NCBI GenBank assembly: GCA_027315385.1
Contig: DAHUYD010000067.1
Coordinates: 1 to 62,057, forward strand
Direction: 5' to 3'
DNA length: 62,057 bases
Source of the DNA: Acidobacterium sp.
GTDB taxonomy: Bacteria > Acidobacteriota > Terriglobia > Terriglobales > Acidobacteriaceae
Both the position numbers and the translations under genes were made by a program. The notes beneath the pieces were generated by a model. The model did not search any database. It was not told where the DNA came from and saw only the letters and a list, made by a program, of their open reading frames with translations. This document shows, piece by piece, positions 1 to 62,057 of the stretch (positions within the stretch are counted from its first letter, which is position 1; each line of letters starts with the position of its first letter).

Positions 1-219
1 GAACTGGGTTGGCCGATCGGCATGCCGCTGTGCCGGGCATTAGGAGGCGGATTATGGGAAGTGCGCAGCACGCTCTCGGGCAATCGAATCGCGCGCGTCC
101 TGTTCTGCGCCGCCGCGGGACAAATGGTCCTGCTGCATGGCTTCATCAAAAAGACGCGAAAGACGCCCGAACCCGAACTCGCTCTGGCTCGCAAGCGGCA
201 AAAGGACGTGGATCTGTGA
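1..219 (+). CDS. Toxin of a type II toxin-antitoxin pair, RelE/HigB-like (phage Gp49-like, DUF891), 5' truncated
   Basis: The reading frame is open from the first base, so the N-terminus lies outside the window; 72 residues remain. The visible part has the C-terminal pattern of the Gp49-like/HigB family: a G-x-G-x-x-E-x-R segment (GGGLWEVR), a strand ending in ARVLF, then VLLHGFIKKTRKTPEPEL, the typical 'F-x-K-K-t-x-k-t-P' signature followed by a basic helix. Such toxins are ribosome-dependent mRNA endonucleases. The stop codon overlaps the start of the downstream HTH gene in a GTGA arrangement, with the toxin gene first as in higBA-type modules. Family assignment is firm; target specificity cannot be read here. 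Confidence 0.85.
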   Translation, partial: ELGWPIGMPLCRALGGGLWEVRSTLSGNRIARVLFCAAAGQMVLLHGFIKKTRKTPEPELALARKRQKDVDL

Positions 220-500
220 CGCGAAATCCCCACATCGGCTCCTCGCTCGACGACTTCCTCAAAGAGGAGGGCCTTTACGAGGACGCGACGAACTTCGCCG
301 TCAAGCGTGTTCTCGCCTGGCAGCTCGAAAAGGCCATGTCCGAACAGGGCCTCACCCAGACCGAGATGGCCCATCGCATGGGCACCAGCCGCGCTCACCT
401 GGACCGGCTTCTCGACCCCAGGAATGACAAAGTCCAGCTGGATACCGTCGAACGCGCCGCCTCGGTTCTCGGCCGTCGAGTGCGCCTGGTCCTGGTTTAA
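216..500 (+). CDS. Antitoxin, XRE/HTH family, partner of the upstream HigB/RelE-like toxin
   Basis: This 94-residue protein starts at GTG 216, overlapping the toxin stop (GTGA), so the two are translationally coupled. An N-terminal segment (about residues 1-35) is followed by a helix-turn-helix around residues 40-75 (EQGLTQTEMAHRMGTSRAHL), and the C-terminus reads VERAASVLGRRVRLVLV, typical of antitoxins paired with Gp49-like toxins. It should bind and neutralise the toxin and autorepress the operon. An ATG at position 9 is in the same frame, but it would place most of the toxin gene inside this reading frame and is rejected as a start. Confidence 0.85.
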   Translation: MTRNPHIGSSLDDFLKEEGLYEDATNFAVKRVLAWQLEKAMSEQGLTQTEMAHRMGTSRAHLDRLLDPRNDKVQLDTVERAASVLGRRVRLVLV

Positions 501-1041
501 GCTGCATGCCGGGAGGATGGCTCGCCTCAAATGGACTCACTCATAATTGTCAACCCCGCCCGCCCGCACCAAGGTAACAAGTGCTGATTACACACCGCTC
601 CACGCCAAATTCCCCCGGAATAATTGGCAGACTCTTCCCCTCAGCCTGCTATCCTGAAAATAGGGAGAAATTCATAAAGGCTCGCCACCAGCGAGCCTTT
701 TCCTTTCCCGGAGGCACCGTGCCAACCCATCGCCCCGCACTCTCGGCTCGGTGCTTTGGACCCTCGCCGGTCCCGCCAGACGGGGCAATGTTCCTGTTGT
801 CGATTCCGTCAACAGAACGAACTAGGCATGGAATCAGCAACTTGAGAGTTTCAGGGAAAACTTCTCGCACGACAGCCAGAGTAGAGTAACGTTACCAGCC
901 AGCCTGGAGAATCTGGAGGACACACAGAGAAGCGGCAACGCCAGTTCGGAACCAGTCGACGGTGATTCCGCCGCACCTGGCATCGTCGAGCATCAGGCGT
1001 TATTCTTAGCAACGGCGTTGCGCAACCGCGAGGGGATTCGA
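501..1041. other. 541-base gene-free stretch with one terminator-like hairpin
   Basis: No reading frame here has protein-like composition on either strand. The one structured element is the hairpin at 677-702, described separately. The last 25 bases carry a purine-rich ribosome binding site (GAGGGG) for the gene at 1042. No tRNA or repeat array was seen. Confidence 0.6.
677..702 (+). terminator. Rho-independent terminator-like hairpin without an obvious upstream gene
   Basis: A perfect 9-bp stem (AAGGCTCGC / GCGAGCCTT) with a five-base loop CACCA is followed by TTTCCTTT. The + strand orientation gives the better T-tract. It lies 177 bases beyond the antitoxin stop, so it either ends a long 3' trailer of the toxin-antitoxin mRNA or a short untranslated transcript. 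Confidence 0.6.
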
Positions 1042-1761
1042 ATGCGTGCAACCGTTCGCTTGTTTCTCGCTGTCGGATTGGCGCTGTCGGCGGTGGCTGC
1101 CTCGCCGGCACGCGCTCAGCAGCCTGCCCGCCGCATCATTCCGCTGGTGCGCGCGCGGGCCGTGCTGGAGACCACCCTGGACGCTAAAAAAGCGAAGCAG
1201 GGCGAGGTCGTTCGAGCCAGGCTACAGACCGAGGTGCCGATTCCCAATGGCCCCACGCTGCCCAGAAACACGATCCTCCTGGGCCACGTCGATCAGGTCC
1301 AGGCTTCGCAGCATCACAGCAACTCCTCGCTGGTCGTTACCTTCGATCAGGCGAAGCTGAAGAAGGGCGAGCCTCTGACGGTCAAGGTTACCGTCTTCTC
1401 CATCGCGGAGCCCGCCAGTCCCGGCGCGGCGAATACGAGCGCTTCCGGCAACGGCTCGCTCGGCGACGCATCATCCGATACGGCGCGGCCCCCTAACTTC
1501 GCTCCGCCGGCTGGCGTAAATCTGAGTAATCCGCAGATCCAGCCGCCTCAGGGCCAGGGCGTGCCGCTGCCGGTGCCACAAATGCCGCAGCAAATGCCGC
1601 AAATGCCGCGGGCGCGCGACGTCCCCGGCGTGACGCTCATAACCGACATGAACCGGCCCACTTCGGCCACGTTCCTTTCACAGCGCCGCAACGTTCACCT
1701 CTCCGGCGGCGTGGAGATGGGAGTTGCGGTCGGGATCATTCCCAAAGTCGGTAATCAGTAG
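1042..1761 (+). CDS. Secreted hypothetical protein with Pro/Gln/Met-rich linker
   Basis: The 239-residue product begins MRATVRLFLAVG with a Sec signal peptide cleaved near SPARA-QQ (about residue 25). The mature part has a beta-rich domain around residues 35-130 (TTLDAKKAKQGEVVRARLQT, then a hydrophilic switch and VVTFDQAKLKKGEPL) that looks like a small domain setting physical properties of a wall component. A low-complexity linker with repeated MPQQMPQMP follows, then a short C-terminal domain. I do not recognise a named family. The start at 1042 is preferred over 1018 because GAGGGG lies 6-7 bases upstream and the signal peptide then starts at residue 1. It is monocistronic. Confidence 0.75.
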   Translation: MRATVRLFLAVGLALSAVAASPARAQQPARRIIPLVRARAVLETTLDAKKAKQGEVVRARLQTEVPIPNGPTLPRNTILLGHVDQVQASQHHSNSSLVVTFDQAKLKKGEPLTVKVTVFSIAEPASPGAANTSASGNGSLGDASSDTARPPNFAPPAGVNLSNPQIQPPQGQGVPLPVPQMPQQMPQMPRARDVPGVTLITDMNRPTSATFLSQRRNVHLSGGVEMGVAVGIIPKVGNQ

Positions 1762-1854
1762 TCATCGATTCGACGATCAGGAGGCCAGCGTCAGGAGCCG
1801 GCAATCATGACTGCCATGACGCAGATTTTTCTATCTCCTTTTACAGGTCTCGCA

Positions 1855-1860
1855 TATACT
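1855..1860 (+). promoter_or_regulatory. Candidate -10 element (TATACT) for the S53 protease gene
   Basis: TATACT lies 34 bases before ATG 1894 in an otherwise GC-rich region. No good -35 hexamer is seen at 17 bp. If real, transcription starts near 1867, which excludes the longest possible start at 1807 and supports 1885/1894. Confidence 0.35.
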
Positions 1861-1893
1861 GGCTCCCAATCCCAAATGCCAGGAATGCAACCC

Positions 1894-4800
1894 ATGAAAT
1901 TGCGCAGCTCGTTTTGTCTCCTGTTGGCGGTGATGGCTCTCTCCCTCCGTCTTCCCCTGACGGCGCAGACGTCCAGCGCGCCCAGCCGAATTGCTGGACC
2001 CATCGACGAATCGAGTCTGGTAACGCTGCGGGGCAACGTGGCGCCGTTCGTGGCGCCTCGGTTCGATCGCGGGCCGGCGCCGGTTTCTACGCCCACGGGG
2101 CGCGTGTTCCTCCTGCTCCAGCGCGGCGCGGCGCAGCAGGAAACGCTGAAGGAGTATCTCTCCGATGTGCAGAATCCCTCTTCGCCGAGCTTTCACAAGT
2201 GGTTGACCCCGGCCCAGTACGGGGCGCGCTTCGGTGTCTCGGACACGGACTTGACGGCTGTGGAATCGTGGCTGCAGGGGCATGGATTCAAGATCGAGGG
2301 AGTACCGGCCTCGCGAAACGTAATCGAGTTCTCCGGCAGCTTCGGGCAGATCGAGAGCGCCTTTCATACCTCCATGCACCTGTTCTCGGTGAACGGCAGG
2401 AATGTCTTTGCCAATGTGGTGGATCCGCAGATTCCCGCGGCGCTGGCCCCCGTTGTTGCGGGAATAGGCCCGCTGAACAACTTCCGCCCGTTGCCGCCGT
2501 TGAAAATGGGCCCGCAGGGCCAGTACGACGCCACGACCCACAGTATCCAGCCGGCATTGACGTTGTCTTCCGGCGGTACGCCCTATCTGTACATCGATCC
2601 GGCCGACGCGGCCACCATCTATGACACGCCGAACTCGGCGCTGAATGCCAATTACAGCAGCGGCACCAGTTATGACGGAAGCGGAGTGAACATCGGCATC
2701 GCGGGCGTCTCTGACCTGACGATGAATGACGTTCAAAACTACCGCACGGGCTTCCTGGGCGAGACCACGAGCTCTGTGAATTTGCCCACGGTGGTGGTGG
2801 ACGGGAACGATCCGGGGCTGGTGAGCGGGTGGGATCTGGAGGCCCTGCTGGATAACGAAGTTGCGGGCGGCCTGGCCCCGAAGGCGAAGATATTCTTCTA
2901 TACATCGGCGGATACGGATCTCGCCTCGGGCATGTTCAACGCGATTTTCCGCGCACTGGACGACAACGCCATCAGCATTCTGAGCCTGAGCGTGGAGGCC
3001 TGCGAATCCGGGCTGGGCACCTCAGGCAACGCGATCATTCAGGAAGGTTCCGAACAGGCGGCGGCGCAGGGAATCACGGTGGTGGTGGCCGCGGGCGATA
3101 ACGGCTCAGCCGGCTGCGACAATTTCGATACGGCCGCCTCGGCAACGGGCGGCTTCGCGGTCAACGGCTACGCATCGTCACCTTATGTGGTCGCGGTGGG
3201 CGGGACGGATTTCGACGGTCTGCCGGCGGCGTTTGCGACGTATGTGAACACAACGAGCGGAACCGCGCCTTACTATCGAACGGCGCTGAAGTACATCCCC
3301 GAGAATCCCTGGAACGATTCGACGTCGGTGAATACGACGTACTCGGCGAATGTGGCGAACGCCGCCAGCGGAAGCACAAACATCGTTGCCGGGAGTGGCG
3401 GCCAGAGCACCGTGTATTCGAAGCCGCCGTTCCAGGGGGCCTTCACGCCGAACGACAACACGCGCGATCTGCCGGACGTGGCGCTGTTCGCGGGCGCCGG
3501 CGGCTACCAGGCTTCGTGGGTTCTCTGCTCGGACCCCACCACCGACGGTTCCACCCAGAATTACACAGAGTGCCAGAATACGAACGGGACGTTCGCGAAC
3601 GGGACCTATTTCGAGGGCGTGGGCGGGACTTCGGCGGCGGCGCCGGCGTTTGCGGGCATCATGGCGCTGTTGGCGGAGGCGCACGGCTCGTCGAGCGACA
3701 ACTACCGGCTGGGTCAGGTCGACACGACGCTGTACCAGCTGGTCATCCACCAGTATTCGACGGTCTTCCACGACATCACGATCGGCGACAATGCGGTGTA
3801 CTGCGCCACGGGTTCGCCGAATTGCGGGTCGAACAATTTCATGATGGGGTACAACGCCGGAAACGCCTACGACATGGCTTCGGGGCTGGGCAGTGTGGAC
3901 GCCAGCGCGCTGGTGAACAACTGGACCAGCGTGTCGCTGGGGCCCACTTCGACGACTCTCCAGCTGAACGGGTCGACCGCGTCGTATGCGGGCGTGCACG
4001 GCGCCAACGTAACCTTCAACGTCGGGGTAACTCCCACGACGGCGGGGGGCTTCGCGGCCATTGTGGATTCGGCCAACTATAACTCCGGGGTGCCGGTGCT
4101 GGGCCCTCTGAACAACGGACAGATTCCCGTCGCAATCAGCAGTGGGGCCGGGACGGTTACGTATAACGGCCTCCCGGGCGGGCAATACACGGTGTATGCG
4201 CGCTACGGCGGCGATTACACCGACGCGGCAAGCTCGTCGACGGCCATCAACGTGAATATCTCGGCCGAACCCAGCACGACCACCCTCACGGTGAATGGCT
4301 ACGATCCGCAGACCAGCGCTCCGCTTTCCGGCACGAGTTTCCCTTACGGAAGCGTGATTGTGAACGACGCGCAAATTACCGGCACCGGAGAAGGGGCGAA
4401 TACCCAGGGAGTCGCCACCGGAACGGTTTCGTTCCTGAACGGCACCACCGTGCTGGGTCAGGCGTCGGTGAGCAGCAGCGACGAGGCATCGTATCCGACG
4501 CTGAGCTCGGCGTACATGGCGTTTGCGCCCGGCTCCTACTCGATCACGGCGAAGTATCCGGGCGACGCGAGTTTCGAGGCCAGCACCAGCAACGTGGCCC
4601 CATTCACGGTGACACAGGCTTCCACCAGCGTGACGGCCGGGGCGAATCCCGCGACGGTGACCGCCGGCGGATCCACCACGATCACCGTAACGGTGTCGAC
4701 GCCCCTGAACGCGGGGGTGGCCCCCACAGGAACGGTCGCGCTGAAGCTGGGGAGCACGACCCTGGCCACCATCAGCAATCTCGCGGTGAGCTATCCGAAG

Positions 4801-5841
4801 ACGGGTTCGACCGTGTATGACGTGCTGACAGGGACCGGAACTGTGCAGGCGAGCCAACTGGCCGCCGGCAGCAACACGATTGAGGCCGATTACAGCGGCG
4901 ACACGAACTACGCGTCGAATTCGGCAACCGTGACGGTCACCGCGCCCACCTCGACTCCGGCGATCAGCATGACAAACAGCGGGAACATCGCGGTGAACGC
5001 CGGTGCGACGAGTGGGAACACGTCCACCATCACGGTGACACCGGCGGGCGGATTTACGGGCGCGGTCAACCTGAGTTGCGGAGTGACAACGAGCCTGAGC
5101 AATCCCACCAGCCCGGCAACCTGCTCATTGCCGGCGTCGGTAACGATCTCCGGTACGACGGCGGCCACGGCGGCGCTGACCGTCGCCACGACCTCGACAA
5201 CAAGTCCTGGAACCTACTCTGTGGCTGTAACCGGGACGGATGCGGCGACGGGTACCGTGACGTCGAACACGACCGTGACGGTGACGGTAAGCGCCTCGGC
5301 GAATCCGGCAATTGCTCTGACAAACAGCGGGAACATCACGGTGACGCCCGGAGCGACAAGCGGGAACACGTCGACCATTACGGTAACGCCTTCGGGTGGG
5401 TTCACGGGAGCGGTGAATCTGAGCTGCGCCGTGACGACGAGCATCACGAATCCGTTCGACGCCCCCACGTGCTCGGTGCCAGCGTCGGTGACGATCTCCG
5501 GTACGACCGCAGCGACGGCAACACTGACGGTGACGACGACGGCGGCGACCAGCGGCGCTCTGGCGAAGCCGCTCGACCGGTTCTTCCTGGGCGGCGGCGC
5601 GACGCTCGCGATGCTCTTCCTCTTCGGGATGCCGGGACGGCGGAGGGCCGGGCGCGGCATGTTTGCGCTCGTGGCCATCCTGCTTGTGGGCGGCGCCATC
5701 GGTTGTGGCGGCAAAAGCGGCACGGGCACCTCCGGCAACAAGGGCACGACCGCTGGGGCCTACACGGTGACCGTTACGGGCAAGGATGCGGCCACGGGGC
5801 AGATTACGTCCTCGACCCCTGTGACCCTGACGGTGAACTAG
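1894..5841 (+). CDS. Secreted S53 (sedolisin/kumamolisin) peptidase with Ig-like repeats and nested membrane anchor
   Basis: A 1315-residue pre-pro-protease. The signal peptide (MKLRSSFCLLLAVMALSLRL...) is followed by an activation prodomain (about 50-225, with the FxKWLTPAQYGARFG region). The catalytic domain (about 230-690) has all sedolisin motifs: Glu316 and Asp320 in WDLEALLDNE, the oxyanion Asp402 in AAGDNGSAGC, and nucleophile Ser580 in GGTSAAAP. It should cleave proteins at acidic pH outside the cytoplasm. Then come Ig-like (Big_3-type) domains and two near-identical ~116-residue repeats starting at 4960 and 5308. The second repeat is interrupted by a hydrophobic, Arg-rich, Gly/Cys insert (about 5551-5754) before its last strands resume. 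ATG 1894 is preferred because the signal peptide starts there; ATG 1885 is possible. Confidence 0.93.
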   Translation: MKLRSSFCLLLAVMALSLRLPLTAQTSSAPSRIAGPIDESSLVTLRGNVAPFVAPRFDRGPAPVSTPTGRVFLLLQRGAAQQETLKEYLSDVQNPSSPSFHKWLTPAQYGARFGVSDTDLTAVESWLQGHGFKIEGVPASRNVIEFSGSFGQIESAFHTSMHLFSVNGRNVFANVVDPQIPAALAPVVAGIGPLNNFRPLPPLKMGPQGQYDATTHSIQPALTLSSGGTPYLYIDPADAATIYDTPNSALNANYSSGTSYDGSGVNIGIAGVSDLTMNDVQNYRTGFLGETTSSVNLPTVVVDGNDPGLVSGWDLEALLDNEVAGGLAPKAKIFFYTSADTDLASGMFNAIFRALDDNAISILSLSVEACESGLGTSGNAIIQEGSEQAAAQGITVVVAAGDNGSAGCDNFDTAASATGGFAVNGYASSPYVVAVGGTDFDGLPAAFATYVNTTSGTAPYYRTALKYIPENPWNDSTSVNTTYSANVANAASGSTNIVAGSGGQSTVYSKPPFQGAFTPNDNTRDLPDVALFAGAGGYQASWVLCSDPTTDGSTQNYTECQNTNGTFANGTYFEGVGGTSAAAPAFAGIMALLAEAHGSSSDNYRLGQVDTTLYQLVIHQYSTVFHDITIGDNAVYCATGSPNCGSNNFMMGYNAGNAYDMASGLGSVDASALVNNWTSVSLGPTSTTLQLNGSTASYAGVHGANVTFNVGVTPTTAGGFAAIVDSANYNSGVPVLGPLNNGQIPVAISSGAGTVTYNGLPGGQYTVYARYGGDYTDAASSSTAINVNISAEPSTTTLTVNGYDPQTSAPLSGTSFPYGSVIVNDAQITGTGEGANTQGVATGTVSFLNGTTVLGQASVSSSDEASYPTLSSAYMAFAPGSYSITAKYPGDASFEASTSNVAPFTVTQASTSVTAGANPATVTAGGSTTITVTVSTPLNAGVAPTGTVALKLGSTTLATISNLAVSYPKTGSTVYDVLTGTGTVQASQLAAGSNTIEADYSGDTNYASNSATVTVTAPTSTPAISMTNSGNIAVNAGATSGNTSTITVTPAGGFTGAVNLSCGVTTSLSNPTSPATCSLPASVTISGTTAATAALTVATTSTTSPGTYSVAVTGTDAATGTVTSNTTVTVTVSASANPAIALTNSGNITVTPGATSGNTSTITVTPSGGFTGAVNLSCAVTTSITNPFDAPTCSVPASVTISGTTAATATLTVTTTAATSGALAKPLDRFFLGGGATLAMLFLFGMPGRRRAGRGMFALVAILLVGGAIGCGGKSGTGTSGNKGTTAGAYTVTVTGKDAATGQITSSTPVTLTVN
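4960..5541 (+). repeat. Two tandem Ig-like repeats (348-base period) inside the S53 protease gene
   Basis: Copies begin at 4960 and 5308 and share long runs at protein level (TNSGNI, GATSGNTSTITVTP, GGFTGAVNLSC, PASVTISGTTAATA). Each copy has a Cys in NLSC and another in TCS, probably a disulfide. The high similarity suggests recent internal duplication. Confidence 0.8.
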
Positions 5842-5855
5842 AAGGGGAAAGATGA

Positions 5856-5883
5856 GAGGGGAGCCGCGACCATGGCTCCCCTC
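5856..5883. terminator. Bidirectional terminator-like hairpin between convergent genes
   Basis: A perfect 10-bp inverted repeat (GAGGGGAGCC / GGCTCCCCTC) with an 8-base loop sits 15 bases after the protease stop and 57 bases beyond the stop of the convergent acylhydrolase. The T-tract is weak on both sides (TCATCTTT on the minus strand). Confidence 0.6.
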
Positions 5884-5939
5884 ACTGCATCTTTACGGCT
5901 GCTTCGAACCCATCACAACTTCCGGGTTTTGACTCTGGT

Positions 5940-7391
5940 TTATTGGCCGGCGATGGTCCGGGTGCTTGCCGGCGCCTTCTCGCCTGCCTGGAATTCGGTC
6001 CAGGGGCCGGCGATCATGTCGCCGAGGATGGGCTTCATCCAGGAATACTCTGGGTGCGCGGCGAGGAAGGGTTTCGCGTAGAAGTTCTGGCCGCAGGGGT
6101 GGCCGGCGTGTGCAATCAGCTCCATGTGGGCGGCGAGATCGCTGCTGGTTACCTTGCCCTGGACGGCTCCAGCCGGATAATACGGACCCCAGCCGGAATC
6201 CATGCCCTGAGGCGACTGATCGACGTGGCCGCAGAGCGTGCGCTGGTCCGGTGTTTCCTTGTGCGTCCAGGAGTCGAAGTGGTCCGCCTCGAACTGCTCG
6301 GCGAGCTGTACGTCGATCCTGCCCTTGTACTGCTCCATGAGGTGCTGCCAGCGGACACGGCGGGCGTTTGAAGTAAAGGAGAGGTTGTTGTAGTTGAAGC
6401 CGGGCGTCTCATCCCTGAGCACCCCGGGGTCGCGCGCGAAATTGGAGCTGACGAAGTAGCCGTCTTTGCTGCGCCACAGATGGACATGCTGAAGGCCGAG
6501 TTCCAGATAGGCGATCTCGCCGGTGTTGCGGTCACCGATAAGCCAGTCATTCGCGTAGCCGCCGTTGTTACCTCTTTCCATCAGAGAGACGTACTGGTCG
6601 ATGGAGTTGGCGTACTGGAGCGCCTGGCGGGCACGCACGAATTCAGGCACGCCGTTGGGATTCCAGCCCTGGAAATCCTCAATGGTGGTTTCGGTGCTCA
6701 TGATGCCGGCGCTGTTGATGCCGAAGTCGTCGTCGCTGACGATCACGCCAGGCTCGCCGTCCTGCAGAATGCGGTGGCCATGCGTGGGCACGATGTCGAA
6801 CATCATGGTCCAGCGCTCGCCCTCGGCATAGGGCGACCAGTTGTTGTGCGCCATCACGATCTTGCCGTCTTTGGTGTAGCTGCCGGTCGCAATGAACGCG
6901 CTGCAGCGGTCCTGAGGATGAGCGCCAGCCGGGACGGTCTTGTGCTGTCGCTTGTCGAACCAGGGCACGTAATAACCGGGCAGCTCTTCCATCGCGTTCA
7001 GCGCGACGATGTCCCACACGTCGACATGAACGCCGCGGGCCTGCGCACCCTGGGCGATGGCTGCGAGCTCCTGCTGGTATTCGGCGGGGATGTGCGGCCA
7101 CAGCATGTCTTTTGATGCGTCGCGGTAGAACTGCCAGGGCCGTTTGGTCTCGTGGAGAGTTTCCACCTGGTAGACGCGGAGGTTGTCGAGGATGCGCGGC
7201 CCAAGCAGATAGCCGTGCTGGTAGCCGATGTTTGCGGGCGACCCCTGGAGGTGGACGTAGGTCCAGCCGCCGCGATGGAATGTGTAGGCGCCGGCGAGGC
7301 GGGGGTCGTGGCTCGCGGTGGCGGCGTGGACAGCGGCAGTGAGAAGAGCCACAGCAGCAGCCAGCAGGAGAGAGCGCAGCGGAATTCGCAT
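5940..7391 (-). CDS. Secreted C45-like N-terminal-nucleophile acylhydrolase (phospholipase B-like/acyltransferase fold)
   Basis: The 483-residue product has a signal peptide (MRIPLRSLLLAAAVALLTAA). The region SPANIGYQHGYLLG (51-64) matches the start of the C45/phospholipase-B-like fold ('G-x-x-x-x-G-x-x-x-G-x-x-x-G'). The probable nucleophile is Cys163 in DRCSAFIATG, followed by the conserved GKIVMAHNNW strand; in this family autocleavage before the Cys exposes the active residue. Later motifs include DFGINSAGIMSTETT and NDWLIGDRNTGEIAYLE. It probably hydrolyses amide or ester bonds in the periplasm; the substrate is unknown. ATG 7391 is preferred to the in-frame ORF start at 7481 because the signal peptide begins there with GAGG upstream. 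Confidence 0.83.
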   Translation of the reverse strand: MRIPLRSLLLAAAVALLTAAVHAATASHDPRLAGAYTFHRGGWTYVHLQGSPANIGYQHGYLLGPRILDNLRVYQVETLHETKRPWQFYRDASKDMLWPHIPAEYQQELAAIAQGAQARGVHVDVWDIVALNAMEELPGYYVPWFDKRQHKTVPAGAHPQDRCSAFIATGSYTKDGKIVMAHNNWSPYAEGERWTMMFDIVPTHGHRILQDGEPGVIVSDDDFGINSAGIMSTETTIEDFQGWNPNGVPEFVRARQALQYANSIDQYVSLMERGNNGGYANDWLIGDRNTGEIAYLELGLQHVHLWRSKDGYFVSSNFARDPGVLRDETPGFNYNNLSFTSNARRVRWQHLMEQYKGRIDVQLAEQFEADHFDSWTHKETPDQRTLCGHVDQSPQGMDSGWGPYYPAGAVQGKVTSSDLAAHMELIAHAGHPCGQNFYAKPFLAAHPEYSWMKPILGDMIAGPWTEFQAGEKAPASTRTIAGQ

Positions 7392-7630
7392 CGTGCCTCG
7401 CTTGAGGAGAATCCGGTTGGAATGGGAATGAGGATAGCATCCTTGCTCCAGAACCGGACACCGCTTCTCGAAAATGGACACGGGGCCGAGACCCCGCGGC
7501 CGGCGCCGGAGGCGGCAGGACTGGGCCAGGATGTTGATGTCCGGATATTTATTCGTGGTCGACGGACGCGGGAGGAGCGAGACAGAGATGGCCCGCGGCG
7601 TGCTTCTATCCGCGCGCAGGGAGGGCGCTT

Positions 7631-8071
7631 ATGGCCTCTTTCGAGCGGATGCGCGATGTGGTTTCCGGCCCGGTGGCCGACGAGTTGATGCGCCAGCGGC
7701 GATCAGCCGGCTGGCAGTTGGTCAGCCTGGAATGGCGGCGCGAACTGCCAGACCAGGAAGCGCCCCGTGCGGGGGTTTTCGCCGAGGAGATCCCTTATGG
7801 GCTGCGGATCTCGGCCGACTGCCAGCGCCTGGAGATCGACCCCAACGAGAACCAGGCGCTGCTCTCGATGATGGAGATGCTGGTGCAGGATTTCCCCTTC
7901 TCGACGATTGCCAGTGACCTGAATGAGAAGGGCTTCCGCAAGCGCTCCAGCGATCGCTGGAGCCCGGTGGCCATTTTCGAGATGATCCCGCGGCTCATCG
8001 AGGTCGGCCCGCGGCTCTTCTCCACCGAGGAGTGGGAGAAGAGGAGAGAGAAGTTTGCGCGGATGGCGTGA
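7631..8071 (+). CDS. Conserved hypothetical protein, resembles the serine-recombinase middle domain
   Basis: The 146-residue protein starts at ATG 7631 after a strong AGGGAGGG ribosome binding site. The C-terminal half reads SDLNEKGFRKRSSDRWSPVAIFEM and then LFSTEEW, resembling the Recombinase (PF07508) winged-helix of large serine recombinases ('L-N-x-x-G-x-x-t-r-x-g-x-x-W-s-x-x-x-V'). There is no serine-recombinase catalytic domain. A DNA-binding role is possible but unproven. It is transcribed divergently from the C45-like gene and converges on the MetX-like hydrolase. It may instead be a lineage-specific housekeeping protein. Confidence 0.65.
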   Translation: MASFERMRDVVSGPVADELMRQRRSAGWQLVSLEWRRELPDQEAPRAGVFAEEIPYGLRISADCQRLEIDPNENQALLSMMEMLVQDFPFSTIASDLNEKGFRKRSSDRWSPVAIFEMIPRLIEVGPRLFSTEEWEKRREKFARMA

Positions 8072-8104
8072 GGGTAATCTCGCATCGGCCATCCGATCGA
8101 ACCG

Positions 8105-9211
8105 TTACTGCTTCGCCGACTCCTGGAGCAGCTGGACCAGGTACTGCTTCCAGACTGCGGCATGCGTATGGGTGCCGTGGCCGTAGGTTTGCATGGATGC
8201 GGGGATCAGGACGAAGCGGCCGTGCGGGACCCGGTGAATCAGCTTCTCGGCGAACATGTCATCGATCTCGGGAGGATTGATGAAGTCGTCGGCTGAGTTG
8301 ACCCACATCACCCATGCTTTGATCGAGCTGAGCTTCGGCTCGGGGTTGTAGTTCCGCGAGGCATTGAAGTAGTAGAGGAAGTCGTCGGCATCGGTGTGCG
8401 CTGCGATCTCGTCCTGCACGCGATTCACGAAGGCATCCGCCTGCGGACGGGTGGGGTAGTCTTTACGCCACTGCTGGGGCGCGGAGACGGCGATGAGCAG
8501 CATGTCGGCAGCACCGCGGAGGCCTTCGACGGGTTCTTTCGTGTAGTTGCCGTGGTCCCACGCGGGATCGTCGAGGATGCTCTTCATGGCCATGTAGCGC
8601 CACGCGCGGTTCCGCCCCGCAAGGTTAACGGGTTCGCACGCCAGGGGCATCAGAGCGTCGACGAAGTCCGGATACATTTCTCCCCAGACGAAGGACTGCA
8701 TGCAGCCCATGGATGTGCCCATAACCAGGCGCAGATGATTGACGTGCAGGCCGTCGACCAGCATTTCATGCTGGGAACGGACCATATCGTTGTAGGTGTA
8801 GCGGGGGAACTTCATGCGCATGCCATCAGAAGGCTTGCTGGAGAGGCCCATCCCGATGTCGTCGGGAAAGATGAGAAAGTATTTCGTGATGTCGAGCGGC
8901 TGGCCGGGACCGAACAGGACATTCGAGAAGATCGGAACCAGCAGATTGTGGGCGTTGCCTCCGGTGCCGTGGAGCAGCAGGACAGCGTTGGTGGTGCGGC
9001 CCTGGGCGTCGCGGCGCGGGGTTCCGAGCGTGAGGTAGTGCAGGTGCAGGTCGGGGAGATTCTGGCCGGTTCCAAAGCGGAAGTTATGGATGTCGAAGGT
9101 GCCGTCTTTGACAGGCCAGGGAGTCGGCGGGTAGGCGACCTTCGGCGGAACCTGGCCGAAGGCGGCTGAAGCGATCAGGACGATCAGCAGAGCGGCACAA
9201 CGCTGGAGCAT
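8105..9211 (-). CDS. Secreted alpha/beta hydrolase related to homoserine O-acetyltransferase (MetX-like)
   Basis: The 368-residue product has a signal peptide (MLQRCAALLIVLIASAAFGQ) and an alpha/beta-hydrolase fold. LLLHGTGGNAHN forms the oxyanion region, Ser167 in the elbow GTSMGC is the nucleophile, NSADDFINP supplies the likely Asp, and GHGTHTHA near the C-terminus supplies the His. The spacing and the DDIGMGLSSKPSDG segment match MetX-type acyltransferases, but export makes a biosynthetic role unlikely, so it is better read as a periplasmic hydrolase of unknown substrate. The start is supported by GAGGAGGAA just upstream. It is convergent with the gene at 7631. Confidence 0.85.
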   Translation of the reverse strand: MLQRCAALLIVLIASAAFGQVPPKVAYPPTPWPVKDGTFDIHNFRFGTGQNLPDLHLHYLTLGTPRRDAQGRTTNAVLLLHGTGGNAHNLLVPIFSNVLFGPGQPLDITKYFLIFPDDIGMGLSSKPSDGMRMKFPRYTYNDMVRSQHEMLVDGLHVNHLRLVMGTSMGCMQSFVWGEMYPDFVDALMPLACEPVNLAGRNRAWRYMAMKSILDDPAWDHGNYTKEPVEGLRGAADMLLIAVSAPQQWRKDYPTRPQADAFVNRVQDEIAAHTDADDFLYYFNASRNYNPEPKLSSIKAWVMWVNSADDFINPPEIDDMFAEKLIHRVPHGRFVLIPASMQTYGHGTHTHAAVWKQYLVQLLQESAKQ

Positions 9212-9439
9212 CGAGATTCCTCCTCAAAATGCAATGAACCATAGTAAGCAATCTGACCACGCGGGGGGACGCGTCGGCGGCCGTTTCCCCGGGGGATGAC
9301 CCCTCTGTGGTATTCCGTGGGCTACCCCGGGGGATGCTACGCTTGCGGGCAACCCCCCCCTGATTGGTTCCCGCAGCGAGGGCAGGGCACTGATTTCCGC
9401 GGCGCCTGAAGCATCTCGGGGCCGGATGGAGTACGTCCA

Positions 9440-10642
9440 ATGAGACTTGCGTGGGTAGCCGCTTTCGTCCTGTCCCTGATTTGTACCCCCCTCAGCCACC
9501 CGCAGCAGGATTCCTCTCCTTTACTCCCGCCAGACAGCAATTCCACATCAACGAAGGCGGCCATCGCGCAGAGGCCTTCGGGCGGCGAATTGGCTGAATC
9601 CAGTGCCTCTTCGAGCATCGATCCGGCCAGTGGACCGGCCGTCACGGAGAACGAGCTGCGCCAGGCGCTGGTGGGAAAGCAATTGTTCCTGCGCGGACTG
9701 TGGCTGAGCGACGATCTGCACTTTGGGCTGACGGGTGCGCTGTTGAGTCAGTCGGGACGCGGGTCGTACACGCTGTGCGACGTCGAGATCGAGAAGGTGC
9801 ACCTGACCAAAAAGCGGCTGGAGCTGGAAGGCGTGCGCTACGGGATCCACTTCGAGGATGAGGGGGACTGGAGCCAGCAGGCGGCGGCATTCGACCGGAT
9901 CCGCGTTACGCCGAAGAAGAAGCATCTCGTGATCGTGATCGATCGACAGGTAGTCGTCTCGCCAAAGAAGGAGAAGAAACACAGCGGGAAGGATAAGGCG
10001 AGCGGAACCCGCGGGGCGGCGCATGTGGCGTCCCTGGACCGACCGAAGACTACAGCGGCGCCCTTGCCGGCGCCTGCGCCGGAAACAACCAATCCGGCCG
10101 TCTCTGCCGCCCTCCTGCGGGGAAACCTGAACCGGATCTTCGCCCCCCGCCTTGACGAGCAGATGTTGGCCGCAATGCCCGATTACTGGCAGTATTTCTA
10201 CAACGCGCAGCTCAATCATCAGTCCATTGAACCGACAGACCCGAAGATCGTGCATCCCGGCCCAGGGGTGGCGGGGCCGACGATCATTCACAATATCGTG
10301 CCGCCGTCGAACGATTATGCACAGCACGCGCAAATCGCCGGCGTGGCCAGCTACAAGGTCATCCTTGGCGCGGATGGCAAGCCACTGGCGATTGCCGTCT
10401 ACCGGCCCATTGGATTTGGCCTCGACGAGAATGCGGTGGCCGCCATTCGCAAGTCCACGTTTGCCCCGGCGCGGCGGGATGGCAAGCCAGTGGCCTCGGT
10501 CATCGACATGGCGGTGGTGTTCCGGATTCTGTCGCCGCGGACCGAGCGGGCGGCCGCGCCCGACACGACCCCTCTGCCTCCCAATGTCTCGGCGGTGACG
10601 GGGAAGCCGCTGTTGCCAGGGCCGTATACGGCGATCCAGTAA
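9440..10642 (+). CDS. Secreted protein with TonB-like C-terminal domain
   Basis: The 400-residue product has a signal peptide (MRLAWVAAFVLSLICTPLSHP). A first domain (about 65-165) is followed by a Lys/Ala/Pro-rich linker (KKEKKHSGKDK, APLPAPAPETT) and a TonB-C-like domain (about 285-370: GVASYKVILGADGKPLAIAV, LDENAVAAIRKSTFAPAR). TonB_C domains normally contact outer-membrane receptors. This protein has no membrane anchor beyond the signal peptide, so it may be a soluble periplasmic protein using the TonB fold for binding. It is monocistronic and converges on the GH105 gene. Confidence 0.8.
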   Translation: MRLAWVAAFVLSLICTPLSHPQQDSSPLLPPDSNSTSTKAAIAQRPSGGELAESSASSSIDPASGPAVTENELRQALVGKQLFLRGLWLSDDLHFGLTGALLSQSGRGSYTLCDVEIEKVHLTKKRLELEGVRYGIHFEDEGDWSQQAAAFDRIRVTPKKKHLVIVIDRQVVVSPKKEKKHSGKDKASGTRGAAHVASLDRPKTTAAPLPAPAPETTNPAVSAALLRGNLNRIFAPRLDEQMLAAMPDYWQYFYNAQLNHQSIEPTDPKIVHPGPGVAGPTIIHNIVPPSNDYAQHAQIAGVASYKVILGADGKPLAIAVYRPIGFGLDENAVAAIRKSTFAPARRDGKPVASVIDMAVVFRILSPRTERAAAPDTTPLPPNVSAVTGKPLLPGPYTAIQ

Positions 10643-10709
10643 CGCGCGGTCATTCTGCCGAAGCGTCGGTGATTTCGTTGAAGCCAAAGGGACCGCCGCG
10701 TTCGGAAGG

Positions 10710-11909
10710 CTAGCGGCGCTGATGCTCCGCGAGCCGCTCCACCTGGGCGCCGGCCAGCAGGAAGGCGCCGACGCCATAGTTATAGCTGGAGCCGGGCAGG
10801 TAATGGGCGGGGGCCGCGCCGGTTTGCTGGATGTTGCCGAGACGACCGTCCGCGTAAATCTGCCCGACCAGGCCGCGCCACGCTTTCGCGATCACCGGCT
10901 GATACCCGGCGGGGCTGAGCAAGCCGTGATTCACCCCCCAGGCGAGCGCGAACGTGATGAGCGCGGAGCCGGAGGTTTCCGGCGGGGGGTAATCCTCCGG
11001 ATCGAGCAGGTCGGAGTGCCACAGGCCGCTCTTTGAGTCCTGCAGTGGGACGACGGCGGCCGCCATTTGGCGGAACTGCGACTGGTAGTGGGCGAGGTCC
11101 GGCTCGTTTGACGGCATGTATTCGAGGGTGCGGGCCAGGCCGGCCAGCACCCACCCGTTGCCGCGGGACCAGAAGATCGGATTGCCGCGCGGATCGGTCT
11201 TATGGAGGTACGTCTGGTCGCGGAAGTAGAGGTGCCGCGCCGGGTCGTAGAGGAGGCCGGAGGTCTGCCACCAGTGCCGGTCGATGTAGGCGAGGTACTT
11301 TGGGTCGTGGGTGGCGGCGTACATGCGCGACCATACAGGCGGGGCCATGAACAGCGCGTCACACCACCACCAGGGGATTTTTGCCTGACTTTCCGGAATG
11401 GGCGCATTCCAGCCTTCGAGCAGCTGGTCGAGGGCGGTCCGGGTGCCTGCGATCCGTTCCGGTGCGGTGTGGCGCAGGTCGAGCTGCAGATAGGTCTGGC
11501 CGATGGCCTGGTCGTCGGCGATGGGCACGGCGGAGCGCAGTTGCCAGTGGAATTGCCGGCCCATCGCTTCCATCGCGTTCCCGTATTTCGGGTCATGGAG
11601 GGCGGGTGAGGCGGCCATGAATCCGGCATAGAGGGTGGCCCATGTCCAGGTGCGGCGGAAATACGGCTGGCTGCGGGCGAGTTCCCAGTTGGCGACTTTG
11701 CGCATGGCGATGCGGATGGCGCGAGGATGCAGGACCCCGGAGAGATGCGCCAGAGGACCGGAATTGGCGGGAGCATCGCCCTCGTGCTGCGCGATGTCGT
11801 AGTCGATGCCCTTTTGTTCCTGGAGGGTGATCGACTGGGATTTGGCAGAGTAAGGCGCAGCAACGGCGAGGCCGAGCGCGAGGAGGAGCCTGAGGCAGGA
11901 ATTCTGCAT
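10710..11909 (-). CDS. Glycoside hydrolase family 105/88: unsaturated glycuronyl (rhamnogalacturonyl) hydrolase
   Basis: The 399-residue secreted enzyme (signal peptide MQNSCLRLLLALGLAVAAP) is of the YteR/YesR type. The alpha6/alpha6-barrel motifs are present: TWTWATLYAGFM, DDQAIGQTYLQL, WWWCDALFMAPPVW (the Asp is the expected catalytic acid), SRGNGWVLAGLARTLEYMP and ETSGSALITFALAWG. It removes 4,5-unsaturated galacturonyl residues from the ends of pectin oligosaccharides made by polysaccharide lyases, giving an uronate that enters 5-keto-4-deoxyuronate metabolism. An upstream in-frame TTG at 11918 is an alternative start. The next gene upstream on the same strand is a uronate-pathway type dehydrogenase. 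Confidence 0.88.
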   Translation of the reverse strand: MQNSCLRLLLALGLAVAAPYSAKSQSITLQEQKGIDYDIAQHEGDAPANSGPLAHLSGVLHPRAIRIAMRKVANWELARSQPYFRRTWTWATLYAGFMAASPALHDPKYGNAMEAMGRQFHWQLRSAVPIADDQAIGQTYLQLDLRHTAPERIAGTRTALDQLLEGWNAPIPESQAKIPWWWCDALFMAPPVWSRMYAATHDPKYLAYIDRHWWQTSGLLYDPARHLYFRDQTYLHKTDPRGNPIFWSRGNGWVLAGLARTLEYMPSNEPDLAHYQSQFRQMAAAVVPLQDSKSGLWHSDLLDPEDYPPPETSGSALITFALAWGVNHGLLSPAGYQPVIAKAWRGLVGQIYADGRLGNIQQTGAAPAHYLPGSSYNYGVGAFLLAGAQVERLAEHQRR

Positions 11910-12004
11910 AGACTTCAACAGAATATGCCGGGAACGTGCTGGGCCAATCAGCGCTGCGCTTCCGGTGCGTCGCTGGGGATAGGGCGCGGTGGGTGTTCGC
12001 TGCG

Positions 12005-13594
12005 TTACGCGGTAAGAGGATCGCGGATGGTGCTGCCGTTGATCATGCGCAGGATGCCAAGCGGATTGGCGTTGCGCAGCTCGGCGGGCAGCGAGGCTTC
12101 AGGGAACCCCTGATAGCAGACCGGGCGCGCAAAGCGGAGGATGGCGCGGCTGCCGACCGCTGTGAAGCGGCTGTCAGAGCAGGCCGGATAGGGTCCGCCG
12201 TGGATCATGCCGTCGGATACTTCGAGACCGGTGGGGAAGCCGTTGAAGATGAGGCGACCCGCCTTGCGCTCAAGGATGGCGATAAGATCCGCATATTCGG
12301 CGAGGTCCGCATCCGTACCCCAGACACTCGCGGTCAGGTGGCCTTCCAGTTCTTCGGCGGCGCGCATCATGGCGTCGCGCTGCCGATAGCGGATGACGAG
12401 CGAGGCAGGCCCGAACACCTCCTGGCTCCATTCCTGGTGGTCGAGGAAGGCGCCGATTTCGGTTTCGAGCAGCGCTGGGGAAACCGTGCAGGTTCCCGAG
12501 GAGGATTTTGCCTGATGCATGGACAGGCCGGATTCTTCGCGGCGTGTCTGGAGCGAGCGGGTGTAGTTGGCGGCGATGCCCGGCGTGAGCAGGTTGAAGG
12601 TGGCGCTGTCGCCGGTGAGGCGGCGCAACTCCGCGATGAGGGGCGCGGTTTCCTGTTGTTCCGGCAGGAAGACCATGCCGGGCTTGGTGCAGAACTGGCC
12701 TGCTCCGAGCGTGAACGAGCCAAAGAGGCCGGTCGCGATTTGAATCCCGTTCCTGCGCAGCGCGCCAGGAAGGATGAAGACGGGATTGGTGCTGCCCATT
12801 TCGGCAAAGCAGGGAATGGGGTCGGGGCGCTGCGCGGCGAGATCCATGAGGGCGCGTCCACCGTTGCGGGAACCCGTGAAGCCGACGGCCTGGACGAGCG
12901 GATGCCGGACGAGGGCTTGTCCGACGGCGAATCCCTCGTCGTACAGCATGGAAAAGACGCCCTCGGGTGCGCCGGTGGAGCGTACGGCCTCTACGATGAT
13001 GCGCGCGACGAGCTCGCCGGTGCCGGGATGCGCGGGATGGGCTTTGACGATGACGGAGTTGCCGGCGGCCAGGGCGGAAGCGGTGTCGCCGCCCGCGACC
13101 GAAAAGGCTAGCGGGAAATTGCTGGCGCCGAAGACGGCGATTGTCCCGAGCGGCTGCAGCATGGATCGAAGGTCGGGCCGCGGGAGCGGCTTGCGGTCCG
13201 GCAGCGCGGTGTCGATGCGGGCGCCGACCCAGGAACCTTCCTCGATGACGTCGGCGAACATGCGGCACTGGCCGCTGGTGCGTTTCGTTTCGCCCTGCAG
13301 GCGCGCTTCGGGCAGCGCGGTTTCCTGGTGCGCCCGCGCCACCAGCTCAGGCAGCGCCGCGTCGAGACCGTCGGCGATGGCGCGCAGCAGGCCGGCGCGA
13401 TCATGGGGGCTGCGTTTGCGCCAGAGAAGGAATGCTTCCTGCGCGGCGCGTGCGGCCTTGTCGACGTCCGCCTGTGTTGCGGAGAAAAAAGGCGGATCGA
13501 TGGCCGATCCGGAGGCTGGATTGATGGCGCGAAACTCGGCTCCCGCCCTGGCTGCCTCGCGGCCCGCGATCAGCGAAACTCCTCGAAAATCCAT
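12005..13594 (-). CDS. Alpha-ketoglutaric semialdehyde dehydrogenase (2,5-dioxovalerate dehydrogenase, NADP+)
   Basis: The 529-residue aldehyde dehydrogenase oxidises 2,5-dioxopentanoate to 2-oxoglutarate, the last step of non-phosphorylating uronate and pentose pathways. KGSADH-type motifs are visible: GTIAVFGASNFPLAFSVAGG, NSVIVKAHPAHPGT, the Glu of FAEMGSTNPVF, and the catalytic Cys of GAGQFCTKPGM. Length agrees with this subfamily (about 520-530). ATG 13594 follows GGGAG by 6-7 bases; the longer ORF from 13648 is not needed. It lies 95 bases upstream of the GH105 gene on the same strand. Confidence 0.87.
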   Translation of the reverse strand: MDFRGVSLIAGREAARAGAEFRAINPASGSAIDPPFFSATQADVDKAARAAQEAFLLWRKRSPHDRAGLLRAIADGLDAALPELVARAHQETALPEARLQGETKRTSGQCRMFADVIEEGSWVGARIDTALPDRKPLPRPDLRSMLQPLGTIAVFGASNFPLAFSVAGGDTASALAAGNSVIVKAHPAHPGTGELVARIIVEAVRSTGAPEGVFSMLYDEGFAVGQALVRHPLVQAVGFTGSRNGGRALMDLAAQRPDPIPCFAEMGSTNPVFILPGALRRNGIQIATGLFGSFTLGAGQFCTKPGMVFLPEQQETAPLIAELRRLTGDSATFNLLTPGIAANYTRSLQTRREESGLSMHQAKSSSGTCTVSPALLETEIGAFLDHQEWSQEVFGPASLVIRYRQRDAMMRAAEELEGHLTASVWGTDADLAEYADLIAILERKAGRLIFNGFPTGLEVSDGMIHGGPYPACSDSRFTAVGSRAILRFARPVCYQGFPEASLPAELRNANPLGILRMINGSTIRDPLTA

Positions 13595-13725
13595 GGCAAA
13601 CTCCCGTAACTTGCGCGCAAAGGCGACGCCCCGCGGCGATCTGCGCATTGGATGGCGCGCTGTTACCTGATTCTAAATGGCAAATATGGGTGGCGACGGG
13701 GTGAGGGGTCAGGCAACAGCAAGGA

Positions 13726-13731
13726 TATACT
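13726..13731 (+). promoter_or_regulatory. Candidate -10 element (TATACT) upstream of the first glycosyltransferase
   Basis: TATACT lies 46 bases before ATG 13777 in the divergent gap between the dehydrogenase and the GT2 gene. It is the same hexamer as upstream of the protease at 1855. The -35 region is not recognisable. Confidence 0.3.
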
Positions 13732-13776
13732 GGGGAATCTCTAACAACCAGTTCATCTGGAGCGACTGGGAGCACG

Positions 13777-14574
13777 ATGGCCGAGGAAAACTCACCGGAA
13801 AGCGAGACGGCCGGAACCATGGAATCGTGCACAGTGGTCATCCCCTGCTACAACGAAGCGACAAGGCTGCGCGTGGATGCGTACGAAGCATTTTTGCGGA
13901 GCGAGACGAGCCGCGGAATCAGCCTGCTGTTCGTGAATGACGGCAGCCTGGATGGAACGCTCGCGGTGCTGAACGGATTACGGACGCGATTGCCGGAGCA
14001 GGTGAGCGTGCTGGATCAGCAGCCGAATCGCGGCAAGGCGGAGGCGGTGCGCAAGGGAATGCTCCAGGTGATGGCCGACGGGCATGCGGCGGTGACGGGG
14101 TTCTGGGATGCGGACCTGGCAACTCCGCTCGAGGAGATTCGGCACTTTCGAGATCTGATGACGGCAAGGCCGGAGCTGCATCTGGTACTGGGGTCGCGCG
14201 TGCGGCTGCTGGGACACCGGATCCATCGGCAGCCGGTGCGGCATTATCTGGGGCGGTTCTTCGCGACGGCGGTGTCGCTGCTGCTGAGGCTGCCCGTGTA
14301 CGACACCCAGTGCGGCGCGAAGCTGTTCCGCATAACTCCGGAACTGGAGCAGGTGCTGGCGGAGCCGTTTCATTCGCGCTGGATTTTCGACGTGGAGATT
14401 CTGGCGCGTTACCTGGCCTTCCATCACGGGCATTCCCGGGAACTTGGCGCCGAGATGTACGAGTATCCGCTGCCGGAATGGAGCGATGTCAAGGGATCCA
14501 AGGTGCGGCCGACGGATTTTCTGCGGGCCTTCGGGGATCTGGCCACGATCTACCGGCGGCATCTGGCGAAGTAG
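13777..14574 (+). CDS. Glycosyltransferase family 2, dolichyl-phosphate glucosyl/mannosyltransferase-like
   Basis: A 265-residue soluble GT-A enzyme. The N-terminal CTVVIPCYNEATRL strand binds nucleotide; FVNDGSLDGT follows; FWDADLATPLEEI carries the metal-binding DxD; CGAKLFR and the SRWIFDVEIL helix match the ALG5/DPM1-like subgroup. It should transfer a sugar from NDP-sugar to polyprenyl phosphate. There is no C-terminal membrane pair, unlike the second GT2 at 38469. The start follows GGGAG by 5 bases. It opens the glycan locus. Confidence 0.88.
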   Translation: MAEENSPESETAGTMESCTVVIPCYNEATRLRVDAYEAFLRSETSRGISLLFVNDGSLDGTLAVLNGLRTRLPEQVSVLDQQPNRGKAEAVRKGMLQVMADGHAAVTGFWDADLATPLEEIRHFRDLMTARPELHLVLGSRVRLLGHRIHRQPVRHYLGRFFATAVSLLLRLPVYDTQCGAKLFRITPELEQVLAEPFHSRWIFDVEILARYLAFHHGHSRELGAEMYEYPLPEWSDVKGSKVRPTDFLRAFGDLATIYRRHLAK

Positions 14575-14757
14575 AGGGTCCATCCTGTTTCCACTCCAGA
14601 AGACTGCAGAGGACACGGCGATCGGGGGATTTTGAGCCCCGTCCCTGATCGGCGCTGTCGCCAAAATCCGGCGCGCTTTCCAGCCCTCTGCCGGCCGTTT
14701 GCATCTCAATGAGGACCCACGACGGCCATGCGAGCCGTGTATGCGGAGAACGTGCGA

Positions 14758-15810
14758 ATGGAACGGTCTGGAAATTTCGGTCGGCGTTGTGGCGGACGGT
14801 TGTTGCTGCTTGTTTGTTGTGCTGCGCTGCTGCTTCCGGCGGCATACGGCGATCCGTGCACGCTGCAGGCGCAGATGACCGCCGCACAGCGGCAGCAGTA
14901 CGTGCAGGCTGTGCACACGCTGATCGGGGATGTGCAGAGCGGCGATATGCCGGGTCTGCAGAACGACACGCTGGCCTCGGTGGCGGCGAACTTCAGCGGT
15001 ATCGAGCGGTCGGCTCGGGAGTTGCAGCCGCTGATTCAGCAGGCGGCCATTACCGTGAACCAGCTGATTGCGTTCAACGCGGGCGGCGCGGGCCAGGGCG
15101 CGCAGTTCTTTTGTACGCCGCCGAATTCGAACTTGACGGTGGTGCTCAGCTTCCCGAGGCTGCCGCAGGGGCATTACCTGCTGGCGATTGTTCATGCGAC
15201 CGGGGTGAAGAAGCCGCAGCAGATCGCCCTGATTCTCGCGCAGGGCACGCAGGGCCAGTGGCAACTGGCGGGGTTCTTCGCGAAGCCTCTGCTGCTGGCT
15301 GGCCAGAACGGCGTGTGGTACTGGCGGCATGCGCGGGACTATGCGCGGAATCGAAATCAATGGGCGGCGTGGTTCTACTACCAGATTGCCACCAATCTGG
15401 TGACCCCGGTGAATTTTCTCTCCAGCCCGAACCTCGACAAGCTGCACGGCGAGGCGCAGAAGGTGCAGCCATCGAACTTGCCGGGCCAGCAGCCGACGCC
15501 CTTCAGCGCGAACGGGCAGACGTTCGAGATTACGCGGTTAGATACGTCGACAGAGCTGGGTCCGCTGGACTTCGTGATTCATTACACTCCCGATCCCGCG
15601 GAGGCTGCGCAGTTGCGCGATCCCACGCAGGCGCGCCACCAGGTACTCAATCTGATGTCGGGCATGCTGGCGGTGCATCCGGGGCTGCGCACAGCGTTCC
15701 ACGGGCTGTGGGTGTACGCCGACTCGAACGGCGCGACGCTGTTCGCGCTGGAGTTGCCGATGAGTCAGATTCCGGGCGGAGCGCCGGGCGGGAATCAGGC
15801 CGGGGAGTGA
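14758..15810 (+). CDS. Secreted hypothetical protein
   Basis: A 350-residue protein (360 if started at ATG 14728) with an arginine-containing N-terminus and a hydrophobic core (GRLLLLVCCAALLLPAAYG), then DPCTLQAQM, suggesting cleavage after AYG. The mature part begins with an alpha-helical stretch (about 35-110: QRQQYVQAVHTLIGDVQ, GIERSARELQPLIQQA), then a region with LTVVLSFPRLPQGHYLLAIVH and a C-terminal domain with an ELGPLDFVIHYTPD strand. I recognise no family. Position between a GT2 and a kinase-like gene suggests a cell-envelope role, as inference only. Confidence 0.75.
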   Translation: MERSGNFGRRCGGRLLLLVCCAALLLPAAYGDPCTLQAQMTAAQRQQYVQAVHTLIGDVQSGDMPGLQNDTLASVAANFSGIERSARELQPLIQQAAITVNQLIAFNAGGAGQGAQFFCTPPNSNLTVVLSFPRLPQGHYLLAIVHATGVKKPQQIALILAQGTQGQWQLAGFFAKPLLLAGQNGVWYWRHARDYARNRNQWAAWFYYQIATNLVTPVNFLSSPNLDKLHGEAQKVQPSNLPGQQPTPFSANGQTFEITRLDTSTELGPLDFVIHYTPDPAEAAQLRDPTQARHQVLNLMSGMLAVHPGLRTAFHGLWVYADSNGATLFALELPMSQIPGGAPGGNQAGE

Positions 15811-15923
15811 TTGGTTGTCAGTAGCCGGGGATCACCCTGTGGCACTGTGCGACAACCACCCCGGCGCGATTGGCCTGCGGGCAGCGGTGGGCGCCCCGGC
15901 GTTCATCATCGGTCGATGAATCT

Positions 15924-16688
15924 TCATGGGGCGACGGGGCGGGCCCCTTCGCCAGCGGCCGGCAGGTCCTGAGCCGCGTCCTGGCGCAGCGTGAGGACAG
16001 GGACATCGGCAGTGCGCATCTTTCTCACATAGACCAGTTGCAGAACCCGCCTCGCCACCTCATCTTTGGCCTGCTTCAGAGGCATGGGAGGGATGACGGT
16101 CATTCTTCCCAGAAATTCGGCGAGGCGCAGGTAGGCGTTGCGGTTCTCGATGAGGAAGGGCAACGGGTACTCGGGCTTGCGCTTGTGGGCTTCCTCGGGG
16201 TCGGCGTCGAGGACGAGGGCCAACTGCGGGCGGGGCACCAGGCGCGCGACGGCCCGCGAGAAGAGGCGGGCGGGGAGATTGCGCAGATCGAGATTGGCCA
16301 GCTCATCGTAGATGTAGCGGTCGAAGACGACGACGTCGACGCCGGAAAGCAGGGCGCGGCGGGCGACCGAGCGCAGAGAAAGGGCGTCGAGGGTGTAGAG
16401 GACGAGGCGCACCAGCGTCATCAGGGGCGAGCGCACGTTTTTGTCGCGGCGCTCGATGGGCCTCTCGGGACTGCCGACACCCTGGTCGCCGCCAAAGATG
16501 CGGTGGCCGGCCCCCTCGCGGGCGGACTTGAGGCACGCGGCGTCGTCCCAGAAGGTGAGCAGGCGAAAGGCGAGGCCTTGCTGCTCGAGCTGGCGGCAAA
16601 CGTTGTCGATCTGGGTGGTCTTTCCGGCGCCATCTACGCCGGAAAAGCTGATGAGCAGCGTGGAGCGATGGTTGCGGCTGCGAGTCAT
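15924..16688 (-). CDS. P-loop kinase, thymidylate-kinase-like
   Basis: The 254-residue protein has a Walker A loop (SFSGVDGAGKTTQ, about 15-27), the diagnostic 'x-G-x-D-G-a-G-K-t-T' of the Tmk family, and VVVFDRYIYDELANLDL (DR-Y motif) near residues 120-135. It is longer than Tmk (about 210), with an insert after the P-loop (DQGVGSPERPIERRDKN) and a divergent, Pro-rich C-terminus. It is unlikely to be the housekeeping dTMP kinase and may phosphorylate a nucleotide, glycan or lipid intermediate. It is the last gene of a run with the 151-residue protein and the STAS protein (gaps of 33 and 41 bases). Confidence 0.75.
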   Translation of the reverse strand: MTRSRNHRSTLLISFSGVDGAGKTTQIDNVCRQLEQQGLAFRLLTFWDDAACLKSAREGAGHRIFGGDQGVGSPERPIERRDKNVRSPLMTLVRLVLYTLDALSLRSVARRALLSGVDVVVFDRYIYDELANLDLRNLPARLFSRAVARLVPRPQLALVLDADPEEAHKRKPEYPLPFLIENRNAYLRLAEFLGRMTVIPPMPLKQAKDEVARRVLQLVYVRKMRTADVPVLTLRQDAAQDLPAAGEGARPVAP

Positions 16689-16721
16689 GAGCGTGGTCCC
16701 CGGTGATCTGGAATGAGTTTG

Positions 16722-17177
16722 CTAGTTGGGGCGCCGCGGGCTGCCTATGGTGGCGGCGGCCACGGTGCCGAGCGCAATCGCGCCGCCCAGAATGAGTCCC
16801 CAGCGCAGGGCGAGCACGCGAATGCGGCGCTGTTTCGCGGGCGCGATGGCTGCTCCGGCAGGACGCGACGCGGCTACGCCAACAGGTTTGATGAGCGGCG
16901 CCGCGGCGGTACCGACGGGCTGCGAACTGGACGACTGGCCGGCATCGGCCTGGCGGGTTTGCAGCGACGGAGCGGATGTGGTCTGAGTCTGCTTCTGGTT
17001 TTGTGTCCGGGTTTGATTTTCGCTTTGGGGAACAGCCTGCGCGGGTGCGCCAGGCTGCGGGGCGTCGGGCAGGCGGGGAGTGGCGGCTGCGCTGTACTGC
17101 ACCACGAGCACAAAAGCCAGGGGACAGGCGATCAGCCGCGCTGTGTACCGCCTGCACCCCCTTATCAGGACGTTCAT
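16722..17177 (-). CDS. Hypothetical Pro/Gln-rich membrane protein
   Basis: The 151-residue protein has an N-terminal hydrophobic segment (about 13-33, a signal peptide or anchor), a low-complexity periplasmic linker rich in Pro, Gln, Thr and Ser (QTRTQNQKQTQTTSAPSLQT), and a C-terminal membrane helix (about 122-145: WGLILGGAIALGTVAAATIG) after a basic patch (KQRRIRVLALR). This is an envelope-spanning topology with no recognisable domain. It sits between the STAS and kinase-like genes. Confidence 0.65.
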   Translation of the reverse strand: MNVLIRGCRRYTARLIACPLAFVLVVQYSAAATPRLPDAPQPGAPAQAVPQSENQTRTQNQKQTQTTSAPSLQTRQADAGQSSSSQPVGTAAAPLIKPVGVAASRPAGAAIAPAKQRRIRVLALRWGLILGGAIALGTVAAATIGSPRRPN

Positions 17178-17218
17178 TCACTTACCTCGATCATGGACCG
17201 CAGGCCGCGCGGCCGTAT

Positions 17219-17614
17219 TCAGGCCGCGTTTTCCGCGGCGACTTCGAGAGCCTCGAGATCGAGACCCGGCGGCATCGCCATCGGTCGTTGCTGGAAGCTG
17301 TGAACCGCTTCCGCGACGGTTGGATAAACCTCAAAGAGACGCCGGAGCCCGGCGAGTTGCGGCGCGGTCCGGGTTTCCGCGGGCAGAGCTGCAAGCCGCA
17401 CGTCTCCGTTGCGCTTCATGGCCTCTTCCAGACAGGAAAACAGCAGATGCATGGTTGCCCTGCTCACGCGCCGTACGCGGGAGCAATCGAGCACGAGCCG
17501 AGGGCGTTCCGTTTCCACGTATTCCTGCAGGTTGCTCAAAAAGATGCGTTCTTCTGACGCAGTCACATCGTCGGGTACCTCATGCACTGTGACCGCACGC
17601 ATAGTAATCAACAT
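17219..17614 (-). CDS. STAS-domain protein (anti-sigma factor antagonist-like)
   Basis: A 131-residue single-domain protein. The STAS fold is seen as VTVHEVPDDVTASEERIFLSNLQEYV, then PRLVLDCSRVRRVSRATMHLL (the conserved 'P-x-x-v-l-D-c-S-x-v-x-x-v-s' with the Ser/Thr phosphorylation loop), then MKRNGDVRLAALP. Such proteins bind anti-sigma factors or act as small phospho-switches. ATG 17614 follows an AAGGG site; the upstream in-frame start at 17659 is less likely. It lies 112 bases downstream of flippase A, so it could couple a signalling switch to glycan export. Confidence 0.8.
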   Translation of the reverse strand: MLITMRAVTVHEVPDDVTASEERIFLSNLQEYVETERPRLVLDCSRVRRVSRATMHLLFSCLEEAMKRNGDVRLAALPAETRTAPQLAGLRRLFEVYPTVAEAVHSFQQRPMAMPPGLDLEALEVAAENAA

Positions 17615-17726
17615 TGTCTGGATCCCTTTCCCTGGAGCAAACGGCTTCAAATGTACCACCTTGCTAATAGCACTCCCAAAACGTCAGGCAATCAGGCTTC
17701 CAAAGTCGGGCTGGAGCCGGGAGTAC

Positions 17727-19700
17727 TCACGAAATCTGGCCGGATCGTTCAAAGAGCCGGTCGAGCTCGGCCTCCGGATGGTAAGTAAGATGCCGAACAC
17801 GGTTCTTTCCGTAGCGGCTGAGTGTGACTAAATTTGTGCGGTACCAGCAGCAATGGTCCATGGCGGGAGACAACCCGCAGAGGACGCGCAGCCTGGGAAT
17901 GCAGCCTTCGAGCAGAGCGGCGGCGAGACGGTGGTTGCCGTCGATGATGGTCAGGGGGTCGTACTCGTTGCGGCCGATGAGGACAACGGATCCGGGAAGG
18001 GTTCCGGGCTGGGTCAGACGGTGGCGAAAGGCCTCAATCTTGCGCAGGAAGGGGTCCGTGGCGTGCTGGCCGAGTCGCCGGGCAAGCTTTTCCGCCACGT
18101 CGCTGAGGAGGAGATTGCCCTGGGCAATTTTGCGCCACTGCGCGCGCGGGAATACAAGAACGCGGCCCAGACCGGTTTCGCGAATTTGTACCTCGTACCA
18201 TTCCGTATTCGCAGGGATCTCTTTCCACAGGGCGAGGTGGCGGACGAAGAGCAGAGCGCGGCGTTTGGCGCACTCCGAGGGGCTCTCAAGGTTTGGCTTC
18301 TCCACGATGCTGCGCATCGATTCGTGGTAATCGAGATAGGCGTCGTGATCGAAATCGGAACGCAGGAACTCGGCGATGACCTCGTCCTCCGAAACACGGC
18401 GGATGACGCGGATGGCGGGCGATGCGGAGCGGCCCGAGGTCCGGGCCTCGCGAAACATGCTGATGAGGAATGGGATGCCGACGACGAGCAGGAGCAGGAC
18501 CATGAGCAGCAACTGCACGGCCAGGACTTCGCGCAGCGAGGAATGGAAGCGGCAGATGCCGCCAATGACGGCTGCGGCGAATGCGAGCTGCACCCAGGCG
18601 GTGTTGGCGATGCGGTAGGACATCTCGTACGCGATGATGGTGATGCTGAGCGAGAAAACCATGGTGACAACAGCTTTGAGCGAGAGCAGGTAGGGCATGC
18701 CGTAGGGTCCGGCGATGTGGAAGCCGGCACCGAAGAACGTCGTCCAGATCGAGGGGGGCGCTATACGGAGGCCGATCGCCATTGCCGAGCCGATGCCGAG
18801 CACAATCAGCAGGGAGGTGGCGATGAGGGAGAGATTCCTGCGCTCCTCGTGCGGCGCGCCGGCAACGACGGGGAACATGCCGTTCATGACAGCGGAGGAG
18901 AAGGAGAAGATGACGCGGCCGACAAGAGCGATGGCGGCGTAGAGGCCAGCGGTGGCGGGCGCAAAGAAGTGCTTCACGAGGACGATATCGCTGTTGTTGA
19001 TGAGGACCTGGCCGGAGAAGAACACCAGGGCCTGCAGTAGTTCGCGCGCGGCAAGCACGCCCCCGAGTGGGTTTGGGCCGGAAGCGGACAGGGCGGGAGG
19101 GATAACGGCCCAGGCGATGGCTTCGGCGGCGGCATTGGCGCCGATTACGCCGGTGACGCCGAAGCCGAGAAAGATCGCGACCAGCGAACCGATGAGACGG
19201 GCGGCGGCTTCCAGGACGAGATTGGAAGCGAGCTTGCGGAATCCGCAGGCGCCCAGGATATAGCCGCGCCGGCAGCCCAGAGGCACGTAGAAAGCGGCGC
19301 CCACGGCAAGGAGAACGACGAGGAGCGGACTGGGAAGGCGGAGGTAAACCGCGACAGAATTGCGAAAAATGACGAGCAGGAAGGCGACAAGGACACCGCA
19401 GCTCCAGGCGGCCCGATGGAGCAGCAGGTAGGCGGCGCCGCGGGTCTCGCCGGAGCCGGGCTGCGCGACCATCTTGGCGGAGACAATCTGAAAGGAGAGG
19501 GTGACGGCGGAGGCGATCGTGAGCATGGTGTACACGACCGCTACGTGACCGTAACCGCTGGCGCCGAGGAAACGGGCGACGGCGATGTTGTAGCCGAGAT
19601 TGACGATGGTGGTGAGGCTCGAGCCGGACAGCAGCACCGCGCTTCCGGAGATGATCCGGTTGCGCAGCTTTCTGGAATTCTGCATGGATGGATTCGACAC
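17727..19700 (-). CDS. Wzx-type polysaccharide flippase fused to a ParB/sulfiredoxin-like 'DGNHR' domain (paralogue A)
   Basis: Residues about 10-425 form a MATE/Wzx-type transporter with about 12 membrane helices, starting RIISGSAVLLSGSSLTTIVN and containing the family pattern ARFLGASGYGHVAVVYT. Such proteins flip lipid-linked glycans across the inner membrane. After the last helix comes a cytosolic domain of about 230 residues: DEVIAEFLRSDFDHDAYLDY, RRALLFVRHLALWKEIPANT, VLVFPRAQWRKIAQGNLL, then ITIIDGNHR-type sequence with DGNHRLAAALLEG at 587-599 and CCWYRT shortly after. DGNHR in a strand-turn-helix is the nucleotide-binding signature of the ParB/sulfiredoxin/SerK superfamily. A typical Wzx (about 420-500 residues) has no such tail. 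The homologue at 36240-38276 has the same architecture. Confidence 0.8.
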   Translation of the reverse strand: MSNPSMQNSRKLRNRIISGSAVLLSGSSLTTIVNLGYNIAVARFLGASGYGHVAVVYTMLTIASAVTLSFQIVSAKMVAQPGSGETRGAAYLLLHRAAWSCGVLVAFLLVIFRNSVAVYLRLPSPLLVVLLAVGAAFYVPLGCRRGYILGACGFRKLASNLVLEAAARLIGSLVAIFLGFGVTGVIGANAAAEAIAWAVIPPALSASGPNPLGGVLAARELLQALVFFSGQVLINNSDIVLVKHFFAPATAGLYAAIALVGRVIFSFSSAVMNGMFPVVAGAPHEERRNLSLIATSLLIVLGIGSAMAIGLRIAPPSIWTTFFGAGFHIAGPYGMPYLLSLKAVVTMVFSLSITIIAYEMSYRIANTAWVQLAFAAAVIGGICRFHSSLREVLAVQLLLMVLLLLVVGIPFLISMFREARTSGRSASPAIRVIRRVSEDEVIAEFLRSDFDHDAYLDYHESMRSIVEKPNLESPSECAKRRALLFVRHLALWKEIPANTEWYEVQIRETGLGRVLVFPRAQWRKIAQGNLLLSDVAEKLARRLGQHATDPFLRKIEAFRHRLTQPGTLPGSVVLIGRNEYDPLTIIDGNHRLAAALLEGCIPRLRVLCGLSPAMDHCCWYRTNLVTLSRYGKNRVRHLTYHPEAELDRLFERSGQIS

Positions 19701-19734
19701 GTTCTTGAGTCTCCAGCTGCCTGGGAATGTAATT

Positions 19735-19761
19735 CACGCGTCTCCGCGGAGAGACGTCGTG
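19735..19761. promoter_or_regulatory. Imperfect palindrome in the divergent flippase A / GH99 promoter region
   Basis: CGTCTC and GAGACG face each other across a 6-base centre, flanked by CACG and CGTG. It sits 34 bases upstream of the flippase start and about 150 bases before the GH99-like gene, a position fit for an operator controlling both. No U-tract follows, so a terminator is unlikely. Confidence 0.35.
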
Positions 19762-19912
19762 AACCGCCGGAATTGGCTCAGAGACGCGGGACGAAATTAC
19801 AGGTCAGTGCCGCGGCTATGGTGAGTCGGATGCATGCTTTACGCGCATGGCTGCTTACCGGGCCCGCGCGGCGACAACCCGGGGGAAACGAGGCGCTTCT
19901 AACAGGATTCCT

Positions 19913-20893
19913 ATGGCTGGACGTGTGGGTGCTGCATCGCTGTTTCTTTTTTTCCTTCTCCATGGATGCCTGGGCTCGCCGCCGCCACCGCGGCTGCAGT
20001 TTACGGCCACAGGAGAATCTCCGGAGTTGCTGGCCCTGTACGAGGGCTGGTTTGGAGAGCCGAATCATTGGAACGCGGGATATTCGTCCCACGATCCGCA
20101 CACGATTCGCGATCAGATCCGAAGCGCGAAAAGGATGGGAATTTCCGCATTCGTGGTCGACTGGTACGGCGATCGCGACCCATTCGTGGACCAGACGTAC
20201 GCGCTCGTTGAGAAGCAGGCGGCGAAGAATAAGTTCCACGTGGCCGCGATGTATGACGAGTCGGATGCGACGGATGGGGCGACGGATGCGGCGATCGCGG
20301 ATCTGACGATGTTCCACGACAGCTACCTGGCCACAAAAGACGGACGCAACGCATACCTGACGTACGAGGGGCGGCCGGTGATCTTCGTCTGGCCGCACGG
20401 TGACGCGGTGGACTGGGACAAGGTGCGCGGCGCGGCTAACAAGTGGAATCCGGCGCCGTGGCTTATCGACGAGAATCTGCCAGGCAAGTACGCGAAGGAC
20501 TTCGATGGATATTATCCCTGGGTGCAACCGGGGCCCAAAGGCTGGGCGGCGGACGGCAGTGACTGGGGACAGGGATATCTGAGCAGCTTCTACCAGACGA
20601 TGGCGCAGAAATTTCCCGGCAAAATCATCGTGGGCGGAGCGTGGGCGCAGTTCAACGACAGCAAGGCTTCCTGGGGATTGAACCGGCATATCGCGGCGCG
20701 ATGCGGGCAGACGTTCCGGCAGACGCTGAATCTGTGGAAACAATATGTGCCTGCGGGGCAGGTGATCCCGTTCGTGATGGTGGAGACGTGGAACGACTGG
20801 GAAGAGGGCACGGCGATCGAGAAGGGATTGCCGACGTGCGGAGGGCAGCCCGCGCCCACTTCTGTGGTGAGTTTGGAGACCCCAGGGAAGTAG
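19913..20893 (+). CDS. Lipoprotein glycoside hydrolase, GH99/GH71-like (endo-alpha-mannanase clan)
   Basis: The 326-residue product starts at ATG 19913 (AGGA upstream). Its short signal ends in a lipobox LLHGC, so it should be lipid-anchored. The catalytic part has GH99-like features: LLALYEGWFGEPNHWNAGYS, then MGISAFVVDWYGD, FDGYYPWVQPG, and the C-terminal signature VETWNDWEEGTAIE. These enzymes cleave internal alpha-mannosidic or related linkages. Within an exopolysaccharide locus it could trim or release the polymer in the periplasm, as PelA, AlgL or PslG do in other systems. The linkage cannot be predicted. Confidence 0.8.
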   Translation: MAGRVGAASLFLFFLLHGCLGSPPPPRLQFTATGESPELLALYEGWFGEPNHWNAGYSSHDPHTIRDQIRSAKRMGISAFVVDWYGDRDPFVDQTYALVEKQAAKNKFHVAAMYDESDATDGATDAAIADLTMFHDSYLATKDGRNAYLTYEGRPVIFVWPHGDAVDWDKVRGAANKWNPAPWLIDENLPGKYAKDFDGYYPWVQPGPKGWAADGSDWGQGYLSSFYQTMAQKFPGKIIVGGAWAQFNDSKASWGLNRHIAARCGQTFRQTLNLWKQYVPAGQVIPFVMVETWNDWEEGTAIEKGLPTCGGQPAPTSVVSLETPGK

Positions 20894-21001
20894 ATCGAGT
20901 CTTCGGCGGTATCCGGCGGAAGTCAGGGGCCAGCTTACCGCCAATGGCCTGACAGCCGACCCTGTGCGCCGCATTCGGGCGGCTGCCGTTGCTGAATGCG
21001 G

Positions 21002-21499
21002 CTATTTCGCGGCTGCCTGGAAGAAGCGGACCTGCCAGCGCGTCTGCGAGGGCGTGAGCACCGCAATGTAGCGCGCGTGGACCGGCTGCGTGGCGAGGAC
21101 GGTAGCACCCTGCATCACCTGCTCGTCGTAAACGACGTGATCGACGATCTGCAGGGACAAACCGTCCGGCGAGTAGAAGACAATCCGCAGACGATGCGAG
21201 CGGGCGGTGTAGCGGGTGTGGATTCCGAGCCTGCCTTGGTCGGCGATGGTGCCGTCGAGCCGTGTGAGCGCGGCGCCGACGAAGTCCTGGTTGAGCAACT
21301 GCGGCGCATTCTGATCGAATGCCGACCGGAAAGCTGCCCAGGACTGGAGATAATCGCGAACGACCGCCGACCCTGTGAGAGCCTCCAGAGGGCGCGAACC
21401 GTCGAGAGCGGGTGGCAGCACCTGCACCGTTGCATCCTGAGCGTGGACGGCCAGGGGAAGCGACAGCGCACAGGCGAGCAGCAAGAGACGGCGGATCAT
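21002..21499 (-). CDS. Secreted hypothetical protein, last gene of a four-gene overlapping operon
   Basis: A 165-residue product with a clean signal peptide (MIRRLLLLACALSLPLAVHAQ). The mature protein has a helical N-terminal half (AVVRDYLQSWAAFRSAFDQN) and a beta-rich end (RLRIVFYSPDGLSLQIVDHV, RWQVRFFQAAAK), resembling a small NTF2-like or SnoaL-like scaffold, though that is uncertain. Its ATG overlaps the previous stop (ATGA), with GGAGGGG 4 bases upstream. Family unrecognised. Confidence 0.75.
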   Translation of the reverse strand: MIRRLLLLACALSLPLAVHAQDATVQVLPPALDGSRPLEALTGSAVVRDYLQSWAAFRSAFDQNAPQLLNQDFVGAALTRLDGTIADQGRLGIHTRYTARSHRLRIVFYSPDGLSLQIVDHVVYDEQVMQGATVLATQPVHARYIAVLTPSQTRWQVRFFQAAAK

Positions 21500-22371
21500 T
21501 GGCCCCTCCAGTGAATCTCATTACCCGCGACCACGCCGCTGGCGACGGAGACGCTGGCGCCGGAGGGAAGAGGCAACTCCACCTCGGCGATGTCGCGCTT
21601 GAGCGGGACATCCACCGTGGATTGCATGCCGTTGAAGCTGGCGGTGAAGGTCACCACGGTGCCGTCGGGAATCGGATTGCCGCTACAGTCGCGGACGGGG
21701 GCCGTTTGCAGTTTTGCCTCGCCCCCCTTGTCGGGGACCGCGGTCATCGAGAGATTGCAGGGATCGCCCGGGACCTCGTCGATGACCCGCGTGCTGGCGA
21801 CACCGGCAACGCTGGCGACAAACCGCGCAGAGCCTTCTTTCGCGGCGGAGTTCATGCGCGTCCAGGCCACGCCATTGCGGGTGGTGACGGTGCGCGTCTG
21901 AGCCGGGCCGAGGGAGTCGGAGAGATTAAACGAAACCGGCATGGGACTGACGATCAGGTTGCGATAAATGTCGAAGACGTAGACGGTGCCGCTGATGCCG
22001 TTCTGCAGATCGACGGGCAAACGCGAGGGTTCGGCGAGAAAGCTGAGCCTTGCGGGCTGCTGCGCCGGGGTGACCTCGATCAGGCCGGCCTGCTCGTCGG
22101 AGCCATTCGCGAGGATCACGACATAATCGCCGGCGTTATACAGGACGCCGGCTGGGATCGAGACGGGCGATCCAAGCTGCACGCTGCGGCGCAGCGCCTG
22201 GCCGGGGCCGACGATGGTCAGCGTGCCCTGGCCGCTGCCGCCGGTGGAGATGGAAAATGCGCTGCCCGCGACCACCTGCTGCGGAAGGTGCATCGACGGG
22301 CGTTGCGCCAGGAGGAGCGGACACGCGACCAGAGCCGATGCCGCCAGCAGGAACCAGCGAGACAAGCTCAC
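21496..22371 (-). CDS. Secreted Ig-like protein of unknown function
   Basis: A 291-residue secreted protein (signal SLSRWFLLAASALVACPLLLAQ). The mature part is all-beta with invasin/Big_1-like traits: QPARLSFLAEPSRLPVDLQ, VYVFDIYRNLI and GTVVTFTASFNG ('D-x-x-g-N-p-v-p-d-G-T-x-V-x-F'), so it probably contains two or three Ig-like domains. Start is GTG 22371, overlapping the upstream stop as GTGA, with AAAGGAG 8 bases upstream. The overlap with both neighbours indicates tight co-expression with the PTPS-related membrane protein. Confidence 0.75.
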   Translation of the reverse strand: MSLSRWFLLAASALVACPLLLAQRPSMHLPQQVVAGSAFSISTGGSGQGTLTIVGPGQALRRSVQLGSPVSIPAGVLYNAGDYVVILANGSDEQAGLIEVTPAQQPARLSFLAEPSRLPVDLQNGISGTVYVFDIYRNLIVSPMPVSFNLSDSLGPAQTRTVTTRNGVAWTRMNSAAKEGSARFVASVAGVASTRVIDEVPGDPCNLSMTAVPDKGGEAKLQTAPVRDCSGNPIPDGTVVTFTASFNGMQSTVDVPLKRDIAEVELPLPSGASVSVASGVVAGNEIHWRGQ

Positions 22372-23501
22372 AGCGCTACTCCTTTAGGGCTGTAGGCGGC
22401 GACGATGGTTCGCTCGCTCCGGATCTTCTGTGCCAGATCCTCGGGAACGGGGACGGTAAAATTCACCGGGACCTGGGGCGCCAGGGCGCGGCCGATGAAT
22501 CGTCCTGAAACCCAGATAACGTTGCCGTTGGCGTCATAGAAAGTAGTGAGAACATGCGTGAAGTTGACGATCTGTCCGCTCTGGTCGGAGAGCTGCCCGG
22601 AGAGCGAAGCGGTGGGAAGGGCACTGTATTTCTGGTTGAGAATTGCGATCACGGGATCCGCGGAGGCGGAGATCAGGATCGATTCCGGATGCATACGGAT
22701 GCTGGCGACCTGGGATAAATCGACATCCGGGAAGTGAATTCGGAACGGCGTCACCTGTTTGGGTAGAAGCCGGTGCGAAATCATCTCGAAGCTGTCCTCG
22801 CTTCCCAGGATCCTGCCGTCCTTGCCGACGAGCGTAGCGCGCACGTCCACCCAGGCCGGTACAACGTCGTCATTGAGCAGTTCGCCGAGAACGTAGACGC
22901 CTTCGGCCCGGTTCACGGGGCGCATGTCGACGATGCGCACGTTGGGGCCAGCGACGTTCTGCGAGCCCCATTCGTCCCTGGCGCCGCTGTAGATCACGTC
23001 CCAGCGGAGATAGTTGACGGGAATCACCTGAGGCGGGACGGACGGACGCGTGACCAGGGGCCAGTCCACCTGCCAGTTGTTGCCGTTACGGACCACATGT
23101 ATGTTGCGGGTTTCATTGTAGGGACCGAGAACCGTGCTCCAGTGAAACGTGACGCGCACGTCGGCTTGATCGGCGGACTCATGGAGCGGCTGGGCGCTGA
23201 CCGTTTCAAGAGTGGCCTGTGTCCGAAGGCTGGTGTAGAAGCCGTCGATGTCCTCGTCGAAGGCCAGCTGAGTGAATTCCGCTTTGTTAGCGAGACTTTT
23301 GTATGCCGCCGGAAGCTGATGCTGGCGGATGCGAATGCCGAGATTCTGGATGGCGATCTCCGGCGTGGAGGGAGAACGCAGTATGTTGCCGTTGCCGCTG
23401 CCGGCGAAATAGACGGCGGACGGAATGGGCCAGATGGTGCCCACGGCGATCAGAATGACCGTAGCGGCGGCCACAGCAATCGCGAGAAAGGTTCCCTTCA
23501 T
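22368..23501 (-). CDS. Membrane-anchored periplasmic protein of unknown function
   Basis: A 377-residue protein with one N-terminal helix (about 4-30: FLAIAVAAATVILIAVGTIW). It has an NTF2-like region (about 60-150: LPAAYKSLANKAEFTQLAFD, then DVRVTFHWSTVLGPY and VRNGNNWQVDWP, reminiscent of MecA_N-type domains). The second half has a two-copy beta pattern (VYVLGELLNDDVVPAWVDVR; VNFTHVLTTFYDANGNVIW) like FxLYD-type domains. Its ATG overlaps the upstream gene's stop (TAATG-type). The product probably faces the periplasm beside the polytopic protein. Confidence 0.72.
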   Translation of the reverse strand: MKGTFLAIAVAAATVILIAVGTIWPIPSAVYFAGSGNGNILRSPSTPEIAIQNLGIRIRQHQLPAAYKSLANKAEFTQLAFDEDIDGFYTSLRTQATLETVSAQPLHESADQADVRVTFHWSTVLGPYNETRNIHVVRNGNNWQVDWPLVTRPSVPPQVIPVNYLRWDVIYSGARDEWGSQNVAGPNVRIVDMRPVNRAEGVYVLGELLNDDVVPAWVDVRATLVGKDGRILGSEDSFEMISHRLLPKQVTPFRIHFPDVDLSQVASIRMHPESILISASADPVIAILNQKYSALPTASLSGQLSDQSGQIVNFTHVLTTFYDANGNVIWVSGRFIGRALAPQVPVNFTVPVPEDLAQKIRSERTIVAAYSPKGVAL

Positions 23502-25255
23502 TACGAAGCCAGCCTTTCGTGCACAAGTGGTTCATCTGTCGCTCCGGTGTCCTCTCCGGTGCGGACCAGGCGCCGTTTGTCCGGAATAAGGAAGAGCAGG
23601 AGGGCGAGAATGCTGTTGCCGACGGGCAGGATTCCCCACATCATGTCCTGCCAGTGCGTGGGCTCGACGCCAAAGACCATGGGGTGAGCGGGCGGGACAC
23701 CTTCCTTGCTCCAGACCTGGACCGCGCCGTAATCGATCTGATCGACCAGGCGCCAACCTGCAAAATGAAGAGCCGGGTCGTACCAGGGGTCGTGGACGAA
23801 GATCCACTTGAGTCCATATCGATCGGCGTGGCGGAGCATGGCCTGAAGCGCCTCCATACCGCCGGGATGAAAATACTTCGAGTTGTCAAGGGAGCCGCCA
23901 CCGAATTTCATGAGTTCGGGGAGGCGGCGATCGCTGTACCACTCGCCGTCGACGCTCTCGGCGTCGGTTTCCACGCCGAGCCGGGAGATATTGTTGCCGA
24001 AGCCGAGGGTGAAGTAACGGTAGTTGTCATGGCCGCCGCGATTGAGCCATTGGGCGACGGGGCCGACCCGCAGGTTGATGCTGTTGGTGGGCTGGTAATT
24101 GGCCCAGGCAATGGGCAGGCCGCAGGTAATGGCGCCAAGCACCGCCAGGGGAACGACGGCCTTCATACGGAAGCGAGCGACGAGTTCCGACATGAGCAGA
24201 CCGAGGATGGGCAGGGAGAGGATTTCGGCGTAGTAGGTGAAGCGCTCGAACGTGAGGACATAAAAGGCGCGGCGAAAGAGCCAGAGAGCGACGGGGGTCG
24301 TTCCGCCCAGACCGACCAGAAAGCAGACCCAGAACCCCAGCATGAGCGGGAGGAGCCGGCGATTGTGAGCGCCGCGCCAGATGATGAAGGGCAGGGCGAG
24401 CATAAGGGCTCCCCAGGGAACGATGAAGTAGTTCATTCCCCAGAAGGGTGTGAGCAGGAAGTTGGCGCGGCTGGCATGGGGAATGGGCGCCTGAGTGACG
24501 GGGTAGCGGAATAGTGCGATCCAGTAGGGCAGAATGACGACGGCGATGGCGACGGCGGTCGCGATGGCTATGGCGACGGCGCGCGCGATGACGGCGCCGC
24601 TGGTGGTCTTCTCGTCGCCCTCGTTGCGCTCCATGATGGCGAGCGCTATGAGGGGAAAGGTGAAGAAGGCCGTTCCGAAGATGACGATGACGTCATGCGC
24701 CGAACCGGCGGCTGCGAAGAGAACCACGGCTTTGATCAACGGCCGCCATCCGCCGTAACGGAGCCATTCATACAGGAACGGCAGAGCCAGGACGTACAGC
24801 GCGGCCTCCCAGGTGGTGGCGAGCTGGCCGGCGTTGTAGACCAGAAAGCTCTCAGAGCCGAGGAGCACGACAGCCAGGGAGGCGTAAGAAGCGGCGCGCT
24901 CGTTGACCCAGATTCCCGCATAGCGGTACATGCCCACGGCGAGCAGGGCGATGGCCACGAACTGCACCAGCATGTAACCGTACTGGAGTCCGAATATGTG
25001 CCCGAGGAGAGCGGTCCACTGCTGCGGGAGGGGCGGGTACGTGGTCTGGGAGAATCCGGTGAACCACTTGACGTTCCAGGGATTCCACCAATGGTGCATG
25101 TAATGCGCCGCGAAAAAAATCTGCTGGTTGGTGTCGTAGGACTTGAGCGGCAGCTTCATAAGAAGCAGCGGAGCGTGGACCAGTACCGCAATGAGAACGA
25201 TGAAGCTGAGCGGTATCGGCTGCGAAGATAAGTTTGGTGGAGCGGTTCTTTCCAA
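23501..25255 (-). CDS. Polytopic membrane protein, PTPS-related/GT-C-like
   Basis: A 584-residue protein with about ten predicted membrane helices. The first loop carries SYDTNQQIFFAAHYMHHWWN and then WFTGFSQTTYPPLPQQ, matching the '6-pyruvoyl-tetrahydropterin-synthase related' membrane family (PF10131), whose GT-C-like layout suggests glycosyl transfer from lipid-linked sugars. The C-terminal region (about 400-540) is a soluble domain with NYRYFTLGFGNNISRLGVET, followed by a final helix and a charged tail. It heads a four-gene operon with overlapping ends, divergent from the TPR/barrel gene. A polymerase role is an inference. Confidence 0.75.
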   Translation of the reverse strand: MERTAPPNLSSQPIPLSFIVLIAVLVHAPLLLMKLPLKSYDTNQQIFFAAHYMHHWWNPWNVKWFTGFSQTTYPPLPQQWTALLGHIFGLQYGYMLVQFVAIALLAVGMYRYAGIWVNERAASYASLAVVLLGSESFLVYNAGQLATTWEAALYVLALPFLYEWLRYGGWRPLIKAVVLFAAAGSAHDVIVIFGTAFFTFPLIALAIMERNEGDEKTTSGAVIARAVAIAIATAVAIAVVILPYWIALFRYPVTQAPIPHASRANFLLTPFWGMNYFIVPWGALMLALPFIIWRGAHNRRLLPLMLGFWVCFLVGLGGTTPVALWLFRRAFYVLTFERFTYYAEILSLPILGLLMSELVARFRMKAVVPLAVLGAITCGLPIAWANYQPTNSINLRVGPVAQWLNRGGHDNYRYFTLGFGNNISRLGVETDAESVDGEWYSDRRLPELMKFGGGSLDNSKYFHPGGMEALQAMLRHADRYGLKWIFVHDPWYDPALHFAGWRLVDQIDYGAVQVWSKEGVPPAHPMVFGVEPTHWQDMMWGILPVGNSILALLLFLIPDKRRLVRTGEDTGATDEPLVHERLAS

Positions 25256-25415
25256 GGTTCCTCACGTAGAAAACGAGTTTGATTCCGAAAGTACCGGCGG
25301 CGGTTGCTTTTTACGTGGCCGTGCCGCGGCGGTTTCCTAACATGAACGCCGATCAGCAGCCAACGCCAGAGGGATTCTCCGAATCCAAAGCCAGGTAGTT
25401 GCGACCCGCACGTTG

Positions 25416-28400
25416 GTGACCTGTTTGACATCAAGACGAAAGTGCCTCACATTCGCAGGCGCAGTTGCGCTGCTTGTTCTCACCTGCCCTGCGCATCCAC
25501 AGACCTACCAGGTCGGCGCCGGCGGCCGGGTGAAATCGAAAACGGCGAACGGCCAGACGCAGACGCAACTGGGCTGGGGATCGAATATCCAGAACGCGCG
25601 GCTGGCGCGCGCGGCAGAACTCGCGCTGCAGCGCGGCGACTATCCGACCGCGGAAAACTATGCGCAGCGCGCCGCGCGGTCGGCTCCGGACGATCCGCAG
25701 CTCTGGTTTCTGCTGGGCTACGTGGCGCGGCTGAACCACAATTACGCGCTGTCGGCGACGGCCTTCCAGCACGGACTGCGACTCAAGCCATTGTCCGTGC
25801 AGGGAATCTCCGGCCTGGCGCAGACGTACAGCGACATGGGTCGGGTGGCCGAGGCCGAGAAGCTGTTGAAGCAGGCGCTCGCCGTGAATCCGCGGCAGGT
25901 CGACGATCTGCTCGTTCTTGGGAATCTCTCTTTGCAGGCCGGCGATTATCCAGATGCAGTTACGTACCTGAGGCGCGCAGAGCAGGTAAAGCCGAATGCG
26001 AGGTCGGAGTTGCTGCTGGCGATCTGCTACGAGCGCCAGAAGGAGATGGACATGGCCAGCCGCTACCTCCACCTGGCGCAGAGGCGTGCGCCGAACAATC
26101 CGGACGTAGAGCGGTCGCTGGCGGGCTACTACCGGGAGACGGGCCATTACGGGAAGGCGATTGACGAGCTGAAGGCGATTCGCAACCCGCCGCCGGACGT
26201 GGTAGGCGAGCTGGCGTACACGTATCAACTGGACGGCAAGCCGCAGGATGCCGCGCGTTTATACTCGCGGGCAGCCGATGCGCTGCCGCGCAATCTGGGT
26301 ATGCAGCTATCGGCGGCGCAGGCGGAACTCACGGCGCAGGCGCCGGACCGCTCGCATCGGTTTCTGGCGCGGGCTGCCGGAATCAATCCCAACTACTACC
26401 GGCTGCACCAGATCCGCGGGGAGATTGCGGAGCTGGAAGAGCACAATGATGCGGCGGTGAAGGAATACCAGGCGGCGATTGCCAGCCTTCCACCAACCCC
26501 GGCGGAGGGGCCTCTGTATGGCATTCAGCTGCACATGGATCTACAGATGCTGTACCGCCAGCTGAACCAGGACAATGCGGCACAGCAGCAGTTGCAGATT
26601 GCGCAACAGCAGATCAAAAGCGTTCAGGTGCAGCCTGGCGAGCGGCCCGCGTTCCTGCGGCTGCGTGCGCAGATTGAAATGAATACGGGCCAGCTGCAGT
26701 CGGCACTGAATGACATGCAGGCGGCGCTGGCGCTGACGCCGAACGACCCCAACAGCCTGCAGATCGATGGCGACGTGCTGATGAAGATGGGCCGGACGCA
26801 GGATGCCATTGCCGTCTACAGGAAAGTGCTGGGGATTGATCCGCGTAGCCGCCTGGCCCTTACGTCGCTGGGTTACGCCGCGCGCACCGAGCATAACGAC
26901 CGCGAGGCGGAGAAGTACTTCAACCGTCTGGCCGCCGATTATCCAGGCCTTTACATTCCCTACCTCGCGCTGGGCGATCTGTATGCGGACCGCGGGCTTT
27001 ACAAGAAGGCAGAATTGTATTATGACAAGGCCTACACTCGGGACCCGAAGAACGCGCTGATTGTGGCCGACGCGATGAATGCGGCCATCGAAGAGCATAA
27101 TTTGCCGCTGGCGGCCACCTGGCTGAACCGCGTACTGCCGGGAATGTACAACAGTCCGCAGATTCTGGCGCAGAAGGAACGGTATTTCCGGTTCCAGGGG
27201 AACTATCGCGAGTCGGCGGAAAATGGTGAGAAGGCGATACAGTCGCTCCCGCGGGATCGCGATGTCGTGGTGTATCTCGGGTATGACCTGCTGAACCTGG
27301 GCAAATACGACGAACTGCTGGCCCTGACGAAAAAATACGACAGCATCCTGACGCAGGAGCCGGACATTCCGCTGCTGGAAGGGTACGTCTACAAGGAAAA
27401 GGGCGATCGGAAACGGGCGGTGCAGGCGTTCACGGAGGCAATCCAGCGCGGCCCGGCGGTGGAGACGGCGTACGTCAACCGCGGGTTCGTGGAAAACGAT
27501 CTGCGCGAGCCGGCGTCGGCACAAAAGGATTTCACCAGGGCGATTCATCTGGAGCCGAAGGATGGGCAGGCGCACCTGGGGCTGGCCTACTCCGACTTGG
27601 CGCTGAGCGATTCGCCCGGGGCGCTGAAACAGTCGAAGCTGGCGCAGGCGTATCTGGGGGATTCGGAGGCGGTGCACATTATTCGGGCCACGGCCTACGG
27701 GCGCGAAGGATTGCTGTCAAACGCGATTGTGGAGTATCGGGCGGCGCTGCGGTTTGCGCCCCGTGACGGCACGCTGTACGCGGAGATGGGCAACATCTAC
27801 TTTTCGCAGCGGCGGTTCCACCACGCGATTGCCGAGCTGAACACGGCAGAGAAGTACCTGCCGAACAACGCGCAGATCTACGCGATGCTGGCCCGGTCGT
27901 ACGCCGGAGTGCCGGATCGGCGGCAGGCGATGGCGAATGTGGAGTCGGCCGAGAAGCTGGCGGACCACCCGCCCAGCGAGGGCGCGACGTGGGTTCCAAG
28001 CGACATTTATGTGGACACCGGCGAGGCGCTCAGCGCGCTGGGAGACCGTAAGGCGGCTATGCAGCGATTTGCGCGGGCGCTGGTGGCGCCCAGGGCGAAT
28101 CGCGTGGGCGTGCGCCTGGCCATTGCGCAGCTGATGGCACAGCAGGGGAATGACGCGGGAGCGGAGCGGCAGATCGCGCTGGCGCAGATGGAAGGGGAAG
28201 CCGGTGTGACCGAGCCGCCGACCGGTCCGCAGTATCTGCAGGCGGCGGGCATTCTGCAGCAGATGCATGAGTATCGGCTCTCGCAGACCTATCTGGAGCG
28301 CGCGCTGAAGGCGGGGGCGTCGGATCTGGATGTGCGCGTGGATCTGGCCAACAGCTACCTGGCGCTGGGAGAGACGCAGCGCGCCGCCGGAGAACTGGCG

Positions 28401-29678
28401 GCGGTGAGCCAGGCGGACGTGGCGAAGTCGGATTACTCGTATCTGCTGGCCCAGGCCAATGTGTATCAGCAGGAGCACCAGGGGACGGCGGCCCTGTCTG
28501 AGTTTGCGCAGGCGGCCAGCGCGGCCGGGGAAGACCAGACCGCCGAACAGAATCTGATGCAGGTGGGAGCGAATGAGGGGTACCGCATCGACAAACATAT
28601 CAGCGTTCTTTCCAACCTGCTGCAGCAGCCGATTTATGAAGACAGCACGGTGTACGTACTGGATTCAGAGACGTTCGGAAATCCTCCGGCGATTTACGGG
28701 AGCACAGTCGCGACGTCAAAACTGCCGCTGCCGCGCTACACGATCGATACGGAGTGGACAGACGCATTCCATCTGCATCTGAACCACTGGCCGACAACGG
28801 GCGGTTTCTTCCAGCTCCGCAATGCGCGTGGCATGATCTCGATGCCGGCGATCGGCATAGTGAGGCGCAGCACCTGGGACTACAACTTCAATTATGGCGT
28901 GGCCCCCAATTTCCATCTGGGAGCCACGATGCTCTCGTTCAACGCAGGGTTTATGGGAACGATTCGCCGGGACACGATTTCGCCGCGGGAGATGGACCAG
29001 AACATCGGGCGATTCTTCGCCTACATGAGTACCGGGTCGTTCTGGGACGCGGTGTCGGTGAACGCCTCGGTCGTGCACGATTTCGGGCCGTTTACGGAGA
29101 TTCCGCTGCACGAGTCGACGCTGGCGGGCACCGTGGATTTTCGCGTGGGCGCGCCGTGGGCGAAGACGGCTCTGGTCACGGGCTGGGGCTCGAATGACCA
29201 GCTTTTCACCTCAGGTTCGCTCGGGAACACGGAAAACTATTTCACCACGTCCTACATCGGACTTACGCATCGGTTTTCCTCGCATCTGAATATCGAGGGG
29301 ATCGCGGAAGACTGGCGCGCATGGCGCGTGGTGCCTTTCGTGGTCACCCCGGGGAGCTTTATCGTGCACTCCGGCATTGCCCAGGCGATACGACCCGCCG
29401 GAACCGTCAACTACTCGCCGGCGCGGAACTGGCAGATTCAGTTCTCGACCGCTTACGAAAATACCCGCAGTTTTCACGTATACGACATGACTCAAAACGG
29501 ATTCTCCCTCTCATACACGCGGCCCCTCGGGCGCAGCATGAACGAAGAATTGGGGACGGTTCATGTACGGTATCCGATTCGGTTTTCGGCCGGCGTGCAG
29601 GAAGAGACGTTTCCGAACTACACCGGGATCGGCAGGAACCAGGAATTTCGACCTTACGTAAGCATCAACCTGTTCTGA
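25416..29678 (+). CDS. Large TPR protein with C-terminal outer-membrane beta-barrel (PelB/BcsC-like export protein)
   Basis: About 1420 residues. A signal-like N-terminus (FAGAVALLVLTCPAHPQ) is followed by about 25 tetratricopeptide units (roughly 55-1050; for example ARLARAAELALQRGDYPTAE, LKQALAVNPRQVDDLLVLGN, IAVYRKVLGIDPRSRLALT). A linker leads to a beta-barrel (about 1065-1420) of alternating strands ending in EFRPYVSINLF, with the terminal Phe recognised by the Bam machinery. PelB, BcsC, PgaA and AlgK/E use the same plan to conduct polysaccharide through the periplasm and outer membrane. The start is GTG 25416 or TTG 25413; no strong ribosome binding site was seen. A GT4 gene follows after 9 bases. 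Confidence 0.83.
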   Translation: MTCLTSRRKCLTFAGAVALLVLTCPAHPQTYQVGAGGRVKSKTANGQTQTQLGWGSNIQNARLARAAELALQRGDYPTAENYAQRAARSAPDDPQLWFLLGYVARLNHNYALSATAFQHGLRLKPLSVQGISGLAQTYSDMGRVAEAEKLLKQALAVNPRQVDDLLVLGNLSLQAGDYPDAVTYLRRAEQVKPNARSELLLAICYERQKEMDMASRYLHLAQRRAPNNPDVERSLAGYYRETGHYGKAIDELKAIRNPPPDVVGELAYTYQLDGKPQDAARLYSRAADALPRNLGMQLSAAQAELTAQAPDRSHRFLARAAGINPNYYRLHQIRGEIAELEEHNDAAVKEYQAAIASLPPTPAEGPLYGIQLHMDLQMLYRQLNQDNAAQQQLQIAQQQIKSVQVQPGERPAFLRLRAQIEMNTGQLQSALNDMQAALALTPNDPNSLQIDGDVLMKMGRTQDAIAVYRKVLGIDPRSRLALTSLGYAARTEHNDREAEKYFNRLAADYPGLYIPYLALGDLYADRGLYKKAELYYDKAYTRDPKNALIVADAMNAAIEEHNLPLAATWLNRVLPGMYNSPQILAQKERYFRFQGNYRESAENGEKAIQSLPRDRDVVVYLGYDLLNLGKYDELLALTKKYDSILTQEPDIPLLEGYVYKEKGDRKRAVQAFTEAIQRGPAVETAYVNRGFVENDLREPASAQKDFTRAIHLEPKDGQAHLGLAYSDLALSDSPGALKQSKLAQAYLGDSEAVHIIRATAYGREGLLSNAIVEYRAALRFAPRDGTLYAEMGNIYFSQRRFHHAIAELNTAEKYLPNNAQIYAMLARSYAGVPDRRQAMANVESAEKLADHPPSEGATWVPSDIYVDTGEALSALGDRKAAMQRFARALVAPRANRVGVRLAIAQLMAQQGNDAGAERQIALAQMEGEAGVTEPPTGPQYLQAAGILQQMHEYRLSQTYLERALKAGASDLDVRVDLANSYLALGETQRAAGELAAVSQADVAKSDYSYLLAQANVYQQEHQGTAALSEFAQAASAAGEDQTAEQNLMQVGANEGYRIDKHISVLSNLLQQPIYEDSTVYVLDSETFGNPPAIYGSTVATSKLPLPRYTIDTEWTDAFHLHLNHWPTTGGFFQLRNARGMISMPAIGIVRRSTWDYNFNYGVAPNFHLGATMLSFNAGFMGTIRRDTISPREMDQNIGRFFAYMSTGSFWDAVSVNASVVHDFGPFTEIPLHESTLAGTVDFRVGAPWAKTALVTGWGSNDQLFTSGSLGNTENYFTTSYIGLTHRFSSHLNIEGIAEDWRAWRVVPFVVTPGSFIVHSGIAQAIRPAGTVNYSPARNWQIQFSTAYENTRSFHVYDMTQNGFSLSYTRPLGRSMNEELGTVHVRYPIRFSAGVQEETFPNYTGIGRNQEFRPYVSINLF

Positions 29679-29687
29679 GGCGGGCCA

Positions 29688-31094
29688 ATGAAGATTTGTC
29701 TAGTGGCGGCGTTTCCACCGAGCCGGCGACAGCTGAACGAGTATTCCCTGAACATTGCGCGAGAGATCCAGAGGTATCCGGATGTCGAACTGACTATCCT
29801 GGCCGACGAACTGGGGAAGTATGACTTCACGGGTGAAGCGGGCGGGAAGGGCGAACCGGCCCGGGAGTTGCCGGATTTTAACGTCATCCGCTGCTGGAGG
29901 TTCGGCAGCATGGCGACGCCTGCGCGTCTGCTGGGCACCATCCGCCGGCTACAGCCCGACGTGGTGTGGTTCAACCTGGTCTTCTCCAGCTTCGCGGGGC
30001 CGGAGAGCCCCTTCGCTGCTTTCGCCGGCTTGTCCGCGCCCGCGCTCACTCGAGCGGCGGGGTTCTACACGCACATCACGCTGCACCACATCATCGAGCA
30101 CGTGGACTTTGGCGACGCGGGTGTAAAGCGCGAGAAGCTGTATCGTCTGGGAACGAATGTGGCCACGCGCGCGCTGCTGCAGGCGCACTCGGTCTCCGTG
30201 CTGCTCTCAGCGTACCGGCGTACGCTGATCAAGAAATATTCCGCTGAGAACGTGATGGTGGGCACACATGGCACGTTTGCAACGGTTTGCACGCCGCCCG
30301 ATTTCAGGATCCGGAACAATCCGGATCGCCGCATCCTCGCCTTCGGCCACTGGGGGACGTACAAGCGGCTGGAAACGCTGATGGAGGCGTTTCCTCTGGT
30401 GCTGAAGCGAGTACCCGAAGCGCGCCTGATTGTGGCTGGCGGCAACCACCACACGCGCCCCGGTTATTGGGAATCGGTGCGCGTCGCGCAGCCCGAACAT
30501 CTGCCTATCGAATTTCTGGGCTATGTGCACGACAACGACGTCCCGCAGATGTTCCGCACCAGTTCGATTCTTGTGATGCCCTACGATTCTTCGACGGGAT
30601 CGAGCGGGCCGGCGCATCAGGCGTGCGAATTCGGCCTGCCGATTGTGTGCGCCGACATTCCCGATTTTCACTGCATGGCCAAGGACGACGACATGGCCAT
30701 CAGTTTTTACAAGACCGGGAATGCCGAGGATTTGGCGGATAAGCTGGTTGGCATTCTTCAGTCGCCGGAGCTTGAGCGGCAGATGTCGCAGCACAACTAT
30801 CAGGCCGGCATTCAGATGACGATGGCGAGCGTGGTGCGCAATTATCTGCGCTGGTTCGAACTGCACCGCTGCAAGCGCGAAATCGCAGACAAGAGCCTCT
30901 GGTCTGGGGGCCGGCGGTTGCCCGGCGGGCTATCGGAGCGGGAATCCGCTTCGCTGGTTCAGATGGACGAGACAAACTCCCGTGTGGCGCCGGAGCTGAT
31001 GGAAGGCGCTCTGCGGCCCGAGGCAGAATCGATGCCGCTGCTGGGATCGCGCGCAAGTCTTTCCAACAACGATGAATACGCTGACGCAAGTTAG
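29688..31094 (+). CDS. Glycosyltransferase family 4 (GT-B fold)
   Basis: The 468-residue protein begins MKICLVAAFPPSRRQLNEYS, the GT-B N-terminal donor-site start. The C-terminal Rossmann domain has RRILAFGHWGTYKRLETLME (the GT4 'f-G-r-l-x-x-x-K-x-x-x-x-l' region), IEFLGYVHDNDVPQMFRTS, and SSGPAHQACEFGLPIVCAD, equivalent to the E-x7-E motif region that binds the NDP-sugar, here with one Glu clearly visible. A charged tail of about 60 residues (from SLWSGGRR) is beyond the fold. Placed 9 bases after the TPR/barrel gene, as in pelB-pelF type pairs, it is a candidate for chain synthesis in the cytoplasm. Confidence 0.85.
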   Translation: MKICLVAAFPPSRRQLNEYSLNIAREIQRYPDVELTILADELGKYDFTGEAGGKGEPARELPDFNVIRCWRFGSMATPARLLGTIRRLQPDVVWFNLVFSSFAGPESPFAAFAGLSAPALTRAAGFYTHITLHHIIEHVDFGDAGVKREKLYRLGTNVATRALLQAHSVSVLLSAYRRTLIKKYSAENVMVGTHGTFATVCTPPDFRIRNNPDRRILAFGHWGTYKRLETLMEAFPLVLKRVPEARLIVAGGNHHTRPGYWESVRVAQPEHLPIEFLGYVHDNDVPQMFRTSSILVMPYDSSTGSSGPAHQACEFGLPIVCADIPDFHCMAKDDDMAISFYKTGNAEDLADKLVGILQSPELERQMSQHNYQAGIQMTMASVVRNYLRWFELHRCKREIADKSLWSGGRRLPGGLSERESASLVQMDETNSRVAPELMEGALRPEAESMPLLGSRASLSNNDEYADAS

Positions 31095-31194
31095 CGGCCA
31101 ATTCTCTCGGGACAACTCGCCTTCCGAGGCAGTCGTCCAATACCGGCACGTAGTCTGCCCGGATCCATCCGTGGCTGCTGGAAGGAAGCTTACA

Positions 31195-33675
31195 TTGCTG
31201 ACACCGCCCGTGCGTACCTTCGCCCGCACTCTCCCGGCCTCCCTGGTTGTTCTAGCCGCCTGCTGCCTGGTGTCCCAGACCGGCTGCGGCTGGCTGAGCG
31301 GAACAGGAGCAAAATCGCCGACCACGGTGCGCATTACTGCCGAACCAACTTCCATTCAGGCTGGCGCGTCCGCAACACTGACCGTGACGGCAGCAAATGC
31401 AACCACGGTGACGATTGCCGGCTCAGACGGCAGCAGTTATTCCCTACAGCCCGGCGGCGGGAGCCAGAGCGTAGCGCCGTCCGCGACGACGACGTATACG
31501 GCGACTGCAACCGGATCCAGCGGATCAGTCACCGCCCAGGCCACAGTCACGGTTCAGGCGCCGATTGCGCCACCCTCCGTAACGATTACGGCAAGTCCAA
31601 TGACCGTCAGTCCGGGAGGATCCTCGACACTAACCGTGACCGCCACCAATGCCACGTCGGTGGTCGTTGCGGGTTCGGACGGCACCAGTTATACGCTTGG
31701 GGCAACCGGGGGCACACAAACAGTAACTCCAGCAACGACGACCACGTATGTGGCAACGGCCGCGGGGCAGGGAGGAACGGCTACTCAGCAGCAGGCGACA
31801 GCTGACGTGACGGTCACCGTGACGGCAGGACCGCCGACGGTGACCATTGCAGCCAGCCCGACATCCGTGGCGTCGGGACATTCCGCGACGCTGACGGTGA
31901 CGGCGACCAATGCGACGGCAGTCACGGTGGCCGGGTCCGACGGCACGAATTACACGCTGCCGATCACGGGCGGAACGCAAACGGTAACGCCCTCCACGAC
32001 CACCACCTATACCGCGACGGCTACGGGAGCGGGACCCAATGCGACCGCGCAGGCTACGGTCGACGTTGTGGCCGGCGGCACGGAAAATTCCATCAGCCAC
32101 GTACTCTTCATGCTTCAGGAGAACCGCAGCTTCGACAGTTACTTCGGCATGCTGAACAACTATAAAAAGTCCAATGGGTGGGATGTGGGGACCGACGGCA
32201 ACACGTACCTGGTGGACGGCATTGACGACAAGCTGACCACGATCAGCAATCAGGATGACGAAGGCGACACTTTCCACCCTTTTAAGTTCACCAGTACCTG
32301 TATCGACGACATGTCTTCAGCCTGGCTGGAGAGCTACGGAGACGTGAATCGCTACGACTTCAGCACGGCGCGCAACATCAACATGGACGGTTTTGTTCAC
32401 ACTGCCGAGGGCTTCGCGAAGAGCTGCGCCGCATCGAAGAGCTGCTCGGGGAACTTCACCGATACCACGGGTGAACGCGCTATGGGGTATTACGATCAGG
32501 GCTTCCTGAACTACTACTACTACATGGCAGGCCAGTTTGCGCTGTCGGACCGCTGGTTTACCCCTGTTTCCAGCAAGACTGTGGATAACCGCATCGCCAC
32601 GATGACGGGCGGAACTACGCAGGGTCTTACCCGCGATCCAGGCAGCGACGATCATCTGCCGCAGCTGTCAATGAAGACGATCTTTCAGGAACTGGACAAG
32701 GCCGGAGTGTCGTGGAAGATCTACTACACCGATACCCAGGGCTACTGCCTGGGCGAGGACGAGTGCAACGGGGGCGGGGATGCCGCATTCCCGGCATCTG
32801 AGTTCGAGGACTTTACTTACTCAGTAAGGTATCTGTATATGAACAAGTCCGGCGCACCGTGCACAGCACCGACGCAGGCCTCCAGCGTGGTCGGGGACAA
32901 GAGCAACTCGTTCTGCATCGACCCCACGCATATAGCACCGTTGAGCGATGTGAAGTACGGGTATTTTGCCGACTTGAAAAACAACACACTCGCCAGCTTC
33001 TCTTATATCGAGCCTGGCTTCGGCCTGAACGATGAGCACCCCGGGTCGAACAACGACATCCTGAAAGGTCAGGCGGAGGTTGCCACTATCGTCAACGCGC
33101 TGATGGGCAGCACGGAGTGGGGCAGTTCAGTATTTTTCCTGGGATATGACGAAGCCGGCGGCCCGTACGATCACGTTCCACCGGTGCCCGGACACTCAAA
33201 CGACTTCACCGACGCGAACGTGGGAAGCACGCCGGTCGCGAACATTCCGGATATATCCACGATCGCGGTGAATCCGGATTCATATAACCCATGCCTGCCC
33301 CCGAACGGCACACCACAGCAAATGCCGGCCGGAGGGTACTGCGATCTGAGCCCGGGAGATCCAGGAACGCAGCCGACCGATGCCGCGGCCCAGCAGGGAT
33401 TTGCGGCGCAACTTGGCTTCCGCATTCCCAACCTGGTTATCTCGCCGTTTACCAACGCTCACTACGTTTCGCACATTCCGATGGATCACACCGCGGTGAT
33501 CAAGTTTGTAGAGAACCGCTTTATCGGTCCGAACGCCCATCTCACGAACCGGGATGCTGCTCAGCCCAATCTGCTGGACTTCTTCGATTTCTCGAGTCCG
33601 CCCTGGGCGACGCCACCCACTCCTCCGGCAGCGAATACGACTTCAAACTGCAACGCCCAGAACTTCGGTCAGTAA
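31195..33675 (+). CDS. Lipoprotein phosphoesterase (AcpA/phospholipase C family) with three Ig-like repeats
   Basis: I choose TTG 31195 because GGAAGGAAG lies 6 bases upstream and a lipoprotein signal then follows (VVLAACCLVSQTGC, lipobox S-Q-T-G-C). An ATG at 31072 in the same frame would overlap the GT4 gene and add 41 residues before the signal. After three ~83-residue Ig-like repeats, the phosphoesterase domain (PF04185) begins near residue 300: FMLQENRSFDSYFGML (metal ligands), DEAGGPYDHVPP, and MDHTAVIKFVENRF. Enzymes of this family hydrolyse phosphomonoesters or phospholipids at the surface. A strong terminator follows. It may be co-transcribed with the GT4 gene. Confidence 0.87.
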   Translation: MLTPPVRTFARTLPASLVVLAACCLVSQTGCGWLSGTGAKSPTTVRITAEPTSIQAGASATLTVTAANATTVTIAGSDGSSYSLQPGGGSQSVAPSATTTYTATATGSSGSVTAQATVTVQAPIAPPSVTITASPMTVSPGGSSTLTVTATNATSVVVAGSDGTSYTLGATGGTQTVTPATTTTYVATAAGQGGTATQQQATADVTVTVTAGPPTVTIAASPTSVASGHSATLTVTATNATAVTVAGSDGTNYTLPITGGTQTVTPSTTTTYTATATGAGPNATAQATVDVVAGGTENSISHVLFMLQENRSFDSYFGMLNNYKKSNGWDVGTDGNTYLVDGIDDKLTTISNQDDEGDTFHPFKFTSTCIDDMSSAWLESYGDVNRYDFSTARNINMDGFVHTAEGFAKSCAASKSCSGNFTDTTGERAMGYYDQGFLNYYYYMAGQFALSDRWFTPVSSKTVDNRIATMTGGTTQGLTRDPGSDDHLPQLSMKTIFQELDKAGVSWKIYYTDTQGYCLGEDECNGGGDAAFPASEFEDFTYSVRYLYMNKSGAPCTAPTQASSVVGDKSNSFCIDPTHIAPLSDVKYGYFADLKNNTLASFSYIEPGFGLNDEHPGSNNDILKGQAEVATIVNALMGSTEWGSSVFFLGYDEAGGPYDHVPPVPGHSNDFTDANVGSTPVANIPDISTIAVNPDSYNPCLPPNGTPQQMPAGGYCDLSPGDPGTQPTDAAAQQGFAAQLGFRIPNLVISPFTNAHYVSHIPMDHTAVIKFVENRFIGPNAHLTNRDAAQPNLLDFFDFSSPPWATPPTPPAANTTSNCNAQNFGQ
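31327..32079 (+). repeat. Three tandem Ig-like repeats in the phosphoesterase gene
   Basis: Copies begin at 31327, 31579 and 31840. Each has the pattern ITAxPxSVxxGxSATLTVTA, NAT-x-V-x-V-AGSDGTxYTL, and a TTTYTATAxG strand. They are probably a surface stalk lifting the catalytic domain. Copies 2 and 3 are the most alike. Confidence 0.8.
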
Positions 33676-33698
33676 TTCGATCGGGGATTTGATCAAAC

Positions 33699-33743
33699 AA
33701 CGCGGGACGGCTGGTCTTCACCAGTCGTTCCGCGTTGCTGTTT
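33699..33743 (+). terminator. Rho-independent terminator after the phosphoesterase gene
   Basis: A 17-bp stem, fully paired if two G-U wobbles are allowed (AACGCGGGACGGCTGGT / ACCAGTCGTTCCGCGTT), closes a CTTC loop and is followed by GCTGTTT. It lies 23 bases after the stop codon. Confidence 0.7.
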
Positions 33744-34521
33744 CGGGCTGCTCGCTCTATGGCCGCGTCCCGGCGGGCAGGGCACACTGGAGCGTGCGGG
33801 TGATCGCCGAAGCGGAAACTGGTCCCGCGGGTGGGTCGGGAGACGTTCCGCATCCTGCTGGATAGCCATGAACTGAAGTGGTGGCCTTGATGGGGAAAAC
33901 CGAGGCCTGGAACCAGAAGGCGTACCCCGCGCGAACCCCTTCCCAAGGAAGCGCCTTGTGGAAAACCGAAGAAACAGTGCTTTGCAGGATATTCGGCTGC
34001 ACCGTCGAGAGGCCGGAAATCGCGTAAAAGCGTGTAAATCCACCTGGTCCCCTGGACAATTTTCCGCCTGACGCTGCACTAATTTCACGAAATGGCAAAA
34101 GGATGCCTGGGGGGTGAAATTTTTTTCGGGGACTCCCGAAAAAGCGTTGCCTGCGGCGGATAAATCAGTATGATCCCTTTAGCAATTCCGTGTTTCTGTC
34201 ACAAAGCCTGCGGGCCGGCACGACACGATGCAGGGCAATTCCTGGGCCTCGGGGCCATGCCAGCTGGACTGATCCAGACCATCGCTCCCGCAGTTGGGCC
34301 TGAATCTGTGTGGCCAGCGCTAAGGCGTTCTGAGCCGGTCTGCCGCCGGATCGTGCAAAACGAGGTTGTCGAGATCGTTCAGGCGCACGTTGTCCTAAGC
34401 TCCTCAGACCACCCCAACATGTCGATTGATTGATGACTCCCGGCGCGCGAAGCACGCTCGTGGGGCCCACGCGAAACCATGCCCGGAAGCCGGGGCAGAA
34501 ATTCGATCAGGAATACAGCGA
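33744..34521. other. 778-base gene-free stretch before the Ig/lectin-like gene
   Basis: I see no credible reading frame on either strand. The stretch holds an A/T-flanked hairpin (34122-34143, TTTTTCGGG / CCCGAAAAA), a good promoter (34147-34174), and a roughly 340-base untranslated leader with several short GC-rich inverted repeats. I could not match the leader to a riboswitch class I know. Confidence 0.5.
34147..34174 (+). promoter_or_regulatory. Sigma-70-like promoter for the Ig/lectin-like gene
   Basis: TTGCCT (-35) and TATGAT (-10) are 16 bases apart. Transcription would start near 34181, giving a leader of about 340 bases before ATG 34522. Confidence 0.5.
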
Positions 34522-36150
34522 ATGATTCGATTCACTAATATGCTCCCTCTTGCGCTTTGTGCGCTAGCTCTCCCCGCATTCGCTTCCGTCAGCGTGAGCA
34601 GTCCCGGCAACGGCGCTTACGTGACAACTCCTTTCCGGCTGGATGCGTATGCCTCCAACTGTTCCAATCAGCCGATCAGCGCGATGGGCTACTCGCTGGA
34701 CAGCAGTCCGGATACGACGATTGTGAACGGCACCTCGATCAATGCGAGCGTCTCGTCGCCGACCGGCTACCACGTCGTGCACGTGAAGGCCTGGGGTAAT
34801 AAGGGCGCATCGTGTGTGACCGATGTGGGGCTCCATGTGACTGGTTCGGCCGCCGCGCCTGCTTCGTCGGCATCGAGCGGTTCCGCGGACGGGATCAGCG
34901 TGAGCAGCCCCGGAAACGGCGCGACGGTGGGCTCGCCGTTCACGCTGTCCGCCAGCGCGTCGAGCTGCTCGGGCCAGGCAATCAGCGCGATGGGATATTC
35001 GCTCGACGGCAGCCCCAATACCGCGGTGGTGAAAAGCACAGCGGTGAGCGCATCGATTTCAACTTCGGCGGGCACGCACACGCTGCACGTGAAATCGTGG
35101 GGCGATGGAGGAGCGGGTTGCGTGGCCAACCTCACCATTGATGTGCAGGGTGGGTCCACGGCGTCGGCGGGAGGCGCGAGCAGCTCGGATGGTGTGAGCG
35201 TAAGCTCGCCTGGCAACGGCGCGACGGTGGGCTCCAGCTTCGACGTGGTTGCACAGTCCAGCAGCTGTTCGGGGCAGCCTGTGAGCGCGATGGCATACTC
35301 GGTGGATGGCGGGGCAGATGCGGATACGGTGAACGGGACATCGCTGAACGCGTCGGCCTGGGCTTCGGGCGGCGCGCACACGGTTCATGTGAAGTCGTGG
35401 GGTAACAAGGGCGCAGGATGCGTGGCCAACGTCGCGATTAATGTGGGAGGCGGCAGCTCCGCTGGCGGCGGTCCCAGCATCCCCTCGTATGCGAAGAGCG
35501 TGAGCAGTTTGCAGACGATGGGGGCGTGGCGGCAAGCGTCGGACGGAGGCACCAGCGGTCAGGCCAGCGGCAGCATGGCGGTGGTGGGATCGCCGACCAT
35601 CAGTGGCAACTCGCGCCGGTTCGTAACCGGCTACTCGAACGGCGGCGGCGAGCGCTACTACGTCTCCTTTGGAGACGACACGGCCGCCCAGAACTTCGTG
35701 TACGACGCGTGGGTTTACCTGACCAGTTCCGCGGGGAACATGGCAAATCTGGAACTGGACATGAACCAGGTCATGTCGAATGGGCAGACGGTAATTTACG
35801 GATTCCAGTGCGATGGCTATGCCGGGAAATGGGACTTCACGAAGAACGCCGGCAGCGCCAGGGGCTACAACGATACCTGGGTACATTCGGCGGCGCCGTG
35901 CAACGTCCGCAGCTGGGGCCGGAATGCATGGCATCATGTGCAGATCAGCTATTCCCGCAACACCTCAGGCTATGTGACGTACCACACGGTTTGGGTGGAT
36001 GGGAAAGCGGAGCCGATTAATGCAACGGTGTACTCGGCTTTCGCGCTTGGATGGGCACCTTCGCTGGTGGCGAATTTCCAGGTGGATGGGCTGGGTTCGG
36101 GCGGATCCAACACCGTGTATCTGGACAAATTCACGGTTTATCGCTGGTAG
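34522..36150 (+). CDS. Secreted protein with three 84-residue Ig-like repeats and a concanavalin-like C-terminal domain
   Basis: The 542-residue product has a signal peptide (MIRFTNMLPLALCALALPAFA). Three Ig-like repeats of exactly 84 residues follow, each starting VSVSSPGNGA or a close variant and containing two conserved Cys (in SC and GCVA), likely disulfides. Short Ala/Ser/Gly linkers separate them. Residues about 325-542 form a jelly-roll/LamG-like domain (FVTGYSNGGGERYYVSFGDD, YDAWVYLTSSAGNMANLELD, NAWHHVQISYSRN, VYLDKFTVYRW), typical of carbohydrate-binding folds. Start 34522 has AGGA upstream. It is likely a surface glycan-binding protein. Confidence 0.8.
   Translation: MIRFTNMLPLALCALALPAFASVSVSSPGNGAYVTTPFRLDAYASNCSNQPISAMGYSLDSSPDTTIVNGTSINASVSSPTGYHVVHVKAWGNKGASCVTDVGLHVTGSAAAPASSASSGSADGISVSSPGNGATVGSPFTLSASASSCSGQAISAMGYSLDGSPNTAVVKSTAVSASISTSAGTHTLHVKSWGDGGAGCVANLTIDVQGGSTASAGGASSSDGVSVSSPGNGATVGSSFDVVAQSSSCSGQPVSAMAYSVDGGADADTVNGTSLNASAWASGGAHTVHVKSWGNKGAGCVANVAINVGGGSSAGGGPSIPSYAKSVSSLQTMGAWRQASDGGTSGQASGSMAVVGSPTISGNSRRFVTGYSNGGGERYYVSFGDDTAAQNFVYDAWVYLTSSAGNMANLELDMNQVMSNGQTVIYGFQCDGYAGKWDFTKNAGSARGYNDTWVHSAAPCNVRSWGRNAWHHVQISYSRNTSGYVTYHTVWVDGKAEPINATVYSAFALGWAPSLVANFQVDGLGSGGSNTVYLDKFTVYRW
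34588..35445 (+). repeat. Three exact-length (252 base) Ig-like repeats
   Basis: Units at 34588-34839, 34894-35145 and 35194-35445 are each 252 bases, separated by linkers of 54 and 48 bases. Conserved stretches include SSPGNGATVGS, SAMGYSLD and HVKSWG. Equal length with diverged linkers points to duplication followed by selection on the fold. Confidence 0.85.
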
Positions 36151-36167
36151 ATCAGGCAAAGACTCTC

Positions 36168-36227
36168 CGCCGCCATGCTTCGCGGACCCACATACCGGGG
36201 CCCGAACGATGGCGGCGTTTTGTTTTT
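36168..36227 (+). terminator. Terminator after the Ig/lectin-like gene
   Basis: Stem CGCCGCCAT / ATGGCGGCG (9 bp) encloses a 32-base loop and is followed by TTTTGTTTTT. It separates this gene from the convergent flippase B gene. Confidence 0.6.
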
Positions 36228-36239
36228 CGGTGAATCGAC

Positions 36240-38276
36240 TCAGCGGAGCCTTGACGACAACTCAGGTATCCAGTCCTGGACGGCGGTGGCGCCATGGCCA
36301 GTGCACAGGCCGGTGGCGGCATCGAGACGGCAACAGGTCAGCTCGGCTTCCGGATCGTAGATGGAATGCCGAACCAGATTGAGCGCGTAGCGAGCCAGCG
36401 ATGCCGCGCTGGTGCGATGCCAGCAGCACCGGCCCATGCTCGGGGAGGTGCCGCACAGGAAGCGCAGGCGATCGAGGCGGCCGGCCAGCGCGGCCGCAAT
36501 CAGGCGGTGATTGCCGTCAATCACCGTGAGGGGTCCCGCACCCGTGCCGCCGATCATCAGGACGGCGGCGGCGGGAAGATCGCCGCGCTGCAGCGACCTG
36601 CTCATGGAGGCGATCTTGGATGCGAAAGGATCGTCCGGGTGTTTTTCTATGCGCTCGATCATGCGCGCGGCAATCTCAGGGACAGCGGAGCTGTCGGCGC
36701 CGAGCCTGCGCCACTGAGCGCGCGGAAAGACACGAATGCGGGCCAGGTCTGCCTCGCCAGGCGCGACTTCGTACCACTGCGTGTCTTCCGGCAATTCCCT
36801 CCAGAGGGCGAGATGGCGGAGGAACAACAGGGCGCGGCGCTGCGCGTTCTCAGCGGGACTGGCGAGATCCGGGGCCATGACCATGGAGCGCATGGTTCTC
36901 CGGTGGCCGCCATACGCAATGTGATCGAAATCGGACTTGAGGAACTCGACGATCGCTTCCGCTTCCGACGAGCGCCGAATCACGGGCAGGGACGGGGCGC
37001 GGCCGGTGTCCGTGGCCTCGGAAGAGCGCAGGGCGTCTCGGAGAATGGGTGCTCCGGCTACCAGGAGCAGAGCGATCATGAGCACCAGTTGCACGAGAAT
37101 CACCTGCTCCAGCGAGGAATGGTAGCGGCAGATGCCGGCGATGACGGCGGCGCTGAAGGCAAGCTGGATCCAGCCGGTGTTGGCGATTTTGTAGGACATC
37201 TCGTAGGTGATGATGACGACGCTGAGCGAATAGATGACGCAGGCGACGCCTTTGAGGGCGAGGAAGAATGACAAGCCGTGCTGGCCGGGCATGCGGAAGC
37301 CCGCGCCGAAGAAAACCGTCCAGACGTGAGGGGGAATCATCAGAAGGACGACCGTCATGATGGCGCCTGAACCGAAGACCAGCAGGAGCGCTGTCGCGAT
37401 CAGCGTAAGGCTCTTGCGGTCTTCGTGGCGCGCCCCGGCGGAGATGGGAAACATGCTGTTGACGATGGCCGAGGAGAACGTGTAGATGACACGCCCGATG
37501 AGAGCCACGGCCGCGTACAGTCCGGCCATCACCGGCACAAAGTAGTGCTTCACGAGAACCATGTCGGAGTTGTTGATCAGCATCTGACCGGAAAAGAACA
37601 CCAGAGCCTGAGACATTTCTTGGAAGACGCGCCGGAGAGGGAGCGCACCAGGCACGATGCTGGCGCGCTCAGGGGCGATGGTCGCCCACGCAACGATTGA
37701 CGCCGCCGCGTTGGCGGCGATCACTCCGGTGACGCCAGTGCCCAGCAGGACCATGATCGCGGATCCGCCGAGACGCACGGCGGCTTCGAGCACGAGATTG
37801 GCAGCCAGTCGGCGGAAGCCGTATAACCCCTGCGCGAACCCTCGGCGGGTTCCCAGCGGAATGTAGAATCCGGCCCCAATGGCAATGAGGAAGATCAGGA
37901 AAGGGCTGGAGAGATGGAGATAGCCGGCAACCTGCCGCTGGAAGAGGACGAGCGTGACCGCGACGACAGCGCCGCAGACAGAGGCCTGTCGATGCATCTG
38001 GATATAGGCGGCGCTTCGGGCAGCAGGCGATTCCTGCTGTGCGGTGACCTTGGCCGTGAGCAGCTGGAAGGAAAGCGTGAGCGTGGAAACCAGCGTCAAA
38101 ATGGTGTAAACCGCGACTGCCTGGCCGTAGTTCCCGGGCCCAAGGAAATGGGCGATGACGACGTTGTAGGCGAAGCTGCAGAGAGTCGCGAATGTCGACC
38201 CGGAAAGCAGAACGGCACAGCCGGCCATGAGGCGGGATGTCAGACTGGCCGGCTGCTGAGGGGAAGGTATCGACAC
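36240..38276 (-). CDS. Wzx-type polysaccharide flippase fused to a ParB/sulfiredoxin-like 'DGNHR' domain (paralogue B)
   Basis: A 678-residue homologue of the protein at 17727-19700. The transporter part starts RLMAGCAVLLSGSTFATLCS and contains AHFLGPGNYGQAVAVYT, with about 12 helices. The cytosolic domain repeats the motif order of paralogue A: EAEAIVEFLKSDFDH, RRALLFLRHLALWRELPEDT, RVFPRAQWRRLG, DGNHRLIAAALAG at 587-599, and CCWHRT. GTG 38276 is chosen because GGAG lies about 9 bases upstream and the protein then aligns from its first residues with paralogue A (MSIPSP versus MSNPSM), placing DGNHR at residue 587 in both. The ORF can be extended to 38345. The last 30 residues (CCRLDAATGLCTGHG...) differ from A and are Cys-rich. 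Confidence 0.8.
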   Translation of the reverse strand: MSIPSPQQPASLTSRLMAGCAVLLSGSTFATLCSFAYNVVIAHFLGPGNYGQAVAVYTILTLVSTLTLSFQLLTAKVTAQQESPAARSAAYIQMHRQASVCGAVVAVTLVLFQRQVAGYLHLSSPFLIFLIAIGAGFYIPLGTRRGFAQGLYGFRRLAANLVLEAAVRLGGSAIMVLLGTGVTGVIAANAAASIVAWATIAPERASIVPGALPLRRVFQEMSQALVFFSGQMLINNSDMVLVKHYFVPVMAGLYAAVALIGRVIYTFSSAIVNSMFPISAGARHEDRKSLTLIATALLLVFGSGAIMTVVLLMIPPHVWTVFFGAGFRMPGQHGLSFFLALKGVACVIYSLSVVIITYEMSYKIANTGWIQLAFSAAVIAGICRYHSSLEQVILVQLVLMIALLLVAGAPILRDALRSSEATDTGRAPSLPVIRRSSEAEAIVEFLKSDFDHIAYGGHRRTMRSMVMAPDLASPAENAQRRALLFLRHLALWRELPEDTQWYEVAPGEADLARIRVFPRAQWRRLGADSSAVPEIAARMIERIEKHPDDPFASKIASMSRSLQRGDLPAAAVLMIGGTGAGPLTVIDGNHRLIAAALAGRLDRLRFLCGTSPSMGRCCWHRTSAASLARYALNLVRHSIYDPEAELTCCRLDAATGLCTGHGATAVQDWIPELSSRLR

Positions 38277-38468
38277 TACTTCGGTCTCCGTAGCCCGGAA
38301 TAAATATCGAATGCACGCCTGGCCGGGCGGAGCGCGCAGTCGCATTTGGCTGAAAGAAAGCCGCAGGCGTCGCGGGTTTGAACCGGGGCGCAGAAAGAAA
38401 ACAATTAGCGTTCAGGGCCTTCAGTACAAATTGCACGGCCCATGACGTGCCAGGATAGTTGCGCGCAG

Positions 38469-39458
38469 TTATGCCGCGCGCCCCTTGAGAGCCAGTGCCG
38501 GTTCTCGTTCCATAATCCGATCGGGGGTTCCCGCCATGATGCCTTCGTTCGCGTAGTGCACCTTGTTGATGATCGACAACGGCCGGCTGCGCACTTCGTC
38601 GTACACTCGCCCGAGATACTCGCCGATGATGCCCAGACAGAGCAATAGCATGGCTCCCACGGCGAAAACGGCGGCGGAGATTCCCAGACCGATACTGGCA
38701 GCGGAACCGCCGGCGAAGAGCGCGAAAAGGCCGAGCACGATCACTGCGGCCATGGAGACGCTCGACAGCGCGAAGCAGAAGCGCAGCGGCTTGAAGCTGA
38801 AGCTGGTGATGGCGTCCATCGCATATTTAATACGGCTGATGAACGAGAGCTTGCCGTCGCCGGCGAGGCGGTCCTGACGGTCGTAATAGACGATGGCGTT
38901 TCTGTAGCCGACCCACGCGCGCAGACCGGGGAGATAGCGATTGCCCTCTCGCAGGCCGTTGATGGAGTCGAGCGCCTGCCGGTCCAGCAGGCCAAAGATG
39001 CCCGCGTCGAGGGGAATCGGATAATCCGAGATCGCGGAGAGCACGCGGTAAAAAATGGGAAACAGCAGGGCGAGGAGCTTGCGGCCTTCCTGGCGGCTCC
39101 TTCTGACCGCGACGACCACCTGAGCGCCACCGCGCCACGCGGCGATGAGTTCCGGCAGCACTGCGGGCGGGTCCTGGAAGTCGCCGTCCATGACGATCAC
39201 GCCCTCGCCGCGCGCTGTTCTCAGGCCGGCGGAAATCGCGCCCATGTGTCCCCAGTTGCGCGAGAGATCGACGACCACTATGTGAGGATCCTGCCTCTGC
39301 AGGTCCTTCATCAGTTCGAGAGAACTGTCTCTGGAGCCGTCATTGACATAGACGACTTCCCACTCCTCGCCAATGTCTCGCATGGCGACGGCCACGGCCG
39401 CGTGAAACGTGGAGATGAGTTCTTCCTCGTTGTAAATCGGTACTACAACCGAAATCAT
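38469..39458 (-). CDS. Membrane glycosyltransferase family 2 (GtrB/bactoprenol glucosyltransferase-like)
   Basis: The 329-residue protein begins MISVVVPIYNEEELISTFH. VYVNDGSRDSSLELM and IVMDGDFQDPP (metal-binding D-x-D) mark the GT-A domain (1-225). Two C-terminal membrane helices follow (about 235-260 and 268-295), then LGRVYDEVRSRPLSIINK, typical of GtrB/DPMS-like enzymes that charge polyprenyl phosphate with a sugar. ATG 39458 has GGAG about 8 bases upstream; the GTG at 39548 would add 30 unrelated residues. It precedes flippase B on the same strand with a 192-base gap. Confidence 0.88.
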   Translation of the reverse strand: MISVVVPIYNEEELISTFHAAVAVAMRDIGEEWEVVYVNDGSRDSSLELMKDLQRQDPHIVVVDLSRNWGHMGAISAGLRTARGEGVIVMDGDFQDPPAVLPELIAAWRGGAQVVVAVRRSRQEGRKLLALLFPIFYRVLSAISDYPIPLDAGIFGLLDRQALDSINGLREGNRYLPGLRAWVGYRNAIVYYDRQDRLAGDGKLSFISRIKYAMDAITSFSFKPLRFCFALSSVSMAAVIVLGLFALFAGGSAASIGLGISAAVFAVGAMLLLCLGIIGEYLGRVYDEVRSRPLSIINKVHYANEGIMAGTPDRIMEREPALALKGRAA

Positions 39459-39663
39459 GTTGGCGCTCCGGAGGTATGGAAAAGGGATGGCCCTGCTCAA
39501 CGAGCATTCATCGCATTGCAACAAGTTTGGATGCCGAAAATCGGCCACCCGTGGAGGAATATCTGCGAATAAACCGTCCCCCCGATGACGAGGCTGCGCT
39601 GGCAGCCTTGATCGAGCCGGATTTCCGGCGCGTTATGCGATGATGACGCCCCGGTTTGCGGCG

Positions 39664-40524
39664 CTATTCCGGCGTAATTTCCGTCGCCACATAATGCGAT
39701 CCGTCGAATCGGGCGGTCACACGGACATGGGCGCCCTCGTGGATTTGATGGATGACCGGGAACTGCCGGGGATCGAATGTCACCTCATATCGATGGTTAT
39801 CGTGCGAATCCTGGATCGTCATCTCGCCGTTCGGCACATCGAGGAACGTGAGCACGCCGCCGAAGATGAAGTCGGCGCCATTGGTGGCCAGCACATCGAT
39901 ATGGGTGGCGATGCCATGGCCCGTTCCATTGGTGGAGAATCTCACGGCGACCAGCGAGCCGGGCGCCAGATCGGACATGCCCCCCGCGCCGGACTGGAAA
40001 TAGCTCTGACCGACGCGGACCACCGGCGTGGCCGCCGGGACCTGAAGCACGATCGGCTGTGGAGAAATACCCTCACGGATCGACAGCAGCCGGCTTTGCT
40101 GGTCGAAGCCGATTACCTGTCCCTGGCACTCGCCCTGAGGCAGATGCGTGAGGATGTGAACGCTGGTCGCGTAGACATGCGTCCCATCGAGCGTGGTTTC
40201 GACTGATGCATGATGGATCGGCCCAAGCGTGAGCACGGGAATCCTGACGCCATTGCGAAAGACCTGGGTGCGCTGGTCGAAGAGAATCTTCATCGATCGG
40301 CCACCGAAGACCTTCAGCGTGAGTTGATCGAGGACCGGATTGATGCTGGTAATGGCGCCACCGATCACCGTGGTCTTTCCTTTTGGCAGTGGAGGCAGTT
40401 TGCCCACGACCGAAGCCGGAGGGTCAGGCGGTGGGGTTGAATTTCCACCGGCGCGGGAAGTCGGCGCGGAAGATTGCGCCGCCGCAAACGTGGTGAGGGC
40501 GGCGAGCAGGAGAAAACGAACCAT
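39664..40524 (-). CDS. Secreted DUF5666-like beta protein
   Basis: The 286-residue product has a signal peptide (MVRFLLLAALTTFAAAQ), a Pro-rich linker (STPPPDPPAS), and at least two beta units with the DUF5666-like pattern 'G-x-I-x-s-I-n-x-x-x-x-x-l-x-v': TVIGGAITSINPVLDQLTLK (about 62-81) and GQVIGFDQQSRLLSIREG. The function of this family is unknown. The start at 40524 is supported by the signal peptide and an AAGGT site. It is divergent from the TPR gene at 40710. Confidence 0.75.
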   Translation of the reverse strand: MVRFLLLAALTTFAAAQSSAPTSRAGGNSTPPPDPPASVVGKLPPLPKGKTTVIGGAITSINPVLDQLTLKVFGGRSMKILFDQRTQVFRNGVRIPVLTLGPIHHASVETTLDGTHVYATSVHILTHLPQGECQGQVIGFDQQSRLLSIREGISPQPIVLQVPAATPVVRVGQSYFQSGAGGMSDLAPGSLVAVRFSTNGTGHGIATHIDVLATNGADFIFGGVLTFLDVPNGEMTIQDSHDNHRYEVTFDPRQFPVIHQIHEGAHVRVTARFDGSHYVATEITPE

Positions 40525-40709
40525 GAATCGTACCTTGCGTATGGGCATTGGCAGCATCTCATAGGATGATGACCCCTTCGCGGCGGTGGCCTTGCGCTTT
40601 TGCAGCTTGTTGCCTCTCCCGGCAACATATTGGGAAACCTCGCATCCAAGCTGTATGCCCAGGCGGTTCTTGCGGTGACGGCCGTAGTGGCAAGGTGCCT
40701 CATTCCCCC

Positions 40710-41840
40710 ATGTTTTTTAATCGGCCACTATTGCGGGTTTTCGCTGGGCTCAGTCTCCTGACGGCCTTTGCCGCGACTCCCGTTTTAGCGCACGATCTCC
40801 GCATCGTCATTCCCCGGCGCAGCCGGCTTACCCCGGTGCAGAAGCTGAATCGCGAGGGCGTAGACGCGGTCCGGCACCGTCATTATCAGAAGGCTGAAGC
40901 GCTTTTCTATAAGGCCTATCTGTACGATCCCTCCGATCCCTTCACGCTGAACAATCTGGGGTACGTCTCTGAGCTGCGCGGAGAATTAACCAACGCCGAG
41001 AGATTTTACAAGCAGGCCGGCGAGCAGAGCTGCACAGCGTTGATCGCCGTGAGCAGCGAAAAGCAGCTCAAAGGCAAGCCGATGGTGGTCGCGCTGAACG
41101 ACATGCAGGATCTCCCGATGCGCATAGACCAGGCGAATGTGCAGGCGGTGGAGATGCTGTCGGAGAATCGGCCGTTCCAGGCGCGGACCTTGTTGCAGCA
41201 GACTCTGCAGCTGGATCCTCGGAACCCTTTCACGCTGAACAATCTCGGTGTGGCTGAAGAGACGACGGGCAACTTTACCGCGGCGCTCCGCTACTACGAC
41301 GAAGCGGCAGCTACAGGGTCGAAACAGCCGCTCGTCGTGAGCCTGAATGACGCGTGGCGCGGCAAGCAGGTGAGCAAAGCGGCGGCGGACAGCGCGCGCG
41401 CTCTGCGGACGCGCATCAGGCATTCGGACATGAATCTGGAACAAGCCCGCATCCTGGCATTCCAGGGGGTGAGTTCAGCGAACCAGAATGACTGGGCGTC
41501 GGCGAAGCAGGATTTTCTGAAGGCGTACCAGCTCGACCCCGGCAGCGCGTTTTCACTGAACAATCGGGCTTACGTCGCGGAGCACTCTGACGATCCGGAA
41601 GCAGCGCAGTACTACTACGTGCAGGCGATGAGGGCCAGCGATGCGCGCACCAAAGTGGGTCTGGCGACGCGAACCGTCGCCGAGGGGCAGCCGCTGAGCA
41701 GCGTGGCCTACGGCAGCGAGAGCGCGGTGAACGGCGAGATCGGCAATTACTCGCGGCAGGTGCGGGGATCGCGGGGCGCCGTGGAGCTGATTCCCAGGAA
41801 TAACAACAGCAATTCGGGAACGCAGCCGCAGACCCACTGA
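40710..41840 (+). CDS. Secreted TPR protein with three spaced TPR units
   Basis: A 376-residue protein with a signal peptide (PLLRVFAGLSLLTAFAATPVLA). Three TPR-containing units share near-identical cores: YDPSDPFTLNNLGYVSELRG, LDPRNPFTLNNLGVAEETTG and LDPGSAFSLNNRAYVAEHSD, each preceded by a helix such as HYQKAEALFYKAY. The C-terminus is Ser/Asn-rich. It is likely a periplasmic scaffold. ATG 40710 is chosen over the ORF start at 40548 because the signal peptide starts there. The stop overlaps the ATG of the next gene (TGATG), indicating coupling. Confidence 0.8.
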   Translation: MFFNRPLLRVFAGLSLLTAFAATPVLAHDLRIVIPRRSRLTPVQKLNREGVDAVRHRHYQKAEALFYKAYLYDPSDPFTLNNLGYVSELRGELTNAERFYKQAGEQSCTALIAVSSEKQLKGKPMVVALNDMQDLPMRIDQANVQAVEMLSENRPFQARTLLQQTLQLDPRNPFTLNNLGVAEETTGNFTAALRYYDEAAATGSKQPLVVSLNDAWRGKQVSKAAADSARALRTRIRHSDMNLEQARILAFQGVSSANQNDWASAKQDFLKAYQLDPGSAFSLNNRAYVAEHSDDPEAAQYYYVQAMRASDARTKVGLATRTVAEGQPLSSVAYGSESAVNGEIGNYSRQVRGSRGAVELIPRNNNSNSGTQPQTH

Positions 41841-42955
41841 TGGAGCTTATGACTGTGCCGAAAAACGCAACCATCCCGGCTTCCGGGGAACCGATGATGA
41901 CATTCCTCTCCCGTCTCCTGTTGTTGCCGCGCGAAGCGGCGGAGCCGGCCGCGGCCGCGGAACTGCGCGGCATGGACCGGGAGAGCTTCGATGCCCTGGT
42001 AGCCCTGGCCTCGTCCAATCACGTCGTGATCCGCGCCATGGAACTGGCGAAGGCGGCTCTCCTGGATCCGAAAGACGCGGCTCGCGTGAAGTGGGTCGAG
42101 CAGGTTCTTGCCGACGAGCGGGAGCGCATCGCCGCCGCCGTGAATTTTCTCAGCGTGCTGTGCGCCGCCTTTGAAGAGAGCCGGCTCGATGTAACGGTGA
42201 TTAAGTCACTCGATCACTGGCCCGACCTGGGCAGCGACATCGATCTGTATACCAACGCCGCGCCGGAGGCGGTTTGCGCGATGATGCGCAGGCGCTTCTC
42301 CGCGCGGCTGGCGCAGCGCAGCTGGGGAGACCGGCTGGCCTGCAAGTGGAATTTTTTGATTCCGGGACTGCCGGAGCCCGTGGAGGTGCACGTGGGCCGG
42401 CTGGGCCAGACTGGGGAACAGGTGCGGTTTGCCTCGCAAGTGCCGGAGCGCTCGCGCGCCGTGGAGATCGGGGGACGAGCGTTCTGCGTGGCTCATCGCT
42501 CGGACCGGATCATGATCTCGACATTGCAGCGGATGTACCGCCATTTTTACTTTCGTCTGTGCGACATTGTCGACTCGGCCCAACTGGTGGACTCGGGAAT
42601 GCTGGACTTCAACGACTTGCGGGCGGTGGCGCAGTCGGCCGGTATCTGGGAAGGCGTCGCTACCTATCTGGTGATCGTCTCGGATTATGTGAAGCAATAC
42701 CGCGCGACCGGCCTGAGGCTGCCATCTTTCGTCCTTCAGGCGGCGCGATTTGGCGGGGACCTCATCTACTTTGGAAAGGATTTCCTGCGGGTGCCCATTA
42801 TGCCGCAATCGGCGGCGCTGTATCGCAGGCAACTGGCTGAAATGCTGCGCAAATGCGAACTGCACAGCAGCGCACGACTCGGGCTTTTTCCCTGGCTTGC
42901 CACAGCCGCTGCCGTCGGTATGAAGATTACCGGCAGCGACAAAGGCATTTGGTAA
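41840..42955 (+). CDS. Nucleotidyltransferase-fold protein (NTP_transf_5-like)
   Basis: The 371-residue protein has the polymerase-beta-type core: VTVIKSLDHWPDLGSDIDLY (the G-S-D-x-D metal motif, about 116-135), then a strand PEPVEVHVGRLG and a helical C-terminal domain (RIMISTLQRMYRHFYFRLCD). This fits the PF14907-type 'uncharacterised nucleotidyltransferase' family, found near polysaccharide and peptide-modification genes; substrates are unknown. It is coupled to the upstream TPR protein. A role in modifying a glycan precursor with a nucleotide or phosphate group is possible but unproven. Confidence 0.75.
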   Translation: MELMTVPKNATIPASGEPMMTFLSRLLLLPREAAEPAAAAELRGMDRESFDALVALASSNHVVIRAMELAKAALLDPKDAARVKWVEQVLADERERIAAAVNFLSVLCAAFEESRLDVTVIKSLDHWPDLGSDIDLYTNAAPEAVCAMMRRRFSARLAQRSWGDRLACKWNFLIPGLPEPVEVHVGRLGQTGEQVRFASQVPERSRAVEIGGRAFCVAHRSDRIMISTLQRMYRHFYFRLCDIVDSAQLVDSGMLDFNDLRAVAQSAGIWEGVATYLVIVSDYVKQYRATGLRLPSFVLQAARFGGDLIYFGKDFLRVPIMPQSAALYRRQLAEMLRKCELHSSARLGLFPWLATAAAVGMKITGSDKGIW

Positions 42956-43058
42956 TCGAAGGGCGGGAGCGGCGGGAGGAACACTGCCGGCTCGCCCGAA
43001 TCTTCAAGGGTCCATCGGATGAAGGAGGAGCCGGGTATCTGCCACTCGGCAAATCGGT

Positions 43059-44093
43059 ATGGGTTATGCGGTTTTGAAATCTCCTGAGTATCAGTCGGAA
43101 GAAGAACGGGCCTCGGCACTCCCGAAGGGCGGCCTTCACCTCTGCTCGAAGCCGTTTAGTTTCGGCCAGCCTGTGCCGGACGGAGGGGTTATAGCGAGCC
43201 TCTGGACGAACGTGCACGACGCGTTCTTCCCGGAGAAGCAGCCTCCGCTTCGCCTGACGTCGCGGCCGGTGCGCGTCTCCGATCCGCTGGCGGTGAAGCG
43301 CAGTCCCGCATCAAGCGTGATGGCCTTCTGTCTTCACGGGCTGGTGGTGGCGCTGTTGCTGTGGGTTTCGCTTATGCCGCACCCCAAGCCGGTGGTGCAG
43401 AAGATGCACATCACCAAACTGATCTACCAGCCGTACGTTCCACCGGTCACGCCTCCGGCGCCGAAGACGATGGGTGGGGGCGGGGGAGGCGGCGCGCACA
43501 AGATCGTCGAGCCGATTAAGGGCAAGCTGCCGCCGGTGCAGGCGCAGAGGCTCCGCGTCGCGCCTCGGATTATTCGAGTGAACCATCCGCTGCTTCCGGT
43601 TCCTGCGGCGATCGTGATGCCGAAGAATGTCAATATGCCTGACAATCCCATGCCGAACGTGGGCATGCCGCAATCACCGCAGGTGGCGATGGCGTCACAG
43701 GGGGAGGGCAGCAACGGCGGGTTCGGTTCCGCGGCTGGCGGCGGCATTGGCGGCGGCATTGGCGCTGGCCTCGGTCCAGGCACGGGCGGCGGCTACAGCG
43801 GCGGCGTGATGAGCGTCGGCGGCGGCGTGACGGCTCCGCAGGTGATCCACCAGGTCGACCCGGACTTCACCGAGCAGGCTCGCGCAGCACGTCTGCAGGG
43901 TCAGGTTGCGATCCAGCTGATCGTGGACTCAAGCGGCATGCCCGAAGATATGCAGGTGGTGCACCACCTTGGCATGGGGCTGGACCAGAAGGCGCTCGAA
44001 GCGGTGCAGCAGTATCGCTTCCGTCCCGCGATGTACCACGGCCATCCGGTCCCCGTGCGCCTGATTGTTGAGGTGAACTTCCACCTGTTCTGA
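43059..44093 (+). CDS. Energy transducer TonB
   Basis: The 344-residue protein has a cytosolic N-terminus (about 85 residues), one membrane helix (about 87-106: VMAFCLHGLVVALLLWVSLM), a periplasmic Pro/Gly linker (QPYVPPVTPPAPK, GGGGGGG, then GGGIGGGIGAGLG) and a TonB C-terminal domain (about 262-344: VDPDFTEQARAARLQGQVAI, VEVNFHLF). TonB passes proton-motive energy from ExbB/ExbD to outer-membrane receptors. ExbBD is not in the window. No clear ribosome binding site supports ATG 43059. A perfect terminator follows. Confidence 0.88.
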   Translation: MGYAVLKSPEYQSEEERASALPKGGLHLCSKPFSFGQPVPDGGVIASLWTNVHDAFFPEKQPPLRLTSRPVRVSDPLAVKRSPASSVMAFCLHGLVVALLLWVSLMPHPKPVVQKMHITKLIYQPYVPPVTPPAPKTMGGGGGGGAHKIVEPIKGKLPPVQAQRLRVAPRIIRVNHPLLPVPAAIVMPKNVNMPDNPMPNVGMPQSPQVAMASQGEGSNGGFGSAAGGGIGGGIGAGLGPGTGGGYSGGVMSVGGGVTAPQVIHQVDPDFTEQARAARLQGQVAIQLIVDSSGMPEDMQVVHHLGMGLDQKALEAVQQYRFRPAMYHGHPVPVRLIVEVNFHLF

Positions 44094-44121
44094 TCGCTGC
44101 CATTCTCCTCCCCAACTCCAC

Positions 44122-44150
44122 GGCGGAGCCTCTGCGGCTCCGCCCTTTTT
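44122..44150 (+). terminator. Rho-independent terminator after tonB
   Basis: A perfect 9-bp stem (GGCGGAGCC / GGCTCCGCC) with loop TCTGC is followed by CTTTTT, 29 bases after the tonB stop. Confidence 0.85.
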
Positions 44151-44157
44151 GCGTGGA

Positions 44158-44223
44158 TGGAAAGTAGGCTTGACATCTTGCCGGCTCCGTTGCTAGTCTT
44201 GCCATGGAAAGTTAGCTTGACAT
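44158..44223 (+). promoter_or_regulatory. Promoter flanked by two operator-like direct repeats (XRE autoregulation)
   Basis: Two 19-base copies, TGGAAAGTAGGCTTGACAT (44158-44176) and TGGAAAGTTAGCTTGACAT (44205-44223), differ at two positions and start 47 bases apart. The AAG-N4-CTT core of each is palindromic. The first copy contains the -35 TTGACA (44170-44175), and an extended -10 (TGCTAGTCT, 44191-44199) lies 18 bases on. The second copy covers the start region and reaches the ATG. Binding of the XRE product at both sites would block initiation, giving autorepression. Confidence 0.65.
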
Positions 44224-44434
44224 GGAGCCCTCGATCCAAAACCGTGTTCGGGAGATGCGCCTGGCCAGGGAACTGACCCAGGAACAGCTGGCGGACGCGG
44301 TGGGTGTTTCGCGGCAAAGCATTAACTCCATCGAGCGCGGGCGCTATGTTCCCAGTTTGCCGCTGGCGTTGCTGCTCGCTCGCGCTTTTCGCTGTCCTGT
44401 CGACGACATCTTTACCCTGGAGAAGAAGCGATGA
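44222..44434 (+). CDS. Small XRE-family transcriptional regulator
   Basis: A 70-residue stand-alone Cro/C1-type HTH: VREMRLARELTQEQLADAVG followed by VSRQSINSIERGRYVPSLPL, the full 'L-T-Q-E-x-L-A-x-x-x-G-V-S-R-Q-x-I-x-x-I-E-x-G' signature. Proteins of this size usually control themselves and an adjacent membrane protein, and the next gene does encode one, with an ATGA overlap. Confidence 0.9.
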   Translation: MEPSIQNRVREMRLARELTQEQLADAVGVSRQSINSIERGRYVPSLPLALLLARAFRCPVDDIFTLEKKR

Positions 44435-44652
44435 ACATCCCATTGATTGGCATGAATAAAGACGAGCGGTGTGTCGATCATCACCGCCGCTCCACCAGCC
44501 TGGCTGCCATCGTCGGCACCCTTACCGGGGTTGGCATTTGGGAGTACGACTGGTTTGCACATCACTATTGCAACTGGCAACTGCTCGCCGTGCTGATCGC
44601 AATCGTGGCGACGAAGCTGGCTGCGTCAACTTGGTACCACTTCACTTATTAG
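44431..44652 (+). CDS. Small membrane protein co-expressed with the XRE regulator
   Basis: A 73-residue product overlapping the regulator by ATGA. A polar N-terminus (about 20 residues) precedes a short hydrophobic segment (STSLAAIVGTLTGVGIW), then a loop EYDWFAHHYCNW and a clear membrane helix (LLAVLIAIVATKLAA). Similar partners of small XRE regulators are common, but their function is unknown. Confidence 0.7.
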   Translation: MNIPLIGMNKDERCVDHHRRSTSLAAIVGTLTGVGIWEYDWFAHHYCNWQLLAVLIAIVATKLAASTWYHFTY

Positions 44653-44675
44653 TCTCAACAAAGGAGACTCGCCCC

Positions 44676-44909
44676 ATGTGCCTTCCCGACCTGAACACGA
44701 GCCAGCCCGGAACGAGCCGCCGCAGCCGGCTGGCTGCGATGGCGATTTTGCTTGCGACGATGTCCCTGGGGATCGGGTTCCTGCACCCGCAGCCAGGGCC
44801 CGGCGCCGATTTCTTTGACTTCCTGCGCGGATTGATGGTGGGCGGCGGGCTGGTTTTCAGCATTGCCGCCTTCAGGCTCTGTGTGAGGCGCCCCAGGGGT
44901 GCCAACTGA
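44676..44909 (+). CDS. Small two-helix membrane protein
   Basis: A 77-residue product starting at ATG 44676 with AAAGGAG 9 bases upstream, third gene of the XRE operon. A basic stretch (SRRSRLAAM) leads into helix 1 (AILLATMSLGIGFL). A Pro-rich turn and helix 2 (FLRGLMVGGGLVFSIAAFRL) follow, then a basic tail RRPRGAN. No family recognised. Confidence 0.68.
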   Translation: MCLPDLNTSQPGTSRRSRLAAMAILLATMSLGIGFLHPQPGPGADFFDFLRGLMVGGGLVFSIAAFRLCVRRPRGAN

Positions 44910-45088
44910 GGGCTGCGCGCCGGTCCAGCTCAGTGAAGCTAAAGCCTCGGGCCTGCGCATTGTCATGGACACTGCCCCCCACAACGAGCACTTCCCCCTC
45001 AGGCTCGATCAAAAGGACCTGCCTGAGGAGGCAAAGACTCAAGTCACCGCCAAAGTCGTAGCAGGCCGGGAGCTTTGGTTCTAACACC

Positions 45089-45540
45089 ATGAAGCATGTG
45101 CTGACGAATACCTTGAAGGTCCTTTACAGGCACAGATGGACAATAGTCAATTCGCCGTCCCGTCTGAGATGGTTCACGAGCGATGATCCCGTCGTCTGTC
45201 TGAATTTCAGATCAAGCTCTGACTATGACTTCGGCGGAGGGTGGAATAAGGCAGGAGGAAAGATCCTTCTTCCGCTAAGCCCAAACCACCTCATGATTAC
45301 TGAGATTGACGCAAGCCCGTACCCACGGGAGACCCCCTCTCGCTATCATGCGCAGCATTCCGTCGCATGATCGCCGAACACGCGTTCCGGCGGATCTGCT
45401 CGTTCGGACCTGAAGACAAGATCCTCCAGCTAAGACCCCGCGCAGTAGATGCTACGGCGTTTCAGAACGAGCGGGCACTCTGGGGATCGTGGTACGAAGA
45501 TCAAACAAGAGCTGAACAGGCGCCCTATGCGGCCGAATGA
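45089..45540 (+). pseudogene. Broken DUF4238 gene remnant
   Basis: Frame 2 (45089-45370) encodes YRHRWTIVNSPSRLRWFTSDDPVV and ILLPLSPNHLMITEI, the C-terminal core of DUF4238 proteins ('W-x-i-x-x-a-P-x-x-x-f-x-T-S-D-x-P-V-V'). It stops at 45370, but the expected continuation lies in frame 1 (from about 45340 to the stop at 45540: FRRMIAEHAFRRICSFGPED). A frameshift near 45310-45367 therefore splits the domain, and the N-terminal ~150-200 residues of the family are missing. ATG 45367 overlaps the first stop (ATGA), so limited coupled translation cannot be excluded. Confidence 0.7.
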
Positions 45541-45568
45541 AGCCACATGGTCTGTCGCTCGCACCTGC

Positions 45569-47350
45569 TCACTCCACCTCCAGCCCCACCGCCTGCATCA
45601 GCTTCAGCGCATTGCTGGTCCGCACCACTCCCGGCTTCAGCCGGTAGTCGAACTTCAGCTTCCCGTCTTCGATCGAGTCCTCGAAGTGGCAATTCCGTCC
45701 CGCACCTTCCAGCGCCTCCGGAATCGCCGTCAGCGCCAGATCGTGCGTGGTGACCAGGCCAATCGCGCCCTTCCGCACCAGCGCGCCCACCACAAATCGT
45801 GTCCCCTCCAGCCGATCGTGCGAATTCGTTCCCGACAGCAATTCGTCCAGAAGAAACAGGAGCGGCACCGGCCCGCGTGCTAAATCCGACAATAGCTTCA
45901 GCCGCCGAATCTCCGCGTAGAACCGCGACACTCCGCCCTGCAATGAATCCAGCACGCAGATCGACGCGCCAACCGAAAGCGGAGACATGCGCAGCCGCCG
46001 CGCTCGCACCGGCGCGCCCGCCTGCGCCAGCACCGCGTTAATACCCACCCCGCGCAGCAGCGTGCTTTTTCCAGCCATATTCGGCCCGCTGATCAGCAGC
46101 AGGCTCAGCTCCCGTCCCAGCGTGAGATCGTTGCCGACCGCGCCGCTCTCCGGCAGCAGTGGATGCTTCAAATCCTCGGCCTCAAACAGCGGCGCCTCGT
46201 CCACAAACTCCGGCAGCACCTGCCGCGGATGCTCCCACGCATAGCCGGCCAGCGCCGCCAGCGCCTCAAACTCGCCCACCGCCGCCAGCCATCCGCGAAT
46301 CTTGGGCCCATACCGCCGCTTCCATCGCTCCGCCAGCCGGGCAAAGAGCGGCGTGTAGAAAAACAAGGGGTCAATCACCCGCACCATCAGGTTCTCGCGG
46401 TTCTCGAGCCGCTCCACCAGACGCCGAAGCTTCCTGAGCGCGCGCGATGGCGCGATGTCACCGCTGCCCAGCGCCGCTTGCAACCGCCGCAGCCGTTCCG
46501 AGGTAAACCTCCGTTGCTCCAGGACCGCCAGCACTTCCGCCAGCACCTTCAGGCCGCCGGCCGCATGCTCTGTCGCTTCTGCAATCTCCGCCGCGGGTAC
46601 GCGGAACCGCCATCCCAACCCAAGGTTCACCAGCGACATCAGCACCAGCGGATACCAGGGCCCCGTCGCAAACCACCAGACCAACGATGCGATCCACAGC
46701 GCGGCCATCGTTCCCAAACCCCACGGCAGCCATGCCTGCTGCAGCGTCGCCGTTTCTTCGCCCCATGCGGCAACTTCCTCCGGATGCACCCCCGCTCGCA
46801 CATGCTGTCCGGCCACAAACAGGCGCTCGCGCAGCTGTACCTGCGGGTTCAGTTCCAGCACTGCCGCATGCCGCTCGCGCACCTCGCCGGGCGACGCCGC
46901 GCGCAGCAGCCACTGCGCCAGCATCTCTTCGCCGGCCGTTGTCTGCGCCGTGCACAGCAGCTCGAACAGCGAGCCCTTGCCGAAAATGTCCAGGTCTCTC
47001 GCATATGGATGCGCCGGATCGAGGAATCGCTCCCCGCCCTCGCCCGTGCCGGCCCACCTGTTATCGAGGCGCGCGAGTCCGCGCTCGTAGAACTGCGAGA
47101 CTCGCTCCTGCTCGCGCTGCTGCCGCAGCAGATTCTCATGCGCCACCGCCAGCGCCACAAATACCAGCGCCGGAATCGCCGCATAAGGCAGCCGACGAGG
47201 CGTATGCAGCAGCGCGATGGCCCCGACCGCCGCAATCAAAAACACCGTGATCTTCGTCCAGCCCAGCCGCCGGTCCAAGGCCCGGCCTCGGGCCATGCGC
47301 GCCTGGTTTTCCTCGAGCAGCCGGCTGTACACGTCGCGGGGCGATTCCAT
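45569..47350 (-). CDS. Membrane-anchored MutS-like ATPase (MutS family, not MutS itself)
   Basis: A 593-residue protein with two N-terminal membrane helices (about 32-75: ITVFLIAAVGAIALL; AIPALVFVALAVA) and another pair near 205-240. The lever/clamp region resembles MutS domain III, and the C-terminal ATPase has Walker A ISGPNMAGKST (Ser at about 421), FLLDELLSGTNSHDR (Walker B and D-loop) and GLVTTHDLAL. The mismatch-recognition domains I and II are absent. Soluble MutS2-like relatives act on recombination intermediates or stalled ribosomes; the role of membrane-bound ones is unknown. ATG 47350 fits the first helix; the longer ORF to 47473 crosses a terminator. Confidence 0.82.
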   Translation of the reverse strand: MESPRDVYSRLLEENQARMARGRALDRRLGWTKITVFLIAAVGAIALLHTPRRLPYAAIPALVFVALAVAHENLLRQQREQERVSQFYERGLARLDNRWAGTGEGGERFLDPAHPYARDLDIFGKGSLFELLCTAQTTAGEEMLAQWLLRAASPGEVRERHAAVLELNPQVQLRERLFVAGQHVRAGVHPEEVAAWGEETATLQQAWLPWGLGTMAALWIASLVWWFATGPWYPLVLMSLVNLGLGWRFRVPAAEIAEATEHAAGGLKVLAEVLAVLEQRRFTSERLRRLQAALGSGDIAPSRALRKLRRLVERLENRENLMVRVIDPLFFYTPLFARLAERWKRRYGPKIRGWLAAVGEFEALAALAGYAWEHPRQVLPEFVDEAPLFEAEDLKHPLLPESGAVGNDLTLGRELSLLLISGPNMAGKSTLLRGVGINAVLAQAGAPVRARRLRMSPLSVGASICVLDSLQGGVSRFYAEIRRLKLLSDLARGPVPLLFLLDELLSGTNSHDRLEGTRFVVGALVRKGAIGLVTTHDLALTAIPEALEGAGRNCHFEDSIEDGKLKFDYRLKPGVVRTSNALKLMQAVGLEVE

Positions 47351-47438
47351 TTCAGGTCCTCTGGATTGTACTTCGGAAGAACTCAGGAACCTGCGGCCCT
47401 CAGACCGGCCCTCCCCGGCGCAAGCCGATCCCGGACAG

Positions 47439-47464
47439 CAAAAAGCCCGGATCGCTCCGGGCTT
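47439..47464 (-). terminator. Rho-independent terminator after trxA
   Basis: On the minus strand a 9-bp stem (AAGCCCGGA / TCCGGGCTT) with a 4-base loop is followed by TTTTT in GGCTTTTTGCTG. It lies just beyond the thioredoxin stop and ahead of the MutS-like gene. Confidence 0.75.
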
Positions 47465-47485
47465 CTGCTTCAAGTTCCATGCCGC

Positions 47486-47815
47486 TTAGAGCAAGCGGGT
47501 CAGGGCCTCGACGATCTCGTCTTTCCTGCGCAAACCAACCATCTGCTCCACGAGCTTGCCGTCCTTAAAAAGCAGCAGCGTGGGAATGCCCCGGATGTTG
47601 TAGCGCATCGGCGTCGCCTGGTTGTGGTCCACGTCCATCTTGGCCACCTTCACGCGTCCGCTGTACTCGGTCGCCACTTCGTCCACCGTCGGAGCCAAGG
47701 CCCGGCACGGCCCGCACCATGTTGCCCAAAAATCCACCAATACCGGCTGGTTCGACTGGAGGACCTCCTGCTCGAACGTCGCGTCGCTCACTTCGGCAAT
47801 GCCTACTGCGGCCAT
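47486..47815 (-). CDS. trxA: Thioredoxin
   Basis: A 109-residue classical thioredoxin: VLVDFWATWCGPCRALAP with the redox pair Cys34/Cys37, cis-Pro in RGIPTLLLFKDG, and KMDVDHNQATPMRY. It reduces cytosolic disulfides with thioredoxin reductase. ATG 47815 has GAGGAGAGAG directly upstream; the extended ORF to 47845 adds ten residues without a better site. Confidence 0.95.
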   Translation of the reverse strand: MAAVGIAEVSDATFEQEVLQSNQPVLVDFWATWCGPCRALAPTVDEVATEYSGRVKVAKMDVDHNQATPMRYNIRGIPTLLLFKDGKLVEQMVGLRRKDEIVEALTRLL

Positions 47816-48288
47816 CTCTCTCCTCTTTTCCCCGGGATATTTCATTGACTACAACAAGACTCATCAGTGCGCTGCGCTTATTGGCGGACCGAGTGCGAGC
47901 CGCGATCAAGGCGGGTCGCAGGCTGTTCGCCGAAGGCGATGACCTGTTGACGGGTCCAGTTCCAGTTTACCTGACTCCCCACTTTTTTATAGATGCGAGA
48001 GAGACACGCAGGTCGCAGCGGACCGGGGAAACATTGACCCCAAAAGTAAAGACGCCCGGATTCTTTTCAGAATCACGGGCGCCAGAGCAGCCCTCCCCCA
48101 GAACTGCCCACGGATGCGAACATAGGGCTTTTAAGGGCTGGAAAGCAAGCAATCTTGGGTAATTCTGGTAACGCCTAAATCGAGTTACGCATGAGCGCAG
48201 AGGCGCGGTTACCAACGTGGGATGTAGCTGACGCCGCAGGTGTTACACAGCCCTCCACCGGCTCCGTGCCGGAACTCCCTTGCCCTCT
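47816..48288. other. 473-base gap between trxA and thrB
   Basis: No coding sequence was recognised. It contains the trxA ribosome binding site at its left end and the hairpin at 48053-48081. No tRNA cloverleaf fits the remainder. Confidence 0.5.
48053..48081 (-). terminator. Terminator-like hairpin downstream of thrC-thrB
   Basis: CGCCCG-GATTCT / AGAATC-CGGGCG pair around a TTTC loop with one bulged base. On the minus strand the hairpin is followed by TCTTTACTTTT. It is about 210 bases past the thrB stop. Confidence 0.5.
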
Positions 48289-49200
48289 TCAGGTTAAATC
48301 GATGCGCGCCGGCTCGCACTCCAGCTCGCAGATCAGCACCTCCACCGGTCCGGCGCCGGCAGTGGCTTGTCGAACGCGCTCTCGCGCCTCGGCAGCAGCT
48401 TTCTCCGACTCCGCCAGTAATAGTACCGCCGGCCCTGCTCCGCTCAGCGCGACTCCGAGAATGCCGCTCCGCCCTGCCAGCGGCAGCAGCGGAGCCAGCA
48501 ACGGACATACCTCGGCCCGATACGGCTGATGCAGGCGGTCCAGCATGGCGTTCGCCAGCAAATCGCCGCGCCCGGTCGCCACCGCGGCCGTCATCAATGC
48601 CACGCGCTGCAAATTCTCAACCACATCCCGCCGGGACCAGGCAGCAGGCAAGACGGCCCGTGAAGCGATGGTCGCCAGAGGACGCTCCGGCATAACCAAA
48701 ATCGCGCGCCAGGTACTCGGCGGCGCTAACGACACCGCCTGCACGCGCTCAGCTTCCGTCGCGCTTGCCACAAATCCACCCAGCCAGCATGCCGCGGCGT
48801 TGTCCGGATGCCCTTCCAGCCGGCAAGCCTCGGCGAGAATGCGGTCGCCGCCCCAGGCCAGACCTCCGAAATACGACGCCATCGCCGCCGCCGCAATCCG
48901 CACAGCCGCGGAAGACCCGCACCCCATCCCCAGTGGGATTTCGTTCCTCAGCCGCAGGCGCAGAGGCACCGCGGTCCGCGCGTGATGATCGAGCAGCAGA
49001 CTGTAGGTCTCCAGGAGCAGATTGCCTTTGATCGCCGAGCACGCGTCCGGGTTCCGCCCCGTCGCATCAATACTGTATTCTTCCGCCGCTTCCGCTTCGA
49101 TGTCCAGGTGCAACTTCAGCGCCAGCGCCAGCGTGTCGAATCCAGGCCCCAGATTCGCCGATGTGGCCGGCAATCGCAGCCGCACGCGTTTCGTGCTCAT
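48289..49200 (-). CDS. thrB: Homoserine kinase
   Basis: A 303-residue GHMP kinase: LPATSANLGPGFDTLALAL at the N-terminus, the ATP loop PLGMGCGSSAA (89-99), EGHPDNAA, and the C-terminal GVALSGAGPAVL (motif 3). It phosphorylates L-homoserine to O-phosphohomoserine, the substrate of the adjacent threonine synthase. The ATG overlaps the thrC stop (ATGA), so the pair is coupled in the order thrC-thrB. Confidence 0.94.
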   Translation of the reverse strand: MSTKRVRLRLPATSANLGPGFDTLALALKLHLDIEAEAAEEYSIDATGRNPDACSAIKGNLLLETYSLLLDHHARTAVPLRLRLRNEIPLGMGCGSSAAVRIAAAAMASYFGGLAWGGDRILAEACRLEGHPDNAAACWLGGFVASATEAERVQAVSLAPPSTWRAILVMPERPLATIASRAVLPAAWSRRDVVENLQRVALMTAAVATGRGDLLANAMLDRLHQPYRAEVCPLLAPLLPLAGRSGILGVALSGAGPAVLLLAESEKAAAEARERVRQATAGAGPVEVLICELECEPARIDLT

Positions 49201-50543
49201 CGTCCCGCGCGCTCCAGCTCGCGCAGCACGTCATCCACCCGCGCCTCCATCTCCACTGTGTTGCGGCACAAGGTGCCGAGCTCCGCCGCCACGGGCGCGC
49301 TCTCCGGCTCGGTCAGCAAATCGCCACGATGGAATTGAATCGTGTAGTCGGAATCCTTCAGCGTGTGTCCGGTCAGCAGCAGCACAACGGATTCCTCCGC
49401 GGTCATTTTGCCTTGTTGCCGCAGCTTCTTCAGCCCGGCCAGCGTCACCGCCGATGCCGGCTCGCAGCCAATCCCCTCAGCGCCGATCTCGGCCTTCGCC
49501 ACGGCGATCTCCGCCTCCGAGACCTGCTCGACAAAACCGCCTGTCTCCCGGATCACCTGCACGGCCTTCCGCCACGACGCCGGATTCCCAATCCGAATCG
49601 CGCTCGCCCGCGTCTGCGCCTCTACCGGCTCCAGCCGCTCGCCGCCCGTCTCCCGCATGGCCCGCACCAGAGGATTCGCGCCCTCCGCCTGAATCACCGA
49701 AATCCGCGGAACCCGCGCCGTCAGCCCGAGGCGCTTCATCTCCAAAAATCCCTTGCCGAGCGCCGAGCTGTTCGCCAGATTCCCTCCTGGAACGATCAGG
49801 TGATCCGGAACCTCCCACTCCATCTGTTCCGCGATTTCCAGCGCCGGGGTTTTCTGTCCCTCAATGCGATAAGGATTCACTGAATTGAGCAGACATACCG
49901 GCGCGCGCTCCACCACCCCGGCCAGCACCCGCACACAGCCATCGAAGTCCGTCTTCAACTGGAGCACCAGTGCACCGTAGTCCATCGCCTGCGCCAGCTT
50001 GCCCCACGCAATTCTGCCCTCCGGCAGCAGCACCAGGCTGCGCATTCCCGCGCGCGCGGCATACGCCGCCATCGATGCCGATGTGTTGCCCGTCGATGCG
50101 CACGCCACCCACGCGAATCTCCGCTCCTTCGCGACGGACAGGGCCGCCGTCATCCCCGCGTCTTTGAACGAGCCTGTGGGATTCATCCCCTGATGCTTGG
50201 CGCGCAAGAGTGTCATCCCCAGCCGGTCAGCAGAACGGGGCAGCTCGAACAGCGGCGTGTTACCCTCGCCCAGCGAAACGATGCTCCGTTCATCCTTCAG
50301 GATGGGCAGCATCTCGCGAAACCGCCATACCCCGCTGCGGTCCGCTGCCTCGCCCGACATGCGCCGCTCCCGCCACAGCCAGCGCAGCGCGCTCGGGTTC
50401 GGACGGGTGTGTCCGGCCCCGCTCCATCCCGGATACGTCACCTCATACAGATCGCCGCAGGCGCAGCGGAAATTGCCGCGCAGCGCCTCCTGCGCGATCT
50501 CGCTCGCGCATCCCATGCATCGCAGTTGGTGGATTCCCATCAT
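49197..50543 (-). CDS. thrC: Threonine synthase
   Basis: A 448-residue PLP enzyme converting O-phosphohomoserine to threonine. An N-terminal zinc-ribbon-like region (CMGC, then RCACGDLYE) precedes the fold-type II core. The PLP lysine is Lys127 in NPTGSFKDAGM; CASTGNTSASMAAYAARAG binds the cofactor phosphate, and VPGGNLANSSALGKGF follows. The product ends in an extension of about 50 residues (EPESAPVAAELGTLCRNTVE). It is the first gene of the thrC-thrB operon, divergent from the molybdate operon. Confidence 0.94.
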   Translation of the reverse strand: MMGIHQLRCMGCASEIAQEALRGNFRCACGDLYEVTYPGWSGAGHTRPNPSALRWLWRERRMSGEAADRSGVWRFREMLPILKDERSIVSLGEGNTPLFELPRSADRLGMTLLRAKHQGMNPTGSFKDAGMTAALSVAKERRFAWVACASTGNTSASMAAYAARAGMRSLVLLPEGRIAWGKLAQAMDYGALVLQLKTDFDGCVRVLAGVVERAPVCLLNSVNPYRIEGQKTPALEIAEQMEWEVPDHLIVPGGNLANSSALGKGFLEMKRLGLTARVPRISVIQAEGANPLVRAMRETGGERLEPVEAQTRASAIRIGNPASWRKAVQVIRETGGFVEQVSEAEIAVAKAEIGAEGIGCEPASAVTLAGLKKLRQQGKMTAEESVVLLLTGHTLKDSDYTIQFHRGDLLTEPESAPVAAELGTLCRNTVEMEARVDDVLRELERAGR

Positions 50544-50588
50544 ATGTCGCGGATGTTTTCAGCCTAACATCTGCCGTGCTCCTAACCG

Positions 50589-50635
50589 GATCGCATAGAT
50601 TCGCCTACAATTTTCGTGTTGATCGTATAGAATCG
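50589..50635 (+). promoter_or_regulatory. Two 15-base direct repeats upstream of the molybdate regulator
   Basis: GATCGCATAGATTCG (50589-50603) and GATCGTATAGAATCG (50621-50635) match at 13 of 15 positions and start 32 bases apart, three helical turns. The second ends five bases before the ATG of the regulator. This fits an operator bound cooperatively by the regulator, repressing modABC when molybdate is present. It also lies in the divergent thrC promoter region. Confidence 0.5.
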
Positions 50636-50640
50636 TCGCC

Positions 50641-51042
50641 ATGGCCCCGCTTCTCACTCCCCGCGAAGCCGCGATGCGCCTCGGCATCTCCTACCCTGCT
50701 ATCAAGCAGTGGATCTATCGCGGCAAGCTGAAGGCCATCAAAACCCCCGGCGGTCATTACCGGATTCCAGAATCCGAGATGGACGCTCTCCTCTATAAGG
50801 CGAAGCGCCCCGAAACCCCGAAGCGCCAAATGATGCGCACGGTGAGCGGCCGAAATCAGCTCATCGGTCGCATCGTCGATCTCAAAATCGAGGGTCTGCT
50901 CGCCCAGGTGCGCCTCTCCATCGGCGGCCAGATTATCACCTCCATCATCACTTCCGACGCGGCCCGCGAACTGCGCCTGAAGAAAGGCGAAACCATTGCC
51001 GCCCTGATTAAATCCACTGAGGTCATGGTGCTCCGTGTCTGA
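50641..51042 (+). CDS. Molybdate-responsive regulator: excisionase-type HTH fused to one TOBE/Mop domain
   Basis: A 133-residue protein. Residues 1-55 form a MerR/excisionase-like HTH (LTPREAAMRLGISYPAIKQW, then TPGGHYRIPESEMDALL). Residues about 68-133 form a molybdopterin-binding-type TOBE domain (GRNQLIGRIVDLKIEGLLAQ, ending AALIKSTEVMVLRV). Proteins of this build bind molybdate through TOBE dimers and control mod genes. It is the first gene of the modABC operon, and its end overlaps an upstream GTG of the modA frame. Its TOBE is the only one in the operon, since ModC lacks one. Confidence 0.88.
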   Translation: MAPLLTPREAAMRLGISYPAIKQWIYRGKLKAIKTPGGHYRIPESEMDALLYKAKRPETPKRQMMRTVSGRNQLIGRIVDLKIEGLLAQVRLSIGGQIITSIITSDAARELRLKKGETIAALIKSTEVMVLRV

Positions 51043-51130
51043 CCGCCTCCCGTTGCCCGCTTTGAAGGGGCATGGCTTGAGCCGTACCGGCAGGCCTGCC
51101 GCGAAAAGACGGGCTCTGGCCGCTGAGGGT

Positions 51131-51886
51131 ATGGTTCGAGCTGTTGCTCTGATATTCCTTCTTATTTGCCCTGGCCTCTTCGCGCAGACAAAAACCCTCC
51201 GTCTCGCCGCCGCCGCCGATCTCCAACCGCTGCTCCCGCCCATCCTTACTGCCTTCCGTCAGCAAACCGGCATCGTCGTCCTGCCCTCCTACAAGTCCTC
51301 CGCCGTTCTGGCCGCCCAAATCATCAACGGCGCGCCGTTCGATCTCTTCCTCGCCGCCGACATGTCCTTTCCGCAACGCGTCATCGACGCCGGCAAAGGC
51401 ATCGAAGCCCATCCTGTCGCCTACGCGCGCGGAGCCCTCGTCCTCTGGACCCGTAACGGCTCCGGCATCGAACCGCTCTCGCTCAGCGCCCTCACCGGCC
51501 CCGAGGTCCACACCATCGCCATTGCCAACGCGCAGCACGCGCCGTATGGACGCGCTGCTGAAGACGCCCTCCAGCACCTCGGGCTCTTCCCCGCCACCCG
51601 CCGCAAGCTCGTTATCGCGGAAAATATCGCCCAGACCGCGCAGTATGCTGACTCCGGCAACGCCCAGGCCGGGTTCATCTCGCTCACCTCCGCGCTCACG
51701 CCCCGCCTTCGCGCCGACGGCCATTACATCGCGGTACCCCAGGCGGCCTACGCACCCATCGTTCAGGGCGCTGTCGTCGTCCGGGACAGCGCCAACGCCG
51801 CCGCGGCGCAGCGCTTTCTTGACTTCCTCCAATCCCCGCAAATCGCCCGCATCATGGCAGCGCGCGGCCTTGAGCCCATCCATTAA
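51131..51886 (+). CDS. modA: Molybdate ABC transporter, periplasmic binding protein
   Basis: A 251-residue binding protein with a signal peptide (MVRAVALIFLLICPGLFAQ). LRLAAAADLQPLLPPILTAF is the typical ModA start ('a-A-a-s-l'), and SYKSSAVLAAQIINGAPFDL supplies the oxyanion-binding Ser residues ('G-x-S-g-x-L-x-x-Q-I-x-x-G-a-p'). The C-terminal lobe is APIVQGAVVVRDSANAAAAQ. Starting at ATG 51131 puts the signal peptide first; GTG 51035, overlapping the regulator, would add 32 residues. The stop overlaps the modB ATG. Confidence 0.92.
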   Translation: MVRAVALIFLLICPGLFAQTKTLRLAAAADLQPLLPPILTAFRQQTGIVVLPSYKSSAVLAAQIINGAPFDLFLAADMSFPQRVIDAGKGIEAHPVAYARGALVLWTRNGSGIEPLSLSALTGPEVHTIAIANAQHAPYGRAAEDALQHLGLFPATRRKLVIAENIAQTAQYADSGNAQAGFISLTSALTPRLRADGHYIAVPQAAYAPIVQGAVVVRDSANAAAAQRFLDFLQSPQIARIMAARGLEPIH

Positions 51887-52554
51887 TGGATCTCCAGGCT
51901 CTCTGGCTCACGCTCCGTCTCGCCGCGGTCACCACGGCGATTCTGCTGCTGCTCGCTATCCCGCTCGCTTTCTGGATCGTCTCCACCCGCTCGCGCCTGC
52001 GCCCCGTCGTCGAAGCCGTCACCACCCTGCCCATTCTGCTGCCGCCCACGGTCCTCGGGTTCTATCTGCTCGTGCTCCTCGGCCAGCGCACCGCCTTCGG
52101 CCGCGGCATCGCGCACCTTCTCGGCCATCCGCTGGCATTTTCGTTCGAGGGACTCGTCGTCGGCTCTGCGATCTACAGCATCCCCTTCGCCGTGCAGCCG
52201 CTCACCGCCGGTTTCCACTCGGTCGACGCTTCTCTGATCGAGCAGGCCCGGTTGCTCGGCGCTGGCCGCTTCCGCATCCTCCGCGAAATTCTGCTGCCGC
52301 TCTCCGCGCGCTCCGTCCTCGCCGCCGCCGCACTCTGCTTCACGCATACCATCGGAGAATTCGGCGTCGTCCTCATGGTCGGCGGAGACATTCCCGGCGC
52401 CACGCGCACTCTCTCCATCGCCATTTACGACCAGGTCCAGGATTTCTCCTACGCCCAGGCCAATCACACTTCGCTCGTGCTGCTCGCCTTCTCGCTCGCC
52501 GCGCTCATCCTGCTCTACGCAAGCCGCCCACGCAACGGAGCAGCCCATGCCTGA
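51886..52554 (+). CDS. modB: Molybdate ABC transporter, permease
   Basis: A 222-residue membrane protein with about five helices. PILLPPTVLGFYLLVLLG is the conserved ModB segment, and the EAA loop is EQARLLGAGRFRILREILLP, which contacts ModC. The C-terminal helix follows AQANHTSLVLLAFSLAAL. Starts within the modA stop (TAATG) and overlaps modC by eight bases. Confidence 0.93.
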   Translation: MDLQALWLTLRLAAVTTAILLLLAIPLAFWIVSTRSRLRPVVEAVTTLPILLPPTVLGFYLLVLLGQRTAFGRGIAHLLGHPLAFSFEGLVVGSAIYSIPFAVQPLTAGFHSVDASLIEQARLLGAGRFRILREILLPLSARSVLAAAALCFTHTIGEFGVVLMVGGDIPGATRTLSIAIYDQVQDFSYAQANHTSLVLLAFSLAALILLYASRPRNGAAHA

Positions 52555-53236
52555 CGTGCAAATCCGTCATCAGCAGGGCCACTTCACGCTCGACGCCGAT
52601 TTCTCCCTCGGTTCGCGCTGCACCGTACTCTTCGGACCCTCGGGTTCGGGCAAGAGCACTATCCTCCGCATCCTCGCTGGTCTCATCGCGCCGCAGCAAG
52701 GCCGAGTCACCCTCGCCGGCCGCACCCTCCTCAATACGGACCAGCGCATCGCCGTCCCGCCTGGCCGGCGCTCCATCGGCTACGTTACGCAGCAGGCTGG
52801 ATTATTTCCTCACCTCACCGCGCGCGAAAACGTCGCCTTCGGCATCCGCCACCTCGAGCGCGAAGCCCGCGACCGTCGCGTGCTCGAAATGCTTCGTCTC
52901 TTCGGCGCCGAATCCCTGACCCACCGCCGCACGCCGCAGCTTTCCGGTGGAGAGCGCCAGCGCGTCGCCCTCGCCCGCGCCGTCGCGCCCGCGCCCGATC
53001 TGCTTCTCCTCGACGAGCCGCTGGCCGCGCTCGATGACGCTTCCTCGCAGGACATCCTCTCGCGTCTGCTGGCCCTCCCCACGCGCGTCCTCTATGTCTC
53101 CCACGATCTGGCCGAAATCTGGCGCATCCCCGCCGACGTGGTCTTCCTCGAGCACGGACGCGTCACCGCAACCGGCCCCCTCCAGCACGTCCTCGCCTCC
53201 CACCGGGAGCGATTGCTCCACCAACTTGCCATTTAG
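52547..53236 (+). CDS. modC: Molybdate ABC transporter ATPase lacking the usual TOBE domain
   Basis: A 229-residue ATPase: Walker A FGPSGSGKST (30-38), Q-loop VTQQAGLFPHLT, signature LSGGERQRVALARA, Walker B LLLLDEPLAAL and switch VSHDLAEIW. Typical ModC proteins have about 350 residues with a C-terminal TOBE/Mop regulatory domain; here the sequence ends right after the nucleotide-binding domain. The TOBE activity may be provided by the HTH-TOBE protein, as inferred from context. Last gene of the operon. Confidence 0.92.
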   Translation: MPDVQIRHQQGHFTLDADFSLGSRCTVLFGPSGSGKSTILRILAGLIAPQQGRVTLAGRTLLNTDQRIAVPPGRRSIGYVTQQAGLFPHLTARENVAFGIRHLEREARDRRVLEMLRLFGAESLTHRRTPQLSGGERQRVALARAVAPAPDLLLLDEPLAALDDASSQDILSRLLALPTRVLYVSHDLAEIWRIPADVVFLEHGRVTATGPLQHVLASHRERLLHQLAI

Positions 53237-53275
53237 ACAGGCAGGAACGCGCAATCACAAGTGCCACCTCGTTAG

Positions 53276-53854
53276 TCATTTGGGAGTCGGGGCGCTCCCA
53301 GTTTGCTCGCATCCTTCCCACCATTGATTCATTTGCAGCGTGATGGAATACCAGTACCGTTGCAGCCGCTGGACGCGTAGTACATCACAGGGAATACCTC
53401 TGATCATCCGGGGAGGATGCAGGCCTAAATCTGCATCAAGAGAGTCCCTCGGGTCGAACACCACATACGCACTCCAGTCCCCAACAGGTGCGCCGCCCCA
53501 ACCATCCCACTCAACATGTTTGAATTTACCGGAGGGATCGCTCGGCTGAGCGAGAACTTCTGCTTTGAATCGATGCGAGAAAAACGCCCACCGCAAAGTT
53601 GGTCGCAGCGTAGCCTCAAAATGCCAGCCAGCGGTCATCGCTGTAGCGAAGAACACCGTGCCGACCAAAAGCTCAAAAGAGAGGCGGCGGGTGCGACGGA
53701 AGACGAAAAGCACGAGGACAACTAATACCAGGACTGCAACGGACGGTATTACGAGAAAGAGAACCCAGAGAGCGGGATCGCCTGCAAACAAGTACAGGAG
53801 AAATAACAGCAGTGTCGCAGCGGCTGTACCGACAATTGAGAATCGCCAACGCAT
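53276..53854 (-). CDS. Hypothetical membrane protein
   Basis: A 192-residue protein with three hydrophobic helices (about 8-25, 30-52 and 60-80: SIVGTAAATLLLFLLYLFA, WVLFLVIPSVAVLVLVVLVL, LLVGTVFFATAMTAG) and a soluble C-terminal half with KFKHVEWDGWGGAPVG and YVVFDPRDSLDADLG. No family recognised. Convergent with modC and 18 bases from the carboxylesterase, which is upstream on the same strand. Confidence 0.65.
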   Translation of the reverse strand: MRWRFSIVGTAAATLLLFLLYLFAGDPALWVLFLVIPSVAVLVLVVLVLFVFRRTRRLSFELLVGTVFFATAMTAGWHFEATLRPTLRWAFFSHRFKAEVLAQPSDPSGKFKHVEWDGWGGAPVGDWSAYVVFDPRDSLDADLGLHPPRMIRGIPCDVLRVQRLQRYWYSITLQMNQWWEGCEQTGSAPTPK

Positions 53855-53872
53855 CCTGGCCCATCCCAGTCT

Positions 53873-55453
53873 CTACTCTTGCTTCCCCTCCCAAACGCTC
53901 CGCAAAAACTCCCATCGCGCCTCATGCGCCGCCGGCTTCGCCTCCGACTGCGCGTCCAGATTCATCGTCTGATAGCCATCCCGAGCGTCATACTGCGGCC
54001 ACTGCGGCAGCCCCGCCCCATTCGGATTCCCCGTCTTCGCAAAATTCGTCCAGTAAGTCTGCATCTGCTCGCTCAGCGCGTAATCCGCCGGTTGCCAGCG
54101 CGCGCCGCGCCGCGAATTCAGCGTCCCAAACACGTACTCGATCTCATCCGAGTGGAACGCCCCCGACCCGGCTGGGTGAAACTTATCCGCCGGCGACGGC
54201 CTCATGAAGTGGTAGCGATACACCGGCGCATCGCCCGTCTTGAGCTGCGCCTGCAGCCAAACCCAGGTGGAATACGTGATGAACTTCGCCCCCGCCAGAT
54301 CGATGGCCGACCGATCCGTCTCCGCCTGCGTATTCGCCGGAAACAGCTTGAGAAACTCGCCGGCCCGCGGTCCGAATTCCTGCTGCGCCATCGCCCGGAA
54401 ACTCTGCGGCGTGATTCGCACCGGCTCTCGAGGCACGCCAGCCCACGGCTCGTCGCGATTCCAGCCCGCCAGCAGCGGGACGTGCGCCTGTTTCCCTTCC
54501 GCATAGATCTGCTCCTCATTCTCAGGCAGGAACCGCCCATCGATATCCGGCCAGAAGGGCGCACGCCCCTGGTGCGCCTGCAGTTTCGCGAGGATATCCT
54601 GCCAGCTCATGGCCCGCAGCTTCGTCAGGTCCGAGGTCCCCAGCACTTCGCGCGCAAACGCCGAATCGATCTTCTCCCGCTCCGCCAGCGTCTTGTACTC
54701 CGACCGCGGACGCGTAAAGATGCCGCCGCTCTCGCCAATGGCGCGCACAAATAATCCCTGCGCCAGCGGCGATGCCATCTGCGCGGCCACCGACAGCGAC
54801 CCCGCCGACTCGCCAAAGATCGTCACTTTGTTCGGATCACCCCCGAACCGCTTGATGTTCTTCTTCACCCATCGCAGCGCCGCGGTCTGGTCCATCAGCC
54901 CGTAATTGCCCGCCGCATGATGCGAGGATTCCGCCACTAATCCCGGTGAAACGTAGAACCCGAAGATCCCCAGCCGGTAATTCATGGAGACAACGATGAC
55001 GTCCTTGTGCGCCAGATGCACGCCATCCTGCCGCGGCTCCGACGTCGCCCCGCCCGTGAAGCCTCCGCCGTAAATCCACACCAGCACCGGCAGCTTGCCC
55101 TTGTGCTTCGCCGGTGCCCACACGTTCAGGTTCAGGCAATTCTCGCTCTGCCCCGGGTCGCGAAACAGCATGTCGTCGAACGGATGCGTCTGCACGCATC
55201 GGTCGCCCCAGTTCGTCGCGTCCCGTACACCGTGCCACTTCTGCGCCGCCTGCGGAGGCTGCCAGCGCAGTTCGCCCACCGGCGGCGCCGCATAGGGAAT
55301 CCCCAGGAAGACGCGCACCTGCCCGTCGGCGCTCAGCTTGCCCCGCACCTTGCCCCTGTCGGTTTTCACCACCAGATGATCGTTGGCGTGCGCAGGCAGC
55401 ACAGCAGCCGCGCAAAAAGCCAGAGCGAATAGAGACAGCAGCATGCGTCGCAA
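53873..55453 (-). CDS. Type B carboxylesterase (para-nitrobenzyl esterase family), secreted
   Basis: A 526-residue esterase with a signal peptide (MLLSLFALAFCAAAVLPAHA). FLGIPYAAPPVGELRW is the type-B N-terminal motif; YGGGFTGGATSEP forms the oxyanion hole; the nucleophile Ser is in IFGESAGSLSVA; GAFHSDEIEYVFG carries the catalytic His. It hydrolyses short or bulky carboxylic esters. Start TTG 55453 has GGAGG with ideal spacing; ATG 55444 is the alternative. Confidence 0.9.
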   Translation of the reverse strand: MRRMLLSLFALAFCAAAVLPAHANDHLVVKTDRGKVRGKLSADGQVRVFLGIPYAAPPVGELRWQPPQAAQKWHGVRDATNWGDRCVQTHPFDDMLFRDPGQSENCLNLNVWAPAKHKGKLPVLVWIYGGGFTGGATSEPRQDGVHLAHKDVIVVSMNYRLGIFGFYVSPGLVAESSHHAAGNYGLMDQTAALRWVKKNIKRFGGDPNKVTIFGESAGSLSVAAQMASPLAQGLFVRAIGESGGIFTRPRSEYKTLAEREKIDSAFAREVLGTSDLTKLRAMSWQDILAKLQAHQGRAPFWPDIDGRFLPENEEQIYAEGKQAHVPLLAGWNRDEPWAGVPREPVRITPQSFRAMAQQEFGPRAGEFLKLFPANTQAETDRSAIDLAGAKFITYSTWVWLQAQLKTGDAPVYRYHFMRPSPADKFHPAGSGAFHSDEIEYVFGTLNSRRGARWQPADYALSEQMQTYWTNFAKTGNPNGAGLPQWPQYDARDGYQTMNLDAQSEAKPAAHEARWEFLRSVWEGKQE

Positions 55454-55515
55454 GGCGTTCCCTCCCGGTCAAAGCCTAATCGCCGCCTGGAAGGTTTGAC
55501 AACCTGAGTGCCGGC

Positions 55516-56949
55516 CTACGACGCGCTCTGCAGCGGCTTCGAGACCGACTCCAGCGACCTGCCCGCCGCCTCCACGCCAATCTTCATCTCGAACAGCGCG
55601 CCCGCCAGCATCAGACCCGCGCCAATCCAGTAGCCGATGCCCACCTCCCATCGCGAGCCGCTGCTGATCAGGCGGCCGAACATCAGAGGCGAGCCCACCC
55701 CGCCGATCAGAGTGCCCACCGCGTAAAAGACCGCGATGGCAAAGGCGCGAATCTCCAGGGGAAAAATTTCGCTCACCGTAAGGTAAGCGGCGCTGGCCGC
55801 CGAGGACGCCACAAAGAAGATTATCGAGAAGCAAACATCCAGCCATGCCAGGCTGATGTGGCCCATCACGAAGGGAAACACCGTCGCCACCAGGCAAGCG
55901 CCGGAGATTCCGTAGGACGCGGCGATCATCGGCTTGCGCCCGACCTTATCGAACAGCCGCCCCAGCATGACGGGGCCCAGAAAGCTCGCCGCCGCAAATG
56001 GCAGCAACTCCAGCGGAATGCGTCTGTTCGGGACGTTGTAGAACTGCTTGGCCACCAGCCCGTAGGTAAAGAAAACCGAGTTAAAGAAGAACGACTGCCC
56101 CACCATCAGCACCAGGGCCAGGACGGAGCGCTGCCGGTTATCTCTGAGAATGTTCCGGAACACATCGCCCCAGGGCGTATGGCTGCGCACGGTGATCTTC
56201 AGCGGCTCGCCCTCGGGGCTGGGCAGTTGGCCGCCCTTGCCTGCCTTCTTCTCGATGCCGTCCGCAATCTTGTTGGCTTCGTCTTCCCGTCCGCGCAGCA
56301 TCAACCAGCGCGGGCTTTCCGGCACGCTGAGCCGCAGGATGAACACGCCGATGCCGAGCCCCGCCCCGATGCCGAACGCCAGCCGCCAGCCCATTCCCTG
56401 CGAGGCAATCGTGCCGTTCAGCAACAGCAGCGACGCCACGCCGCCGATCACCGCGCCTATCCAGAACGTTCCGTTCACCACCAGGTCCACGGTGCCGCGC
56501 AATCGCCCCGGAATCAGCTCATCCACCGCAGAATTGATCGCCGCATACTCGCCGCCGATGCCCAGCCCGGTGATCAGGCGGAAGAGCGCGAAGGAAAAGA
56601 AGTTCCATGAGAGCGCCGTCGCCAGGGTGGCGATGGAGTACGTCGTCACCGTCACCAGAAACAGCTTGCGCCGCCCCAGCCGGTCGGTCAACCACCCGAA
56701 CAGGATGGCTCCCGCCACGGCGCCGGCCAGATACGTCGTGGCTCCGGCTGTCACCTGCGAGGCGGTCAGGCCGAGGCCCTTCTTCGACTCCAGAATGCCG
56801 GCCAGCGAACCCACCAGCGTGACCTGCAGCCCGTCCAGAATCCATGAGGTTCCCAGCGCAATGATGATGTGCCAGTGCCAGCCGCTCCACGGCAGACGGT
56901 CGAGCCGTGCGGGGACAAAGGTTTCGATAGTCCGGGTTTCGCGGGTCAT
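55516..56949 (-). CDS. MFS transporter, sugar-porter/metabolite:H+ symporter type
   Basis: A 477-residue transporter with 12 predicted helices. It has the loop 2-3 motif GWLTDRLGRRKLF, RLITGLGIGGEYAAINSAVD, VPESPRWLMLRGREDEA after helix 6, and a central charged loop (KKAGKGGQLPSPEGE). These features mark the sugar porter/aromatic-acid:H+ symporter side of the superfamily. Substrate unknown. Its position upstream of the carboxylesterase on the same strand (62-base gap) might link uptake to ester hydrolysis, an inference only. Confidence 0.85.
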   Translation of the reverse strand: MTRETRTIETFVPARLDRLPWSGWHWHIIIALGTSWILDGLQVTLVGSLAGILESKKGLGLTASQVTAGATTYLAGAVAGAILFGWLTDRLGRRKLFLVTVTTYSIATLATALSWNFFSFALFRLITGLGIGGEYAAINSAVDELIPGRLRGTVDLVVNGTFWIGAVIGGVASLLLLNGTIASQGMGWRLAFGIGAGLGIGVFILRLSVPESPRWLMLRGREDEANKIADGIEKKAGKGGQLPSPEGEPLKITVRSHTPWGDVFRNILRDNRQRSVLALVLMVGQSFFFNSVFFTYGLVAKQFYNVPNRRIPLELLPFAAASFLGPVMLGRLFDKVGRKPMIAASYGISGACLVATVFPFVMGHISLAWLDVCFSIIFFVASSAASAAYLTVSEIFPLEIRAFAIAVFYAVGTLIGGVGSPLMFGRLISSGSRWEVGIGYWIGAGLMLAGALFEMKIGVEAAGRSLESVSKPLQSAS

Positions 56950-56982
56950 CCGATGTTCACCGAGGAAAGCGAGAAGGAAGGT

Positions 56983-57420
56983 TCAGCGTTTGATGATGCT
57001 GATGCTGCCCGTGCGCTCCACCACTGCGTATTTCACGTCGCTGAAGGATGTGAGCCCCTGCTCCCGCGCGGCCGCCATCACGTCATCCGGCTCGATGCGC
57101 ATTCCCTCCATCGCGTCCAGCTGCCATTGCCCATCGCGCAGCAGCACCAGCGGAAGGCCATCCATCCAGCGGCCCAGGCGCCTCCATCGCGTGCGCGCCA
57201 TCGCCACGAAGCGGTGCACCATGCCCACCGCAATCACCGCACAGGTGCAGTTGGTGACGCTGGGATCGTGGCCGATGGTGGAAAGGATGGCAATGCCGCC
57301 GATCAGAAAAATAATGACGAACTCAAAGGGCGTCAGCTGTCCTCCTGGCCGCCGCACCAGCACGCGCACGGCCAACAGCATGAAGAAGTATCCGAAAACG
57401 GCATGGAAGATGGTGTACAT
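56983..57420 (-). CDS. YetF-like membrane protein (DUF421), copy 1
   Basis: The 145-residue protein has three N-terminal helices (AVFGYFFMLLAVRVLV; PFEFVIIFLIGGIAIL; CTCAVIAVGMVHRFV) and the cytosolic YetF domain (LVLLRDGQWQLDAMEGMRIE, then DDVMAAAREQGLTSFSDVKY, VERTGSISII). The E-x-x-x-x-x-x-R-x-x-G/L pattern and 'x-x-v-x-y-A-v-x-E-x-x-G-x-i-s-v' end are the DUF421 signature. Function unresolved; sporulation and germination relatives exist. Last of a three-gene operon with a second YetF at 57941. Confidence 0.83.
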   Translation of the reverse strand: MYTIFHAVFGYFFMLLAVRVLVRRPGGQLTPFEFVIIFLIGGIAILSTIGHDPSVTNCTCAVIAVGMVHRFVAMARTRWRRLGRWMDGLPLVLLRDGQWQLDAMEGMRIEPDDVMAAAREQGLTSFSDVKYAVVERTGSISIIKR

Positions 57421-57429
57421 GGCGCGCCG

Positions 57430-57969
57430 TCAGGGCATCACCCACACGTGACGCGTGATGGTGTCGCCGGTGGATTCCAGGCGCACCGTGAATTTCTGCG
57501 AACCGGGCGCGGAGGGCGCCAGCGCAAACGACACCGAATTCGGGTGGCTCGCAGCAGGCCACGTGTAGAGAATTCCGTCGCCATCCAGAATGGAGCTCTT
57601 CGGCTGGGGAATGATGCGCTGATTACCCAGCGGCTTGATCACCGACTCGCTGACCCAAAGCTCGATCCTGCCGTTCTGGATCGCGTTGGGGCCGAAGTGA
57701 ATGGTCATCACGTCGGGCGTCTCGTAGCGCAGCACCCGCTCGTAGTCCAGCTTCATCGTTCCATCAGCCGTTTTTGCGCTGGCCTTCGCCAGCGGCCCTC
57801 GTCCGAAAATGCCGGACAAGTCCGCCGCCAGGATCAGGGCAAAAAGAATCCAGATGGTGGTCTCGAATCGCCACCACCTGCGCTGGAACGCGAGGTCTTC
57901 GCCGACCGCCAGCTCGTTGCCCACCTTGGAGATCGAGTCCTCAACCGGCCGCGTGCGCGGAGTCGCCAT
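57430..57969 (-). CDS. Hypothetical single-pass membrane protein between two YetF genes
   Basis: The 179-residue product starts at ATG 57969 (GGAGGAGGGGAGC upstream). A cytosolic N-terminus includes GEDLAFQRRWWRFET; one membrane helix follows (about 43-60: TIWILFALILAADLSGIF). A periplasmic beta-rich domain (about 75-179) reads VLRYETPDVMTIHFGP, ELWVSESVIKPLGNQRIIPQ and HPNSVSFALAP. Similar small proteins occur next to yetF in other bacteria. The gene overlaps copy 2 of yetF by 29 bases and precedes copy 1 by 9 bases. Confidence 0.72.
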   Translation of the reverse strand: MATPRTRPVEDSISKVGNELAVGEDLAFQRRWWRFETTIWILFALILAADLSGIFGRGPLAKASAKTADGTMKLDYERVLRYETPDVMTIHFGPNAIQNGRIELWVSESVIKPLGNQRIIPQPKSSILDGDGILYTWPAASHPNSVSFALAPSAPGSQKFTVRLESTGDTITRHVWVMP

Positions 57970-58456
57970 GCTCCCCTCCTCCTGTTCCCTCCGCCGCATC
58001 GGGCACGGAGCCGGCGCGCAGAATCGAGATTGCGCCGTTGCGCTCCAGCACCGCATAGCCGACCTCGCTGAGGCTGGTGAGTCCCTGGGCGCGCGCGGCG
58101 GCCATCACTTCATCCTGCGAGATACGCATTTCCTCAAGCATTTCGGTCCGCCACTGCCCATGCATCAGCAGCACCACGGGCGCGCCATCCAGCATGAGGC
58201 CGAACTTCGGCCACACCTGCCGCAGGCGCGTGAGCGCATAATGCGTAGCCGCCACCGTCACCACCTGCACCACCGCATTAGTCACGGAGCGGTCGTCGGA
58301 CACCATGCCTGTAAGCGTGAGGCCGCCGATGAAGAAGATCAGGATGTAATCGAAGGGGGCCATTTGCCGCCCGGGGCGCCGGCCCACCACGCGCACCATC
58401 AGCACTAGAAAGCAATAGCCAAAGATGGCCCGATAGACGGCGGTCATAAAGAACAA
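57941..58456 (-). CDS. YetF-like membrane protein (DUF421), copy 2
   Basis: 171 residues, paralogue of the product at 56983. It has the same order of helices (AIFGYCFLVLMVRVVGRRPG; PFDYILIFFIGGLTLTGM) and YetF domain (VVLLMHGQWRTEMLEEMRIS, DEVMAAARAQGLTSLSEVGY, LERNGAISIL). A Gly/Glu-rich 25-residue tail (EGTGGGEHGDSAHAAG) runs into the start of the next gene. It is the first gene of the operon. ATG 58447 is a possible internal start. Confidence 0.83.
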   Translation of the reverse strand: MFFMTAVYRAIFGYCFLVLMVRVVGRRPGRQMAPFDYILIFFIGGLTLTGMVSDDRSVTNAVVQVVTVAATHYALTRLRQVWPKFGLMLDGAPVVLLMHGQWRTEMLEEMRISQDEVMAAARAQGLTSLSEVGYAVLERNGAISILRAGSVPDAAEGTGGGEHGDSAHAAG

Positions 58457-58540
58457 AGCGAAAGGGAGCGTGCTGCTGCTGGATAGGAAACAGCCGCCGC
58501 AAAATTGGTTTCTTTCTCTCTCGCCGCTGAGTGACGGCGC

Positions 58541-59776
58541 CTAACGTGGCGCCCGGCGTGGCATTTTTCGGCGCTCCGCCGCCAGCAGGTCTGCGATGGT
58601 CTCGCGACGCCGGATCACGTGCGCTCCGCGCCCGTCCACCAGCACCTCGGCCGCTCGAGGACGCGAGTTGTAATTCGACGCCAGCACCATCCCGTACGCC
58701 CCGGTGTCCAAAATCGCCAGCAGTTCACCCGGCGCCACCACCGGCAATTTGCGATCCCGCGCAAAGAAATCTCCCGTCTCGCACACCGGCCCCACGACAT
58801 CCGCCACAATCGTCCGCTTCCCGCGCCCCGGACCCACCGGGACAATCTGGTGGTGCGCCTGGTATAGCGCCGGCCGGATCAGATCGTTCATTGCCGCATC
58901 CACAATCACGAAATTCTTCGTGCCGTTCTTCTTCACGTACAGCACGCGCGTCAGCAGAGCGCCCGCCTGAGCCACCAGGAATCGCCCCGGCTCCAGCAGC
59001 AGCGTCACGCCGCCCAGCTTCCGCACCACCGGAACCAGCGCCGACGCATACCGCCGCACCTGCTCCTGGGCGTCGAAGGGTTTATCGGCGTCATACTCGA
59101 TCCCGAGTCCACCGCCGGCGTCCACATATCGGATCGCGTGCCCGTCCCGCCGCAGCTCCACCACCAGATTCGCCACACGCTCTGCCGCCGCGCCAAACGG
59201 TTCCGCGCTGCGAATCTGCGACCCGATGTGCACACTCACGCCACTCGGATCCAGATGTTTCCCCGCCCTCCGATAGACCGCCCGAGCCCGCCGGATGTCG
59301 ATTCCGAATTTGTGTTCCCGCATGCCGGTGGAGATATAGGGATGTGTCTCCGCGAACACGTCGGGATTCACCCGCAGCGCAATCCGCGCCCGCTTCCGCA
59401 ACTTCGCCGCCCGCTCCGCCAGCAGCTCCAGTTCGCCTTCGCTCTCCACGTTGAATTGCAGAATGCCTGCGCGCAGCGCCAGATCCATCTCCGCCGCGGT
59501 CTTTCCGATGCCGGAGAACACGGTTCGACCGACGGCCCTGCGATCGACAGCCAGCACCCGCTCCAACTCTCCTCCGGACACCACATCGAAACCCGCACCG
59601 CGCCGCGCAAACAGCTGCAGGATCCCCAGCGTCGAATTCGCCTTCACGGCGTAACACACCAGGTGAGGCACCGCGGCGAACGCGATTTCGAACATCCCGA
59701 GCCGCGACAACATGTGTCCGCCTGAATACACATAAAGCGGCGTGCCGTACCGCCGCGCCAGGTTTTCCAGGCTCAC
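58541..59776 (-). CDS. lysA: Diaminopimelate decarboxylase; true start probably further upstream
   Basis: A fold-III PLP enzyme making L-lysine from meso-diaminopimelate. PLP Lys45 sits in CYAVKANSTLG; HIGSQIRSAEPF, VDAGGGLGIEYD, LEPGRFLVAQAG and the C-terminal CETGDFFARDR (substrate Cys-Glu) and TGAYGMVLASNYNSRPR complete the family. The given start is GTG 59776. The frame is open further upstream, and the residues just before (ALACEG) match the usual CEGVSLE-type N-terminus. No ATG, GTG or TTG exists in that extension; an ATT at 59833 lies 8 bases after GCGAGG. Confidence 0.9.
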   Translation of the reverse strand: MSLENLARRYGTPLYVYSGGHMLSRLGMFEIAFAAVPHLVCYAVKANSTLGILQLFARRGAGFDVVSGGELERVLAVDRRAVGRTVFSGIGKTAAEMDLALRAGILQFNVESEGELELLAERAAKLRKRARIALRVNPDVFAETHPYISTGMREHKFGIDIRRARAVYRRAGKHLDPSGVSVHIGSQIRSAEPFGAAAERVANLVVELRRDGHAIRYVDAGGGLGIEYDADKPFDAQEQVRRYASALVPVVRKLGGVTLLLEPGRFLVAQAGALLTRVLYVKKNGTKNFVIVDAAMNDLIRPALYQAHHQIVPVGPGRGKRTIVADVVGPVCETGDFFARDRKLPVVAPGELLAILDTGAYGMVLASNYNSRPRAAEVLVDGRGAHVIRRRETIADLLAAERRKMPRRAPR

Positions 59777-59893
59777 GCCCTCGCAGGCAAGCGCGCTGGT
59801 TTCATCGGGAGCGACAAAGGGACGAGTAAGAATCTGAATAGCCTCGCAACAGGATTTTGTCTGAGACTATCGGGGATCGCCGCTGAGGTAAAG

Positions 59894-62057
59894 CTACGGA
59901 TGCGAATCCAGCTCCAGGTTCATCGCCGCCTCGCCCGTCGCAGCCAGAATCATCAACCGCGCCGGTTGTCCTCCCCCGGAGAGCGGAATCAAGGTCACCA
60001 GACCACTGATGTCCGAGGTTGCCTGCGTCGTCTGCTTTGCCAGCACCGGCGCCGGCGGACAGGGGCCGTGCGGGGCGCACGGTTGCGTCCATGCGAGCAG
60101 CGTCTGGGCAAACGTCACCGTCGCGCCCACCAGCGAATTTCCGAACGCGTCCGTCACGCGCAGTTCCACCGGCACGAATGCCTGTCCCGCCGAAACATAC
60201 TGGCTCGTCCCGCTCCAATCGGCGAGCGCCGCCGTTTGCGGATTCACCGGGATCGCCGTGAATGTCACGCAGGCGTTTGTTTCCGGCAGACAAGCATTCG
60301 CCGTCGCTATTACGCTGGTACTGAATGGCCCCGCAGTAATCTGGTTCGCTGCTACTCCGTCAGTGCCGGTCGTAGTCTGGCTCGTCGATACCGTCATCCC
60401 CTGGGACCCCGAGATCCACGTAATGTTCTGCCCAGGATACGCCGCGCCCGCTGGGGTCAGGGCAATGGCCCGGGCCGGCCACTGCGCCGCCGCCCCCAGC
60501 GTCAGATACAAGTTCGGCGCCAATGCTTCAATCGCCGGTGGCGCGGCCCCACTGAACTCCGCAATCACGCTGCTCCCGTCCGTCAACGATGCCGTAATCT
60601 GCGCCAGAGCTGCCGAGTTCGCTGTCACCATCAGCGCCGCCGTGCCGTCGCCCGCGGTCGTCACTCTGCAGGTGCTCTGCCCACAACCCAGGAGCGCAGT
60701 CCCTTCCGTTACCGCGAAGGTCACCGTATCGCCGGCTGCCGGCGCCTGGCTGGCTAAGTTGATCGCTTTCACCTTCAGCGGCTCGGGCACGCCCTGCGGC
60801 ACTATACCCATGGGAGCCGTCAGCAGCGAGATCGCATCCTCGCCTTGCGCGTCATAGCTCAGGCCGTCGGCGATTGCCGTTACGCCAAGGGTTTTAGCGT
60901 CCTCGATCTTCACCAGCACCACTCCCGTCACTCCCCCTGATGGCGGCGCCGTCGCCACGATCGTATCCGGCGTCATGCTCGTCACCTCGGCTGCCTGGTT
61001 GTTTACCATCACATCGCAGCTCGATCGAAACCCCATACCCCGAATCACAATTTCTCCACCCGCCGCGGGCAGTCTTGCCGGCGTCACGCTGTCGGCATAG
61101 AGCACCCTTCCTCGATATGTATAGTCCGGCCGTCCATCCCCGCGAAAATCCGCCATCCCCATGCGCACTTCGCTGTCTGCCGTCGTCAGTACGGGCAACG
61201 CGGTCATTCCCGGAACACTGGCGTTGAAAGGCTGCGGAGTGAAGGTCACCGGCGGCGTGCCCACCGCATCGCTGCCGTCCCACGCCCCAATCACCACCTG
61301 TGCCTTGTTCTCGCTTACCGCGCCATCCTCATCCAGCGCCTGCGCCTCCACCGTGAACTCCCGGTTCGCCCGCGCCCACCACTGGAACCACCCCGAATGC
61401 CCGTACCCGTTTATCCGCGCGATCCATTCGCCGCTTACCGGCACATTCACCGGCGACGGCTCGCTCCCATCCGCGCCGCTCTGCGCCGAATCCACCGCAT
61501 CCTCAGCCGTCACGTCTTCCGTCACCGACGAGCCCGCCTGGAGCCCCGTCAGGGTGATCGCCGGCATCGTGCCGGCAGGCGTCACCTGGCCTGTGCTGTA
61601 CGGCCCCACCGCATCGTTTCCCGTGTACAGCGGATTTACCGGCTCGAACGTCATCTGATAATCCATCGAAGCGGCCCCGGGCGGCACCGGGACATCCGCC
61701 AGGTCGAAGAACCCCTCCATCGACGCATCGCTGCTCCCGAACCGCGTCAGCGGATTCCCATTCGCATCCACTACGCCCGTGACCCGGTTTCCCGCGTTCC
61801 CCTGGAAGTATTCCCCACTCACCGCCGTGGCCGTGTAGGCCACCTGCGGAACCCCATCCGCCAGCGGACGCAGTACCACGTTCACCCCCTGCATTCCCTG
61901 GCCGAGCGGAAACCGGATTGTTCCCCTTACTGAGATCGTCGCCTGAGCCGTCAGTGTCTTCCCAGGAAAGCTGCTCAAATTCGCCAAAGTCACGGGATAC
62001 AGCCGGTTCAGCGCTGCCACATCGTCGGTCCGCAGCTGCGTCGGATTCGGAATGCAC
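59894..62057 (-). CDS. Large secreted-type protein with IPT/Ig-like repeats, 5' truncated
   Basis: About 720 residues are visible and the frame is open through the right edge, so the N-terminus is missing. The first residues (DDVAALNRLYPV) match the sequence that follows the zinc site in matrixin-type metalloproteases, so a protease domain may lie outside the window. After it come beta-domains: a carboxypeptidase-regulatory-like unit (MQGVNVVLRP), an IPT/TIG-like unit (ARLPAAGGEIVIRGMGFRSS), and invasin/Big_1-like units (DAFGNSLVGATVTF; AAGDTVTFAVTEG). It ends NLELDSHP. Probably a surface or secreted protein. Confidence 0.75.
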   Translation of the reverse strand, partial: CIPNPTQLRTDDVAALNRLYPVTLANLSSFPGKTLTAQATISVRGTIRFPLGQGMQGVNVVLRPLADGVPQVAYTATAVSGEYFQGNAGNRVTGVVDANGNPLTRFGSSDASMEGFFDLADVPVPPGAASMDYQMTFEPVNPLYTGNDAVGPYSTGQVTPAGTMPAITLTGLQAGSSVTEDVTAEDAVDSAQSGADGSEPSPVNVPVSGEWIARINGYGHSGWFQWWARANREFTVEAQALDEDGAVSENKAQVVIGAWDGSDAVGTPPVTFTPQPFNASVPGMTALPVLTTADSEVRMGMADFRGDGRPDYTYRGRVLYADSVTPARLPAAGGEIVIRGMGFRSSCDVMVNNQAAEVTSMTPDTIVATAPPSGGVTGVVLVKIEDAKTLGVTAIADGLSYDAQGEDAISLLTAPMGIVPQGVPEPLKVKAINLASQAPAAGDTVTFAVTEGTALLGCGQSTCRVTTAGDGTAALMVTANSAALAQITASLTDGSSVIAEFSGAAPPAIEALAPNLYLTLGAAAQWPARAIALTPAGAAYPGQNITWISGSQGMTVSTSQTTTGTDGVAANQITAGPFSTSVIATANACLPETNACVTFTAIPVNPQTAALADWSGTSQYVSAGQAFVPVELRVTDAFGNSLVGATVTFAQTLLAWTQPCAPHGPCPPAPVLAKQTTQATSDISGLVTLIPLSGGGQPARLMILAATGEAAMNLELDSHP

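Follow-up and report, generated by a model that had tools for sequence, protein, structure and literature searches.

In the 62,057-nucleotide stretch of Acidobacterium sp. DNA analysed here (the window), an open reading frame with a GTG start codon (17727-19700, minus strand) encodes a 657-residue protein, in which a transporter of MOP/Wzx fold is followed by a soluble tail of 228 residues. What might such a tail do on a transporter of this type? The initial annotation described the protein as a Wzx-type flippase with a soluble tail containing the motifs DGNHR (17928-17942) and CCWYRT, and both the coordinates and the motifs were found to be correct.

Transporter and tail

The two parts of the protein and a paralogue encoded in the same window are located as follows.

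18432-19700, minus strand: transporter part (MOP superfamily, MATE/Wzx-fold), residues 1-423, by structure alignment
17730-18413, minus strand: tail, residues 430-657, predicted to be cytosolic and of ParB/sulfiredoxin (Srx) fold, by model, structural neighbours and conservation
36240-38345, minus strand: paralogue, a second transporter-tail fusion of 701 residues, by genome search and Pfam

The transporter portion proper comprises approximately residues 9 to 422, and the soluble tail begins at about residue 430 and extends to residue 657. In the full-length model (mean pLDDT 84.7) the transporter part has a MOP fold of about 12 helices. It aligned with the MATE structure 6gwh with a Z score of 32.0 (aligned length about 390-410 residues) and with WzxE (9g9n) with a Z score of 31.6 over 391 residues. 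Given the even number of helices and the topology of WzxE, the tail probably lies on the cytosolic side of the membrane. A Pfam scan of the 17727-19700 protein gave no Polysacc_synt match; the paralogue scored 33.7 bits with this family (cut-off 28.2).

The paralogue has the same layout, and shares 54% identity over 647 residues with the 17727-19700 protein. The dN/dS values (0.12-0.13 for the transporter part, 0.16-0.24 for the tail) indicate purifying selection on both parts.

Fused and split forms

The transporter-tail protein had a match in 75 of the 150 genomes of the family. The tree contained 46 fused rows (two from the window and 44 others) and 22 split ones. In the 22 split genomes the tail gene directly follows the transporter gene, and all eight junctions read among these pairs showed the stop/start overlap ATGA. 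Fused and split forms lie on opposite sides of a single branch (support 99), so that a single fusion or fission event is enough to account for the whole set. The tree was midpoint-rooted, and the event could have run in either direction.

An assembly error or a chance read-through could in principle have joined two unrelated genes, and the existence of separate transporter and tail genes in 22 genomes might be taken to point that way. Against it, the fusion is shared by 46 tree rows including the paralogue in the window, and every locus kept from the scan of the genome contigs was fused (80/80). We regard the probability of such an artefact as negligible. The initial annotation had named an assembly error as an observation that would overturn its reading, and had proposed a search for the domain architecture; the second fused copy, the 44 further ones, the adjacency of the split pairs and the uniformly fused scanned loci settle this point in its favour. 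The transporter-tail layout is real and more than a chance arrangement.

Two genomes encode an extra tail without transporter, preceded by one hydrophobic segment (L071:8561-9583 and L072:8587-9564); both also carry the fused protein. The same fused gene, with the same synteny as in Acidobacteria, was found on a contig labelled as a Rhodanobacteraceae MAG (L114), by mis-binning or transfer. Culturable relatives with a locus of this kind include Terriglobus albidus and Acidipila rosea (L159, L092).

Fold of the tail

The tail model, built from an alignment of 56 tails, had a mean pLDDT of 92.5. When the structural matches were re-aligned, the best 15 rows were all sulfiredoxin, Noc, ParB, SbnI, SerK or the P. 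furiosus homologue of the latter. The Z scores to these proteins were modest (3.9-5.2), with unrelated folds reaching 3.8 at most, and the Foldseek E-values were above 1. Matches in a viral library were in most cases annotated as ParB/Srx.

At the sequence level, no significant family was identified when the tail was scanned against Pfam, NCBIfam and PHROG, the ParB-like PHROG matches being sub-threshold. Pfam ParB_N (PF02195) did not match the tail or 46 relatives scanned, up to an E-value of 1. The close tail family, used as a profile against the PDB, returned designed helical-repeat proteins and a single other chain, weakly matching and unrelated, and its profile, from which distant relatives were left out, matched ParB no better than controls. 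With the profile of the wider family, which includes stand-alone distant relatives, ParB_N ranked first among ten families compared (P 0.0069 versus 0.16-0.76 for nine neighbour families), and SerK was the top natural protein in the PDB search (E 0.29). Both of these alignments place GNHR on the P-motif.

Because the model and several individually weak structure and profile matches agree, the tail is likely to have the ParB/Srx fold. This is the fold that the initial annotation had proposed and had suggested checking against known structures; the model, the in-register motif alignment and the family-wide conservation described below bear the proposal out.

Stand-alone distant relatives of the tail, of about 195 residues, occur in Acidobacteriota and on Streptomycetaceae plasmids (L082:9222-9839; L208:1293-2336; L214:6004-6585). 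One of them sits amid cell-wall synthesis genes resembling murD, ftsW and murG; others are located elsewhere and on the plasmids. Phages queried with a stand-alone relative, and plasmids queried with the tail itself, gave no matches. A match in L043 was discarded, as it came from an antisense reading frame.

Conserved motifs of the tail

Three conserved segments of the tail were compared with the motifs of ParB/Srx-fold proteins.

17928-17942, minus strand: DGNHR, at the position of the GxxR P-motif, residues 587-591
17835-17852, minus strand: CCWYRT, conserved, residues 617-622, opposite VYTWYP in the SerK alignment
18123-18152, minus strand: FPRAQWRKIA, conserved in the tail alignment, residues 517-526

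In the model DGNHR is placed between a strand (residues 583-587) and a helix (residues 589-598), and GNHR aligns in register with GERR of ParB and GHHR of SerK. All 70 tails of the close family contain [DE]GNHR. At this site two stand-alone relatives have DGHIR and EGHCR instead, and in the wider tail family only the G and the R of GNHR are kept. FPRAQWRKIA recalls, by its position, the first motif of ParB (I..NP.QPR), an equivalence judged by eye; the counterpart of the base-contacting Box I of ParB was likewise matched by eye only. Two acidic residues of the tail, E438 and E494, are invariant.

In sulfiredoxin the catalytic cysteine lies in the sequence FGGCHR. This cysteine has no counterpart in the tails, where the segment is [DE]GNHR with Asn preceding His-Arg. 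In the comparison with SerK, the column aligned with the catalytic Glu30 of SerK is not conserved, although the alignment is weak (E 0.29).

Operon and neighbourhood

The gene of the transporter-tail protein is followed by three genes of the same operon, and further genes of the window belong to its recurrent neighbourhood.

17219-17659, minus strand: STAS-domain protein, next in the operon (Pfam STAS 1.1e-10; synteny)
16722-17177, minus strand: small protein (u151) with hydrophobic N-terminal and conserved hydrophobic C-terminal segment, kept in 83 compared loci
15924-16688, minus strand: P-loop kinase of dTMP-kinase type (Pfam Thymidylate_kin 9.2e-11)
25413-29678, plus strand: TPR protein with signal peptide, likely an outer-membrane export protein, linked in 51 loci
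29688-31094, plus strand: glycosyltransferase (group 1) of the same locus (domain match, synteny)
38469-39548, minus strand: glycosyltransferase family 2, beside the paralogue (domain match, synteny)
19847-20893, plus strand: GH99-like/WbsX-like protein, divergent neighbour, Pfam below cut-off, linked in 74 loci

Some of the loci counted here derive from the same genome. Fused genomes with the arrangement of the window have transporter-tail first, then STAS, small protein and kinase; the usual order in split genomes is STAS, transporter, tail, small hydrophobic-ended protein and P-loop kinase. The kinase has intact and conserved Walker A and DRY motifs, and scores under the cut-off of the dTMP kinase equivalog. 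It was found in 71 of the 150 genomes: 70 genomes have both the kinase and the transporter-tail protein, five have transporter-tail alone and one has the kinase alone. The two thus occur together in 70 of the 76 genomes with either (Fisher p 3e-35, uncorrected for phylogeny). In the kinase-only genome (G045, L216:8203-10081) genes for STAS, small protein and kinase are present, with no transporter-tail gene in the stretch read.

Glycosyltransferases, the TPR export protein and the GH99-like protein recur near transporter-tail genes. Since glycosyltransferases and the TPR export protein are encoded in its neighbourhood, the transporter probably acts on a polysaccharide, either a lipid-linked glycan or a glycan chain.

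Two other genes of the window encode a phosphoesterase of phospholipase C type, which belongs to the same locus and lies between both fused copies (31072-33675), and a Pro-kumamolisin-type protein with Big_3_5 domains (1807-5841).

Possible functions of the tail

We lean towards the view that the exporter handles a polysaccharide and that its tail is a module which binds NTP and serves control or assembly. The tail would bind nucleotide (ATP, CTP or GTP), and would thereby control the MOP/Wzx-fold exporter or the assembly of the exporter with cytosolic partners. The candidate partners, encoded beside it, are the STAS protein and the P-loop kinase resembling dTMP kinase. We infer both the NTP binding and the coupling of nucleotide state to transport; taken together, the locus suggests nucleotide control of surface polysaccharide export in soil Acidobacteria. 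A more specific version, about which we are tentative and rather doubtful, is a nucleotide-gated glycan flippase, in which NTP binding or hydrolysis would open or close the exporter, or assemble it with the STAS protein and the dTMP-kinase-like kinase. If true, this would be, to our knowledge, the first ParB-type switch on a membrane transporter. Switches of the ParB fold have been described in DNA segregation and in an increasing number of fusion proteins. Nucleotide binding by the tail would extend the role of this fold to the regulation of membrane transport, and would make the export of polysaccharide in a soil phylum of high abundance testable by way of one domain and its conserved partners.

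Could the tail instead be an enzyme? It would then be a kinase of SerK/SbnI type working on the inner side of the membrane, either ahead of export or while export proceeds, and its substrate would be a small molecule, a glycan, a lipid carrier or a partner protein. No natural protein scored better than SerK in the PDB profile search, the alignment spans both GHHR of SerK and the W-Y that comes after it, and the conserved CCWY together with the invariant E438 and E494 could serve catalysis. Moreover, two genomes have an extra, transporter-less tail with one hydrophobic segment, therefore the tail can act alone. What makes us consider such a kinase unlikely is that the tails show no conservation at the position matched to SerK Glu30 (weak as the alignment is), that no neighbouring gene indicates serine chemistry, and that the STAS protein has no conserved phosphoserine. 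For the same reason, the non-conserved phosphoserine position, we dropped the idea that the STAS partner is phosphorylated in the manner of SpoIIAA.

The tail could also be a nucleotide-free scaffold, which would have retained the fold and would give the transporter a docking site for the kinase-like protein and the STAS protein. The conserved operon, the co-occurrence of the kinase and the tethering or translational coupling of the tail to the transporter are all consistent with docking, and there is a precedent in mycobacterial MviN, whose pseudokinase domain recruits FhaA (PMC12599244). A scaffold, however, would not need GNHR, and this P-motif is present without exception in the close family; we consider such a scaffold unlikely, to the same degree as the kinase.

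Relation to known systems

Wzx/WzxE flippases share with the 17727-19700 protein the transporter fold over about 390 residues and a neighbourhood of glycosyltransferases, with the paralogue also scoring above the Polysacc_synt threshold of Pfam. The protein differs from them by the additional 228-residue tail of probable ParB/Srx fold, and no Wzy was identified. The tail in turn has in common with ParB, Noc, KorB and SerK/SbnI/sulfiredoxin the probable fold and the position of the GxxR P-motif. Unlike the ParB-CTPase proteins, it has no HTH or dimerization domain (Pfam scans of the protein and of 47 tails), is not matched by PF02195 and is membrane-tethered; from sulfiredoxin it is set apart by the lack of the catalytic Cys, and from SerK possibly by the non-conserved Glu30 position.

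According to the initial annotation known flippases end after helix 12 or 14. This was too strong: MviN of Mycobacterium tuberculosis has a C-terminal pseudokinase domain (PMC12599244), therefore flippases with regulatory tails are already known. In the mycobacterial protein (MurJ-type) a MOP transporter likewise carries a regulatory domain at its C-terminus, and this domain descends from nucleotide-binding proteins, but it has a protein-kinase fold, does not bind ATP and has its role in peptidoglycan synthesis (PMC12599244). The initial annotation also knew of no described flippase of this design. This holds for its ParB/Srx-fold part, as no transporter fusion of that fold was found in the literature searched, and not for regulatory-tailed flippases in general. 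A search for flippase, ParB and sulfiredoxin retrieved a single paper, which by its title and abstract concerns plasmid spread.

A 2025 survey of the ParB-CTPase fold was seeded with ParB and PF02195 (PMC12704722), and PF02195 does not match the transporter-linked tail. As presented in its main text, proteins of this fold bind CTP, ATP or GTP and are frequently fused to other domains, with a nucleotide specificity that is not predictable from sequence or AlphaFold3; that text does not mention a transporter fusion (PMC12704722).

None of the named members of the Pel, Bcs and Pga systems was matched above cut-off by the locus. The likeness to Pel, cellulose and PNAG export is one of analogy only: there, as here, the locus combines a glycosyltransferase with an export protein rich in TPRs.

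Follow-up and report, generated by a model that had tools for sequence, protein, structure and literature searches.

Flippases of the MOP superfamily are powered by ion gradients or lipid turnover, and are not known to carry nucleotide-binding domains. The free serine kinases SerK and SbnI are soluble proteins, and sulfiredoxin (Srx) holds its catalytic cysteine within a GGCHR loop. For the ParB fold, the sections cited here of a 2025 survey of ParB-fold fusions (PMC12704722) describe frequent fusion to other domains and a GxxR motif whose arginine is needed for NTP binding; when members of the fold were purified, 11 of the 28 bound NTP and 17 bound none. In the main text of that survey the words "flippase" and "polysaccharide" occur 0 times each, and among titles and abstract openings in the literature we found no report of a flippase fused to a ParB-like fold. 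The locus described below joins two parts of known kinds, and it is the pairing of flippase and tail that appears to be new.

The window, that is, the whole 62,057-nt stretch of an Acidobacterium sp. contig that was analysed, carries this fusion twice. Copy A (17727..19700, minus strand) starts with GTG at 19700 and encodes a 657-aa product, in which BLASTP, AlphaFold2 (AF2) modelling and matches to the MOP fold (Z 31) distinguish a MOP flippase (residues 1–422) and a ParB/Srx-like tail (residues 433–657). Copy B (36240..38276, minus strand) is a paralogous flippase-tail fusion of 678 aa, read from a GTG at 38276. A longer frame of 701 aa, from an ATG at 38345, is an alternative; GTG 38276 was taken as the start since it aligns with the start of copy A. 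BLASTP showed that the two copies are full-length paralogues, with 350 of 647 residues (54%) identical from end to end and two single-residue gaps that cancel each other. The tail domains lie on the minus strand at 17730..18404 in copy A, as defined by the alignment of tails, the AF2 model and fold matches, and at 36243..36980 in copy B, as defined by the alignment of tails. The preliminary description of this DNA had noticed the fusion in two copies with DGNHR at residue 587 of each. Both observations were borne out, and the shared residue number follows from the homology of the copies over their full length, not from a separate coincidence. The copies also sit in different gene groups, in agreement with the earlier statement that they belong to different operons; that they serve two substrates, or two stages of export, as was suggested there, would be a speculative reading. 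As for the Cys-rich C-terminus pointed out for copy B, such an end is real in this genome, but a single Cys is common to the three B orthologues in the alignment, and we rejected the Cys-rich end as a functional mark.

The AF2 model of the whole copy A (pLDDT 83.3, pTM 0.64) matched MOP-superfamily structures throughout residues 1–422, and the list of matches was filled by MATE, WzxE and MurJ proteins. High scores were obtained with MATE 6gwh (Z 31.9), with WzxE 9g9n (Z 31.7, rmsd 3.4, 392 residues aligned) and with MurJ 6nc6 (Z 25.5), and Foldseek agreed on matches of the MOP type. At the level of sequence families, copy B was recognised by PF01943 (Polysacc_synt) with 33.9 bits vs. a cut-off of 28.2, no Pfam match was obtained for copy A at E 0.01, and neither full copy had an NCBIfam match. 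By inspection, the copy A model contains about 12 membrane helices, whereas a simple hydropathy count gives fewer membrane segments. With about 12 helices, both ends of the protein would be placed in the cytosol, and the model thus makes a location of the tail on the cytosolic side likely. Both copies are probably inner-membrane MOP (Wzx-like) flippases that move lipid-linked glycan outward. As the MOP fold alone fits a glycan flippase and a drug exporter equally, the glycan reading is based on PF01943 together with the neighbouring glycosyltransferases.

Searches with the tail were negative both in Pfam, at E 10, and in NCBIfam. PF02195 (ParB_N) did not match any of five tails at E 10, and when 31 genomes were scanned with it at E 1 its matches included no tail; on sequence grounds, we rejected this family for the tails tested. 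An hhalign comparison of the tail with 25 ParB sequences, taken from 30 loci of which five were dropped for an empty translation, was not significant (E 0.3), and its weak alignment sets DGNHR on the GERR stretch. A sequence-profile search of solved structures with the tail gave nothing relevant, and no Pfam match to the helix-turn-helix DNA-binding domain of ParB proper was obtained in either copy.

Modelled alone by AF2 from 37 sequences, the tail reached a pLDDT of 92.9 and a pTM of 0.88. In Foldseek searches with this model no single match was significant, either in the PDB (best E 1.4) or in BFVD (best E 0.1). Of the first 25 VIA rows, 23 were titled Srx, ParB/Spo0J, KorB, SbnI or free serine kinase, with Z of 2.8–5.2, where any Z below 8 may reflect merely a shared common arrangement; the remaining two (1vk1 and 2hwj) we take to be ParB-like. 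The best score was that of Srx 6ky4 (Z 5.2, rmsd 2.9, 86 residues aligned), and matches were also obtained with ParB 7bnr (Z 4.5), SbnI 5ujd and SerK 5x0b (Z 3.9 for both). Among the BFVD matches listed, 18 of 50 rows were named ParB or ParB/Sulfiredoxin. Since one superfamily dominates the fold matches and the tail has an invariant loop of the GxxR form, we call the tail ParB/Srx-like and place it outside PF02195; judging from the model, it is likely a divergent domain of this fold.

The loop in question, GNHR (residues 588–591 of copy A), was present at all 120 tail places, 80 of which had been retrieved by patterns for GNHR or FPR..W, and also in all 37 tails retrieved by whole-tail similarity. 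In the tail model it occupies a turn from strand to helix, and its sequence pattern, GxxR, is that of Box II, the phosphate-binding motif of the ParB fold. An acidic residue (D or E) precedes it in all 120 tails, and E62, W69 and C186 are invariant in the 37-row tail alignment. A sulfiredoxin proper was rejected as the identity of the tail, the loop being GNHR in every one of the 120 places. Three distant soluble homologues, one of them from the same phylum (genome G279) and two from Streptomycetaceae plasmids, retain the G and R of the loop as well. A distant soluble homologue on a Kitasatospora plasmid (L155:6004-6585, plus strand), is annotated as a hypothetical protein and lies near sigma factor and zf-HC2 genes. 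A search of phages with a distant homologue gave one weak match, in a Fusobacterium phage (E 3e-3).

Results of searches in other genomes showed how regularly the two parts occur together. Relatives and the window together supplied 37 copies, of which 28 are fusions, 7 are systems encoded as two genes and 2 are tails alone. When extended to 120 places (these 37 copies, 80 named loci, which are the best 80 of 145 relatives, and three more, with several genomes occurring twice), the counts are 111 fused, 7 split and 2 tail alone, all 80 named loci being fused. In each of the seven split systems the stop codon of the flippase gene and the start codon of the tail gene overlap as ATGA, and shortly 5′ of the tail start there is GGAGG in six and GGGGGG in one (L062). 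The 120 places contain 100 distinct tails, 95 of which passed the length filter for the tree. In this 95-row tree the split rows form one clade (SH-aLRT 100), which under midpoint rooting is nested among fused rows, suggesting that the split form arose by fission from a fused ancestor, as far as a midpoint root can indicate. The lone tails (L054:9560-10582 and L057:9486-10463, both plus strand) have an N-terminal hydrophobic segment of their own and lie, by inspection, beside an aroA-like gene. Their genomes contain a fused copy too, and such extra tails with no adjoining flippase in two genomes indicate that the tail can act apart from the flippase.

When the flippase half was used as the query in 61 genomes, 26 places in 23 genomes were found at E 1e-20 or better. 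By comparison of coordinates, a tail is fused to or next to the flippase at all 26. In G035 the two share a contig; the tail there is fragmentary, at contig edges, and was left out of the 37-row alignment. Tails were present in 33 of 100 genomes including the window's own, all of them within the window's family, and in 0 of the 40 genomes outside it. In a phylum-wide sample 8 of 396 genomes, again including the own one, were positive, one of these by a distant standalone homologue. A fusion on a contig labelled Rhodanobacteraceae (L085) falls inside the acidobacterial rows of the tree, so this contig is likely misbinned. The recurrence of the fusion across relatives led us to reject chance fusion or assembly error. 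The preliminary description had already set chance aside, and we agree, as the tail is intact in every relative examined and an ATGA-coupled split form exists. Frameshifted tails in most orthologues, which would have spoken against that description, were not seen: the domain carries no frameshift or truncation at any of the 120 tail places.

Pairwise NG86 dN/dS values between orthologues were 0.12–0.17 for the transporter, 0.13–0.23 for the tail and 0.23–0.74 for the linker; with pairwise dS of 0.6–1.3, these ratios are approximate. For copy A vs. the more distant G009 the respective values were 0.31, 0.21 and 0.56. The tail, with values near those of the transporter, is thus under purifying selection, in line with the selection claimed earlier, and relaxed selection on it was rejected. 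The conserved blocks named at the outset (SDFDH, RRALLF-RHLALW, FPRAQWR, IDGNHRL and CCW(Y/H)RT) were found in both copies, and the poor conservation of linkers is reflected in the fast evolution of the linker between orthologues.

The earlier proposal to check whether the duplication predates the genus received a negative answer. Orthologues of copy B were found in G003 and G006, and B groups with A and the genus member G009 (SH-aLRT 91, not starred), while seven other tail-bearing members of the genus have one copy each; the trees did not support a duplication older than the genus. From these sequence comparisons, the A/B duplication is most likely young and internal to the genus. The stem of B is 0.52 long vs. 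0.24 for A, and copy B most likely changed faster early on. An exclusive six-row clade of A and B that leaves out G009 was disfavoured (p-AU 0.027), so copy B probably predates the split from G009 and is missing or unassembled there.

The surroundings of the system were examined by counting neighbour families in 36 loci. Just 3′ of copy A lies a gene for a STAS-domain protein (17222..17614, minus strand; PF01740, 1e-10), of a family found in 14 of the 36 loci. It is accompanied on the same strand by genes for a short protein with two hydrophobic segments (16725..17177; 15/36 loci) and for a thymidylate-kinase-like P-loop protein (15924..16688; PF02223 with 42.2 bits, cut-off 27; 25/36 loci). 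Further on, we observed a GH99/71-like protein (19847..20893, plus strand; PF16317 at 3.4e-07, below cut-off; 17/36 loci), an Ig-like (Big_1-like) protein that has a hydrophobic segment at its N-terminus (21496..22371, minus strand; weak Pfam match below cut-off; 17/36 loci) and an NTF2-like protein (22368..23501, minus strand; weak PF05223 match below cut-off; 19/36 loci). A polytopic membrane protein (23501..25255, minus strand; 26/36 loci) has at least eight hydrophobic segments and no Pfam or NCBIfam match; it may be a GT-C glycosyltransferase or a polymerase. The most frequent neighbour, in 30 of 36 loci, is a 1421-aa TPR protein (25413..29678, plus strand; TPR Pfam), whose NCBIfam matches, all below cut-off, include PrsT, PgaA and BcsC, and which is possibly an outer-membrane or periplasmic part of an exporter. 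Two glycosyltransferases complete the set, one of group 1 (29688..31094, plus strand; PF13692, 1.3e-17; 13/36 loci) and one of family 2 directly 5′ of copy B (38469..39548, minus strand; PF00535, 1.5e-29; 15/36 loci).

Taken together, these neighbours resemble a cassette for assembling and exporting a glycan. Two further PF01943 proteins are encoded in the genome (C2 and C48), with open frames of 436 and 465 aa that have no room for a tail, and the one on C2 sits near a Wzy_C protein; the cassette is thus distinct from the ordinary Wzx/Wzy pair. Other genes seen in the window encode a large phosphoesterase of the phospholipase C/acid phosphatase type, located between copies A and B (31072-33675, plus strand; PF04185, 6e-53), a MutS-like, possibly membrane-bound protein in which domain V, a weak domain III and two hydrophobic segments were recognised (45569-47473, minus strand), and a kumamolisin-type protease prodomain with Ig-like repeats (1807-5841, plus strand).

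The explanation that we consider best, and hold with moderate confidence, is that of a flippase of the Wzx type whose activity is gated by its ParB/Srx-like tail, acting as a nucleotide-binding domain on the cytosolic side. The sequence comparisons establish the fusion and its conservation, the coupled split form, the strict pairing and purifying selection on the tail; the fold and the cytosolic side are likely, and we infer that the tail takes up a nucleotide, that it gates flipping and that a glycan is the substrate. In this mechanism a nucleotide would dock at the invariant GNHR (GxxR) loop of the tail, and its binding or hydrolysis would toggle the flippase on or off, by which glycan export would be tied to nucleotide supply or precursor load. 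This explanation is weakened by the 17 of 28 fold members that bound no NTP and by the lack of a significant fold match for the tail. In its more specific form, which we put forward tentatively, a covalently attached ParB-fold nucleotide switch, perhaps one using CTP, gates the flippase and couples exopolysaccharide export to nucleotide supply, which would make the flippase the first membrane transporter with a switch of this kind.

The tail could instead be an enzyme of the SerK/SbnI type, which would add phosphate to the glycan or to the lipid that carries it, or modify either in another way, at the cytosolic face shortly ahead of flipping. SerK (described in PMC5120207) and SbnI are indeed among the fold matches of the tail, and a gene for a kinase-like P-loop protein is a frequent neighbour. 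The invariant E62, W69 and C186 and the D/E preceding GNHR could be catalytic residues. Yet, the Z scores are low, and the catalytic Glu of SerK, near residue 30, has no residue-level placement in the tail (E30 mutants are named in PDB titles of free serine kinase entries). We regard an enzymatic tail as rather unlikely.

A further alternative is a tail that has lost nucleotide binding and acts as a scaffold, docking the STAS protein, a glycosyltransferase and the P-loop protein onto the flippase. It agrees with the absence of NTP binding in 17 of 28 tested fold members, as given in the cited sections (PMC12704722), with the STAS gene that often adjoins the system, and with the ATGA-coupled split form, suggestive of a need for flippase and tail proteins to meet. 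It is not obvious why a pure scaffold should keep its GNHR loop unchanged in all 120 tails, and we consider this role unlikely. That the tail is a separate alpha/beta domain outside the ParB/Srx superfamily, with the GNHR loop in another role, would fit the lack of significant sequence and fold scores but is very improbable, as searches of two structure libraries both point to ParB/Srx, and the loop, invariant and of the GxxR type, sits where a strand turns into a helix in the model.

A conserved ParB-like domain on a flippase, whether fused or translationally coupled, would extend nucleotide switching by this fold from DNA segregation to membrane transport. Glycan export in soil Acidobacteria may then be under the control of a nucleotide switch, and the system, if it works in this way, would give a direct handle on how these bacteria control it.

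Compared with described systems, the copies share with Wzx/MurJ flippases such as WzxE (9g9n) the fold, the length, about 12 membrane helices and the nearby glycosyltransferase genes, but they add a domain, likely cytosolic, of about 220 aa. The SerK/SbnI free serine kinases are among the weak structural matches of the tail. With the ParB-CTPase fold fusion proteins, as they are presented in the cited sections of the survey (PMC12704722), the system has in common the GxxR motif, a weak fold similarity and fusion to a partner domain; it differs from them in that the tail is unmatched by PF02195, the domain named in the fusion analysis there. Noc, whose membrane binding is switched by CTP, shows that a switch of the ParB fold can work at the membrane; according to the cited part of that work (PMC8429893), it binds DNA, plus the membrane via an amphipathic helix, whereas the tail is joined covalently to a transporter, and searches detected no DNA-binding domain.
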